A DNA stretch of 64,000 nt, taken from Rhea pennata (Eukaryota; Chordata; Aves; Rheiformes; Rheidae). The notes under the pieces are model-generated. The model saw nothing but the letters and a program-made list of their open reading frames with translations. It did no database searches and had not been told where the DNA came from. Below, piece by piece: positions 1-64,000 of the stretch (positions are counted from its first letter, which is position 1; the number at the start of each line of letters is the position of its first letter). Position numbers and translations under genes: made by a program. The stretch is taken from assembly GCF_028389875.1 (NCBI RefSeq), contig NW_026907703.1:186001-250000 (forward strand), in the 5' to 3' direction.

Positions 1-1516
1 CTAGATCCTCTTTCTTGTCCTTCTTGAAGATGGATGCCATGTTTTGCGGGAAGGTGGGGAGAGCCAGGGGCCAGGCAGCAGCTGCAGGGCTGTGTCAGCT
101 CCTGCTGCACTGCTGGTCCCTGCGGTGTGGGGAGAGGGGACGGGAGATGGGACAATGCAAGGGCGGTAGCAGGTCAGCAGGACAGGGGCAAGGGGCAGTG
201 GAGGCTGCAGTGAGGGGCTGTGGTCGGTGTTTCTGCAGCACAGCAGCTGTTGTGTTCATCTCACATGCATAAGTCCTGCCCCGTTTCTCTGGGGTTCACG
301 TCACCCTCCCATCAGGACAGGGACATAGGAGGAGGGTGCTCTGCCTGTCCTGGTGCTCAGGGCAAGATTCCCAAGTCTGGCACAGTCTTGCTGAGGGACG
401 TCTTGGTCCTCAGCCTCTGCTTGGCACAGCTGGAGCAGGGATAAGAGCTCATGGGGCCGGGCAGGGAGAGCTCTCCTGGGAGGTTCTCTTTTGCAATGGA
501 GTGCTGAGGAGCATCATGGCTCCCATCTGTATCCCATCCCTGCACCCCACACAGTGCCATGGCCCTACTGTGTAGGCACTGCACAAGGTTGGGTACATTC
601 AGGGTTGGGAGAGCATCTCCCTGTCATGGCCCCCATAACAGCCCTCCGTGACCCATCCACCCACAGCCCTCCTGCTTTAGCCGCCTCCCCAGCATCGAGC
701 CCCCGCCCAGCCCAGGCCTTCTCCCACACTGGAGATCATACATAGCCATCCTCTAGGGTCTGCCAGGGTCCGGGCTAGGGAGGGGCCAGGCAGGGCTGAC
801 TGTTCCCCTAGACACAGGCAGAGAGCCCAGGAGGAAGGAGCTGGCCACACGTCAAAATGCACCCAGAAACCAGGGGTGCGTAAGGAGCACTAGAAATGGC
901 CAATGTGAGAGGTCGGTCTGTGACAAATGCCTGGGGACACCATGCCATGGTTGCTCCATGCAACCAAGAGCACAGACCGACCTCCTCTCCTCTGCACGAG
1001 GCACGTCTTGGTTCCCCTCCATGAGACCTGGCTCTACATCACAACACCCCTAGCCTGTGTCCTCACCCTGCCAGCTCACACAGCTGAGCTGACATTGCCA
1101 CTTTTCCTCTCTCAGGCCCTTTCCAGCCTAGCCCAGCCTCTCCCCGTCTCTCCCCATCTCCCCTACCCTCTCCACAGCCCACTCAGCAAAGTAGCCCAGG
1201 ATGGTGGTGGCCCCACAGCGGTGCCTGCCACAGGGGGCTGCAGAGCTCTGGGCACTCACTCCACAGCCTCAGCCCCACAGCAGGCACAGCAGCTCCATGG
1301 GGAAGGAGATGTGTCAGCTCCATCAGCCTCCAAGCTGAGACTGGCCCCCGTGACACAAGGAGGCAGAGCACAGTGACACTCTGTGTCCCTTGTTCTGGTG
1401 ACCAGGAGACTCCTGGGATGTTGGATGGGCATCATTGCACCTGACAATTCCCACCAAAGTGTCTGTGGCTCTGGAGGATGCTCTCAGCAAGCACAGGGCA
1501 TTTCAAATGCCTCAGG
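1..1516. other. No recognised gene (left flank)
   Basis: I see no coding or RNA gene here. Short open frames exist on both strands, the longest being about 149 codons at 927-1376. They are rich in Pro, Ala, Ser and His, overlap on opposite strands, and show no domain, signal peptide or homologous neighbour. The sequence is moderately GC-rich and not obviously repetitive. It may be non-coding flank of the OR subcluster or decayed transposon sequence that I cannot name. Confidence 0.5.
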
Positions 1517-1753
1517 CTCTGTCCCAGATCACCTGAACGTGAGAGGCAATTTCTTCACTGTGAGAGTGGCAGAGCACTGGAACAGGTTGCCCAGAGAGGT
1601 TGTGGAGTCTCCTTCTCTGGAGATATTCAAGGCCTGCCTGGATGCAATCCTATCTAACATGCTCTAGGTGACCCTGCTGAGCAGGGAGGTTGGATTAGAT
1701 GATCTCCAGAGGTCCCTTCCAACCTTACTGATTCTATGATTCTATGATTCTAG
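1517..1753 (+). mobile_element. CR1 LINE, 3' end fragment
   Basis: This is the 3' end of a chicken-repeat-1 (CR1) non-LTR retrotransposon in plus orientation. It holds the end of ORF2 with the residues [19 protein letters not shown] (codons ending near 1,645), then the conserved untranslated stretch with 'ttggattagatgatctccag' near 1,690. It ends in tandem 'attctatg' octamers at about 1,731-1,751. Ending in octamers and not poly-A is diagnostic of CR1. The copy is severely 5'-truncated, as most CR1 copies are, and cannot move. The same 3' region recurs at 20.8-21.05 kb and 31.6-31.84 kb. Confidence 0.93.
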
Positions 1754-2255
1754 ATCCCAGCCCATGGTTTTTGATTGAAGATGGTATGAAAAACACCCCA
1801 AGTTCCCTCCTCTGTGCTTGCTCAGTGCCCACTGCCTCTTCTGGGATTGTAGAGCTCTCACTAGCCTGGACATTCATTGGTTTTGCCCTCTACCTTTGGG
1901 TAACTCCACTTGACTTTGTGAAGCTCCCTTCACCTCGAGGCACATGGTGCCCTTGGAGGTGCCCTGTGCTCTCCTGGGGGCTCCATACTCCCTTTGAGAA
2001 GGACAGGCATCAGTCTCCAGCCCTGTCATATGGGAGATGCTGCTTGACCATTCCCCACCTGCAGGAGCACTGGGCCCCCACAAGTCAGAACTGAATCCAG
2101 CCCTCATTCCCTAACACATCACCGATGCGCTCACTGGCTTGAGCCCAAGCAGCACCTGGAGAAACAAGAGTCTTTCAGCGTGAAAGTCCTTTAGACATTC
2201 TTGGCTCTAGTGTTAAAAGAAGAGCCCAACCTTCGAGCACTGCACTGCACTGCCT
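1754..2255. other. No recognised gene
   Basis: This lies between the CR1 tail and the 3' end of the OR gene. No coding signal was recognised. The open frames here are short and unsupported. Confidence 0.5.
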
Positions 2256-2261
2256 TTTATT
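2256..2261 (-). terminator. Candidate polyadenylation signal for the OR14-like gene
   Basis: The minus strand reads AATAAA here, about 200 bases beyond the OR stop codon at 2460. That spacing is reasonable for a short OR 3' UTR. This is inference from motif and position only; AATAAA also occurs by chance. Confidence 0.4.
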
Positions 2262-2459
2262 AGAGGGAGGCCAGCTGTGACACAGGGACAGACACATTCA
2301 CAGGAGGCCTCTGGGTCAGACAGACTGAGGTCATGCCTTTGGAGAAGTGGGATAAATTGAGACACTCCTATACAAACATGTTTATCACAGGGAGAATGCC
2401 CAGAGCACAACAGTTGTCTGAGACAAATGAGAAACCACTTGTGAAGAGGGAAGGGCAGC

Positions 2460-3395
2460 TTATTGCTGCTGATCTAGGATGCGCTGAATCAGTTTCCTCA
2501 GGGCATCTTTGAGCTCCTTGTTCCTCATCCTGTAAATGAGGGGATTCAGTGTTGGAGGCAGCACCGAGTACAGAACAGCCACCACCAGATCCAGAGCTGG
2601 GGATGAGAGGGAGGGGGGCTTCAGGTAGGCAAACATGCCAGTGCTGACACACAGGGAGACCATGGTCAGATGAGGGAGGCACATGGAAAAGGCTTTGTGC
2701 TGGCCCTGCTCAGAGGGGATCCTCAGCACAGCAGTGAAGATCTGCACATAGGACAGCACAATGCAAACAAAACACCCAAAGAATAAACAAGCACTAACCA
2801 TAAGAAGCCAAATTTCCCTGAAGTAGGCATCTGAGCAGGAGAGCTTGAGGATCTGGGGAATCTCACAGAAGAACTGGTCCACTGTGTTGCCTTGGCAGAG
2901 GGGTATGGAAAATGTGTTGGCAGTGTGCAGGAGAGCATGGAGAAAACCACTGGCCCAGGCAGCTGCTGCCATTTTGACACAGGCTCTGCTGTCCATGAGT
3001 GTGCTATAGTGTAGGGGTGTGCACATGGCAACGTAGCGCTCATAAGCCATGACTGTGAGAAGACAATACTCTCCTCCTAACAAGAAGAGAAATAGAAACA
3101 TTTGTGCAACACATCCTGAGTAGGAAATGGCCCTGGTGTCCCACAGGGAATTGGCCATGGATTTGGGGACAGTGGTGGAGATGGAGCCAAGGTCGAGGAG
3201 GGAGAGGTTGAGGAGGAAGAAGTACATGGGGGTGTGGAGGCGGTGATCACAGGCTACAGCTGTGATGATGAGGCTGTTGCCCAGGAGGGCAGCCAGGTAG
3301 ATGCGCAGGAAGAGCGAGAAGTGCAAGAGCTGCAGGTCCTGTGTGTCTGCAAATGCCAGGAGGAGGAACTCACTGAGGGAGCTGCTGTTGGACAT
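2460..3395 (-). CDS. Olfactory receptor, OR14-like (intact)
   Basis: This is a 311-residue odorant-binding class A GPCR, single coding exon, expected in the plasma membrane and cilia of olfactory neurons, where it would signal through Golf. The reading frame is full length (ORs are usually 305-320 residues) with all OR landmarks. There is an N-glycosylation site NSS at residue 3, TM1 with GN at 39-40, and LHTPMYFF at 53-60 (start of TM2). Cys95 is the conserved disulfide partner. MAYERYVAMC at 117-126 is the DRY-type motif with Glu for Asp. SY is at 215-216 in TM5, KAFSMCLPHL at 234-243 before TM6, and PTLNPLIYRM at 281-290 in TM7. The MSNSSSLSEF start and the KAFSMCLPHL form point to the bird-expanded OR14-like group. 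The Met start is chosen because it gives the usual short N-tail. Two decayed relatives lie at 25.2 kb and 49.6 kb. The exact ligand and orthologue cannot be told. Confidence 0.95.
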   Translation of the reverse strand: MSNSSSLSEFLLLAFADTQDLQLLHFSLFLRIYLAALLGNSLIITAVACDHRLHTPMYFFLLNLSLLDLGSISTTVPKSMANSLWDTRAISYSGCVAQMFLFLFLLGGEYCLLTVMAYERYVAMCTPLHYSTLMDSRACVKMAAAAWASGFLHALLHTANTFSIPLCQGNTVDQFFCEIPQILKLSCSDAYFREIWLLMVSACLFFGCFVCIVLSYVQIFTAVLRIPSEQGQHKAFSMCLPHLTMVSLCVSTGMFAYLKPPSLSSPALDLVVAVLYSVLPPTLNPLIYRMRNKELKDALRKLIQRILDQQQ

Positions 3396-3418
3396 TTGCT
3401 CTGTCTCGGTTCAGGGCA

Positions 3419-3445
3419 CTGTCCAAGGAGGAAAAGGCATTGACA
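3419..3445 (-). promoter_or_regulatory. Splice acceptor upstream of the OR coding exon
   Basis: On the minus strand a pyrimidine-rich run 'ccttttcctccttggacag' ends in AG at 3419-3420, about 23 bases before the OR start codon. OR genes typically have one or more 5' non-coding exons spliced to the coding exon just upstream of ATG, so this is probably that junction. The same 'cctccttggacag' acceptor precedes the pseudogene at 25181, showing that it was carried by the duplication. The upstream exon and promoter were not identified. Confidence 0.6.
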
Positions 3446-6400
3446 AGTTAGAACAGGCTTTTCTGAGCAAAACCCTCTCCATTCTTCAAAGCATCCCCAC
3501 ATTACCTCTCTCCTTTACCTTGTTCAGCTCCTTTCCTGGCCCACAGCTTGTGCTGAGGGTGCCCAGCAACGCAGGGGCCTCTGACCATGACCTCCAGAAG
3601 AATCAGCCACTGAGATTTGTAAATGGAGGTGTCAGACTTCCCCGTGTATTTGATGGGGATACCTGGGGATAGATGCCCTGAGCTGAGGAAAGGGGATTTG
3701 GTCTGGCGACCCAGGGGGAATATTCTCTTTTTATCCTTATGAGAGAAAAACTTAGCACTCATGGCAGCTGTGCCTGAAAGAGAAAGTCCTTCTGAGGGGT
3801 TCATCTCCCCAGGCTTTACCCTCTTGAACTGGGTGTCTGTATCTGGATCAATCACACCAGCTCCCACCCTGCCAAGGGAGGGAAACAGTGCAGTGAAGGC
3901 AGGGGTTGACCCAGTCCTTCTTAAGCATGTCTTTCCAACTGAGAAGGACCCTGCCCTCACATCACTGTACTAACTGCAATGTTTCTCCAGGCAGCGTAGT
4001 GGGAGTGTGATGTTGTTGCCTCAGCTGTAGCTGAACCCCCTCCTTAGCCCCAGAGAGCAGGAGAGCAAAACCAGACCAGCACGGAGAGGTGAGGAAACAA
4101 GGAGTAGTTGCTCTATCACTCCTGCCACAGGAAAAAGCAAAGAGTAAGGGAGAGACGGGCACTCAGGAAAGACTTCCCCTCACCCAGCTGTGCACACCAC
4201 CTCCCAGGTGGCAACATCGCAGGACAGTGGCTCTCAGCCCCTTTGCCACACAGTGGGAAATGGGCATGTTGCAATTAGAGATGCCTCTCTCCTCGGCTGG
4301 AGCTCAGGCTGCGAAGAGGACTGTCACGCCCAGGACCCCCTGGCTGTGAGGGCGGACGTCTGCTAGGTGGGAGAGGAGACCCAGCAGTGCTTGCTTAGAG
4401 ATTGAATTAAAGAGGATGACAGGGAGGTCTCCAAATTACCCCCCGCCCCAGAGCATTTTTTGTTCTAGTTTCCTGTCCTTCACTGAGCATATCTTCACTG
4501 CTCGGAGCTTTTCCTCCTGGGAGCTGTTTCTCTCTGCCCTATTTCTTCCCTGTGAGCACTCTGCAAACAGGAAAATGAAAGCACAGACTCAGGAGAGTCC
4601 CCAGTCTTTAAGGTAACCTCTGTTACCCTCACAGGCAGCACAGCCACTGCCCCAGGCACACAGCACCACGGGGCACAGGGACACTGCTCTGAACTACAGC
4701 GCTGGGCAGACCTGGGTGCACTCCCTGGCTTTACTCCCCTGCAGCGTTCTGTGATGCCCTCTCCCTCTGACCACATAGCAATGAATCCCTACTCTAAAGC
4801 ACCACCTGCTACAAACAGGAGGAGCTGGGAGAGCCACCCTGAGAGACCCTTTCAGCTATGGAAGGTGCCAGCTGCAGAAGAACCTGTCGGGAACCACAGC
4901 AGCATTGCCCTGCAGCCAGAGACTTACTGTGTTGGGGGCTGTGAAGGTTTATCCCTGCAGGGAACTCTCAGTCATCCTCCCACTCCCAATTGTCTTTAAC
5001 TTCCCAGTTAAAGAGAGGGAGAAAGAACCTGGCTCTGAGCCTTGCTGCTCTTTTAAGAGGAGCTGCTCCTGGACAGAGCCATCTCTCTGCAGCACCTGAC
5101 AGGTTGCCAAGGGCTACCATGGTTACAGGAGCCAAGTGCAGCTCAGAGGCAGAGTCCCAGCTGAAAGCATGACTGTCTCTGTCCCCTGTGCACACTCAAG
5201 ACGTCCTCGGAACTCCAGGATTGACAGCTCCTGAAAGGCAGCAGTCTCACATGAAGTCCACTGAAGAAGACTAAAATAATCAGCAACGGTCCTTCCTGAA
5301 AGAGTGGAGAGAGACTGAGTCCAGCCTTGCAGCTGGTCTCATCAGAGGATGGTTATCTAAGAGAGGTGGAAACGTCCCACTCTAGAAGGCCCTGCTCCCA
5401 TCTCCTAGGAAGACAGGACACCTAGACACAGGGAGAAGAAGGGACTTCATTTACCTGTGCTTCAGGGACCTGTTTAGAGGAGTTCATCAATACATCTAAC
5501 GCCCACTGATAAGCCCCTGGGGTGCAGTGGCATTCAGTTCCTTCCCTACCGTGGACCCACAAACTCATAGGATGTGGGATTCCCCTTGCCCACATTTGGG
5601 GGTAAACAAAATGAATGTCTGCATGGGAGTTCCTTCTCGAAGCTCCCATTGGAATCAAAGGTGAAATAGGGTGGGAGAAAGTTGTTCATACACAAACACC
5701 TGGTGGCACTGGAAGAGACAGAGGTCATCCAAGACATGTGCCGGTGTCTGTCTGCCTGCTCTGACAGAGTAACTATGAGACACAAATCCTTCCAGAGCAC
5801 GAGCTGGGGGCCAAGGGGAGAATCTCCTTGGCCATCTGCAATGACACTTGCTACCAACAACTGCAAGAGCTCCACTCACTCCAAAGCCAGGACACATACA
5901 GATCCCAACACTGCAAACAGCTCCTGTGATTCAGTGCTCACACTTGATTTAATGCAATGACAAGAGGCCTTCAGGGCCATGCCAGATGCATGGGGTGTGC
6001 AGCACAACCACCACGTTTCCAGCAGGTCCAGCACAGGACCTCCAGGAACTCCATGCCCTTCTGGAGTGGTTGCTGTCAAACACTCCAGGGCATCCTGGAT
6101 TTCCTGCGTATCCCCAGAGAGTGGGTTCCCATCACTGTCTTCACACAAAGTCTACCCCATTTACAGCCAAGCATGCTGCAAAGATGGACAGCATATCACA
6201 ACAAGTTCTCCACATATTTGCCTACACTCTCAAAGCCCAGTTGTTCTCCTGTCTCCAAACTTTTTCTGATTCCCACTGACATGAACAGGGACTGTGTTAA
6301 TGATGCAGCCACAGTGTGACTGCATTGCAGGCTGTTCAGGCCCAGTGACTTTCTCAGTGGCACCTTCTCCTTCCTGGAGATCTGCTCACTTCTGTCACAG

Positions 6401-6760
6401 GCCCCAAGATTCTGCAGAGTCACCTTGGGTACAAAACACCTCTTCTGCCACAACTGCATGGCCCAGTTCTGTCTCTCTCTGGCCTTGGGTACTGTAGCAT
6501 TTACTCTCTTAGCAGAAGCCTCATGTCAGCATTACATCCTCAGTTGCCATCTATACCAGCATGTCTCTGCTCTGAAGCGGGGCCTTTGCATACACAGTGT
6601 CCTTGGCTCTGGGACCACATTTCACAGCGACAAGTCTGCACTCAGCCCTGGTGCCACAGCTGAGGTTCCACATCCCAAATATACACAAATGCACAAAGCC
6701 TGGCACGCAAACATCAGGAAGTAGAGATGCACAACCTGTGACAGAACTGCTACATTCTGA
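3446..6760. repeat. 5' flank of intact OR; arm 1 of an inverted duplication
   Basis: There is no gene here. The flank is repeated in inverted orientation at about 21,290-25,180, upstream of the OR pseudogene. Readable matches include 5,100-5,190 against 22,850-22,950, where the shared minus-strand text reads like 'agtcatgctttcagctggga'. Others are 5,300-5,380 against 22,700-22,780, 6,000-6,200 against 21,880-22,100, and 6,430-6,720 against 21,290-21,790. Divergence is clear (many substitutions and indels), so the duplication is not recent. Together with the OR itself the arm spans about 2.45-6.75 kb. Confidence 0.75.
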
Positions 6761-6769
6761 AGCACCCTG

Positions 6770-8410
6770 AGGAAGCCTATGGATCACAGAGCCTGATTCT
6801 CATGGGGGGACTTTAATCTCCCTGACTCTCACTGGGAAAGCAGTGCAGCAGGATTCAAACTATCCAGGGGGATTCTGGAGGGTGTGGAGGACCACCTCCT
6901 ACCACAGCTAAGCCAGATATAGCAACAAAGGTGCCATTTTCCTGACCTTGTAACCTGTCAATGGGGAAGAACTGATCAGGGATGTGATATTCAGTGTCAG
7001 GCTTGTAAAGAGGAGAAGCAGACTCCAGACTCTGGCGGTCAGGAGAGCAGACTTGGGCCTACTAGGGGGGCTGGTAGAGGGGTCCCATGGGAGGCACCTC
7101 TGAAGGGTCAGGAATGCTTGATAGTTGAGTCAGGAATTATTTGGAAGAACACAAGTCTATGGCATTGGACAGGCTGCAGCTGAGAATGCGGAGAGAGCTG
7201 GCAGCTATCTTGCAAGGCCACTCTCTATCATCTTGGAAAGGTGTGGAGACTCGAGGAGGCCCCAATGTGTGGAGAAAGGCAAAGTGGCATCTATCTTCCA
7301 AAAAGGCCACAGGGACAACCTGGGGAAGTATAGGCTGTTCAGCCTCACTTTGATCAGGTGAGTGTCATGGAGTGAGTCTTCTCTGATCACAGTTCTGGGC
7401 CCATGAAGGAGAAGAAGGTGACTGGGAAGAGTCCATATAGGTTTACCAAGGGTAAATCATGCCTCCCCAACTGCATGGCCTTCTAGGTTAAAAGAACTGT
7501 ATTGGTCAACCATCAGAGAGCAGTGAACATCAGTTAACTCGAGCTTAGGAAGGCTTGCAACAGTTTCTCCCACAGAAGACTTGCACATCGATTAGGTCTT
7601 CGTGGTCTGAATGCGTAGACAACCAAATGGCCACATAATTGGATGATAAGGCTCAGAAGATACTGGTGAAAGGACGGTACTCTTCCTGAAGAGTTCAAGA
7701 GTAATGGAGTAACACAGGCTCCTTCCTGGAACCTGTCCTGTTTTAAACCTTCATGAATGACCTGGAAAAGGTAACTTTCAGCATGCTTGTAGATGACCCC
7801 AACCTGAGTGGGGAGCAGTCTTATGCTTGAGAGCTGCAACTGAGAAGGCCCTGGACAGGCAGGAAGAAAAGGCTGCCAGTAATCTCATATAATTCAGCAG
7901 GGACAAGGACCATGTCCCTGCACGTAGGACAGACCAAAATCCTGCAGAGATACAGGCTGGGGACCAAGTGTCCATGGAGTAGCTCTGCAGAAAAGGACCT
8001 GAGGATTTGGGCAGACAGAAGGCAAAGTATGAGACAGGTTTGTGCCCAGGCAGCAGAGAAGGCCAACAGCAGCCTGGGCTGTATGAATAGGAGCATGGCC
8101 AGGAGGTCAAGGGACGTGATTATTTCCTTCTCCTTGGAACCTTCTAGACAGAATGTGCAATATTGCATCCAATTTTGGGCTCCGCAGAACAAGGACCTCC
8201 CTGTACAAGGAGGTCATCAAGAAGGTAAAGATAGGTTCTGCATAACAGTGTGTGGCAGGATAAAGAGAGACAATGGCTATAAGTTGAAGCCAGAGAGAAA
8301 CAGGCTGAAGAGAAGCAGAAAGCCTCTCTGCTGAGAGGATGTTCAAGCACCTGAATGCATTGCCCATCCTGTTGTCTTGCTGGAGGAACCATAGGTCAGG
8401 GGGAGTCATC
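6770..8410 (+). mobile_element. CR1 LINE ORF2, old and decayed
   Basis: Plus-strand remnants of CR1 ORF2 occur in the right order. Near 6,808-6,830 is the end of the endonuclease, reading GDFNLPD if one extra G is allowed. At 7,195-7,340 are reverse-transcriptase residues such as ARPLSIILERCGD and FQKG. Near 7,435-7,490 is the 'kgksCLtNL' region, and near 7,750 a FMNDLEK-like stretch. At 7,900-8,200 is the post-RT region with EKDLRIWADRRQSMRQ and AEKANSSLGCMNRSMARRSRDVI. Many stops and indels interrupt the frame, so it is inactive. It is more diverged than the 19.2-kb copy. Confidence 0.8.
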
Positions 8411-8479
8411 GACATACACATATTAACAGTGCCACAGGACAGCCTCAGTCTGGGGGGAACTTGAGAAACGGAAGGATTC

Positions 8480-8860
8480 AGCCAGCAGAAATCTCATCAA
8501 GTCTTACAAAGAGAAGTGGCAAGTGCTGCACCTAGGAAAGAAAAACCCTGTGTATAAGGATAGTTTGGGACCTGACAAACCCAGGAGTGGTTTCATCCAG
8601 GAGAATGCCTGAGTGTTATGAAGGATGCCCTAGGAGCCATTGGTGCATGCTCCCTCCCTAGGAATAAGGCCAAAAGCCTACAGGGCTGCATTAGGACGAG
8701 CATGGCCACCCAGACAAGGGGAGTTATTATCCTCCTCAACTTAGCACGAGTGTGACCCATTTGGGGTTTTCAGAAGCAGTTCTTGGTAGTGGGAAGCAGC
8801 ATGGAAGGGGAAAGAGCTACAAAACTATAGCTTGAGTAGCCCAGACTAGACAGTAGGCTG
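8480..8860 (+). mobile_element. CR1 LINE fragment (second copy)
   Basis: The sequence returns to a CR1 segment that should precede the part seen at about 8,040. It has a 'caagtgctgcacctaggaaag' type stretch near 8,520, then an AGKANGI-like region with 'ataaggccaaaagcctacag' near 8,660, and ends around 8,860. Because the order steps backwards relative to 7.9-8.2 kb, this is a separate insertion or a tandem remnant, not the same copy. It is heavily decayed. Confidence 0.6.
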
Positions 8861-10859
8861 AAGAAATATCACTCCAAGGGTAGTGCTGTGGTGCAAAAGG
8901 TCACCAGAAGTCTGTGATCAGCCGATGGTTGTGCGTTTCCAAGAACAGCCAGTGAGGACAGAGAGACATCAGTAAGGGAGGGGAGAATCTGGAGAGAAAT
9001 CAAAGTGGAGAAGCAGGCTGGGAGTCTACAGTCTCCAGGGACACAGGCACAGGAGTGGGACAGCACAGAATGGCCTGAGTTGGAAATGGCCAAGGGCCCT
9101 GGCAAGGCTGAAGGGCCCTGACAGAACTGATGTCTGTGTCTCCTTGGCTCTGGCTGTTCTCTCTGCCACTGAGCCCCACCAGGAGACACCGGGGCCTCGT
9201 TGCCTCCTGGCAGCCCAGGGAGCCCAGGAGGAATCATGTGGTTGTCCTGCACTTGGTACTGCACACCCCCACCTGCACGCTGCCCCAGAAACAGGCATGG
9301 GCAATGTGAGAGGGAAAGGATCTCCCTTCCTAGGGATTCAGTGTCCGGTGCCTGTGCTCAGGCATTTTGCTTGATAAAACACATCAAGGCTTGGCAATCA
9401 GAGCTGTCTGCACATTTCCTTTGCCTGCCTGTAATCCGTGAGTACAATTTTCTGCTATAATCAGCCCCTGGGGAGTCTTTCTGGATAACAGTCCTCAGTG
9501 GGACCCATTAACACTTGATAAAACTTGGGCTTCGCTTCTGAATTCTACTGCTGGAATATTTCTTCAGGTTCCTCTCAGGAGCTGAGTTCCATCAACTCAG
9601 CACCACATGTACTGTGGGGCTCATTAAAATGAAAAAAGCCCTGACAAACCATGCCCCTCACTGTAATTTTCTTCAGATCCTGTAGTCTAATTGGAGAGGT
9701 GTCAAGAGTGCAGCTGAAAGATGGAGACTTCAATAATACACAAGAATTACTACTTTTGAGGGTTTCTTTTAGGATTATTATTTTGGAGCTTTCAGAAGAA
9801 GTGACAGCAACAGTCTCCTGTTGAGATCCATCTTGAGTATCTCCTAGGGAAGTGAGGACATCTAGGAAAAGCAGGGTCCTGGAGGTCAGACCCTGGGAGG
9901 ATAATCTTCCTCCCCATGTCCCCAACATAGCCAGTGCTCTCCTCAGCCACCTGGGACTGACATCACTCTTGGTAAAAGCTAACCTTATTCCACTGTAGCC
10001 TGCAACTGAGTGTTACAGCTCATAGGTCCCAATTCCCTCCTGCTTTACCTAGAGAACTAGCTGCAAATCATCAAGCAAGGACTTTTTTTTTATTGCAAAA
10101 ACATAAAAAGAAAATAAAAAGACAGAAACAAAATATGATAGAGTTTCATTAAAATAATTACACTCCTCAACACTATACTAAGTTGCCTTCAATGAGGTTC
10201 ACCTTCCACAGGAGACAGCCTCTCTAGAAATCTTTGGGACAGATAGGAAACTGTAGATAGAAACAGAATTAAAGGCTAAAGGGACAGATTTCGGAAGATG
10301 GAATAAGCCTTAAACTCCCTGACGGGCAAATCAGCAGCTCAGCATCTTTATGAATCAAGAGTAAGAGGAGGAAAAATGGAAAAAAGGGAAACTTAAAATG
10401 TCCAGCTAGGGTGCTGTAAAGGTGATGATAGAAAACGTCAATTTAATAGGAGCATGTGGAAAAAGAAGAGAGAGTAACACAGCTCCTACAGGACCCAGGC
10501 CATGTGGGCTGTGCTGCTCTTGGGCCTCTAGGACCAGGCTGTGTTTCTGTACAAACGTCTAGAAAAGCCTCCATGCCCTAGAGAAAAGAGATTTTTCCTG
10601 GTTACTCTGAGCCACTCCTGCAGAACTCAGGCACGTGGAGGAAAACCCCTCGCACCCACTCAAAACCCACTGCTCTCCCCACACACCTTCCTGGACCCTC
10701 ACAGCAGCAGCAGGAGAGGATACAGGGGCATGGCCATGTCCTACACTAGCCTCCATGAGGCCTTCAGCTCCACAACGTGAAACATCTTCAAGTGAGCTCT
10801 CTAAAGCAACACTTCCCATGCCCCGGGTGCCTATAGGAGTCTTTGAGCAGACGTACAAT
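8861..10859. other. No recognised gene; A-rich patch
   Basis: Nothing coding was recognised. A minus-strand open frame of 117 codons at 9575-9928 has no recognisable domain. A run of T followed by an A-rich stretch lies at 10,082-10,135. The rest is ordinary intergenic sequence. Confidence 0.5.
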
Positions 10860-12744
10860 AGACAAGGTGAAGAGCTAAGGGTGCAGGGCTGGGGCTCACA
10901 GAGTCAGCTAGGCAGTGCCAAGGGCACAATAAGCAACCCAAGGAAGTAAAGGAGTCCCTCCATTTGCAGTGACTTGGAAAGCCCCATCTCTGACAGTATT
11001 CAAGAGGGATGGAGCCTCCCTTCCGCAGGAGTTGCACCAGGACAGTGCAAAACTAGGACAATCAGGAAGGCTGGGTGTGGGGACATTCTCAAACTCCAGC
11101 AGCTGCAGAGCTGGGAGCTGGTCACTGCACAAACACCTGAATGAGCCAAAAGGCAGGTCCGGAGGCACAGCACTGCCTTTCAGGCTCTGCACCACAGTCT
11201 TGACAGCAGCACTGCACTGTGTGGGCATGTCCTCAGAAGCCCAGCGTCAAAAATGTGGGGGATTCAGGGAGCCAGGGCTGTACAGTCTCCCAAGATAGTC
11301 AGGGTGCTGGGGTTATGCAGGGTGTCAGGGGCTGTACCCAGGGGAAAAACACTGCCCTAAGGTGACGTGGAAAAGCCCAAGGACCAACAGAGCTCCAGAG
11401 ATGAGAACTGCTTTCCCCAGGCTCAGACAAAAGGAAAACTGGACAAAATTCATAGAAAAGGGGAACACTTCTTCATATTTACTACCTGGTCTGCCCCGTG
11501 GCTTTGGAGACTGGCAAGGACCAGCATCCCAGGCAGAGCCCTCAGGATGGTGTGTATTAAGGGCACATTTGCTCTTTTGTGGCATCTCATCTCCATCTCA
11601 AGCACTGCAGACCGGGAAATCTTGCTTAGAATTTTTTTTTAATCTGTTTTGGTGCTTCAGGGAGGAAGACTACATCCTGTCCTATGCTGTTCTGCATCCT
11701 ACTTCTACAAAGAGAGTGAAACAAAGTAGCTATCAGTTCTGAAGCTCACCAAAGCAAGCCACAGGGGAAAACAGTTTGCAAGCTCATTAAAAGCATCTTA
11801 GTGCGTGGTCACACTTTGTGCTGTCATGTGGATGTCATATGACTCTGATCCAGTCTTTGAAGGATGTCAACCTCCAATCCAACCCCAAAGCCCCAGCTTC
11901 CTGGAGAGGTCTGCCCAGTGCAGAGACCTGTTGGTGCAGGGGCACAGACATGACCTCTCTAGTGCCTCATTTTAAATGTTTCACAGCCTTTGGAACCTTT
12001 GCAGATGTTCCTGAAGGGTTTATTAGAAATATTTGGAACTTAACTGGGTGAGGGGAGGTGACTACTTTCCAGGATGTGATGGGAAATCTCTGTGCGCTCT
12101 CCCTGGCTGTGCTATCTCCATGGCAATGACCTACTGAGCCCCCAGGTGACATGAGATGAGGTCACAGTGGGATGTGACACATCACAGGAAGGTCTCCCTG
12201 GTGACACGGTGATGTCCTCACTTCCCTGCGAGGCCCAGGTGCTGCTGGGCACTGCTCTCACCCTCCCCACTGCTGCCCTTCAGAGCTGCTTCATGGCAAG
12301 CAGCAGGGACAGGAGGCAGCAGGAACATCTTGGGACTGCTCGCTAACAGGCAGAGGAGCAGGGACGTGTTGGAGAGGAGTTTTGGGTGACCAGACAGGAA
12401 GAGCATCCTTCCTCCCTGCATCGAGAGGTGAGCTGAGGGCAAGGGAGCAAGCCAGATGAAGGGCTCCTGTACTGACACTATCAGCTTAGACTCCAGCTGT
12501 TTATTCCCAAGTCTCCTATGCTCTGCACCAAGGGTAAGGGCTGCAGGGGCTCCTTCCTGACATGTCTCACAGAGACTGTTAACTGCAAAAATGGCTGTGG
12601 GCCCTGTTCTGTGGGGTGACTGGGCAGTGTGGGGGCTGCCACAAGAGCCCTGCCTGAGAGTGCTGCCTGGTTCAGGGCAGAATGTGGCAGCCAGGACTGC
12701 TGGGTCCTGGGAATGGGGCTGCCCTGAGCCCCAAGGCTCCTGAG

Positions 12745-13400
12745 CTCCTGGGGCACCTCAGCCCTTCGGAGTGACCCCCTGGGGGCCCAGCCCAGCCCCA
12801 CAGAGAGCAGCCCGTCTGGCCATGGCCCAGCCCTGACGGGCCCAGCACAAATATTGTCGAGCCGAAGTGCTGCCGTGGGGAGGGGGCCGAGACAGAAGGG
12901 GTGAGAGGACACGGCCCTGCCCTGCCCTGGGGGCAGCAGCACACTGCCCGTGGGCTCCAGCGCCCCGGCCATGACCAGGGCCCCCACGCCGGCACCAGGG
13001 CTGGCACCAGCACAGGCCCCAGGGCTGCACCCTGTGCCCGGCACGGCCCCAGGGCGCAGGGCAGCGAGGAGCCCCACGGGGCCCCTGCAGCAGAGCCCAG
13101 ACCTGCAGGGTAGCGGCCGGGTCCCGGGGGCCCCAAACTGCCCGGGCACCCGGCGCCAGACTGCCCCGAGGCCATGCCGTACCCCCTGCTGCCGCCCACA
13201 AGATGGCGCCATCCCGCAGGAGGAGGGGAGGTGAGGTGAGGGGAGGGGCGGGGCTGTTGTAGGGTCACAATGGAGGGGGTGGGGCACAACGTTGCCATGG
13301 CAGCGCCCCAGGGCTGTAAGGGCAGGGGGCAGGGCTGGGCCTGACTGATGGCTCTGCCAGCCAATCGGAGCGCAGCCTGTGGCTCAGCCCTGCGGAAGGA
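12745..13400. promoter_or_regulatory. CpG-rich promoter-like segment, copy A
   Basis: A sharp rise in GC and CpG content contrasts with the flanks. Motif-like sites are grouped at its right end. 'aagatggcgccat' at 13,200-13,212 is YY1-like, 'ggggcggggc' at 13,245-13,254 is a GC box, 'gttgccatggcagc' at 13,291-13,304 is close to the palindromic RFX X-box, and 'ccaatcgg' at 13,361-13,368 is a CCAAT box. This is the arrangement of a TATA-less CpG promoter. No start site or gene product is identified. A consensus splice donor GGGTAAGTAT lies downstream at 14,487-14,496. The long GC-rich open frames on both strands here are composition artefacts. The paralogue is at 33.65-34.29 kb. Confidence 0.6.
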
Positions 13401-14486
13401 GCCAGACGCCTGCTCTGTAGGGCAGCTTCTCCCTCTGCCTGGTCCGTGAGGCCCTGCTGCCTTCAGCCCCGTGGTCGCTGCTCCCGTGCAATGCTGCTGT
13501 CAGGAAATGCTCCCCAGAATCACTTGCAGGCCTTTCCCCAGCCCCTGTGACAGGCACGTGCTGTGATGGTGACTGTGATCTCTTCCTGAGTCCCTGATGG
13601 GCCAGCGTCAGCCTCACGGCTGTAAGCGCAGACCTGGAGTGTGACTTGGGGCTTCTTCCTCAGGACAGGCTTGCACCCCTGCACCAGTCTCTGAGGGAGT
13701 CCAGGTAGAATTTTTATGCTGCTAAATGGATTAAGAGAAGGTGCGAGCAGTGACATTGGGAATCTCTGATTTCCAGTGTCTGTGTGCAGGAGAAAACTCT
13801 GCCCCATCAAAAGCATAGGGGGCTGCTGAGCTTTTTCTCCAAGATGTGGATGATATCTCTGAGGGGTGATGTGTCCTGAGGGTCCCCTAGCTGCAGCCAT
13901 GGCTGGTCGTGTGCCCTGTGTATCCCTGATGTATAGCTGCATGTTGGGTGGCAGCCCTCTGTGAGGTGAGGAGCAGGCATGTGGTGTGTCAGAGTGGTGG
14001 GGTACCTTGTGGTGGGGACAGATGATACCCCAGTGTCCTGGTGCTCATCACAGGAGGAGGTGTCTGGAGAGAGCAGTGCTGTTTCTGAGGAATGCCTTAG
14101 GCTGAGGGGATGAGGATCACTGTGTGGTGAGGAGGTGGCTTGGCTTGTAGGAGCCAGGTACCTTGATGGTGTGAGCCAGAGATGCTGGCAGCCTGCTGCC
14201 TTCTCTGCGATGAGGTTCAGCCCTTGGGTTTCCTCAGCTCTTGCCAGGATGTGCAGGCAGGATGCCGCCTAAAGGGCAGGGAGTGTTTCTGCCTGCTCTG
14301 AAGTGTGAACCAAGACTGCTTTTTCCCTTTCTGCTCGCTTGCTTTTCTTCATGAGAGCTTTCCCCTGCAGCAGTGCTTGCTGAGGGAGGAGAGGGCCATG
14401 TGTGTTGCTCATTGCTGGCTGGGCGTTAGTGTGCTGGAAGCTCCTTGGAGGAGTGAAAGCTTTGCAGAGAGAGGGTCTTTGTATAC

Positions 14487-14496
14487 GGGTAAGTAT
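14487..14496 (+). promoter_or_regulatory. Candidate 5' splice site downstream of CpG segment A
   Basis: GGGTAAGTAT matches the vertebrate donor consensus closely (GT at 14,489-14,490). It is retained exactly in copy B (GT at 35,366-35,367). It lies about 1.1 kb beyond the CpG promoter-like segment. It could end a first exon of a non-coding or unrecognised transcript. This is motif evidence only. Confidence 0.3.
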
Positions 14497-15879
14497 GTTC
14501 CTAGGAGGTGAATTGCAAGGTGCTGCTCCCCTGCTGTGCCAGATCTCCCTAGACAAGGAGTCCCTTTGAGTAGGCAAGCCAAGCAAGAGTGCCCTGCGAG
14601 GGCTGCACCTCTCCTCCTCCCAGCTGCAGTCTCTGAATTCTATCATCCTGCTGTCTGTGCTGCAGCAGGGACAGAAGAGAGCAGCCCATGTGCAGGCAGG
14701 AGTGTGCTAGGTGTGGTGTTGTTAGACGCTGCCACTGCTGACATGGGCAAGGCGCTGTGTTTTCTCCTGAGCCTTGGATGGGTGTGAGGAGCCCCACTTA
14801 GCTCTAGATGCATTGCTGCAAGTTGCTGGAGCCTAGGGAGTGGTGGTGAGCACAGCTGTCATCCAAGGAAGTTGCCATCTTTTGGTCAGGCACTGAGGAC
14901 CTTGTGTGCTTGAAGCCCTAAATGCTTGGTGTTTTCTACTTGAGCACTTTTAGAGTTGCCCCTCCTTTTTTGAGGGGAGAGTCCCAGAGCTTTTGCAGTG
15001 TAACCACTCTTGTTTTCGATCTCGTTCCTGCTGCGGCCTGAGGGGATAGTCTCCCTGCAGTGCTGAGAAGTCAGGGTGCCCATGAGGTGAGCACTGAGGG
15101 TCAAATTCTTTGTAAGAGAGGAAAGAGAAATGGTCCTTCCTCCAGCCTGCCCCCTCTTGCTGGTTTAGAGTACAGTGTCTTTCACCAAAAATGGGTAAAA
15201 ACAAGCTTGGCTCTCCCACATCTGCTATGAGGCATGTCGGGAGGCAGTGTGTCACAGCGCAGTGGGTGCCCTGTGGTGGGGGTGTGGGCCCCAGTGTGTT
15301 GGTGCTGTGTGCAGGAGGAGGTGTCTGGAGGGAGCAGTGCTATGGGAGCCCTGCCAGGCAGGGAGAAGGGAGCACTGCAAGGTGAGGACCTGACTGCACT
15401 CCCAGGGCCCAATGTGCCATCACAGTGTCCTTCTTGGGGGTGTGATGTGGGGATTGTTGGTGACCGTGTTCCCTCCTTGGAGCACCCCCGTATGACCCAG
15501 AGATGCTCACTGTTTGCTGATACCTTAATGACTTTCTGTTGAATCCGGACACTCATTGCATCTTCCCATGCCAGTCACTAAGCCATTCAAGTCCTTCAGA
15601 GAGATGGGGAGTTACTCAAATGAGTCAGAGCCATTTCTCCTCTTTGTGCCTGCCCAGACCCTTACAGATAGTGGTGTGATACCTCAGAAGAAGTCAGGCC
15701 TCTTGGGGTGATGGGTGGCTTTACGGTGCCTGTCTTTGGTCAGCACTCAAGGTGGCAGCTCCAAAGCCACTGGTCACTTGGGAATGCAGTCCTAAAGTAG
15801 CAAATGTATTGAGCCTGCAATGCTGGAGGACCTGTGGAGGTGGGGTTCCAGCAGCCTGATCAAGGCATGGCCCAGAGGG

Positions 15880-16080
15880 TGACGATGCTCCAGTCCTTGT
15901 CCCATCAAGTTCTGAGTATCTCCAAGGGTGAAGAGTCACAATCTCTCTGGGCCTTCTCTTGCCTGGGCTGAACATACCCAGCTCTTCCAGCCTCTCCTCA
16001 TCTGCCCCATGCTTCAGCCCCTGACCATCATGGTGTCCTTGTGCTGGACTTCCTCTTGTGTGTCAGTGCCTTTCAGGAAC
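15880..16080 (-). mobile_element. CR1 LINE fragment, minus strand (in copy A)
   Basis: Read on the plus strand, 'gttctgagtatctccaaggg', 'cacaatctctctgggcc' and 'ggctgaacatacccagctct' are reverse complements of the CR1 ORF2 3' part. The fragment is decayed and is present at the matching place in copy B (36,760-36,960), so it predates the duplication. Confidence 0.6.
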
Positions 16081-17979
16081 TGGGAAGCTCAGACAAGACC
16101 AAGCATCCAAAAAAAGGGTCTTAGTTTTGCCAAAACCAAGAGTCCAGTGTCTGCAAGGGCCCAGCTGTCTGTGCTCTGATGATTGTTCAGTTCAGTACAG
16201 AGGGGAGACATTTGCCCTTGGCTGCTGTGACTATGTAAGGCCAGCAGAACTGATGATAACCCTCCAATTCTTTCTTTCTAGGTTGCTCTAACCATGTAGG
16301 CTCCAAGTGCAGTTCCAGTGCCCGCACGGATGGAGGGAGGATGCCAGGGTGCATCCCTGTAGCTGTCAACATCTTTGCAAACATCGTGACCCTCTGAAAG
16401 CAGTTGCGAGTGAGTGAGGTGAGGCTACATATGGATGCGAAGGCTCCCCTCAATGCACCTGGCTGCCATGGGTGACAGGGTGTGAGATCACCTCCTGGTA
16501 CCTCTGCTCTCCTTCTGCTTCCTCATGCCACAAAAGCTGTTACTACTGGCCTGCTCAGCGAATGCTGTTGTGCCCCCTCTTTCCTATGGGGCCTATAAAA
16601 TGGCCATTAAGAGGAATTAAAGACTCTTCTCATGAAGTGCATCATGTCTTGAAGGCCCATGTCTAAGTGCCTGAAAGCCTCCTGTGTGTGAGCTGAGGAA
16701 GTCTCACAGTGCTTGGGCTTCTCACTCTGCAAGGGATGAAGATGTGCCCAGTGCCGGGCAACCTGTGGCACTAAGGCATCAGCCAGGGCCCCGTGAACCC
16801 AAGTGCAGAGGCAGGTCTCCCGCTCCAGAGCCTGTGCCCCCAGGGCAGCCTGCATTTCAGCAGAGGTCCAGTCTGGGGTGGTCTCCTTGCTGGAGCCTCG
16901 TTTCAAAGCATCTGCACCCTTTCTCCCTTCACAGAGCCTCCCTGTCCAACTAATGAAAGGAAAGGGACAGAGGTTGCTTTGTGCTCAGGAGACGTGCAGG
17001 ACCTCCAAGCATTTCTGAGTTGTGTCTGTAACTTCGGCATTACAAAACAAATCCCCCAACCCTTGTCCCCAGGTGGAGGTTCATGGCATGGTGGGGTCCA
17101 GGGATGAGGCAGCAGCCTGCTGTGCCCACAGAGAGCAGCATCCTTCTCTCCGAAAGCAGCAGCATTGCCCAAGGAGCTTTGCTGTGGCCCTGGTCTTGTG
17201 CTCAGGTTTTTCCACATGCCTTGTGAGCCCAGAGTGCCTTGGCCACCTTCTGGTGTCACCACAAGAGCTTCAGTGTATGTCTGGGCTGAGGAGCCAGGGG
17301 AAGGCAGGAGCAGAGCAGTGCCTGGGGAGTGTGCAAGTGGCGAGTGTCTTGCATCCTGAAGGGAATTGCTTTGGGGATTTGTTGTGCCTGTGGCTTTGGT
17401 GTGGTAATCCAAAGAGCTGTGCAGACAGGCAGACTCATGGCTGTTTCTAACGGAAGACCAGTTGTCTTTAAGTTACTGTTGATTTTTCCTGCCTTGAGGA
17501 CACACCCTGGGAAACTGCTAGTCCCCTCCTGCTGCATAGACCTGTCCCAATGGCTCTTGTGTCTGGAGAGAGTTTGTTGCTAGCATTTTAAGGAAGCTGC
17601 TCTTTCCCCCCTCTCCTGCTCTCTCTGACAAGAGGGAGAAGAAGCAACAGCCATATGGCTGCAGATTTGGGAAAGCCTCACTTGTCTCCCATGGGAGCAA
17701 CCAGTGGGCTGCTCACCTTCCGTACTGGGGAGAAGTGGTGAGAGACATGCCACCCAAGAAACACAGCTCTAAGCAGTGGGTTCACAAGAGACCTGGGAGC
17801 ACAGATGTCCCCCTGTTATCTCTGAAGTACAAATGAAAAGTTTAAGACACGCAGTCACATCTGGCCATTCTAGCATGCCTGACTTCCCTGAGTACTTCAT
17901 ACACCAGCAGAAGGTGGCAGGCCATGAAAGCAGCCAGGCCGAACATTGCTTGGATGCTGAGAGTGACTTTTTTCCCCTG

Positions 17980-19050
17980 GTGTGCCTGATAGGTCAGTTA
18001 AAGGCACATGTATGATATGTGTGCCTATAAAGTCACTTGGGACTATGTTCATGACAGGTCAGTAGAAGGCATGTTCCTTGGATGTTGCTTGTGAGGTCAC
18101 TTTGATCTCTGGGGTTGATCGACCATCAGCAGGCTCTTGGTTGGTGCAGGGTCCTGTGATTTCACCTCTGTGTATTCTCCAATTAAGCAGAAAACCGATT
18201 AATAGCTTCAGTGTGAACTTTGAGGTCCTTTCTGCCTGAGTGCCTGATAGGCCAGCAGCAGGCTCATGGGGAGGATGGGTGCTTGTGAGGTCCCTTTATC
18301 CTCAGTACCTGATAGGTGAGCTGCAGCACCTGGCTTGGGTGCTGACTGTGAGGTTACTTCTGCCTCAGCACCTCATGGGCCAGGAGGAGGCACCTACCTG
18401 CTGCTTGTGCAGATTGGGAGGTGCTTCTGCCTCAGTCCTTGATAGGCCAGCAGCAGGCACATGGCTTTGAGTCTGAGTGTGAGCTCAGTGGTGCCTCGGT
18501 GTGGGATAGGCCAGTAGCAGGCACATTGCTGCTGCTGACATTTTGTTAGGTCAATGGTGACTCAGTAGCTGATAGGGCAGCTGCAAGGACACGGCTTCAG
18601 GGCTTAATGTGAGGCCCCTTTTCAATCCATACCTGGTAGGCCAGCATCAGGCCCATTACTGCTGGCTGTCTCAGTGAGGATGTTGTGCCTGAGAACCTGA
18701 GAGAGCAGCCGCGTGCACGTGGCTTTGGTGATGATGCTGAGGTCATTGTGTCTCAAGACGTGCTAGACCAGGAGCTGGCACCTTGCTGCTGTTTGTTCTT
18801 GTGGGGTCCTTTCTGCCTCAGCCCCTCACTGGCCAGCACAGGCATATTGGTGCGGTTAACGCTTGTAAAGCGTTGCCTCAGTCCCTGATGGACCGGGAGC
18901 GGTCACATGGCTTTGATGAAGGTGGTGAGGTCACTTGTGCCTGTGGCCGTGGTAGGTCAGTGCCAGGCCCATGGCTGCTGTTTGTGCTTGTGAGGTCACT
19001 TCAACCTCAGTACCTGGTAGACCAGCAGGAGGTACATGGCTGTGACGCAG
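17980..19050. repeat. ~65-bp degenerate tandem repeat, block 1
   Basis: Units of roughly 60-75 bases recur around the phrases 'tgataggccagcagcaggca', 'catggctt', 'gtgaggtcac' and 'ttctgcctcag'. About 15 diverged units can be followed, including starts near 18,245, 18,435, 18,510, 18,565, 18,637, 18,835 and 18,950. Some are interrupted, for example by the 'gatcgaccatcagcaggctc' stretch at 18,117. Related blocks lie at 38,850-39,520 and 44,440-45,180. There is no coding sense. Confidence 0.75.
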
Positions 19051-19214
19051 CAATAGAGGAACATTCGGGAGTCTTTCAGATTCCAGGATTAGTCACACTG
19101 AGCTTGAGAGAAATTGTTTGTCAAGTACAGGAGTTTATTAGAGATAAGCGATTCTGCCCGTATGACCCATGTTACCCACCAGTAACAGTTTTCCCAGACT
19201 GTTCTCATCCTTCA
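19051..19214. other. Unassigned insert between tandem repeat and CR1
   Basis: This piece of about 160 bases starts near 'ggagtctttcagattccagg' and has none of the flanking repeat motifs. It does not match the CR1 consensus I recognise. It could be a decayed transposon end. Confidence 0.3.
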
Positions 19215-21050
19215 GTTGGAATTGAGTCTGGCAAGGGACGTTAAGGACAATAGGAAGGGCTTCTTCAAATACATCAGTAGCAAGAGGAGGACTGGGGAAA
19301 GTGTGGGCCCACTACTGAATGAGGCAGGGGCCCTGGTGACAAAGGCTCCAGAGAAGGCAATATTACTGAATGCCTTCTTTGCTTTAGTTTTCAATGCTAA
19401 GGGGAGCCCTTATGAATCCTGCAGCCTGGATGTTAGGGAGAAAGTCTGGAGAAGGGAAGAGTTTCCTTTGGTCAAGGACGATCAGGTTAGCAATCTGGGC
19501 AAACCTGATGTCCACAGCTCGGTGAGTCCTGAAGGGATGTCCCCACGGATACTGAGGGAGCTGGCGGACGTTGTTGCCAGGCCACTCTCCATCATCTCTG
19601 AAAGGTTGTGGAGAACTGAAGAGGTGCCGGAGGACTGGAAGAAAGCCAATGTTACTCCAGTCTTCAGAAAGGGCAAGAAGGAGGACCCAGGCAAATCCAG
19701 GTCAGCCTCACCTCCATCCCTGGAAAGGGGATGGAACAGCTCATTCTGGATGTCATCTCCAAGCATATGGAGGAGAGGTCAGGAGTAGTCAGCATGGATT
19801 CCCCAAGGGGAAATCCTGCTTAACCAATCTGATAGCCTGCTAGGATGGCATGACTGGCTGGGTAGATGAGGGGAGAGCAGTGGACGTTGAGTACCTTGAC
19901 TTCAGCAAAGCTTTTGACGCTGTCTCCCATAACATCCTCCTAGAGAAGCTCAGGAAGTGTGGGTTAGATGAGTGGGCAGTAAGGTGGACTGAGAACTGGC
20001 TGAATGGCAGAGCTCAGAGGGTTATCACCAGTGGTGCGGAGTGTAGTTGGAGGCCTGTGGCTAGTGGAGTTCCCCAGGGCTCAGGACTGGGTCCCATCCT
20101 GTTCGACTTCTTCATCAATGACCTGGACGAAGGGACAGAGTGCCTCCTCAGCAAGTTTGCTATGCTACCAAGCTGGGAGGAGTGGCTGATCCACCTGAGG
20201 GCTGTGCTGCCATTCAGAGAGACCTGGACAGGCCGGAGAGCTGGGCAGAGAGGAACCGCCTCACATTCAACAAGGGCAAGTGCAGGCTCCTGCTCCTAGC
20301 AAGGAATAACTCCTTGCATCAGTAGAGGCTGGGGGCTGACCTGCTGGAGAGCAGCTCTGCAGAGAAGGACCGGGGAGTGCTGGTGGACAAGCATTTGCCT
20401 ATGAGCCTGCAGCATGAACTTGTGGCCAGGAAGGCCAATGATCTCCTGTGGTGCATTAAAGACTGTTGCCATCAGGTCGAGGGAGGTGATCCTGCCGCTC
20501 TACTCAGACCTGGGGAGGCCACCTCTTGAGTACTGTGTCCAGTTCTGGGCTCCCCAGTATGAGAGAGACATGGAGCTACTGGAGAGAGTCCAGCGTAGGG
20601 CTACGAGGATGATCAGAGGGCTGGAGGTCCTCTGCCCTATGAGGAACAGCTGCGAGAGCTGGGCCTGTTTAGCCTGGGGAAGAAAAGACTGGGGGGCGGG
20701 GTCTTATCAATGTGTATAAGTACCTGAAGGGAAGGTGTTGAGGGGATGGGGCCAAACTCTTTTCAGCTGCCCCGTGTGTCAGGACAAGAGGCAATGGGCA
20801 AAAAAAGAACCACAGGAAGTTCCACCTGAACGTAAGGGATAATTTCTTTCCTCTGAGAGTGACAGAGCACTGGAACAGATTGCCCAGAGAGGTTGTGGAG
20901 TCTCCTTCTCTGGAGATATCCAAGGCCTGCCTGGATGCAACCCTGTCTACCATGCTGTAGGTAACCCTGCTAGAGAAGGGAGGTTGGACTAGGTGATCTC
21001 CAGAGATCCCTTCCAACATCAGCCATTCTGTGATTGAGTGATTCTGTTTG
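19215..21050 (+). mobile_element. CR1 LINE, 5'-truncated, with reverse transcriptase remnants
   Basis: This plus-strand CR1 keeps about the last 60% of ORF2 and the 3' UTR. The frame from 19,216 begins with NRKGFFKYISSKRRTGESVG and runs through ARPLSIISERLWRTEEVPED and WKKANVTPVF. A second frame from 19,850 carries [20 protein letters not shown] (RT block with the first catalytic Asp) and [14 protein letters not shown]. It continues to [16 protein letters not shown] near 20,150. The catalytic FADD box just after is destroyed: the bases read 'tttgctatgctaccaag', one base short, so both aspartates are lost and the frame shifts. After the [22 protein letters not shown] (out of frame) is followed by 'attctgtgattgagtgattc' at 21,025-21,044 as the octamer-like tail. 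It is inactive but younger than the 6.8-kb copy. Confidence 0.93.
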
Positions 21051-21289
21051 GAGGCTATTTTTGGACATGGCCATGCCCGTACATCCCCTCCTGCTCCTGG
21101 CGTGAGGTTCCGGGAAGGTCTCTGGGAGAGCAGTGTGTTTAGCCTTTGCGTTGGAAATCAGGTGTGAGCTCCCTCTTTAGCCAAGCTTGACTCCGGATAT
21201 GTCCACTGACTTTACAAACTGATCATATGGAGCATTCTTGTGCTTGATAGGTACTTAATTACTGCCAGCCTTTCTGGGCTCTTCTACCC

Positions 21290-24200
21290 TTCAGAGATGC
21301 CACCCTTGTCCATCCCATGGAAGAGGTCTGTAAATCCAAGCTATCCCATCTCGCACAGGGCATCCTTCTCCCCATTTTCCCTGGAGGCCTCTGCTGAAGA
21401 ACTTGCACCCTGTTTGTGAAGGACTCCAGTCATGCAATTGATCCCACCACATCTCTGTAATTCTAACCATGTGGCACTCCTGTGACACCTTGTGCATCTC
21501 CACTTGCTTCTTGTTGCACCCCAGGCTGCATATGTTTGTGTATATCTGGGCTACAGAGCATCTGTACAGAGCTGGCTGAAGATTTGTCCCAAGAAACATG
21601 TCACCAAGAACCATATGTATGGAAAGGCTTTGACTGCAGGTGGTGACATCACAGCATGGATAGCAGGTAGTAGGTGAGGTTCCCGCTAAGAGAGCAGACC
21701 CTTCAGTGCCCAAGGCCAGGGAGAAACGGAGCTGGGCTGCCCAGTACTGACAGGGGAGGGATTGGCTGCCTAGCTGACTCTGTGGCACCTTGGTGCCTGT
21801 GACAGACTTGAACCAATCTGCAGGCAGGACAAAGTGCCACTCAAGAAGTCCCTGAGGCCTGATTTCAAAGTGCAGAGACTTGAATGGAGACCTTGGTGTG
21901 ATGTGCCTCCCATTTGTGGAGTATGCTTGGACGTAGACAGTAGAGACTGTACCTAAAAGCAGTAGTGGGATTCAGTTGTTTAGGCACATGGGGAAAACCC
22001 AAGATGCCCTGGGGCACTTGCCAGCAAAATCTCCAAGGGAGCATAATTTTCCTTAGGTCTCGAACTGTAACTACTAGAAACCTGTAGTTTTGCTGGACAT
22101 GCAACATCTGACATGGCCCTGCCAGCCTATTTCTATGTCATTAAATCAGGTGTCTGTACTGAATTACATGAGCTGTTTGTGTTTGTAACATTGGGATCTT
22201 CATATGTCTGAGCTTCAGAGTGAGTGGAGAACTAATTGTAGAAGGCATCTACTGTCGTTTGAGATGGTCAAGGAAATTCCCTACCTATCCCTTAGCTGAT
22301 GCTCCATAAGGATGTGGGTCTCCCAGTTGCTCCACCAGAGCAAACAGACAGTGCACAGGCCTGGTACACCAGTGTCACCAGGTGTTTGCATGTGAGCAGC
22401 TGACTGCCAGCCTTCATCTCCAGTGATTATAATGGAGCTTAGCCAACGTGCACCCATGCAGACATTCTCTGCTGTGCACCATTTCAGCTTGTGCAAGGGG
22501 AATCCCACCTCCTGTGTGTAAGTGGAGTTTACAGTAGGTAGTGAATTCTGCTGCAGCCCAGGGCCTTCTAAATGGGCATGCAATGACCAGCTTGTGTCAT
22601 CTGAATGAGAACCTGAAGCATGTCAATGCTCATGTCAAAGGGCTCCCTTCTTGTCCCCATCTAGGTATCCTCCCTCGTTAAGACACGGGAATATGGATTT
22701 CCAGGGTGGGATGTTTCCACCTCTTGTAGGTAACCATCCTCTGATGAAACAACTGACAAAGCTGTAACTGGTCTCTCTGTGTTGTTTAGAGAGGGACCAA
22801 AGGTGATCATTTTGCTTTACCTCCGCGAACATTTCGCAGGGGGAGGGAGCCCAAGGGACAGAGAAAGTCATGCCTTCAGCTGGGCCCCTGCTCCTGAGTG
22901 GGGCCAGGCTCCTGGGATGGAGGTAGCTCATGGCAACCTTGCAGCACTGCCCAGAGACAGCTGCGTGCAGGAGCAGCTCCTCTGCAAAGAACAGTAGGGC
23001 TCTGGGCACTGCCTGCTGCTGGTGACGTGAGATGAGACATGACAGAGAGGTAAAAGGCTGTGTGGAATGAGAGGACAGGGGAGAGCTCCTTGTAGGAGAA
23101 ATCTTCACAGCCCTTGACACAGTAAGTCTCTGGCTGCAGGGCAATGCTATGGAGGGTTCCTGGAGGGGTCTCTTAAAACTTTCACATCCCTCAAGGATCA
23201 CTCTGCTTTGTAGAGGAGAGCAGGATGCTTCAGAGCAGAGATCCCCTACCACACTGCCACAGCACAGGGCATGCTGCTACTTTCTCCCAAGGACGGCTGC
23301 AGGGCTGTGAAGCTGGGATATGCACCCAGGTGTGCCCAGCGCTGTGATTCAGAGCAGTGTCCCTGCACTGCAGGGAAGGTGAAGAAAAGGCTACTGAAAA
23401 AGGGAAGGAGGTTTCCTTCCAGGTCTTTCAGTTTCCTAATTTTGACAGGAAGAAAAAGGGAAAGTGTTTCCTCTTTTTGACAAGAAACTAGGATTCACAA
23501 GTCTTCACTTTCAGAGATCAACAGGTCTGTGAGAAAGATCATCAAAGCCCTTCAACTCCCCTTCCCCCTACAGCAGCACCAACTGTACCTCTATGGACTT
23601 CTCAGGGCTTTTGTGACCTACTCCTTAGGACCTGCATGCACAGAGATGCCCTTGGACAGTGCCCTGTGCTGGGAAGTTTCTGTAGGGCAGAACTGAGCAC
23701 ACACAGGGTCTGTGTGCACTGACAGGGGAAATACATCTGGACAGAGGAAGCTCCAGGCAGCAGGAACAGCTGCAGGCAGTAGAGATGGGCAGAGAATGAG
23801 AGGGAACTGTGAACAGAATCATCATGGGAGGATGGATTTGGCCAAGTGAAGGTCAGTCCCTCTGATGCAGACACCTTCCTCTGAGCAAGCCTCCAGTTTC
23901 TCCCCTCCCACTCAGAAGAGTCCCTGCCCTGACAGCCATGGGGTCCAGGGTATAAGCCCCCTCCTTTGCAGCCAGACCTCTGGCAGAGGAGAGGGGTATC
24001 TCTCTTGCCACGAGCCCATCTCACGCTGCCCCACAAAGGGGTGGAGATCCACTGCCCTGCCATGTTGCCGTCAGTGAGGTGGCATGCCCAGCCGGGCAAG
24101 GTGAAGCCTTGCCTGCCTTCCCATCTGCCTCTCTCCCCTTGCCTCCCTTGGCAGCAGGATCATGCTGTTGCTCCTTGTTTCCCCTCCATGATGCTCCTGT

Positions 24201-25120
24201 TCTTGCTTTTGGGCTTTCTGGGGTTGGGAATTTTCAGCTGCAGTTTAAACGATGATGCTGCAAGTCAGGAACAGAGGGGTCTGCTTGGGAGTGAGGTGTC
24301 CCCAGGCCCCTGCTAATCTGTGGAGCTCCAGAAAAAGGCATCTGTGGGGTTGGGAAATGAACTGACTCTCCCTTAAGGAGAGCCCATCTCCAGTCCTAAG
24401 AGTCCTTTGGCTGTTTCCCTGTAGTGTCCTGCCAGGCTACAAGCTGCCCTATAGAAAGGCTCTTCTGTCCTATATCATTGCTGTGATATCTGAGAGCCCC
24501 ATGCAGAAGGTGCAGAGATGCTGGGAGTATGGAGATGGTGGTGGGAGGCTGCAAATGAGCAGCTGAAAAGAGCCTTGTGTGTCCTTGGCTAGAAGGGGAG
24601 TGTGGAGAGCTCCCTCCGGTGCCTGGAGAAAGGGAGGAAAATTTGGAAACCTGCACTTTGTAACAGGATTCCTCTGCTCTCAGCAGGGGCTGGCTGCTTT
24701 TTAGAGCAACATCATCCTCCAACTCAAATGGGCAGGAGCACAGGAAGGCAGGGAATGAGACTAACAGACAGGCGAGATGTCCCCTCTCGGCACCAAGTGC
24801 CAGTGGATGTTTTCCTCTGAGGACTTGCAGGGGAAATGCCGAGGATTTCTGGTCTTAAGGAGCACTCTCCAGGGGTGACAGGGGCATCTCAAAGAAAATA
24901 AACAATATTAAGAAAATCCCTGAAACTCATTTCTGTAACCATCATTCTTGAGAAGTGATGTGAAGATGCTGAAAAGCCCTGCCACAAGACGAGTGGATTT
25001 CATTTGACAGAAACTGAGTGTCAGAGCTACTCACAAATAGAGATGCAATGTTAGATTTTTAATAACAAATGTAAATATTTATTAATTTCTTTTTATTTGT
25101 TTTGTTTTTTTTTAAAGTCT
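21290..25120. repeat. Arm 2 of inverted OR-locus duplication
   Basis: This is the reverse-complement counterpart of 3.4-6.76 kb (see that entry). It forms the 5' flank of the OR pseudogene at 25181. No gene was recognised. Open frames such as 22,635-23,252 (minus) overlap sequence that is frameshifted in the other arm, which argues against coding. A T-rich low-complexity patch lies at 25,050-25,118, immediately before the splice acceptor, and has no counterpart upstream of the intact OR. Confidence 0.7.
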
Positions 25121-25121
25121 C

Positions 25122-25156
25122 TCCTAACTTGTCCCTGTCTTTTCCTCCTTGGACAG
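25122..25156 (+). promoter_or_regulatory. Splice acceptor upstream of OR14 pseudogene
   Basis: A pyrimidine tract ends in 'cctccttggacag' with AG at 25,155-25,156, 24 bases before the ATG. It is the same sequence as the acceptor of the intact gene at 3419. It marks the 5' limit of the former coding exon. Confidence 0.55.
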
Positions 25157-25180
25157 CCCCCCCATGCCCAGTGGGAGCTG

Positions 25181-26079
25181 ATGTCCAACGGCAGCTCCTT
25201 CAATGAGTTCTTCCTTCTGGCATTCACAGACACACGAGAGCTGCAGCTCTTGCACTTCTCACTCTTCCTGGGCACCTACCTGGCTGCCCTCCTGGGCAAC
25301 GGCCTCATCATCACAGCAGTAACCTGCGACCACCACCTGCACACCCCCATGTACTTCTTCCTCCTCAGTCTCTCCGTTCTGGACCTTGGCACCATCTCTG
25401 TTACTGTCCCCAAATCCATGGTCAATTCCCTGTGGGACACCAGAGACATTTCCTACTTGGGATGTGCTGCTCAAGTCTTTTTCTTTATTTTCTTATGTTC
25501 AACCGCTATGTTGCCAACTGCAAACCCCTGCACTACAACATAATCATGGGCAGCAGAGCCTGTGTCAAAACGGCAGCAGCTGCCTGGGCCAGTGGTTTTC
25601 TCAATGCTCTCCTGCACACTGCCCACACATTTTCCATACCACTATGCGAAGGCAACACAATGGTCCAGTTCTGTGAAATCCCTCAGATCCTCAGGCTCTC
25701 CTGCTCTGACTCCTACCTTAGAGAAGTTGGGCTTATCATTATTACTGCCTGTTTAGGCTTAGGGTGTTTTGTTTTCATCGTGGTGTCCTATGTGCAGGTC
25801 TTCACTGCTGTGCTGAGGATGCCCTCTGAGCAGGGCCAGCACAAAGCCTTTTCCATGTGCCTCCCGCACCTGGCTGCGGTCTCCCTGTTTGTCAGCACAA
25901 CATTTTTTGCTCACTTGAAGCCACCCTCCCTCTCCTCCCCACCTCTGGATCTGGTGGTGGCTGTTCTGTACGTGGTGGTGCCTCCAACGGTGAACCCCCT
26001 CATCTACAGCATGAGGAACAATGAGCTCAAGGATGCCCTGAGGAAACTCATCCAATGGGTACAAGGTCAGCACCAATAA
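25181..26079 (+). pseudogene. OR14-like olfactory receptor pseudogene (frameshift in TM3)
   Basis: The first 105 codons read cleanly (MSNGSSFNEFF, GN in TM1, LHTPMYFF, Cys95 equivalent in LGCAAQ). After the residues FFFIFL (about 25,493) roughly 34 bases present in the intact paralogue are missing. This removes the end of TM3 and shifts the frame; translation would stop at 25,543. The other frame then continues with NRYVANCKPLHY, SY, KAFSMCLPHL and PPTVNPLIYSMRN to the stop at 26,077-26,079. One further Phe codon is lost in the second extracellular loop. The DRY-type motif is reduced to NRY, with its Met-Ala-Tyr replaced. It cannot make a functional seven-helix receptor. A sequencing error is unlikely given the size of the deletion. 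Confidence 0.9.
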
Positions 26080-27789
26080 CTGGCCCACGTGCATTCACTC
26101 ACTGCAATGTCTAGAGTCAAGGCTGTGTGTTGTGCATTTCTTTCTTGTCCCTTTTGCATCCATGTTAAAAACAAACAAAAAATTCAGTTCATGCTCCATC
26201 TCCCCAGAAATCTCTCATTTGAATTGGACCCAGAGACTATGTTGAAGCAGGAAGCCCGGCTTCTCTCTTCATCAGCACTGATGGAGGTGTTGTCCCAAAA
26301 CTGGGTGCTGTTACCCGGTGTGCAAGTAACACTGGGTCGAGATACTTGTTTATTTCATTTCTGCACAGAGATGGGTGCTAGGTGGTAGATCCACAAAGCT
26401 AGCACACCTTCTCCCTTTCTCTTTCTTTAGTTACACACACTTTTCAGGGAGTGCTTTATATATAATTTTTCTATGGTTATAGTTTTATTACATCACATAT
26501 TCACTTTGCATTTGTGCTTTAACATTCCTGTTCATTAGCTTAAGAAGCAGAGAAGAAGGCTGTAACATCATTATCATGTCATTTCCATCTCATTATTCAT
26601 TTAAGAGTGTGTAGTTTAGTATGTTAATAAGCCTTAATGAACTTCTAGGTTACTCTGGGTTGTACTGCTGTTTTTGTCTTGTCGACTCCTCACATTCTTC
26701 AAAATGTTGTGGTTTCCTCAAGATTATTCGACTGGAGCTGGTTGCCCTTTGCAAGACTGTTTTACGAGAGCCTCTCTCCCTTGTCCTTGAGTCTTGTTAA
26801 GTATTTGAGGGTTTCATCAGTATAACTCTAACAGAGGAACCTCACAGCCTGCAAGGCTGAGCTCGCTTGGATGCCCCCAGTGCAATGAGAGGAGTTTCCC
26901 TTTGCAGTGTCTCTTTTGGTAGTGACACCAAGGGAGCTCAGGGGCCCAGAGTCAGGCTCAGATAAATACCGATGAGGTGAGACCATGGGTCCTGTGTCCA
27001 TTAGGAGAGCTCAGCTCCACCACCCTGGGGCACTGCAGGGAGCACAGGGCAGGGGTGCAGGAATGGCCAGGCCAGCATGGATACTCTGACCAGGAGAAAG
27101 GTTCTCTGGGGAGCAGAGACGTCACAGCAAAATAGCAGGGCAGTGTTCAGAGACAGGAAAAGAGAAGGAGAACTTGATTCCTCTGTGTATCACCTTAGGG
27201 CAGGCAGCTCTGTCCCCAGGGCAGCAGAAGTTGCTGGAGGTGCCGCAAGGCCAGGGCTTTCATGCTGTTCACAGCAGCAAGGTGGGCATGGAGGGGCTTC
27301 AGGCAGACAAGGAGGAGGATCTGCTGGGCTCAAGAACAAGGGAGACAGTGACAGGCCTCACTGCAGGACCTCTTCCCCCTTGATGGGGAGCTGCTGCCCT
27401 TTTCCATGGGCCTGGCCTGAGTAACGCTGTGGGGCTTGGCTGTGCCTGGCCCCGCATCTCGCAAGTCCTGACCTGACCCTGTCCTTGTCCTGCTGACCTA
27501 ATTCCTCATCTCTACCTCGGTCCTGTCACCTCACTGTAGTCTAGAAAGCCTTGGCCAGGAAAGCTGCAACCCAAGCATGACACAGAGAACATTGTGGGTA
27601 TAAAAGTGACTACTGTATCCATGCAGAAACTCTTGCCTGACAGCCAATGTAAAGATGTGAGGAGAATTTCAGATTTGGCCCCCTACTCAGGTAACATTGA
27701 ACAGAGACTCTTCAGTGGATGGAAAAGCAAGGGCAAGTGCCTGGGCCTGATTATACAATGCACAGTCAGGAGAGAAGGTCCTTCTCTGA
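26080..27789. other. No recognised gene; AT-rich then GC-richer intergenic
   Basis: 26.4-26.8 kb is AT-rich without a recognisable element. 26,160-26,260 and 26,880-27,060 match, in inverted orientation, 49,430-49,500 and 49,200-49,400, so the stretch belongs to the second inverted duplication. Open frames at 27.1-27.4 kb are short and have no domain. Confidence 0.5.
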
Positions 27790-28059
27790 TACAACTCACC
27801 TGCTTATGAACCATTTGGGACAGGGTTCCTCCTACAGAGAAGATGCTGTTGGGAGCAGCAGGAGTGAGGCTGCTCCATGTGGAAAGGGAGCCAGGAGTCA
27901 AGGGTGCTGGCAAGGTAGTCAGGGAAGTGACCCACTGTCAAGAGGTGCTGTCCCGCACTGCCTGGACAAGAGGAGCAGAGCAGGTTTGGGGCTAATAATT
28001 GGCATCAGGTGCAGTCCAGCGATGGCCAGATAGGACTGGAGGGCTCCACCCAGCCCTGC

Positions 28060-28135
28060 TTTGTGTGGGAGGTCAGACTGGAGACCTCCAGAGGTCTCTT
28101 CCCATCAAAACTCTTCTGCAATTCTATGAATTCTT
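28060..28135 (+). mobile_element. CR1 3' tail remnant
   Basis: 'ggtcagactggagacctcca' followed by 'gaggtctcttcccatcaaaa' and 'caattctatgaattc' is the decayed last part of a CR1 3' UTR. The same remnant sits inverted at 47,800-47,870, so it was already there when the arms duplicated. Confidence 0.65.
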
Positions 28136-29779
28136 GCTCCTCTACCTCTGCATCAGCATGGGTGGCAGGGGGAGGAGAGCACCTAGGGCAGAGCAGACTG
28201 AGTCTGTTGGGAGAGTGTTGGGGGAAGATCCAAAGGTCCCAGGCTCAGACCTGGGCTTTGGAAAACTCCCTTACACCCCTGCTCCTAGAGGCTCTGTCTG
28301 TCTCTTCCACCCTCCATGTGTTCCCCTCCCATAGGCCAAGGTGGAGTCCAGGATTGCCTGGGGACTCTCTTCCCCATGGAGAGGAGAGAGAGGGCCTTCA
28401 CCAGCCCCACACTGCCTTTTCCACCACCAGCCTTTGCAGTTGCATGTGCCTAGGTCTGCTCTGTCCCCACAGTCACAGCTACACTGGAGCCCATGACAAT
28501 TCTGATGCTGCTGTCCTCAAGGAGGGATCTACCCCACAGCTGGGGCCTGGCCAGCTGCAAAGACATCAGCTGTCGAGTGTCCCAGCCATGCAGCTGAGGG
28601 CAGGGGTCTTCACCCCAATTTCCCTGCTCCTGCCTCTGCTCTCACCACCACTGCTGCTGTGCCCAAGTCAAGCCCTCCTGCCTGCAGACTACCTTGGGGC
28701 CTGAGGCAACTCCAGCTCCCTCCAGGGCTGTGCTGGAGACTTTCAGGAGCAGCCTGAGGTGGAACTGGCACCACCAGGGTGGGCTGGGACAGGGCAGCTC
28801 CCCTCTGTCATGCTGCAGCTGGGGCTGAGGTGGGGCTGGGTACAGCGTTTCCCTGGGGAGCTCCTGCAGGAACTGCTGTCGGGGATCCTCCACATCTGTC
28901 CTGCCACCAGCACCAGCACTCAGGGTGTGAGGGTTGAAGCACACAGAGGGTGGAAGGTGGCCAGGCTGCCTAGGGGGAGCATCAAGATTCTGTCTGCGCA
29001 TGCAGGGATGGAGTGAGGAAAGCCAGAGATCAGCTGGAGCTGCCACCAGAGACCTCACACACGGAAAGGGCTGGAGTATTATTAAATGACTCTGAAATGA
29101 TCCCCTAGAGTCTGGAGGGGGAGGGTGTCTGAGCATCCAGCCCCTGCCCAGCCTGGGCTATGCCCCACACGGGGGTCAGCAGAGAGCTGTACTCCAGGAT
29201 TTTCTGGGAAAAGAGGGGCCTTGCAAGGCTGGTATTTTCCCCTCTGTCAGGATACAGAGACCTGTGTGGGGCTGGTCTGGGACAATGGCCCTGTGGCAGC
29301 TCCCCCAGTGTGTCCATACAACACAGGGAACACCCTGGGCTCTTCTCTCTTGCACCTTCCATGTCCTGGTGCCTTTCCCAGGACACCTACATTTGCCCCA
29401 CAAGCACATGGCTCTGTGCTCCCACACTGTGCATTCACACACAGTAGCTGAATGGCAGCATTTTCCCTCTCCCATGACCGTGTGTGCTTGTGCCAGGCTC
29501 AGGTATTTGGTGTGCATCTCCTGGGGAAGGTAGCAGGCCAGGGAGGTTGCTAGAGATGGTGGACCTGTGGAGGACCTATGGCATGAGGATGGCACTTCCA
29601 TCTGTTTCCAAGCTGTCCTCGCAAACAGACTGTCTTTCTGCTGTGTCAGAAGTAGACACATAGAGTTCCACGGGACCTGCAAGACACCCCAGCTTCCAGG
29701 ACACAGGACACATTTCTTGTCAGAGCCAATTCCCAAATGGGGACTCACACCCAGGGAACACTGGCCTTGGATAGCCTCC

Positions 29780-31060
29780 TACCATGAGAGGATGGAGCTG
29801 GCCCCACAGGAGCCTTGGGGCTCAGGGCAGCCCCACCCCTGGGACTCAGGAGGCTGGGCTGCCACGTTGTCCCCTGAGCCAGATGGGACCCTCAGGCAGG
29901 GCTCTTGTGGCAGCCCCCACACTGTCCAGCCACCCTCACAGCCCAGGATCCACAGCTGTTGTTGTAGTTCACAGTCTTTATACAACACCTCAGGAAGGAG
30001 CTCCCAAAGCCCTTACCCTTGCTGGAGAGGTGCAGGAGCCTTGGGAAAAAGGAAATGGAATGCAAGTAGATGGTATCAGTCCAGGAGGCCTCCATCTGCC
30101 TTTCTTCCTTGCTCTCATCTTTCCCTCCATCCGGGGAGGAAGGATGGTCTTCCTATCTTTTCAACCCCAAAATTCTCTCCAACCTGTCCCTTGTTCATCT
30201 GCCTGTTGATGAGCAACATCAACGTGGCCTTGTTTCCTCCTGTCCCTGCTCCTTCCCATGGACCAGCTCTGAAGGGCAGTGGTGGAGCACCCAGGGCTCA
30301 CAGGGAAGTGAGGACACTGCTGTGGCATGGGAGAGACCACTCTGTGATGTGTCATGTCCCACTCTGACCTCAGTTTGTGTCATGTGGGGTGTCAGTAGGT
30401 CATCACCATGGAGATGGCACAGCCTGGGAGAGAGCACAGAGATTTCCCATCATGTTCTGGAAAGGAATCACGTCCCCTCATCTAAGTTATTTTCCAAAAA
30501 AATCTGATAAATCCTTCAGGAACATCACCAGATGGTGCCAAAAGCTGTGAAATATTTAAAATGAGGCACTGGAGAGGTCACTTTTGTGCTCCTGACCTGA
30601 CTGGTCTGCACTGGGTAGACCTGTGCAGGAATCTGGGCTTTGGGGGCTGGACTGAGGGTTGGTATTTTTCAAAGACCAGGATCAAAGTCATGTGGCATGC
30701 CACATGACAACATAAAGTGTGACCAGGTGCTGAGCTGCTTTGGTGAACCTCAAAACTGGTTTCTCCTGTGGGTGGCTGTTCTGTGTAGAATAAAAGGATG
30801 CAGGTCAATATGGGACAGGGTGCAAGCTTTGTCCTCGTTTTTAAAAGTGCTCAGCAAAGTTTCTTGCTCCGCGGTGCTTGAGAGGGAGAGGAGATGCCAG
30901 AAAAGAGCAAATATGCCCTTAATACACATCATCCACAGGGCTTTATCTGGGACCCTGGTCCATGCCAGTCTCCAAAGCCATGGGGGAGACCAGGAAGCAA
31001 ATCCGAGGAAATTTTCCCCTTTCCCATGAATACTGCCCAGCTTTCCTTCTGCTTGCATAG
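29780..31060 (-). repeat. Inverted partial copy C of the A/B segment
   Basis: The reverse complement of this stretch follows 11,410-12,745 (A) and 32,280-33,640 (B). For example, 30,135-30,330 carries the same text as the minus strand of 12,230-12,440, with 'ggaggaaggatg', 'cctctgcctgtt' and 'cagctctgaagggcag'. 30,870-31,030 mirrors 11,420-11,600. Divergence is greater than between A and B, so C is older. It sits head-to-head with B, separated by about 1.2 kb, which forms an imperfect palindrome centred near 31.7 kb. Confidence 0.8.
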
Positions 31061-31202
31061 ACACAAAGTAGACAGGGCAGAAAGCTAAAGGTGCAGGTCT
31101 GAGGATCACAGCATCATCTAGGTGGTGCCAAGGGCTGAATAAGGCACCCAAGGAAGTAAAGGAGTCCTTCCTTTTGCGGTGACCCGGAAAGGCCCACCTC
31201 TA

Positions 31203-31840
31203 TGAGCCAGCAATGTGCCCTTGTGGCCAGGAAGGCCAACGGTATCCTGGGGTGCATTAGGAAGACTGTTGCCAGCAGGTTGAGGGAGGTGATCCTGCCC
31301 CTCTACTCAGCCCTGGTGAGGCCTCATCTTGAGTACTGTGTCCCTAGTTCTGGGCTCCCCAGTACAAGAGAGACATGGGAACTTCTGGAAGAGTCCAGCA
31401 TAGGGCTACAAAGATGATTAAAGGACTGGAGCATCTCTCTTATGAAGGAAAGCTGTGACAGTTGGGCCTGTTTAACCTGGAGAAGAGAAGCCTGAGAGGG
31501 GATCTTATCACCGTCTATAAAGACCTTAAGGAAGGGTGTTTAGTGGATGGGGCTGGAATCTTCTCCGTGGTGCCAAGTGACAGGACAAGAGGCAATGGGC
31601 AAAAACTTAAACACAGGAAGTTCCACCTGAATATAAGGAAGAACTTCTTTATGGTGAGAGTGACGGAACACTGGAATAGATTGCCCAGAGCGGCTATGGA
31701 ATCTCCTTCTCTGGAGATATTCAAAAGGCACCTTGAGACAATCCTGTCCAACATGCTCTGGTTGACTTGCTTGAGCAGGAGGGTGGGACCAGAGGATCTC
31801 CAAAGGTCCTCTCCAATGTCAACCATTCTATGATTCTGTG
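31203..31840 (+). mobile_element. CR1 LINE 3' fragment inserted in copy B
   Basis: The CR1 ORF2 end and 3' UTR run from [20 protein letters not shown] (31,220) through RPHLEYCV (31,330) and [20 protein letters not shown] (31,668) to 'ccattctatgattctgtg' at 31,823-31,840. Copy A lacks it: there 'ccccatctctgacagtattc' (10,982-11,001) is uninterrupted. In B the left flank ends 'ccacctct' and the right flank begins 'atctctcacagtattc', consistent with a short target duplication around 'ctct'. It is a post-duplication insertion, or a precise absence in A. Confidence 0.93.
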
Positions 31841-33644
31841 ATCTCTCACAGTATTCAAGGGGGATGGAGCCTTCCTTCTGCAAGAGTCTCCCCAGGACAG
31901 TGCAAAGACGAGGAAGAGCAGGAAGGCTGGTTGTAGGGACATTCTCAAACTCCAGCAGCTGCAGAGATGGGAGCTGCTGCCATCGCAAACACCTAAATGA
32001 GCCAAAACGCAGGTCCTGAGGTGCAGCACTGTCTTACAAGCTCTGCACTGGAGCCTGGACAGCAACACTGCAGTCTGTGGGCATGTCCTCAGAAGCCCAG
32101 ACTCAAAAATGTGGAGGATTCAGGGAGCCTGAGCTGTACAGTCTCCCAGGAGAGGCAGGTGCGGTGGGAGATCCAGGCAGTACAGTTTCCCAGGAGAGGC
32201 AGGGCACCAGGGGGATGCAAGGTGTCAGGGGCTGTACCCAGGGGAGAAGCACTGCCCTGAGCTGATGCTGAAAAGCCTGGGGCCAACAGAGGTCCAAAGA
32301 TGAGAACTGCTTTCCCTAAGCTCAACTAGGAGGAAAACTGGACAAAATTCATGGGAAAGGGGAACACTTCCCCAGATTTGCCACCTGATCTCTCCTATGG
32401 CTTTGGAGCCTGGGAAGGATCAGCGTCCCTGGTAAAGCTCTCTGGATGATGTGTACTAAGGGCACGTTTGCTCTTTTGTGGCATCTCATCTCCACCTCAA
32501 GCACTGCAGACGAAAAGCTTTGCTGAGCACTTTTAAAAACAAAGAATCTGGTTTGGTGCTTCAGGGAGGAAGACCGCATCCTGTCCTATACTGTTCTACA
32601 TCCTACTTCTACAAAGAGAGTGACCCACAGTAGTTATCAGTTTTGAAGCTCACCAAAGCGAACCACAGAATAAACCAGTTTTGAAGCTCACTAAAAGCAT
32701 GTCAGTGCGTGGTCAGACTTTGTGCTGTCATGTGGATGCCATATGACTTTGATCCTGTCTTTGAAAGGTGTCAACCTCCAATCCAACCCCCAAGCCCCAG
32801 CTTCCTGCAGAGGTCTGCCCAGTGCAAAGACCTGTCCGTGCAGGATCGTAAAATGATCCCTCTAGTGCTTCATTTTAAATATTTCACATCCTTTGGCACC
32901 ATCTGGAGATGTTCCTGAAGGGTTTATTAGAAATTTTTGGAACTTAACTGGGGTGAGGGGAGGTGACTACTTTCCAGAATGTGAGGGGAAATCTCTCTGC
33001 TCTCTCCCTGGCTGTGCCATCTCCATGGCAATGACCTACTGAGCCCCAGGTGACATGAGCTGAGGTCACAGTGGGATGTGACACATCACAGGAAGGTCTC
33101 CCTGGTGACACAGTGATGTCCTCACTTCCCTGAGAGGCCCAGGCGCTGCTGGGCACTGCTGTCTCCCTCCCCACTGCTGCCCTTCAGAGCTGCTTCATGG
33201 CAAGCAACAGGGACAGGAGGCAGCGGGAACACATTGGGACTGCTCACTAACAGGCAGAGGAGCAGGGACATGTTGGAGAGGAGTTTTGGGTGACCAGACA
33301 GGAAGAGCATCCTTCCTCCCTGCATCGAGAGGTGAGCTGTGGGCAAGGGAGCAAGCCAGATGGAGGCTCCTGCACTGACACTATCAGCTTAGACTCCAGC
33401 TGTTTATTCCCAAGTCTCCTATGCTCTGCACCAAGGGTAAGGGCTTCAGGGGCTCCTTCCTGATATGTCACACAGAGACTGTTAACTGCAAAAATGGCTG
33501 TGGACCCTGATCTGTGGGGTGGCTGGACAGTGTGGGGGCTGCCACAAGAGCCCTGCCTGAGAGTGCTGCCTGGTTCAGGGCAGAATGTGGCAGCCAGGAC
33601 TGCTGGGTCCTGGGAATGGGGCTGCCCTGAGCCCCAAGGCTCCT

Positions 33645-34290
33645 GTGCTCCTAGGGCTCCTCAGCCCTGTGGAGTGAGCCCCCCCCGGGGGCTCAGCCCA
33701 GCCCCACAGAGAGCAGCCCCTGCCTGGCCATGACCTGGTACAGCATAAGGGCTACCGAGCCCCAGGGCTGCCGTGGGGAGGGGGCAGGGCCAGAAGGGGC
33801 GAGAGGACATGGCCCTGCCCTGGGGGCAAGGGCACACTGCCCATGGGCTCCAGCATCCTGGCCATGCCCAGGGCCCCCACGCCGGCACCAGGGCTGGCAC
33901 CAGCACAGGCCCCAGGGCTGTTCCCCGCACCTGGCACGGCCCCAGGGCGCAGGGCAGCGAGGAGCCCCACGGGGCCCCTGCGGCAGAGCCCAGCCCTGTG
34001 GGGCAGTGGCCGGGCCCCGGGGCCCCACACTGCCCAGGCACCCAGCGCCAGGCTGCCCCAAGGCCCCGTCGTGCCCCGCACTGCTGCCCACAAGATGGCA
34101 CTATCCCCTGGGGGCAGGGAGGGGAGGGGAGGGGCAGGGCTCCCGCCCGGTCACATGGGCCTACAGCATTGCCATGGCAGCGCCCCGGGGCTGCAAGGGC
34201 AGGGGGCGGGGCTGGGTCTGACTGACGGCTCTGCCAGCCAATCGGAGCGCAGCCTGTGGCTCAGCCCTGCGGAAGGAGCCAGATGCCTGC
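33645..34290. promoter_or_regulatory. CpG-rich promoter-like segment, copy B
   Basis: Paralogue of 12,745-13,400. The motif set is partly changed. The YY1-like site reads 'aagatggcactat' (34,092-34,104) and has lost its CpG. The X-box-like site reads 'attgccatggcagc' (34,169-34,182). A GC box 'gggggcgggg' is present at 34,202-34,211, where A has 'gggggcaggg'. The CCAAT box 'ccaatcgg' at 34,238-34,245 is intact. A run of C at 33,680-33,686 is also specific to B. Whether either copy is active is unknown. Confidence 0.55.
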
Positions 34291-35363
34291 GCTGTGGGGC
34301 AGCTTTTCCCTCTGCCTGGGCCGTGAGGCCCTGCTGCCTTCAGCCCCGTGGTCGCTGCTCCCGTGCGATGCTGCTGTCAGGAAATGCTCCCCAGAATCAC
34401 TTGCAGGCCTTTCCCCAGCTCCTGTGACAGGCACGTGGCTGTGGTGGTGACTGTGATCTCTTCCTGAGTCCCTGATGGGCCAGCATCAGCCTCACGGCTG
34501 TAAGCGCAGACCTGAAGTTTGGCTTGGGGCTTCTTCCTCAGGACAGGCTTGCACCCCTGCACCAGTCTCTGAGGGAGTCCGGCCAGAATTTTTATGCTTC
34601 TAAATGAATTAAGAGCCGGTGCGAGCAGTGACATTGGGAATCTCTGATTTCCAGTGTCTGTGTGCTGCAGAAAACTCTGCCCCATCAAAAGCATAGGGGG
34701 CTGCTGAGCTTTTTCTCCGAGATGTGGATGATATCTCTGAGGGGTGATGTGTCCTGAGGGTCCCCTAGCTGCAGCCATGACTGGTTGTGTGCCCTGTGTC
34801 CCTGATGTATAGCTGCATGTTGGGTGGCAGCCCTCTGTGAGGTGAGGAACGGGTGTGTGGTGTATCAGAGTGGTGGGGTACCTTGTTGTGGGGACAGACG
34901 ATACCCCAGTGTCTTGGTGCTCATCACAGGAGGAGGTGACTGGAGAGAGCAGAGCTCTTTGTGAGGAGTGCCTTAGGCTGAGGGGATGAGGATCACTGTG
35001 TGGTGAGGAGGTGGCTTTGCTTGCAGGGCCCAGGCTGCCTTGATGGTGTGAGGCAGGGATGCTGGCAGCCTGCTGCCTTCTCTGCGATGAGATTCAGCCC
35101 TTGGGTTTCCTCAGCTCTTGCCAGGATGTGCAGGCAGGATGCTGCCTAAAGTCCGGGGAGTGTTTCTGCTTGCTCTGAAGTGTGAACCAAGGCTGCTTTT
35201 TCCCTTTCTGCTTGCTTGCTTTTCTTCATGAGAGCCTTCCCCTGCAGCAGTGTTTTCTGAGGGAGGAGAGGGCCACGTATGTTGCTCATTGCCAGCTGGG
35301 CGTTACTGTGCTGGAAGCTCCTTGGAGGAGTGAAAGTTTTGCAGAGAGAGGGTCTTTGTATAC

Positions 35364-35373
35364 GGGTAAGTAT
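35364..35373 (+). promoter_or_regulatory. Candidate 5' splice site, copy B
   Basis: The same GGGTAAGTAT as in copy A (GT at 35,366-35,367), about 1.1 kb downstream of the CpG segment. This is motif-only evidence, strengthened slightly by conservation in a duplicated non-coding context. Confidence 0.3.
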
Positions 35374-36759
35374 GTTCCTAGGAGAGGAATTGGAAGGTGC
35401 TGCTCCCCTGCTGTGCCAGATCTCCCTAGACAAGGAGTCCCTTTGAGTAGGAGAGCCAAGCAAGAGTGCCCTGCAAGGGCTGCACCTCTCCTCCTCCCAG
35501 CTGCAGTCTCTGAATTCTATCATCCTGCTGTCTGTGCAGGACAGCACACAGAGAGCAGCCCACGTGCAGGCAGGATTGTGCTAGGTGTGGTGTTGTTAGA
35601 CGCTGCCACTGCTGACATGGGCAAGGCGCTGTGTTTTCTCCTGAGCCTTGGATGGGTGTGAGGAGCCCCACTTAGCTCTAAATGCATTGCTGCAAGTTGC
35701 TGGAGCCTAGGGAGTGGTGGTGAGCACAGCCGTCATCCAAGGAAGTTGCCATCTTTTGGGCAGGTACTGGGGACCTTGTGTGCTTGAAGCCCTTAATGCT
35801 TGGTGTTTTCTACTTGAGCACTTTTAGAGTTGCCCCTCCTTTTTTGAGGGGAGAGTCCCAGAGCTTTTGCAGTGTAACCGCTCTTGTTTTCGATCTCGTT
35901 CCTGCTGCGGCCTGAGGGGATAGTCTCCCTGCAGTGCTGAGAAGTCAGGGTGCCCATGAGGTGAGCACTGAGGGTCAAATTCTTTGTAAGAGAGGAAAGA
36001 GAAATGGTCCTTCCTCCAGCCTGCCCCCTCATGCCGGTTTAGAGGACAGTGTCTTGCACCAAAAATGGGTAAAAACAAGCTTGGCTCTCCCACATCTGCT
36101 GTGAGGCATGTCGGGAGGCAGTGTGTCACAGCACAGTGGGTGCCCTGTGGTGGGGGTGGGGGCCCCAGTGTGTTGGTGCTGGGTACAGGAGGAGGTGTCT
36201 GGAGGGAGCAGTGCTATGGGAGCCCTGCCAGGCTGGGAGAAGGGAGCACTGCAAGGTGAGGACCTGACTGCACTCCCAGGGCCCAGTGTGCCATCACAGT
36301 GTCCTTCTTGGGGGTGTGATGTGGGGATTGTTGGTGACCGTGTTCCCTCCTTGGAGCATCCCTGTATGACCCAGAGATGCTCACTGTTTGTTGATGCCTT
36401 AATGACTTTCTGTTGAATCTGGACACACATTGCATCTTCCCATCGCAGGCACTAAGGCATTCTAGTCCTTCAGAGAGATGGGGAGGTACTCAAATGAGTC
36501 AGAGCCATTTCTCTTCTTTGTGCCTGCCCAGACCCTTAGAGATAGCGGGGATGCCACCTCACAGGAAGTCAGGCCCCTTGGGGTGATGGGTGGCATTGAG
36601 GTGACTGTCCTTGGTCAGTGCTTGAGGTGGCAGCTCCAAAGCCACTGGTCCCTTGGGAATGCAGTCCTAAAATAGCAAATGTATTGAGTCTGCAGTGGTG
36701 GAGGACCTGTGGAGGTGGGGGTCCAGCAGCCTGATCAAGGCATGGCCCAGAGGGTGAGG

Positions 36760-36960
36760 TTGCTCCAGTCCTTGTCCCGTCAAGTTCTGAATATCTCCAA
36801 GGGTGGAGAGTCACAATCTCTCTGGGCCTTCTCTTGCCTGGGCTGAACATACCCAGCTCTCGCAGTCTCCCCTTATCTGCCCCATGCTTCAGCCCCTGAC
36901 CGTTTTGGTGTCCTTGTGCTGGACTTCCTCCTGTGTGTCAGTGCCTTTTGGGAACTGGGA
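36760..36960 (-). mobile_element. CR1 LINE fragment, minus strand (in copy B)
   Basis: Counterpart of 15,880-16,080 in copy A, with the same reverse-complement CR1 phrases ('gttctgaatatctccaaggg', 'ggctgaacatacccagctct'). It predates the A/B duplication. Confidence 0.6.
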
Positions 36961-38849
36961 AGCTCAGACAAGACCAAGCATCCAAAAAAGGGTCTTAGTT
37001 TTGCCAAAACCAGGAGTCCAGTGTCTGCAAGGGCCCAGCTGTCTGTGCTCTGATGATTGTTCGGTTCGGTACAGAGGGGAGACATTTTCCCTGGGCTGCT
37101 GTGACTATGTAAGGCCAGCAGAACTTATGATAACCCTCCAATTCTTTCTTTCTAGGTTGCTACACTCATGTAGGATCCCAGTGGAGTTCTAGTGCCCGCA
37201 TGGCTGGTTGGAGGATGCCAGGGTACATCCCTGTAGCTGTCAACATCTTTGCAAACATTGTGACCCTCTGAAAGCAGTTGCGAGTGAGTGAAGTGAGGCT
37301 ACATATGGATGTGAAGACTCCCCTCAATGCACCTGGCTGCCATGGGTGACAGGTATGAGTTCACCTCCTGGTACCTCTGCTCTCCTTCTGCTTCCTCATG
37401 CCACAAATGCTATTACTACTGGCCTGCTCAGTGAATGCTATTGTGCCCCCTCCTTTCCTTTGGGGCCTATAAAATGGCCATTAAGATGAATTAAAGACTC
37501 TTCTCATAAAGTGCAGCATTTATTGAAGTCCTTTGTCTAAGTGCCTGAAAGCCTCCTGTGTGTGGGCTGAGGAAGTCTCACAGTGCTTGGGCTTCTCACT
37601 CTGCAAGGGATGAAGATGTGCCCAGTGCCAGGCAGCCTGTGGCACCAAGACATCAGCCAGTGTCCCACAAACCCAGCTGCAGAGGCAAATCTCCTGCTCC
37701 AGAGCCTGTGCCCCCAGGGCAGCTGGTGTTTCAGCAGAGCTCCAGTCTGGGGCAGTCTCATTGCTTGGGTCTCAGTTCAAAGACTCTGCATCCTTTCTCC
37801 CTTCACAGAGCCTGCATGTCCAACTAATGAAAGGAAAGGGACAGAGGTTGCTTTGGGCTCAGGAGACCTGCAGGACCTCCAAGCATTTCTGAGTTGTGTC
37901 TGTAACTGCTGTGTTACAAAACAGATCCCCTAACCGTTGTCCCCAGGTGGAGGTTCATGGCATGGTGGGGTCCAGGGATGAGGCAGCAGCCTGCTGTGCC
38001 CACAGGGAGCAGCATCCTTCCCTCCCAAAGCAGCAGCATTGCCCAAGGAGCCAGTTGTGGCCCTGGTGTTGTGCTCAGGTTTTTCCACACACCTTGTGAG
38101 CCCAGAGAGCCTTGGCCACTTTCTGGTGTCACCACAAGAGCTTCTGTGTGTGTCTGGGCTGAGGAGCCAGGGGAAGGCAGTGAGCAGAGCAGTGCCTGGG
38201 GAGTGTGCAAGTGGCGAGTGTCCTGCATCCTGAAGGGAATTGCTTTGGGGATTTGTTGTGCCTGTGGCTTTGGTGTGGTAATCCAAAGAGCTGTGCAGAC
38301 AGGCAGACTCATGGCTGTTTCTAACGGAAGACCAGTTGTCTTTAAGTTACTGTTGATTTTTCCTGCCTTGAGGACACACCCTGGGAAACTGCTAGTCCCC
38401 TCCTGCTGCATATACCTATCCCAGTGGCTCTTGTGTCTGGAGAGAGTTTTTTACTGGCAGTTTTGGGAGCTTCTCTGTCCCGCTTCTCCTGCTCTCTCTG
38501 AAGAGAGGGAGAGGAAGCAACAGCCATATGGTTGCAGGTGGGGGAAACCCTCACTTGTCTCCCGTGGGAGCAACCAGTGGGCTGCTCACCTTCCGTACTG
38601 GGGAGAAGTGGTGAGAGTCATGAAACACAAGACACATGGTTGTAAGCAGTGGTTCCCAGGAGAGCTAGGAGCACAGATGTCCCCCTGTTATCTCTGAAGT
38701 ACAAATAAAGAGTTTAAGACATGCAGTCACATTTGGCCATTACAGTGTGTCTGAGTTCCCTGAGTACCTCATATGCCAGCAGAAGGTGGCAGGCCGTGAA
38801 AACAGCCAGGCCGATCATGGCTTGGATGCTGAGAGTGAATTTTCTTCCC

Positions 38850-39520
38850 CTGGTGTGCCTGATAGGTCAGTTAAAGGCACATGTATGATACGTGTGCCTG
38901 TAAAGTCACTCGGGACTATGTTCATGACAGGTCAGTAGAAGGCACGTTCCTTGGATGCTGCTTGTGAGGTCACTTTGTTCTCTGGGGTTGATCGACCATC
39001 AGCAGGCTCTTGGTTGGTGCAGGTTCCTGTGATTTCACCTCTTTGTATTCTCCAAATAAACAAGAAACTGATTAATAGCTTCAGTGTGGACTTTGAGGTC
39101 CTTTCTGCCTGAGTGCCTGATAGGTCAGCAGCAGGCTCATGGAGAGAACTGGTGCTTGTGAGGTCCCTTTATCCTCAGTACCTGATAGGTGAGCTGCTGG
39201 CACCTGGCTTGGGTGCTGACTGTGAGGTGACTTCTGCCTCAGCACCTCATGGGCCAGGAGGAGGCACCTACCTGCTGCTTGTGCAGATTGGGAGGTGCCT
39301 CTGCCTCAGTCCTTGATAGGCCAGCAGTAGGCACATGGCTTCGAGGCTGAGTGTAAAGTCAATGTAGCCTTGGTATGAACATTACTGCTGCTGCCACTTG
39401 CGAGGTCGATGGTGAGTCAGTAGCTGATAGGACAACTGCAGGGACACAGTTTCAGGGCTTAATGTGAGGCCCCTTTTCAATCCATACCTAGTAAAGCAGC
39501 GTCATGGAGATTACTGCTGG
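38850..39520. repeat. ~65-bp degenerate tandem repeat, block 2
   Basis: Same family as block 1 ('tgataggtcagcagcaggct', 'gtgaggtc', 'tctgcctcag'). It is the copy-B equivalent but is cut off at about 39,520, whereas block 1 continues to 19,050. The duplication breakpoint therefore lies inside the tandem repeat. Confidence 0.75.
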
Positions 39521-42446
39521 GTTGTCTTGGTTACTGCCCTTTTCCTACCTTTGATCCTTCCCTAAACACTCCATAGTACGTCTTGCACCATTCCAAAATG
39601 ACTCTCATACACCCATAGGCAGTAACTCCCATCCTCAGTCTGCAAGGCCATCCTGGGAGGCTCTCCCATTGGGTGTATGTGAGTCTTAAACACGGATATG
39701 TTGGACCTGCTCTGAACGAATGTTTCTCCTCAGTAATTTGTGATCATTTCTCTGAAAACAGGGTGATTCATGTCCTAGAAATGCCAATTCTTCCTCTTTC
39801 TTTCTTAGGGAAGTGTGAGGAGTTAGGTCAGATTAAAATGCTGTGTGGGTTATATGTGTAATCCCACCTGACCACGATAAATGTCCTGAGGACATCAACT
39901 CCATAGTACATTTCCTTGCACTGATCATAACTGATAGGGGCCATAGCATCCATAGATCTAACTTACTAAGACCTTCTCAACCTCTTTGTGCCTCCGCTCC
40001 CCCCTGCAAAAGGATGTGTCAGACATTCAGGAGCCAAGATCTAAAACAAATTAAAGTGATGGAAGTGCAAGCCAGGCAGACAATAGCACTATTTAAAAGT
40101 TTAAACGACAACTAACATATTGAGCAGCAATTGTGCACTGAGATTAAAGGCATGCTGGAGGATTTTATTGAACACCATCTGAAGGATGCCTAGGGACTCT
40201 TTGGGTGCATCCAGGTATCTGGAAGGCATTTTGGATACTCTCCAGTGTGCTACCATCACAGTACAGTGATCCTCCAGAGCAGGATGTGAGTGTCACGTCA
40301 TGCCAAACTGAGTATCTCAGATTGTGGTCTAGGCTCACTTTGTCATCATTAGAGAGACAGCGGAAGAATCTGGAAGATGATCTGTCTTCTTCTGAGGGAG
40401 ACACAGAAATAAGCCCAGTGAATCAGTCTGCTCCTTTTCCTGCTAGTAGTCAGCAAGTCAGTTTAGAAAAGATGTTACCTCAGATCCTTGTTCTACCCTG
40501 ATCCCCTTCCCTAGACATTCCTTCGTCAGTTTTGCACATTCCCTCAAGCACTTCTCAAATATCCAAAGCCTTCATGTCTTCTTTCCCACTTCTTACCTAT
40601 TATGAAGTCTAGGTTGGCCCTCTCCAAAGCTATGCTTGTACTTTCTTCATGGCCCATCAGTTAATGACTGGGGAATGTTGGTCTCGGCATCATCTCTGTT
40701 ACTCCTTGTCTATCATGTTTGTGTCTATGTGGTTGTCCTAAATGCTTTCTCTTTACTTATTATCCCTTTTGCACTGGAAAGGTCTGAGACCAGATAGTCT
40801 TCATGGAGCAGATGCTCTCACATTATGCATACCCTTACGTCAGGCAGACAAGCGTACTGACCAGCAGCTTGTTGACATGGAACTGCTCCCTTTCTTTGCC
40901 CCTCCCTTCCATTTCACCATTCTTCCTCTTCTTGATTCCCCTGGATCTCCTCTTTTCCCCACTTTTGGCCTTCTTCCTGGACATCCCAGCATAAGCTTTC
41001 TACACTCCCATAATCCTCATAAAACATGCCAGACCAAACTCTGGGCAGTGTGACAGCCTCTCTCCAATATCCCCAGAAGAGTCTCCCCTTTCCCAGGAGA
41101 CCCCGGATAATTTTGTGCCCTTGTGATCAGTTAATGGATCGGGGCTTGATCCTCTGCAGGTCCGTAGTGGGAAGGTTTACTCAGTGCCCATCCATCAGTG
41201 ACCTGAGAGCTCTGGTCTCTGTCATCTGCTGCTCAGTACTCTAGAGGGCTGGTTGCTATTCATAGGAACCTCAACGCACTGCAGATTTGGGCTGGCTGGA
41301 GCCTCCTAAATTCAGGCAAGGAAAGGAGAGAGTCTTGAACCTGGGGTGGGATAACCCAGTAGCCCTGTGCAAAAGGTGAGCGCACGCTTGACTGGTGAGA
41401 GATCAGCTTTTCAGAAGAGGACTTGTGACTCTTGGTGAGAAAGCTGAAGAGGATTCAGGAGTGTTTCTTGGTGGCAAATACCATCAAGTAGGATGAGACT
41501 CCCACGGTCCCATAGCACAGGGAGATAAAGGAGTTGAGATGCGTGGGGAATGTGGTCCCCAGGCCCACCCCTGTCCTAGGCTCTGGAGGACTGGTAAAAG
41601 CTTTGCAATAGGAACGAGGGCTGGGGAGAGAAGCCTGATGCTCCAAGAGTAAAGGAGTTGGGAGGAAGGTTGATAGTGCCATCTCCCTACAAGAAGGTGA
41701 TGGGTGAGGAGCAGAGCTGCAGCTGGAGAAGAACAGCTGGAGTGGGTTTTGCTGTTCCCTCAGTAGACAGGGACAGTGTGGAAGAGGGAGGCCCAGGTGT
41801 TGCTTGAATCTCTTTTCCCAGCCCTCAGCAACAGGAACTGCCTGCCTCACTCAGGCTTCTCCATTTCCTCTTGCTGCTGGAGAAGGCATGACTGCTCACC
41901 CCATCCAACCACTTGTTGTAACCCTAGCTGGTCCTTGAGGTTGTGCCAAGCCAAAGGAGGGAATATAGTTGAGGTGGGTTTAACCCACCTGAGCCTCCAA
42001 ACAGAAACGGCACATTTTCCCTTAGAAGTCCAGAGAGATGTAATATTCACTGCCGGCTGACATGCCAGCTTCTACCCTAGAAATGTGCAATGCTGAGGGA
42101 GATGTCTCCCATCTCAGGGACCAAAAGCAAGATGGATCCCCCCAGGCGTGCCTGTGGAAGGAATTCATCTGCCATCCCAAATTTATTCCTTCCAGATTCT
42201 CCGAGAAAGAAAACAGTTGATACATGTAGGAATACCACACTCCTTATTATCAAAGAAAAAGTTAATGCATGACCTTTTTAACTTTCTTTTTCTAAAATAA
42301 GAGCATTTCTTTCCACAGAGCTTTCCCTTTCCTCCCATTAGCACTCCACAGGCAATCTCAAGGCTGCACACTTCTAAAGAGGTCTTGCAGTACACAGTAC
42401 TTGGCTTTGTAGAAGTTGTTTGTGCCCATTTCAACTGGCATGACCT
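39521..42446. other. No recognised gene; single-copy sequence
   Basis: This stretch has no paralogue elsewhere in the window and is less GC-rich than its surroundings. Open frames (for example 98 codons at 40,205-40,501 plus, with acidic-serine text DDLSSSEGDTE) do not match a family I recognise. No RNA gene was seen. Confidence 0.5.
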
Positions 42447-43392
42447 CTAGGTACCACCCAAATCTTTCCTGAGTGCTTTCCTCAGGGCCTTCCTGAGCTC
42501 CTTGCTCTGCAGACTGTAGGTGAGGAGATTGACCAGGGTGGTGAGGATGGTGTAGAAGAAGGAGAACACCTTGTTGAGCTGTCTGAGTCTGGGGTTCTGG
42601 GCAGCATGTAGACAATGATGAGGGTGCCATAGAAAACAGTGATGACAGTGAGGCGCGAGGAGCAGGTGGAGAAGGCCTTCTGCGTGCCCATGCTGGAGGG
42701 GATCCTCAGGATGGCAATTATGATGGACACGTAGGAGGCCAGCGTGATCAGGAAGGGGAAGACTGAATCCAGGAGAGTCAGGATGAAAGTTACTGTTTTA
42801 ACTACACTGGTGTCAGTGCAGGCGAGCTCTGACAAAGGAGTAAAATCACAGAAGAAGTTGTCAGTTGCAGCAGGGCCACAGAACTTTAACCTTGATAAGA
42901 AGACGGTGGCTATTATAGAAAACACCAAACTCCTGGCCCAGACCCAGCTGCCATCAGGAGACCAACCTTCCAGGTTATGAGGCTTGCATAGAGCAGGGGC
43001 TGGCGTATGGCCAAGTACCGATCATAGGACATGGATGCCAGCAGGAAACATTCTGTAGCTGCAAAACCAATGAAGAAATAGAGCTGAGTCATACAACCCT
43101 GAGCAGAGATAGTCCTGTCCCCAGTCAGGAAGTTGGCCAACAGCTGGGGCACGATGGTGGAGCTGTAGCACGTCTCTAGAAAGGACAGATTGCCCAGGAA
43201 GAAGTACATGGGGCTGTGCAGATGCTGGTCTGCCACCACCAGCACAACAACGAGGCTGTTCCCAACCACGGTCACCAAGTAGATCAGGAGCAAGAGGAGG
43301 AAGAGTGGTGTGTGGAGTGAGGGGATGTTCCCCATTCCCAGCAGGAGGAACTCATTTGGTGATGTGCTGTTATTCCCTTTCTCTTTCTCCGT
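42447..43392 (-). pseudogene. Olfactory receptor pseudogene, non-OR14 class II (OR6/10/11-like)
   Basis: The text is recognisably OR but from a different family from the others in the window. TM1 has VVGNSLVVVLVV, TM2 has LHSPMYFFLGNLSFLE, the DRY region reads MSYDRYLAIRQPLLYA, before TM6 is QKAFSTCSSRL, and the end is LVNLLTYSLQSKELRKAL. The LSFLETCYSSTIVPQLLANF stretch suggests an OR6/OR10/OR11-like receptor. Defects: the codon where the start is expected is ACG (43,390-43,392) followed by in-frame EKEKGNNSTSPNEFLLLG. A frameshift lies near 42,950, another near 42,585, the usual Cys after LAI is Arg, and NPLIY has become NLLTY. The tail stop is at 42,447-42,449. It is non-functional. Confidence 0.9.
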
Positions 43393-43828
43393 ATGATGTT
43401 GTATGTGTACAACATTGACAAGGGTGACTATGAACTACTTGACGCCTTCTGTGCTCTTCAGCCATGTTTCCTAGGGCCGCACCTCAGTCTACCATGTCTC
43501 TATTCTTTCCCTCGCATAACAGAGCAGAACTGTGAAGAAAGAACTGAGTCTAAGGAAATGCCAGGCCAAAAATCTGGGCATCTGAGGGAAAGAGTAAGTA
43601 TGTGCGTGAGAGCTCACAGCACAAGTCTGGAAAAGCCAAGTGGCAGTGACCCTGCTGAGGTGCCAAAGATCCCAAGCCCTGAGCCGCAGGGCTGGATTCG
43701 GCCTCCTTTACTTGTGGTGTGGACTCCTGACATATTGCACAGAGTAAAATAAATTTCTGTGGGAGAAGTGGAGGAATAAAGTAGAAATGATTCAAAAGAG
43801 GGAGATTCGGGTCAGGAGTCTCAGCACT
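43393..43828. other. No recognised gene
   Basis: Upstream side of the OR pseudogene. No splice acceptor resembling the OR14 one was found, and no other element was recognised. Confidence 0.45.
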
Positions 43829-44150
43829 AAACATCGCTAACTATAGGTTATAGGTTAATAGGTACATTTACCACTTCTCTGGAAAGGCTTTTTCTTCCAT
43901 GACCAGCAGCACCTGAGGGCATGCTCCTGATGGACTCCCATAAGCACTCAAGATGTTCTGTGCAGCCAGCTGGAGGGGCACAATGGGACCTAGCCCTTCC
44001 TGTTCCTCCCAAGCATGTTGTTTGAGGAAGTGCTGGAAGAGCAGGCCTGACAGGATCCACATGGCACTGCACTGCCTGGGGCTGTGATAACAGCCTTGCA
44101 TACACTTCCTGGGCCAGACCTTTGAAGACAAGCAACCAACAGTGCTTATG
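43829..44150. repeat. Inverted ~310-bp duplicate of the satellite-flanking sequence
   Basis: The reverse complement of this segment matches 50,520-50,832, the last unique DNA before the satellite array. Shared text includes 'agcactgttggttgcttgtc', 'caggcagtgcagtgcca' and 'aacaacatgcttggga' in the orientation of the right copy. Here the sequence continues past the point where the array starts in the other copy, giving an array-free reference. One extra 16-base block ('ttaacctataacctat' in the minus orientation) is present here. Confidence 0.85.
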
Positions 44151-44439
44151 GGAGGATGCCTTCCTGATGGGCAAGGAGAGCTCAGGTTCTTGTCACCCTG
44201 CTGTAGAGGAGCTGGCAGCTCCAAGGACTGAGGGGAAGAGGAACAGGTCCCATAGCTCATGAGGTGAAGGTGCTGACATGTGCCTTTTGCCAGGTCCCTG
44301 CTACTTCCTACTCCCTTTCCCAGCTCCTGGAAAGCCACTGCAGGAGCAAGCAAATCCTGGAGAACACCATTCCCTGGGTTTGTGTGAGTGAATGACATGG
44401 TGACCTGTGTGTGAGAACATGACAGGCCAGCACCAGGGA

Positions 44440-45180
44440 CATGGCTGGGGTTTGTGCTTGTGAGGTCACCACCACCCAAGCACCTGATAGGCCAGCAGCA
44501 GGCACATGGCTTAGATCCATATTGTGAAGTCACTTCTCTCTGAAGCTGATGGGCTACAGCAGACTCTTGGTTCATGAAAATTCTTTCTGTTTCCTCTGTA
44601 TCTGCTACCCAGAGGCCAGGAACAGGCTTATGGCTTTGATACTGGTTTTGAGATCATTTTTCCATCAGCACTTGATACACCAGAAGCAGAGAGAAGACTG
44701 AAGTTTGTGCTTGTGAGTCACTTCTGCCTGAGTGCTGATAGGCCAGCAGTGGGCACATGGCTTCAATTCTGATTGTGAGGTTACTGCTGCCTCAGTACCT
44801 GATAGGCAAGCAGGAAGCTCTTGTATCTTCTAGTGATGTCACCTCAGTCTCTGGTGGTGATAGGCCAAAAACAGGCACATGGCTTGTATGTTCATTGTGA
44901 GGTCATTGCTGCCCAAGTACCTGACATGTCAAAGGCAGGGACAGGGCTCTGATGCTGATTGTGAGGTCACTTCCTGCTCTGTAGATTATATGTCATCAGC
45001 AGGCTCTCTGTTGCTTTTGGTTCATGTAAAGTCCCCTCTGCCTCTGCTGCTGACAGGCCAGAAGCAGGTTCATGGCCTCAGTGCAGACCGTGAGGTCACT
45101 GCTGCCCGAGTACCGGATAGGCCAGCAGCAGGAACAGCATCAGCAGAGCAGCTGTGAGGTCACTTCAGCCTGAGCAGCTG
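44440..45180. repeat. ~65-bp degenerate tandem repeat, block 3
   Basis: About 11 diverged units share 'cacctgataggccagcagca', 'catggctt', 'ttgtgaggtcac' and 'tgcctcagtac'. Spacing is 60-75 bases (for example 44,735 to 44,799). It is the same family as blocks 1 and 2 but not part of the A/B duplication as far as I can see. Confidence 0.75.
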
Positions 45181-45457
45181 AGCAGCAGCAACAGGGCTGT
45201 GGAATGGCTTGGGAGGACGCTTCTGGCTCTGAAGACAACAGGCCAGAAGGGCTGTTCCCTGCAGGGCTGGGGCTCTCCAGAGAGGCCTGAGCCGCCCCCC
45301 AGGGTACACTGGGCAGGGGGCTCTTGCCAGGCTCCCGCTGCCTTGGATCCAGCAGGGTGCCTGGAGTCCACTGGATGGGCTTATCCCTGAGTTCCTGCAA
45401 GCAGGGATTTGGCTGGCTTCTCTGGGACTTTTTGGACCCTGAAAGGAAGAGACTACC

Positions 45458-45817
45458 TCAGTTTGGCAGTTGCAGGATGTGGAGGATGTTGCTGAGGGTG
45501 GGATCCTGGGGCGGAGACCCCATCCTACCGAGCTCCTCTCTAGCAGAATAAGCTGCCTCTGCCCCATCATCCCACAGTCTTAAAAATGACTCTAACAACC
45601 CTTCATGGGTCTGCTGCCTGCAGAACCCCTCCACGTCCTGCAGCTCTGATGCTTTAAAATCTTGATTAGTGGTGGCCCTTTGCAAATTGGCTGTATTTGG
45701 TCTGGTGAGCTGCTGCTCTGCCACTGGCCAGGCAGTTGCCTCCCCTTCATGCTCTGTGCCTGATTCCAAGCTGGGAGCCTCATTGGGGTCTCTGATGTCA
45801 CAGGTGCTGGTGACCAT
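45458..45817 (-). CDS. Unidentified ORF, possible retroelement gag-like fragment
   Basis: This is a 119-codon open frame with a plausible protein composition: acidic and polar, no low complexity, few rare runs. Notable segments are RATTNQDFKASELQDVEGF and LLESFLRLWDDGAEAAY, followed by REELGRMGS. The Trp-Asp-x-Gly-Ala and Leu-Gly-Ser pattern faintly recalls gag-like proteins of vertebrate endogenous retroelements, but I see no LTR, zinc knuckle or pol beside it. It could equally be a chance ORF. The function is unknown. An adjoining minus-strand frame (45,160-45,570) overlaps it and is GC-rich noise. Confidence 0.3.
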   Translation of the reverse strand: MVTSTCDIRDPNEAPSLESGTEHEGEATAWPVAEQQLTRPNTANLQRATTNQDFKASELQDVEGFCRQQTHEGLLESFLRLWDDGAEAAYSAREELGRMGSPPQDPTLSNILHILQLPN

Positions 45818-46509
45818 AGGAGGAGATGATCAGGCTATGACAGGCTCAGTTGTCTGACTTCTCCCACCTTTCAAGTCAGGCTGGTCGTTTGGGGCTTCCC
45901 AACTTGGAAGCTGTATTTGGAAAAGAAAAGAAAAAGACTGACTTGAAATTGGAGATGATTGCCTCATCTAGCCTCTGGTACAGACGGAAATCTGAAGAAA
46001 CCAAAGTCTCTGCTGCTTGGACACGTCACCCCTGTGAATGTAGCTCTGAGTAGCACCAATCGTTGGAAAGGGGAAGTCTTGCCATAGGGAGTACTGGTAG
46101 CTCTTCGATGCTGGAGGGCATTTTCATATTTTCAACATGCTTGGAAGGTGAAATTCTCTTCTGAGTCCTCCTGGGAAACATTCGCTGGGACTACAGTTTG
46201 GGGCAGTAATGCTTTTCCTGTTGGAAACATCACAGTCTTTGCAGAAGATAAATCTTGCCTAGAAACCTAGAGTGGCTCCATTTTGACCCAGCAGCACATC
46301 TAAGCTGGCGGAGGAGGTGGCCTTGGATGGTATTTATAACTCTTGGCCTCACTGAGGCACTCCTCAGGTGCAGATAATCCCTCCAGCTCCAGAATCCGTT
46401 GTTTTGGATCCTCACTATCTGTAGCAGCCTCCCCGGCCTGGTACCTTTCCCTGGGAGACACACTCCAAACACCTGAGCCTGGCGCAAGTACACACGGCCC
46501 TGGGAGAGG
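45818..46509. other. No recognised gene
   Basis: Single-copy sequence between the unidentified ORF and the right inverted arm. Short open frames only. Confidence 0.45.
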
Positions 46510-49500
46510 GAAAATGCTGCCATTCAGTTACTGTGTGTGAATGCGCAGTATGGGAGCACAGAGCTGTGTGCTTGTGGGGCAAATGAAGGTCTCAAGGGAA
46601 AGGCACCAGAACATGGAGGGTGCAGGAGAGAAGAGCCTAGGGTGTTTGCTGTGTTGCATGGACACACTGGGGAAGCTGCACGAGGGGCCATCATCCCAGA
46701 CCAGCCCCACACAGGTCTGTGTATCCCGGCAGAGGGGAAAATCCCAGCCTTGCATGGCCTCTCTTTTGCACCAGATCCCAGCAAATCCTGGAGTACAGCT
46801 GTCTGCTCACCACCACATGGGGCACAGCCCAGAATGTGCAAGGGCTGGGTGCTCAGACCCCCTCCACCCCTAGAGTCTGAGGGATCGTTTAAGAGTCATT
46901 TAGTAATACTCCAGCCCTTTCCGCATCCGAGGTCCCTGGTGCCAGCTCCAGCTGAACTCTGCCATTCCTCACCCCCTTCCCTGCTTGCATGGACAAGGTT
47001 GCGATGTTCCCCCAGGCAACCCATGCCCCTTCTACTCTCTGTGCACTTCCACCCAAGCAGCCATAGCTCTGGTGCTGCTGCCAGGATGGAAGTGGAGGAT
47101 CTCCCACAGCGATTCCTTGAGGAGCTCCCCAGGGAAGCGTTCTGCCCAGCCCAACCTCAGCCCCACAGTCCCATCATGATAGAGGGGACCTGCCTTCTCC
47201 CAACCCACCCTCACAGTGCCAGCCGCACCTAAGCCTGCTCCCGAATGTCTCCAGCACAGCCCTCGAGGGAGTTGGAGCTGCCTTGGGCAATCTAGCACAG
47301 CAGCAGAGGATGAACAAGGCAGTTGAGGTGAAGACTCCTGCCCTTGGTTACACAGCTGGGACATTGGATGGCTGATGACTTTGTGGCTGGCCAGGCTCCA
47401 GGTGTGGGGTGGATCTTTGCTTGAGGTTAGGAGCATCAGAATTTTCATGGGCTTCAGTGCAGCCCTGATCATGGTGAAGGGAAGTGGGCAGACCGAGGCA
47501 CGCACAGCTGCAAAGGCTGAGGGTGGAAAAGGCAGTGTGGGGCTGGTGAAGGCCCTCTCTCTCCTCCCTATGGGGAAGAGAGTCCCCAGGCGATGCTGGA
47601 CTCCGCTTTGGCCAGCAGAAGGGGAGCACAGGGCAGGGTGGAAGAGGCAGATGGAACTTCTCGAGATGCAAGAGGGAGTTTTCCAACACCTAAGGGTGAG
47701 CCAGGGATCTTTGGCTCTTTCCCCTGAGGCTCTCCCAGTTAGACTTACCTTTCCCCGGCAGCTGTGCTGGAGCAGAGGGTGAGGAGCAAGAATTCATGGA
47801 ATTGCAGAGTAGTTCTGGTGGGAAGAGACCTCTGGAGGTCTCCAGTCTAAGATCCTGGGCAACATAGGGCTGGTTGGAGGCTTCCAGTCTTGTCTGGCCA
47901 TCGCCAGATTGTGCTTGACCCTCATTACTTGCTCTGCTCCTCTTGTCTGGGCACTTCAGGATGGCCCCCTCCCATCGGTGGGTCACTGTCATGTCTACCT
48001 TGCCAGAACCCTTGGCTCCCTACTCTGCTTCCCACGTGGAGCAGCCCTACTGTGGGGCCATGGGCCATGCTGGTTGGGGCAGGAAGCAGACCTAGCTGGA
48101 CAGGGATCACCACCGCTGATATTGTTGGCCGCTGCGTGTGCTCTTGCACAGTGCTCAGAATGGCCCCAAGGTGTTTGCAATGGCAGGAGATGTGTTCAGG
48201 TGGGCACCAGCTCCAGCCTGTGTTGTTTCACTGAAGGTGCAGGAATCACCCTCAGAGACCCTTCCCGGGGTCTCCTGAGTCTCTGTTGCCTCTCCAGGGA
48301 TTGCAGAGTCCTCCTTTGGCCATATGTACCGGGAGTTAATACTTAACCTTCCATTTCTCCACCATGGACTGTCCCTCACTTTGTGAGGCTCTGCTCAGTG
48401 CCCACCCCCAGGCACATGTTGTCCCTGGAGATCCTCTGAGCTCTCCTGGGGCTCAGATTCCCCTCCAGAAGGGTGAGTATCTATCTCTCATCAGCACTGC
48501 CATCTGTGCGACAGACCTGGGCAGGCAATTCAGAGACCGTTCCCCATCTCCACTGGCACTGGTCACTGAGAAATGCACTCTGAGAGCAGCCCTCAGTCCC
48601 CAACAGGTCACCCACAGACAGTGAGCTTCCTCCCAGATCCCATGGAGTTCACAAGCAGAACACCAAATCCTTAGTTGTGCAATCCCATGGGGGTATTTTT
48701 GACTCCATCTTCTGAAGAAAGGTCAGACTTCAGGCACATCACAGGGGAGATTCTCTTTTATTATGGAAATTATTATTATTATGGAGGTCAGGTCTGGCAT
48801 AAGGGTGCCCTTTGCCTCGTCCTGCCTGTACTTCCAGAACACATAAACTTAGTGACACAACCCAAACCCACCACGTTATGAAAACTCCTGGGTTATATCC
48901 ACAGAATGGAGCAGAGAAGTCCAGCATGGAAATGAAGAGAACAACTCCAAAAAGGGAAATTCCTGCTGCTGGGAAGGGATGTGACTCCAGTAAAGCTGCA
49001 GCCCCCACTCAAAGCTGCAGCAAGGACAGGCCTGCTGTGGCAGTGGTGTGATGATACTGTCAAGCTCAGGATCTGTTCTCACAAGCTGCTGCCTGACTCC
49101 CATCCAACCTAGTCCCCCTTCACTTGTACTGTTGGAGTACTGGAGAGGCAAGGGACCAGCTGATGGTGACAGCTGCTTGCACCCTTGCAGAAGTGAGGTG
49201 TAAGATCACACCCTGACTGTGGTCAGGGGAGCTGAGCTCTCCTAATGGACATGGGACCCATGGTCTCACCCTGTCTGTACTTGCCTGCACCCGACTCTGT
49301 GCCCCTGAGCTCCCTTGAGGTCAGTGCCAAAAGAGACCCTGCAAAAGGAAAATCTCCTCATTGCACTGCAGGCATCCAAGGGAGTTCAGACTAGCAGGCT
49401 CTGAGGTTCTCCCATCTCTGATGGTGAAGGGGGAAGCCCAGCTCCCTGCTTCAACATAGTCTGTGAGTTATATTCAAATGAGAGAAATGGCACAAATAAA

Positions 49501-50424
49501 AACTTTTTTCTTTCTTTTCACAAGAAAGGATCAGTGAGAAGTAAGGAAAAAAATGAATCACACAGGTCCTTGATGCCAGATGACATGGGACTGATGAGAG
49601 GATGCATACGGAATGTTTATTGGTGCTGCCATTGGAGCCATTGAACCAGTTTCCTCAGGGCATCCTTGAGCTCCTTGTTCCTCATGCTGTAGATGAGGGA
49701 GTTCACTGCTGGAGGCATCACTGAGTTCAGAACAACCACCACCAGATCCAGAGCTGGGGAGGAGATGGAGGGGGGGCTTCATGTAAGCAAAAAAATGCAG
49801 TGCTGACAAATAGGGAGATCACAGCCAGGTGTGGGAGGCACATGGAAAAGGCTTTGTGCCGGGCCTGCTCAGAGGGGATCCTCAGCACAGCAGTGAAAAA
49901 TCTGCACGTAGGAGAGCACGATGAAAATAAAAAACCCAAAAAACAAACAGGCACTAACCACAATAAGCCCAGCTTCCCTGAGGTAGAAGTGTGAGCAGGA
50001 GAGCTTGAGGATGTGGGGAATCTTGCAGAAGACTGGTCCATCTGTTGCCTTGGCACAATGTTATTGAAAATGTGTTGGCAGCTTGCAGCACAGAGTAGAG
50101 CAGAGCAGTGGCCCAGGCAGCTGCTGCCGTTTTGACACAAGCTCTGCTGCTCATGAGGGTCCCAAAGCACAGGGGTCTGCTGATGGCAACATAGTGATCA
50201 TAGGCCATGACTGTAAGAAGACAATACTCTCCTCCTAACAAGAAGACAAGTAGAAAGACTTGTGCAGCAGATCCCCAGTAAGAAATGGACTTGATGTCCC
50301 ACAGGGAATTGGTGATGGATTTGGGGATAGTGGTGGAGACAGTGACAAGGTATAGGAGGGAGAGGTTGAGGAGGAAGGAGTACATAGGGGTGTGGAGGCA
50401 GTAGTTGCAGGCCATAGCCTGGAA
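46510..50424. repeat. Inverted duplication, right arm (partner 25.18-29.48 kb)
   Basis: The reverse complement follows the left arm in order: 46,510-48,080 (to 29,480-27,790), 49,200-49,500 (to 27,060-26,160) and the OR pseudogene 49,617-50,424. A CR1 tail remnant sits at 47,800-47,870 (minus). 48,080-49,200 matches poorly and may hold separate indels. An (att)-rich patch is at 48,758-48,782. The open frames of 150-230 codons at 46.5-47.2 kb are not intact in the other arm, so I do not call them genes. Confidence 0.75.
49617..50424 (-). pseudogene. OR14-like olfactory receptor pseudogene, 5'-truncated
   Basis: The coding homology starts only at the end of TM1/first loop (residues LHTPMYSFLLNLS) and runs to the stop at 49,617-49,619 (LRKLVQWLQWQHQ end). 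The N-tail and TM1 are absent; unrelated DNA lies upstream of about 50,424. There are at least four frameshifts against the intact gene. Two single-base losses lie near 50,033-50,050 (second extracellular loop). An extra T lies near 49,900 (after the TM5 SYVQI), and extra bases occur in T and C runs near 49,775-49,800. The DRY motif reads DHY, the TM3 Cys is Ser, and NPLIY is NSLIY. It is clearly dead and the most decayed of the three OR14 copies. Confidence 0.92.
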
Positions 50425-50519
50425 CCTCTGTCCCATCTCCTCTGTCCTTGGAGTGGCCAGCTCCTGAGGCTCCTGAGCCTGACGTCTCTTTGCCCATCCT
50501 GTGGTCATGCTCCTGATTG

Positions 50520-50832
50520 ACTGCCGTAAGCACTGTTGGTTGCTTGTCTCCAAGTGCCTAGTCCAGGAAGTGTGTGCAGGGCTGTTCTCACAGCCCCAGG
50601 CAGTGCAGTGCCATGAGGATCCTGTCAGGCCTGCTCTTCCAGCACTTCCTCAAACAACATGCTTGGGAGGTACAGGAAGGGCTAGGTCCCATCTGTGCCC
50701 CTCCAGCTGGCTGCACGGAACATCTTCAGTGCTTATGGGAGTCCATCAGGAGCATGCCCTCAGGTGCAGCTGGTCATGGAAAAAATGGCCTTTCCAGAGA
50801 AGTGGTAAATGTACCTATAGTTAGAGATGTTT
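50520..50832. repeat. Last unique DNA before the satellite; inverted duplicate of 43.83-44.15 kb
   Basis: See the entry at 43,829. Homology with that copy runs through 'cctatagttagagatgttt' and stops at 50,832. The next bases are 'ggatgtttgatagaatg', which already have satellite character. The array therefore abuts this element directly. Confidence 0.85.
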
Positions 50833-50939
50833 GGATGTTTGATAGAATGTTTGTGATGCGATAGACTGTGACGCGATAGAATGTGATGCGATAGAATGGT
50901 TGTGACGCGACAGAATGTGACGCTATAGAATGTGACGCG

Positions 50940-53700
50940 ACAGAATGTTTGTTACGGCATAAAATGTGACGCGATAGAATGTTTGTGACAGAATAGAATG
51001 TCACGCAATAGAATGCTTGTGATGCAATAGAATGTGACACCACAGAATGTGATGCAACAAATGTTGTGACGTAAAAGAATGTTTGTGATGCGATAGAATG
51101 TGTTGTGAGAGAATGTTTCTGACACGATAGAATATTTGTGACGATGCAGAATGTTTAAGATGCTATAGAATGTGACGCGATAAAATCTTTGTGACGCGAT
51201 AGAATGTGATGCCATAGAATGTGACGGAATAGAATGTTTGTGACGCGATAGAATGTGACGCGATACACTGCTTGTGACGCGATAGATTGTGACGCGATGG
51301 AATGTGATGCGATAGAATGGTTGTGATGCGATAGAATGTGCTGCGATAGAATGTGACGCAATAGAATGTGACGCGCTAGAATGTTTGTGACACGATAGAA
51401 TGTTAGTGACGCTATAGATTCTTTGTGATGCGATAGAATGTGATGTGAGAGAATGTTTGTGACACGATAGCATGTTTGTGACATGACAGAATGTTTGTGA
51501 TGCGATAGAATGTGACTAGATAGAATGTGACGTGATAGAATGTGACGCGATAGAATGTTTGTGATGCGATAGAATATGACGCGATAGAATATTTGTGGCA
51601 TGATGGAATGTGACGCCATAGAATGTGATGAGATAGAATGTTTGTGACACGATAGAATGTGACGTGATAGAATATTTGTGATGCGACAGATTGTGACGCG
51701 ATAGAATGTGATGCGATAGAATGGTTGTGACGCTATAGAATGTGACTCGATAGAATGTGAAGCGTTAGAATGTGACGCGATAGAATGTGACGCGAAAGAA
51801 TGTTTGTGATGCGACAGAATGTGATGCGATAGAATGTGGCGCATGGAATATGACGCGATAGAATGTTTGTGATGCGATAAAAGTGACGCTATAGAATGTG
51901 ACGCGGTAGAATGTTTGTGACGCGATAGAATCTTTGTGATGCGATAGAATGTGATGCGAGAGAACGTTTGTGACGCTATAGAATGTTACGCGATAGAATG
52001 TGACGAGACAGAATGTAACGCCTTAAAATGTGATGCGAAAGAATGTTTTTGACGACAAAGAATGTGACGCAATAGAATGTAAATGATGCGATACATTGTG
52101 ACGCGATAGAATGTGATGCGATAGAATGTGACGCGATAGAATGTGACGCCATACAATGTTTCTGACGCGATAGAATGTTTGTGAAGCGATGGAATGTGAC
52201 GCAATAGAATGGTTGTGACGGCATAGAATGTGACACTATAGAATTTTTGTGACGCGATAGATTGTGAGGCGATAGAATGTGATGCGATAGAATGTTTGTG
52301 ATGCTATACAATGTGATGCGATAGAATGTGACGCGATAGAATCTGACGCCATAGAATGTGATGCAGTAGAATCTTTGTAACGCGATCGAATGTTATTGAC
52401 ACGATAGAATCTTTGTGATGCGATAGAATGTGATGTGATAGAATGTTTGTGACACGATTGAATGTTTGTGACACCACAGAATGTTTGTGATGCGTTGGAA
52501 TGTGATGTGATAGAATGTTTGCGACGCGATAGAATATTTTTGTATGCGATAGAATGTGACGCAATAGAATGTTTGTGATGCGATAGAATGTGATGCGATA
52601 GAATGTGACGCAGTAAAATGTTTGTGACGCGATAGAATGTTAGTGACGCGATAGAATGTTTGCGATGCGATAGAATGTGACGCCATAGAAATTTTGTGAC
52701 GCGATAGAATGTGACGCAAAAGAATGTGACGCGATAGCATATTTGTTACAGCATAGAATGTGACGCGATAGAATGTTTGTGATGCGATCAAATGTGATAC
52801 GATAGAATGGGATGCGATAGAATGTTTGTGACCTGATAGAATGTGACGCGATAGAATGTGACGCGATAAAATGTTTGTGACGCAATAGAATGTGACGCTA
52901 TAGAATGTGACGCGACAGAATGTTTGTGACGGCATAGAATGTGACGCGATATACTGTTTGTGGCGCAATAGAATGTCACGCAATAGAATGCTTGTGATGC
53001 AATAGAATGTGACGCGATAGAATGTTGTGACGTAACAGAATGTTTGTGATGCGATAGAATGTGTTGCGAGAGAATGTTTCTGACACGATAGAATATTCGT
53101 GACGACGCAGAATGTTTAAGATGCGATAGAATGTGACGCGATAAAATCTTTGTGACGTGATAGAATGTGATGCCATAGATTGTGACGGAATAGAATGTTT
53201 GTGATGCGATAGAAAGTGACGCGATACACTGTTTGTGGCGCGATAGATTGTGACGCGATAGAATGTGATGCGATAGAATGGCTGTGATGTGATAGAATGT
53301 GCTGCGATAGAATGTGACACGATAGAATAGGACGCGATAGAATGTTTGTGACGCGATAGATGTTAGTGACGCTATAAATTCTTTGTGATGCGATAGAATG
53401 TGACGCGAGAGAATGTTTGTGAAACGATAGAATGTTTGTGACATGACAGAATGTTTGTGATGCGATAGAATGTGACTAGATAGAATGTGACGTGATAGAA
53501 TGTGACGCGATAGAATGTTTGTGACACGATAGAATATGACAAGATAGAATATTTGTGGCATGATGGAATGTGACGCCATAGAATGTGATGAGATAGAATG
53601 TTTGTGACACGATAGAATGTGACGTGATAGAATATTTGTGATGCGATAGATTGTGACGCGATAGAATGTGATGCGATAGAATGGTTGTGACGCGACAGAA
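50940..53700. repeat. Older higher-order duplication in the array (~1.96-kb offset)
   Basis: About 50,940-51,735 matches 52,905-53,697 with an offset of 1,960-1,965. Shared rare variants include 'gtcacgcaatag' followed by 'aatgcttgtgatgc', 'gatgctatag/gatgcgatag' after 'aatgtttaa', 'gacatgacag' (51,481/53,441) and 'gactagatag'. Many substitutions separate the copies, so it is older than the 4.3-kb duplication. A further block, 51,101-51,373, recurs at 54,599-54,871 (offset 3,498) with almost no change. Confidence 0.8.
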
Positions 53701-54930
53701 TGTGACGCGATAGAATGTACGTGACGCGATAGAATGTGATACGACAGAATGTGACGCGATAGAATGTTTGTTATGCGATAGAATGTGATACGATAGAATT
53801 TGACGCGACAGAATGTTTGTGACGCGATAGAATGTTCTGAGATAGAATGTTTGTGACGGAACAGAATGTCACGCAATAGCATGCTTGTGATGCAATAGAA
53901 TGTGACACCACAGAATGTGACACGATAGAATGTTTGTGATGCGACACAATATGACGCAATAGAATATGACACGATAGAATGTATGTGATGCAATAGAGTG
54001 TTAGTGGCGCGATATAATGTGACGCTATAGAATCTTTGTGATGCTATAGAATGTGATGCGATAGAATGTTTGTGGTGCGACAGAATGTGACGCCATGGAA
54101 TTTTTGTGATGCGATAGACTGTGACGTGATAGAATGTGACCCGATAGAATGTTTGTGATGGCACAGATTGTGACGCTACAGAATGTTTTTGACGTGATAT
54201 AATGTCGCGGAACAGAATGTTTGTGATGTGATAGAAGGTGACGTGATAGAATGTGACGCGATAGAATGTTTGTGACGCGATAAATGCGACACCATAGAAT
54301 GTTTGTGATGCGATAGAATGTGACGCCATAGAAATTTTGTGACGCGATAGAATGTGACGCAAAAGAATGTGACGCGATAGCATATTTGTTACAGCATAGA
54401 ATGTGACACGATAGAATGTTTGTGCCGCGATAGAATGTGAGAATATAGAATTTGATGTGATTGAATGTTTGTGATGCATAGACTATGACACGATAGAATG
54501 TTTGTGATGCGATAGAATGTGATACGATAGAATGTTTGTGATGCGATAAAATGTGAAACAAAGAATGTGACGCGATAGAATGTTTGAAACACAAAATGTG
54601 TTGTGAGAGAATGTTTCTGACACGATAGAATATTTGTGACGATGCAGAATGTTTAAGATGCTATAGAATGTGACGCGATAAAATCTTTGTGACGCGATAG
54701 AATGTGATGCCATAGAATGTGACGGAATAGAATGTTTGTGACGCGATAGAATGTGACGCGATACACTGCTTGTGACGCGATAGATTGTGACGCGATGGAA
54801 TGTGATGCGATAGAATGGTTGTGATGACATAGAATGTGCTGCGATAGAATGTGACGCAATAGAATGTGATGCGATAGAATGTTTGTGACCCGATACAATG
54901 TCTGTGACGCGATAGAATGTCTGTGATGCA

Positions 54931-57900
54931 ATAGAATGTGATGCGATAGAATGTCTGTGATGCGATAGAATGTGATGCAATAGAATGTTGCGCGACAGAA
55001 TGTGATGCGATAGAATTTTTGTGACACGATAGAATGTTTGAGACGCGATAGAATGTCTGTGATGCAATAAAATGTGACGCGATAGAACGTTTGTGACGCG
55101 ATAGATTGTGACGCGATAGAATGTGAAGTGATAGAATGCGAGGCGATAGAATGTTTGTGACACGATAGAATGTCTGTGACGTGATAGAATGTTTGTGATG
55201 CGATAGAATGTGACGCAATAGAATGTTCCGCGATAGAATGTGACGCGATAGAATGTTTGTGACACAATGGAATGTGACGTGATAGAATGTGACGGCATAG
55301 GATGTGATGCGATACAATGTTTGTGACGCGATAGTATGTGACGCGATAGGATGTTTGTGATACGATAGAATGTGACGCGATAGGATGTTTGTTACGCGAT
55401 AGAATGTGACGCAATAGAATGTGATGTGATAGAATGTTTGTGATGCGATAGAATTTTTGTGACTCGATAGAATGTGACGCAATAGAATGTTATGCGATAG
55501 AATATGACGCGATAGAATGTTTGTGACACAATTGAATGTTACGTGATAGAATGTGACGCGATAGAATGTGACGCGATAGGATGTTTGTGACATGATAGAA
55601 TGTTTGTGACGCGATACAATGTCTGTGATGCAATAGTATGTGACGCGATAGAACGTTTGTGATGCGATAGAATGTGACGCAATAGAATGTTACGCCATAG
55701 AATGTGACGCGATAGAATGTGATGCGATAGAATGTTTGTGACACGATAGAATGTTTGTGACGCGATAGAATGTCTGTGATGCAATAGTATCTGACGCGAT
55801 AGAACGTTTGTGACGCGATAGAATGTGACGCAATAGAATGTTGTGCGATAGAATGTGACGCGATAGAATGTTTGTGACACAATGGAATGTGATGTGATAG
55901 AAAGTGACGGCATAGAATGTGATGCGATAGAATGCTTTTTACGCGATAGAATGTGATGCAATAGAATGTGACGAGATAGAATATGACGTGATAGGATGTT
56001 TGTGATGCGATAGAATATGACGCAATAGAATGTGACACGATAGAATGTTTGTGACACAATGGAATGTGACGTGATAGAATGTGCCGCGATAGAATGTGAT
56101 GCGATACAATATTTTTGACACGATAGAATTTTTGTGACGCGATAGAATGTGACGCGATAGACTGTGACGCGATAGAATGTTTGTTACGCGATAGAATGTG
56201 ATGCGATAGAATTTTTTTTACGCGATAGAATGTGACGTGATAGAATGTTTGTGACGCGATAGATTGTGACGTGATAGAATGTTTGTGACGCGATAGAATG
56301 GTTGTGACGGCATAGAATGTGACGCGACAGATCATTTGTGATGCGATAGTATGCGATGCGATAGAATGTGACGTGATAGGATGTTTGTGACGCCATATAT
56401 TGTGACGCGATAGATTATGATGCGTTAGAATGTTTGTGACACAATGGAATGTGACGTGATAGAATGTGACGGCATAGAATGTGATGCGATAGAATATTTT
56501 TGACACGATAGAATGTTTGTAACGCGATAGAATGTCTGTGATGCAATAGAATCTGACGGGATAGAATGTTTGCGATGCGATAGAATGTGACGCGATAGAA
56601 TGTTACGCCATAGAATGTGATGCGATGGAATGTTTGTGACGCGATAGAATGTGATGCGATAGAATGTGACACGATAGAATGTGACACGATAGAATGTTTG
56701 TGACGCGATAGAATGTTTGTGACGCGATAGAATGTGATGCGATAGAATTTTTGTGACGCGATAGATTGTGACGCGATAGAATGTTTGTGACACGATAGAA
56801 TGTGTGTGACGCGATAGAACATTTGTGATGCGATAGAATGTGACGCGATAGAATGTTTGTGACACAATGGAATGTGACGTGATAGAATGTGACGCGATAG
56901 AATGTGATGCGATAGAATGTTTGTGACGCGATAGAATTTTTGTGACGCTATAGAATGTGATGCAATAGAATGTTATGCGATACAATGTGACGCGATAGAA
57001 TATTTGTGACGCGACAGAATGTGATGCGATAGAATGTGACGCGATACAATGTGACGCGATAGAATATTTGTGACACGATAGAATGTGACACGATAGAATG
57101 TGAAGCGACAGAGTGCTTGTAATGGCATAGAATGTGACGCGATAGAATGTTGCGCGATAGAATGTGACGCGATCGAATGTTGCGCGATAGAATGTGACGC
57201 GATCGAATGTTTGTGACACAATGGAATGTTATGCGATAGAATGTGACGCGATACAATGTTTGTGACACAATGGAATGTGACGTGATAGAATGTGACGCGA
57301 TAGAATGTGACGCAATAGAATGTTATGCGATAGAATGTTTGTGACGCGATAGTATGTGATGCGATAGAATGTGACACGATAGAATGTGACGCGATAAAAT
57401 GTGACGCGATAGGATGTTTGTTACGCGATAGAATGTGATGCGATAGAATGTGACGCGATAGAATGTTTGTGACACGATAGAATGTTTGTGACGCGATAGA
57501 ATGTCTGTGATGCAATAGAATGTGACGGGATAGAATGTTTGTGACGCAATAGAATGTTACGAGATAGAATCTGACACGATAGAATGTTTGTGACACAATG
57601 GAATGTGACGTGATAGAATGTGACGGCATAGAATGTGATGCGATAGAATGTTTGTGACGCGACAGAATTTTTGTGACTCGATAGAATGTGATGCAATAGA
57701 ATTTTATGCGATAGAATGTGACGCGATAGAATATTTGTGACACAATGGTATGGTACGTGATAGAATGTGACGCGATAGAATTTGATGCGATAGAATGTTT
57801 GTGACATGATAGAATGTTTGTGACGCGATACAACGTCTGTGATTCAATAGTATGTGACGCGATAGAACGTTTGTGATACGATAGAATGTGACGCAATAGA

Positions 57901-59239
57901 ATGCTACGCCATAGAATGTGATGCGATAGAATGTTTGTGACATGATAGAATCTTTGTGACGCGATAGAATTTTTGTGACTCGATAGAATGTGATGTGATA
58001 GGATGTTTGTGATGCGTTAGAATATGACGCAATAGAATGTGACACGATAGGATGTTTGTGACACAATGGAATGTGACGTGATAGAATGTGATGCGATACA
58101 ATATTTTTGACACGATAGAATTTTTGTGACGCGATAGAATGTGACGCTTTAGAATGTTTGTGACACGACAGAATGTTTGTGATGCGATAGAATGTGATGC
58201 GATAGAATTTTTGTTACGCGATAGAATGTGACGCGATAGAATGTTTGTGACGCTATATATTGTGACACGATAGATTGTGATGCGTTAGAATGTTTCTGAC
58301 ACGATAGAATGTCTCTGACGCGATAGAACGTTTGTGATGCGATAGAATGTGACGCAATAGAATGTTGCGCGATAGAATGTGACGCGATAGAATGTTTGTG
58401 ACACAATGGAATGTGACGTGTTTGAATGTGACGCGATAGAATGTGATGCGATAGAATGTTTGTGACGCGATAGAATTTTTGTGACGCTATAGAATGTGAC
58501 GCAATAGAATGTTATGCGATAGAATGTGACGCGACAGAATGTGATGCGATAGAATGTGACGTGATACAATGTGACGCGATAGAATATTTGTGACACGATA
58601 GAATGTGACGCGACAGAGTGGTTGTAATGGCATAGAATGTGACGTGATAGAATGTGATGCGATGGAATGTTTGTGACCCGATAGAATGTCTGTGACGCGA
58701 TAGAATGTCTGTGATGCAATAGAATGTGACGTGATAGAATGTCTGTGATGCGATAGAATGTGATGCAATAGAATGTTGCGCGACAGAATGTGATGCGATA
58801 GAATTTTTGTGACACGATAGAATGTTTGTGATGCAATAGAATGTCTGTGGTGCAATAGTATGTGACGCGATAGAACGTTTGTGACGCGATAGAATGTCTG
58901 TGACGTGATAGAATGTTTGTGACGCGATAGTATGTGATGCAATAGAATGTGACATGATAGAATGTGACGCGATAGAATGTGACGCGATAGAATGTTTGTG
59001 ACACAATGGAATGTGAAATGTTAGAATGTAACGCGATAGAATGTGATGCGATAGAATATTTTTGACACTATAGAATGTTTGTGACGCGATAGAATGTCTG
59101 TGATGCAATAGAATGTGACGGGATAGAATGTTTGTGACGCGATAGAATGTCTGTGACGCAATAGAATGTTACGAGATAGAATCTGACACGATAGAATGTT
59201 TGTGACACAATGGAATGTGACGTGATAGAATGTGACGGC
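54931..59239. repeat. 4,309-bp higher-order satellite unit, copy 1
   Basis: From 54,931 every variant tile recurs exactly 4,309 bases later, without an indel, up to about 59,263/63,572. Three substitutions were found by eye: 55,611 G against 59,920 A, 57,254 C against 61,563 G, and 57,397 A against 61,706 G. That is about 99.9% identity. At the left edge, 54,930 (a) against 59,239 (c) ends the match. Confidence 0.93.
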
Positions 59240-62200
59240 ATAGAATGTGATGCGATAGAATGTCTGTGATGCGATAGAATGTGATGCAATAGAATGTTGC
59301 GCGACAGAATGTGATGCGATAGAATTTTTGTGACACGATAGAATGTTTGAGACGCGATAGAATGTCTGTGATGCAATAAAATGTGACGCGATAGAACGTT
59401 TGTGACGCGATAGATTGTGACGCGATAGAATGTGAAGTGATAGAATGCGAGGCGATAGAATGTTTGTGACACGATAGAATGTCTGTGACGTGATAGAATG
59501 TTTGTGATGCGATAGAATGTGACGCAATAGAATGTTCCGCGATAGAATGTGACGCGATAGAATGTTTGTGACACAATGGAATGTGACGTGATAGAATGTG
59601 ACGGCATAGGATGTGATGCGATACAATGTTTGTGACGCGATAGTATGTGACGCGATAGGATGTTTGTGATACGATAGAATGTGACGCGATAGGATGTTTG
59701 TTACGCGATAGAATGTGACGCAATAGAATGTGATGTGATAGAATGTTTGTGATGCGATAGAATTTTTGTGACTCGATAGAATGTGACGCAATAGAATGTT
59801 ATGCGATAGAATATGACGCGATAGAATGTTTGTGACACAATTGAATGTTACGTGATAGAATGTGACGCGATAGAATGTGACGCGATAGGATGTTTGTGAC
59901 ATGATAGAATGTTTGTGACACGATACAATGTCTGTGATGCAATAGTATGTGACGCGATAGAACGTTTGTGATGCGATAGAATGTGACGCAATAGAATGTT
60001 ACGCCATAGAATGTGACGCGATAGAATGTGATGCGATAGAATGTTTGTGACACGATAGAATGTTTGTGACGCGATAGAATGTCTGTGATGCAATAGTATC
60101 TGACGCGATAGAACGTTTGTGACGCGATAGAATGTGACGCAATAGAATGTTGTGCGATAGAATGTGACGCGATAGAATGTTTGTGACACAATGGAATGTG
60201 ATGTGATAGAAAGTGACGGCATAGAATGTGATGCGATAGAATGCTTTTTACGCGATAGAATGTGATGCAATAGAATGTGACGAGATAGAATATGACGTGA
60301 TAGGATGTTTGTGATGCGATAGAATATGACGCAATAGAATGTGACACGATAGAATGTTTGTGACACAATGGAATGTGACGTGATAGAATGTGCCGCGATA
60401 GAATGTGATGCGATACAATATTTTTGACACGATAGAATTTTTGTGACGCGATAGAATGTGACGCGATAGACTGTGACGCGATAGAATGTTTGTTACGCGA
60501 TAGAATGTGATGCGATAGAATTTTTTTTACGCGATAGAATGTGACGTGATAGAATGTTTGTGACGCGATAGATTGTGACGTGATAGAATGTTTGTGACGC
60601 GATAGAATGGTTGTGACGGCATAGAATGTGACGCGACAGATCATTTGTGATGCGATAGTATGCGATGCGATAGAATGTGACGTGATAGGATGTTTGTGAC
60701 GCCATATATTGTGACGCGATAGATTATGATGCGTTAGAATGTTTGTGACACAATGGAATGTGACGTGATAGAATGTGACGGCATAGAATGTGATGCGATA
60801 GAATATTTTTGACACGATAGAATGTTTGTAACGCGATAGAATGTCTGTGATGCAATAGAATCTGACGGGATAGAATGTTTGCGATGCGATAGAATGTGAC
60901 GCGATAGAATGTTACGCCATAGAATGTGATGCGATGGAATGTTTGTGACGCGATAGAATGTGATGCGATAGAATGTGACACGATAGAATGTGACACGATA
61001 GAATGTTTGTGACGCGATAGAATGTTTGTGACGCGATAGAATGTGATGCGATAGAATTTTTGTGACGCGATAGATTGTGACGCGATAGAATGTTTGTGAC
61101 ACGATAGAATGTGTGTGACGCGATAGAACATTTGTGATGCGATAGAATGTGACGCGATAGAATGTTTGTGACACAATGGAATGTGACGTGATAGAATGTG
61201 ACGCGATAGAATGTGATGCGATAGAATGTTTGTGACGCGATAGAATTTTTGTGACGCTATAGAATGTGATGCAATAGAATGTTATGCGATACAATGTGAC
61301 GCGATAGAATATTTGTGACGCGACAGAATGTGATGCGATAGAATGTGACGCGATACAATGTGACGCGATAGAATATTTGTGACACGATAGAATGTGACAC
61401 GATAGAATGTGAAGCGACAGAGTGCTTGTAATGGCATAGAATGTGACGCGATAGAATGTTGCGCGATAGAATGTGACGCGATCGAATGTTGCGCGATAGA
61501 ATGTGACGCGATCGAATGTTTGTGACACAATGGAATGTTATGCGATAGAATGTGACGCGATAGAATGTTTGTGACACAATGGAATGTGACGTGATAGAAT
61601 GTGACGCGATAGAATGTGACGCAATAGAATGTTATGCGATAGAATGTTTGTGACGCGATAGTATGTGATGCGATAGAATGTGACACGATAGAATGTGACG
61701 CGATAGAATGTGACGCGATAGGATGTTTGTTACGCGATAGAATGTGATGCGATAGAATGTGACGCGATAGAATGTTTGTGACACGATAGAATGTTTGTGA
61801 CGCGATAGAATGTCTGTGATGCAATAGAATGTGACGGGATAGAATGTTTGTGACGCAATAGAATGTTACGAGATAGAATCTGACACGATAGAATGTTTGT
61901 GACACAATGGAATGTGACGTGATAGAATGTGACGGCATAGAATGTGATGCGATAGAATGTTTGTGACGCGACAGAATTTTTGTGACTCGATAGAATGTGA
62001 TGCAATAGAATTTTATGCGATAGAATGTGACGCGATAGAATATTTGTGACACAATGGTATGGTACGTGATAGAATGTGACGCGATAGAATTTGATGCGAT
62101 AGAATGTTTGTGACATGATAGAATGTTTGTGACGCGATACAACGTCTGTGATTCAATAGTATGTGACGCGATAGAACGTTTGTGATACGATAGAATGTGA

Positions 62201-63572
62201 CGCAATAGAATGCTACGCCATAGAATGTGATGCGATAGAATGTTTGTGACATGATAGAATCTTTGTGACGCGATAGAATTTTTGTGACTCGATAGAATGT
62301 GATGTGATAGGATGTTTGTGATGCGTTAGAATATGACGCAATAGAATGTGACACGATAGGATGTTTGTGACACAATGGAATGTGACGTGATAGAATGTGA
62401 TGCGATACAATATTTTTGACACGATAGAATTTTTGTGACGCGATAGAATGTGACGCTTTAGAATGTTTGTGACACGACAGAATGTTTGTGATGCGATAGA
62501 ATGTGATGCGATAGAATTTTTGTTACGCGATAGAATGTGACGCGATAGAATGTTTGTGACGCTATATATTGTGACACGATAGATTGTGATGCGTTAGAAT
62601 GTTTCTGACACGATAGAATGTCTCTGACGCGATAGAACGTTTGTGATGCGATAGAATGTGACGCAATAGAATGTTGCGCGATAGAATGTGACGCGATAGA
62701 ATGTTTGTGACACAATGGAATGTGACGTGTTTGAATGTGACGCGATAGAATGTGATGCGATAGAATGTTTGTGACGCGATAGAATTTTTGTGACGCTATA
62801 GAATGTGACGCAATAGAATGTTATGCGATAGAATGTGACGCGACAGAATGTGATGCGATAGAATGTGACGTGATACAATGTGACGCGATAGAATATTTGT
62901 GACACGATAGAATGTGACGCGACAGAGTGGTTGTAATGGCATAGAATGTGACGTGATAGAATGTGATGCGATGGAATGTTTGTGACCCGATAGAATGTCT
63001 GTGACGCGATAGAATGTCTGTGATGCAATAGAATGTGACGTGATAGAATGTCTGTGATGCGATAGAATGTGATGCAATAGAATGTTGCGCGACAGAATGT
63101 GATGCGATAGAATTTTTGTGACACGATAGAATGTTTGTGATGCAATAGAATGTCTGTGGTGCAATAGTATGTGACGCGATAGAACGTTTGTGACGCGATA
63201 GAATGTCTGTGACGTGATAGAATGTTTGTGACGCGATAGTATGTGATGCAATAGAATGTGACATGATAGAATGTGACGCGATAGAATGTGACGCGATAGA
63301 ATGTTTGTGACACAATGGAATGTGAAATGTTAGAATGTAACGCGATAGAATGTGATGCGATAGAATATTTTTGACACTATAGAATGTTTGTGACGCGATA
63401 GAATGTCTGTGATGCAATAGAATGTGACGGGATAGAATGTTTGTGACGCGATAGAATGTCTGTGACGCAATAGAATGTTACGAGATAGAATCTGACACGA
63501 TAGAATGTTTGTGACACAATGGAATGTGACGTGATAGAATGTGACGGCATAGAATGTGATGCGATAGAATGT
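59240..63572. repeat. 4,309-bp higher-order satellite unit, copy 2
   Basis: Tandem, direct copy of the preceding unit. The crossover between copies lies within the 24 bases 59,240-59,263, which match both 54,931 onward and 63,549-63,572. After 63,573 the sequence departs from copy 1, so there is no complete third copy in this phase. Confidence 0.93.
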
Positions 63573-63754
63573 TTGTGACGCGATAGAATTTTTGTGACTC
63601 GATAGAATGTGACGCAATAGAATGTTATGCGATAGAATGTTTGTGACGCGATAGTATGTGATGCGATAGAATGTGACACGATAGAATGTGATGCGATAGG
63701 ATGTTTGTGATACGATAGAATGTGACGCGATAGAATGTGACGCGATAGAATGTC

Positions 63755-64000
63755 ATGCGATAGAATATTTTTGACACGATAGAATGTTTGTAACGCGATA
63801 GAATGTCTGTGATGCAATTGAACCTGACGGGATAGAATGTTTGCGATGCGATAGAATGTGATGCGATAGAATGTTACGTGATAGAATGTGACGCGATAGA
63901 ATGTGATGCGATAGAATATTTTTGACACGATAGAATGTTTGTAACGCGATAGAATGTCTGTGATGCAATTGAACCTGACGGGATAGAATGTTTGCGATGC
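63755..64000. repeat. 151-bp local tandem duplication at the window edge
   Basis: The stretch beginning 'gatagaatatttttgacac' recurs with a period of 151 bases (for example 63,761 and 63,912), including the rare 'gatgcaattgaacctgac' variant. 151 equals four long plus five short tiles (76 + 75). The second copy runs off the window. Confidence 0.8.

Follow-up and report, generated by a model that had tools for sequence, protein, structure and literature searches.

Olfactory-receptor genes and the 15/19-bp array

The window, a stretch of 64,000 nucleotides from Rhea pennata, holds the proximal part of a satellite array that sits in a large repeated block carrying olfactory-receptor (OR) genes. 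Inside this block lies an OR gene on the minus strand with an open frame of 316 codons, stop to stop (2460..3410; Pfam 7tm_4, E 1e-45), and an OR-region block on the plus strand (11267..18671) is repeated at 32166-39527 (91.3%). A further OR sequence on the minus strand (42482..43434; Pfam 7tm_4) falls into two overlapping frames and is therefore probably broken. A reverse-transcriptase fragment (RVT_1) is presumably CR1-like. The earlier note, made from the letters of the window, had described a real large satellite adjoining OR genes, and with this our results agree.

The array starts exactly at nucleotide 50833, since an array-free paralog within the window (44154 down to 43829, minus strand) is homologous to the sequence up to 50832 and not beyond. 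It runs on the plus strand through 50833..64000 and continues past the window for a total of 40,357 bp without a break (C166:236833-277189, C166 being the contig of the window). Because it ends at C166:277189, 13.2 kb (13,168 bp) of its 40.4 kb are inside the window; the earlier description of an array of more than 13 kb thus holds, while its being unterminated does not. Dynamic-programming tiling resolved the window part into 790 tiles, comprising 453 of 15 bp, 325 of 19 bp and 12 of other lengths (15 or 19 bp in 778/790), with a mean divergence of 10.3% from the consensus and a G+C content of 40%. This is the mixture of a 15-base tile and a form extended by four bases that had been noticed before. 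The extension, reported then as ttgt/ctgt, corresponds in another rotation to TTTG, found in 235 of the 325 19-mers, and TCTG, found in 34. TRF recovered the array with periods of 15, 34 and 49. CpG positions were changed in 22-30% of cases, versus 5-9% elsewhere in the tile, and in the window tiling these changes were mostly C to T and G to A.

Minus-strand frames of up to 564 codons lie in the array. The reverse complement of the tile is free of stops in all three frames, so these frames follow from composition and a coding reading was rejected. No RNA genes were found by ARAGORN (bacterial settings) or in Rfam at gathering scores.

Tile order, duplication and turnover

The 19-mers make up approximately 37% of the tiles, yet they avoid one another. 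Nine array pieces, drawn from C8, C61, C138, C139, C146 and C149, contain 1,536 19-mers with a 15- or 19-bp tile after them, and for 138 of these the following tile was itself a 19-mer. Three 19-mers in a row were frequent in no pieces other than those of C166 and C150. A random order of tile lengths was rejected, as runs of at least four 19-mers lay below the shuffle mean in 13/13 pieces and were fewer than in the lowest of 200 shuffles in six of the 13, with the reservation that tandem duplications make the tiles non-independent. The longest piece possessed six such runs; its shuffles averaged 30.9 and never gave fewer than 21. From this avoidance the basic repeat appears to be a dimer of 34 bp or a trimer of 49 bp. 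The same tile rule applies to 13 array pieces on eight contigs; other tile lengths reach 11% in the C8 pieces, and the order of tile lengths is not the same between contig groups. The irregular order that had been claimed earlier is thus correct as to the mixing of lengths, but the order is not merely irregular, since the 19-mers avoid each other.

A recent tandem duplication of 4,309 bp occupies 54931..59239 and 59240..63548 (both plus strand), the two copies of which differ by 3 substitutions. This bears out the observation that tile order is kept across kilobases in duplicated blocks. Duplications are nested in the array at offsets of 4,309 and 7,770 bp with 99.8-99.9% identity, and one stretch of 5,859 bp within the window array is repeated at 99.9%. 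There is not a single tile-length switch in the 4,309-bp pair, from which we conclude that slippage is rare or old.

Under strict scoring, stretches of at least 400 bp at 93% identity or higher were found in 9 of 16 same-array comparisons, as against 3 of 75 between arrays; as in satellite DNA, similarity is greater within arrays than between them. The arrays of C61 and C166a1 have no such stretches within themselves. The two neighbouring C166 arrays account for one of the three positive between-array comparisons. They have 41 such stretches in common, the longest common stretch (at least 93%) being 729 bp, and the flank copies adjoining them are 97% alike, which suggests that the arrays turn over faster than their flanks but incompletely so. 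The outermost 15 tiles were the most diverged of ten bins at 4/7 edges. At one more edge, on C149, divergence was 0.134 in the first bin but rose to 0.143 in inner bins; it was not raised at two edges, and it was raised at the derived C166 edges too, which makes edge divergence a weak test.

Empty sites, junctions and chromosomal distribution

The proximal flank of the window array (50521..50832, plus strand) has an inverted paralog in an arm without an array (43829..44154, minus strand; 93% identity), and a paralog of the distal flank lies in the same empty arm (39532..41975, minus strand; 85%). Comparison of the junctions places the empty insertion site at a perfect 19-bp palindrome, AGGTGGGTT-A-AACCCACCT (41972..41990, minus strand), which includes TTAA. 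Where an array is present, the last base of the proximal flank is 41979, as in a C149 copy, and the distal flank picks up again at 41975, as on C166 and C8; the three bases CCC are missing. The OR sequence at 42482..43434 belongs to the empty arm, and the matching stretch, approximately 1.85 kb (between 43829 and 41975), is missing from the array arm of the window. The far end of the proximal flank serves as the array edge so far only on C166, where array 2 has the same edge; none of seven array arms on other contigs (0/7) does. We therefore rejected it as the original edge, and judged by this comparison of arms the left array edge in the window is a derived deletion.

The array starts at the palindrome base in 16 of 17 stretches, the 17th having stopped short of the junction; the common starts are distributed over C8 (four), C146 (three), C138, C139, C147 and C149 (two each) and C145 (one), and six of the 16 had been located with the junction pattern. 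Among 11 starts predicted purely from unit geometry, ten fell at one palindrome base and one was not reached. In the sister arms the palindrome was intact and no tiles were present at 13/13 predicted places, all in the first flank lineage (a second comprises seven arrays). Junctions differ proximally on C166 and distally on C138 and C146. Since most copies examined have the same start base, there was probably one insertion, which was then copied along.

A 34-mer (15+19) gave 6,220 matches in the 1.27 Gb genome, compared with none for the same pattern read backwards; by extrapolation the family totals about 1 Mb. It is found on ten contigs and at several loci, with one unit repeated head to tail over long distances, as is typical of satellite DNA. 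The proximal flank has 40 long matches on ten contigs, plus 11 pieces of 38 bp. Flank to flank, the macro-repeat measures 136-192 kb on C8 and C166. On C8 the large unit stands in tandem, as in macrosatellites: four successive spacers, measured junction to junction without reading through, are 130,296, 130,300, 130,306 and 130,320 bp long (within 24 bp), and the arrays beside them are 39,086, 58,829, 62,067 and 42,908 bp, so that whole units vary in length because the arrays do.

Two array-bearing contigs carry telomeres, namely C138 (99 TTAGGG in the last 600 bp) and C139 (97 CCCTAA in the first 600 bp), in a survey that leaves out the right ends of C145 and C147; the two might be the ends of one chromosome, and contigs need not equal separate chromosomes. 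On both, the arrays lie 0.2-0.6 Mb inside, that is, within the last few hundred kb before the telomere, and among the places proposed in the earlier note the subtelomeric one is thus supported. The centromeric one is not; five array contigs (C138, C145, C146, C147 and C149) have other, possibly centromeric satellites at an end and their 15/19 arrays elsewhere. Nor does a boundary fit the layout, in which arrays and OR-bearing spacers take turns (the 408 kb of C166 hold three arrays or more). A heterochromatic state may be supposed. C61 contains a more decayed array 3.27 Mb inside a contig of 82.5 Mb.

Origin of the array and relation to known satellites

The earlier note knew of no described avian satellite with this unit, which is in keeping with our finding none in 5.39 million research-paper full texts, from which six 14-18-mers of the tile were absent (Repbase and Dfam lay outside that search). 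Nor was a 15/19-bp bird satellite named in the titles or abstract openings among the matches listed. This is a kind of satellite already known, the 15/19-bp family itself not being found in the literature searched. Human subtelomeric duplicons contain OR genes, and we know of no comparable 40-kb satellite per unit in them. Like the blocks described here, they are common to chromosome ends (PMC2323237). The main texts of PMC12651973, PMC10887557 and PMC11375038 mention neither 15 bp nor 19 bp nor 34 bp. PO41, a subtelomeric 41-bp repeat of chicken and quail, is likewise a short-unit bird satellite on several chromosomes; its G+C content is printed as 63% (PMC4301066 and PMC3091757), in contrast to the 15 and 19 bp and 40% found here. 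PMC9974502 describes two further short-unit bird satellites with higher-order repeats, chicken CNM (41 bp) and the chicken W satellite (21 bp), neither unit length resembling the 15/19 tiles; the W unit, printed there as TTTTC, five bases, GAAAA and six bases, is not our tile. A 41-bp unit was not recovered from the array, the periods being 15, 34 and 49 and the tiles 15 and 19 bp. Section 9 of that paper reports the OR29G amplicon of chicken dot chromosome 29 (386 intact copies, in pericentromeric heterochromatin), which is similar in that an OR gene on a small bird chromosome has been amplified amid satellite-rich sequence (PMC9974502). It differs in being pericentromeric, whereas the 15/19 arrays are on ten contigs and, on C138 and C139, at 0.2-0.6 Mb from a telomere. 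That section gives no unit for the OR29G satellite, and Pfam places the genes of the window at the level of the OR family only.

We propose, with a probability of about 0.78, that a single insertion was copied together with OR blocks, the array itself turning over by unequal exchange or slippage. As the empty site shows, a seed of the repeat would have entered once, at one base of the 19-bp palindrome; three bases were lost there, and an OR gene lies roughly 0.5 kb upstream of the site. OR block and array would then have been copied in tandem and onto other contigs; the array polarity is kept in the observed pattern, which is as expected for exchange between chromosome ends, the presumed mechanism. 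Arrays differ more than their surroundings, presumably because each lengthens, shortens and homogenises as blocks, some of them several kb long, undergo unequal exchange or slippage. Slippage at the microhomology TGT-T-TGT may have added or removed four bases at one fixed place, giving rise to the second tile length. The CpG-rich tile may be methylated in the germ line and lose CpG by deamination, and block copying could restore the lost sites.

Growth of the arrays in place from tile-like sequence in each OR block, independently across contigs and without an insertion, would agree with the few long near-identical stretches common to arrays of different contigs. It is very unlikely, and largely refuted, as the empty arm is tile-free in 13/13 places, all ten predicted arms that were reached start at one base, and edge tiles are alike across contigs. 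The internal tandem repeats of some transposons expand, and one insertion at one base of a target containing TTAA would suit a transposable element whose interior has expanded into the array; by eye, however, three bases were lost instead of a target-site duplication being formed, and terminal inverted repeats are absent at both ends, which leaves this origin improbable.

The chances are slimmer still that the array is functional, its two tile lengths spacing sites for proteins such as those of centromere or heterochromatin. Length is far steadier than sequence in the window (12/790 other lengths against 10% divergence) and 19-mers avoid each other, but a base dimer inherited by all copies accounts for the order, which differs between contig groups; up to 11% of tiles in the C8 pieces have other lengths, and array length varies widely. 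Near-identical duplications can also arise as assembly errors, and some of those seen here, with 3 differences in 4,310 bp, might be graph loops falsely repeated. We regard an artefact as exceedingly improbable, given ten contigs with differing but internally consistent tile orders and common boundaries.

Under the single-insertion model no host function is needed: the array is most likely a lasting passenger, and it may provide homology for further exchange. Crossing-over inside arrays would predict the C8 pattern of arrays ranging over 39-62 kb beside spacers that differ by no more than 24 bp; that it multiplies whole OR spacers intact while array length changes, the satellite thus driving OR expansion, we consider a doubtful but possible extension.

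Satellite birth events are rarely visible, since the empty site is usually gone. With the intact sister arms, one genome suffices to measure where the insertion took place, how edges erode, how arrays turn over and how they spread from contig to contig. Even as a mere passenger, the family is a marker of regions close to chromosome ends, which often remain broken in assemblies. Should the satellite have driven the amplification, a single satellite insertion beside an OR gene would have been the start of a bird OR gene expansion, and there would be a direct link between a satellite and the expansion of a sensory gene family.

Structure of the tile satellite

From position 50833 to its end, the window consists of a 15-bp tile, TGTGACGCGATAGAA, and a 19-bp tile in which four bases, mostly TTTG, are inserted after TG, arranged head to tail in one array. 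Dynamic-programming tiling divided it into 790 tiles (453 of 15 bp, 325 of 19 bp and 12 of other lengths), and TRF reported periods of 15, 34 and 49; the two tile lengths proposed in the earlier note thus account for 778 of the 790. The array, noted as exceeding 13 kb and running beyond the window, was followed through neighbouring stretches of the same contig (C166, of which the window covers bases 186001–250000) to C166:277189, giving a full length of 40,357 bp over which adjacent tile-match starts lie no more than 89 bp apart. At least three arrays, all in one orientation, are present on C166. Array 1 is cut by the contig start and ends at 3.3 kb, array 2 measures 36,702 bp (29.0 of 36.7 kb read), and array 3 is that of the window; the spacers, which probably both bear olfactory receptor (OR) sequence, are 97,694 and 99,107 bp long.

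In 2-kb bins, G+C content is 39–41% in the window array and the skew of G over C is 0.43–0.46; for the bins that precede 50 kb the ranges are 48–62% and -0.07 to 0.16. The ratio of observed to expected CpG is 2.2 for the array and 0.15 for the preceding 50.8 kb. A minus-strand frame of 564 codons (window 52788–54482), like many others in the array, was rejected as evidence of a gene, since the reverse complement of the tile is stop-free in every frame. Elsewhere in the window, OR genes were revealed by Pfam, and 7.4 kb of the OR region is present in two copies (11267–18671 and 32166–39527, 91.3% identity), with many smaller direct and inverted copies around it. The window also holds a reverse-transcriptase fragment (19844–20299; RVT_1, E 9.8e-13), which is presumably CR1-like.

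The 15/19 rule holds in all 13 array pieces, other lengths making up 0.8–11.3% of tiles, and the consensus is identical for the two tiles apart from the four extra bases. Their order had been described as irregular. The lengths are indeed mixed, but the order is non-random: a 19-mer follows a 19-mer in only 138 of 1,536 cases (nine pieces, six contigs), though about 37% of tiles are 19-mers. The corresponding figure for the C166 and C150 pieces is 590 of 1,960, and the triple 19-mer runs of these contigs are part of a later higher-order unit. In our reading, a 34-bp dimer (one 15-mer and one 19-mer, hereafter the 34-mer) forms the base unit, with additional 15-mers.

The four-base length step could come from slippage at TGT-T-TGT. 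In alignments of nine duplicate pairs, 18 gaps are 4 bp long and 5 are 1 bp long. Three pairs were excluded, two being near-identical and one having a non-corresponding first 2.5 kb that holds 13 of the 4-bp gaps. The remaining six, at 2.5–6.2% divergence, show 258 substitutions together with five 4-bp gaps, three 1-bp gaps (one of them where an alignment ends), a single 6-bp gap and seven gaps of 14–34 bp. By eye, all five 4-bp gaps fall at the extension site, and some may pair non-corresponding tiles; from the sequence, we infer that a four-base slippage step may have operated.

In the window tiles, C is replaced by T in 29.7% at position 9 and 10.5% at position 11, and G by A in 16.3% at position 10 and 15.0% at position 12, the remaining positions showing about 3–13% total change. 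Across the 13 pieces, CpG positions are 22–30% changed and others 5–9%. This pattern would fit germ-line deamination of methylated CpG, offset by copying.

The insertion site and its empty counterpart

The array flank (window 50521–50832) occurs twice in the window, inverted and about 6.4 kb apart. One copy opens into the array and the other into OR sequence, followed by a stretch that matches, at 85% identity, the distal flank, the sequence past the other end of the arrays. In an array on contig C149, the last base of the proximal flank is the equivalent of window 41979, and the distal flanks of C166 and C8 restart at the equivalent of 41975. The empty arm, the inverted paralog without an array (window 43829–44154 onward, minus strand), reads AGGTGGGTTAAACCCACCT at this site (41990 to 41972, minus strand). 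These 19 bp form a perfect palindrome around a single central base, and the filled site is without three of its bases.

The positions of array arms and empty arms were predicted in other units of the macro-repeat and then read. At all 13 predicted places (six on C8, the others on C166, C138, C139, C145, C146, C147 and C149) the empty arm carried the palindrome and no tile. Among 17 array-side stretches, 16 share this starting base, and the remaining one, from C8, stopped short of the junction; one further C149 array, beyond these 16, also starts there. Six of the 16 starts had been pre-selected by a junction-pattern search. When array arms were predicted by geometry alone, ten of eleven had the same start base and the eleventh did not reach the junction. 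The 17 stretches comprise two flank lineages, and sister arms were sought in one. One insertion before the spread would explain the shared start base together with the empty arms, which repeated independent births of arrays do not explain.

The left edge of the window's array is not original and is taken as derived, because this type of proximal edge, which in arrays 2 and 3 of C166 lies where the 312-bp flank ends, is absent from all seven array arms on other contigs. About 1.85 kb is missing there, and its counterpart on the empty arm includes OR sequence with Pfam 7tm_4 matches. On C138 and C146, about 0.3 kb is absent on a distal side.

Variable arrays and near-constant spacers

Measured as junction-to-junction distances with interiors sampled, four successive C8 spacers are 130,296, 130,300, 130,306 and 130,320 bp, and four C8 arrays 39,086, 58,829, 62,067 and 42,908 bp. 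The first of these arrays is interrupted by about 4.15 kb that holds no tiles (C8:37534738–37538891); the two ends of this interval share 231 bp at 98.7%, as expected of an LTR element.

The arrays are less alike than their flanks. Distal flanks of C8, C138, C146 and C166 are 95.2–98.8% identical, and the flank copies beside two C166 arrays 97%. Under strict scoring, 9 of 16 same-array comparisons, versus 3 of 75 between arrays, yielded stretches of 400 bp or longer with an identity of 93% or higher. Neighbouring C166 arrays share 41 such stretches (longest 729 bp at 93.7%), the arrays of C138 and C146 share 966 bp at 98.8%, and those of C139 and C149 559 bp at 93.2%; the longest shared stretch within the window's array is 5,859 bp at 99.9%. 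Stretches of 150 bp at 93% are common to 28 of 75 array pairs, so the arrays are related throughout. In the 40-kb array, duplications of at least 98.5% identity span about 4.1–12.8 and 19.5–38.3 kb, with older duplications only in the first 4.1 kb, 12.8–19.5 kb and the last 2 kb.

When tiles are grouped into ten bins, the outermost bin of 15 tiles has the highest divergence at four of seven edges (0.137–0.163). At the C149 edge this bin stands at 0.134, but two inner bins reach 0.134 and 0.143; for the truncated distal edges its values are 0.099 (C138) and 0.093 (C146). Both C166 proximal edges, taken as derived, are also raised. Edge divergence leans weakly towards unequal exchange.

Genomic distribution and related systems

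A search of the genome (1.27 Gb, 180 contigs) for the 34-mer with up to two mismatches gave 2,263 forward and 3,957 reverse matches, and the same pattern read backwards, as a control, gave none. In 13 array pieces totalling 157,235 bp there are 999 matches; at this density, the genome would hold about 0.98 Mb of satellite, provided that these pieces are typical. Exact matches are listed on C8, C61, C138, C139, C146, C147, C149, C150 and C166; with a C145 array found by direct reading, ten contigs carry the satellite. The flank (50521–50832) has at least 51 matches on ten contigs (40 long, 11 pieces of 38 bp), a lower bound from 40 of 86 candidates scored. Flank homology suggests that OR genes also lie beside arrays outside the window.

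A subtelomeric location, one of those suggested in the earlier note, was found on two contigs. Telomere repeats terminate C138 on its right and C139 on its left. An array whose two edges were both located lies 0.21–0.28 Mb from the C138 telomere, with further array sequence down to 0.48 Mb, and on C139 array edges lie at 0.29–0.60 Mb. At least two chromosome ends therefore carry the family, and these could be both ends of one chromosome. The G-rich tile strand points away from the telomere on both. One end of C138, C145, C146, C147 and C149 consists of other satellites, with a 288-bp unit at the starts of C138 and C147 and a unit of about 336 bp (length deduced from two alignment registers) at the starts of C146 and C145 and the end of C149; these are possible centromere repeats. 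The tile strand points toward this satellite in all five; copying between chromosome ends would be expected to give a polarity as uniform as this. At the start of C142 lies a G+C-rich repeat whose units measure 22 and 65 bp.

C8 has six distal array edges in its last 1.05 Mb, and no telomere was found at its right end. The exception in place is C61, with an array 3.27 Mb inside an 82.5 Mb contig. Its tiles are more decayed (CpG positions 29.6% changed; 3.3 34-mers per kb), and the array may be an old copy or the trace of an old fusion. Its distal boundary resembles the others (3 mismatches in the pattern).

Published reports describe PO41, a subtelomeric repeat of chicken and quail with a 41-bp unit and 63% G+C (PMC3091757, PMC4301066), and satellitomes with units of 36–5,351 bp in lapwing (PMC10887557) and 21–1,644 bp in thrush (PMC11375038). 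In chicken, one OR gene has 386 intact copies within the satellite-rich pericentromeric heterochromatin of chromosome 29 (PMC9974502). This is the nearest described system that we found; its place differs from that of the Rhea satellite, and possibly its gene does as well. The tile words were absent from the full-text literature searched, which is no substitute for a Repbase or Dfam search. The 15/19-bp satellite is a real and apparently undescribed family of a known kind, for which a host function is unproven and not required. It stands out because its birth and spread have left a record, in the form of a single insertion base, an empty arm that is intact at 13 of 13 predicted places, near-constant spacers and variable arrays.
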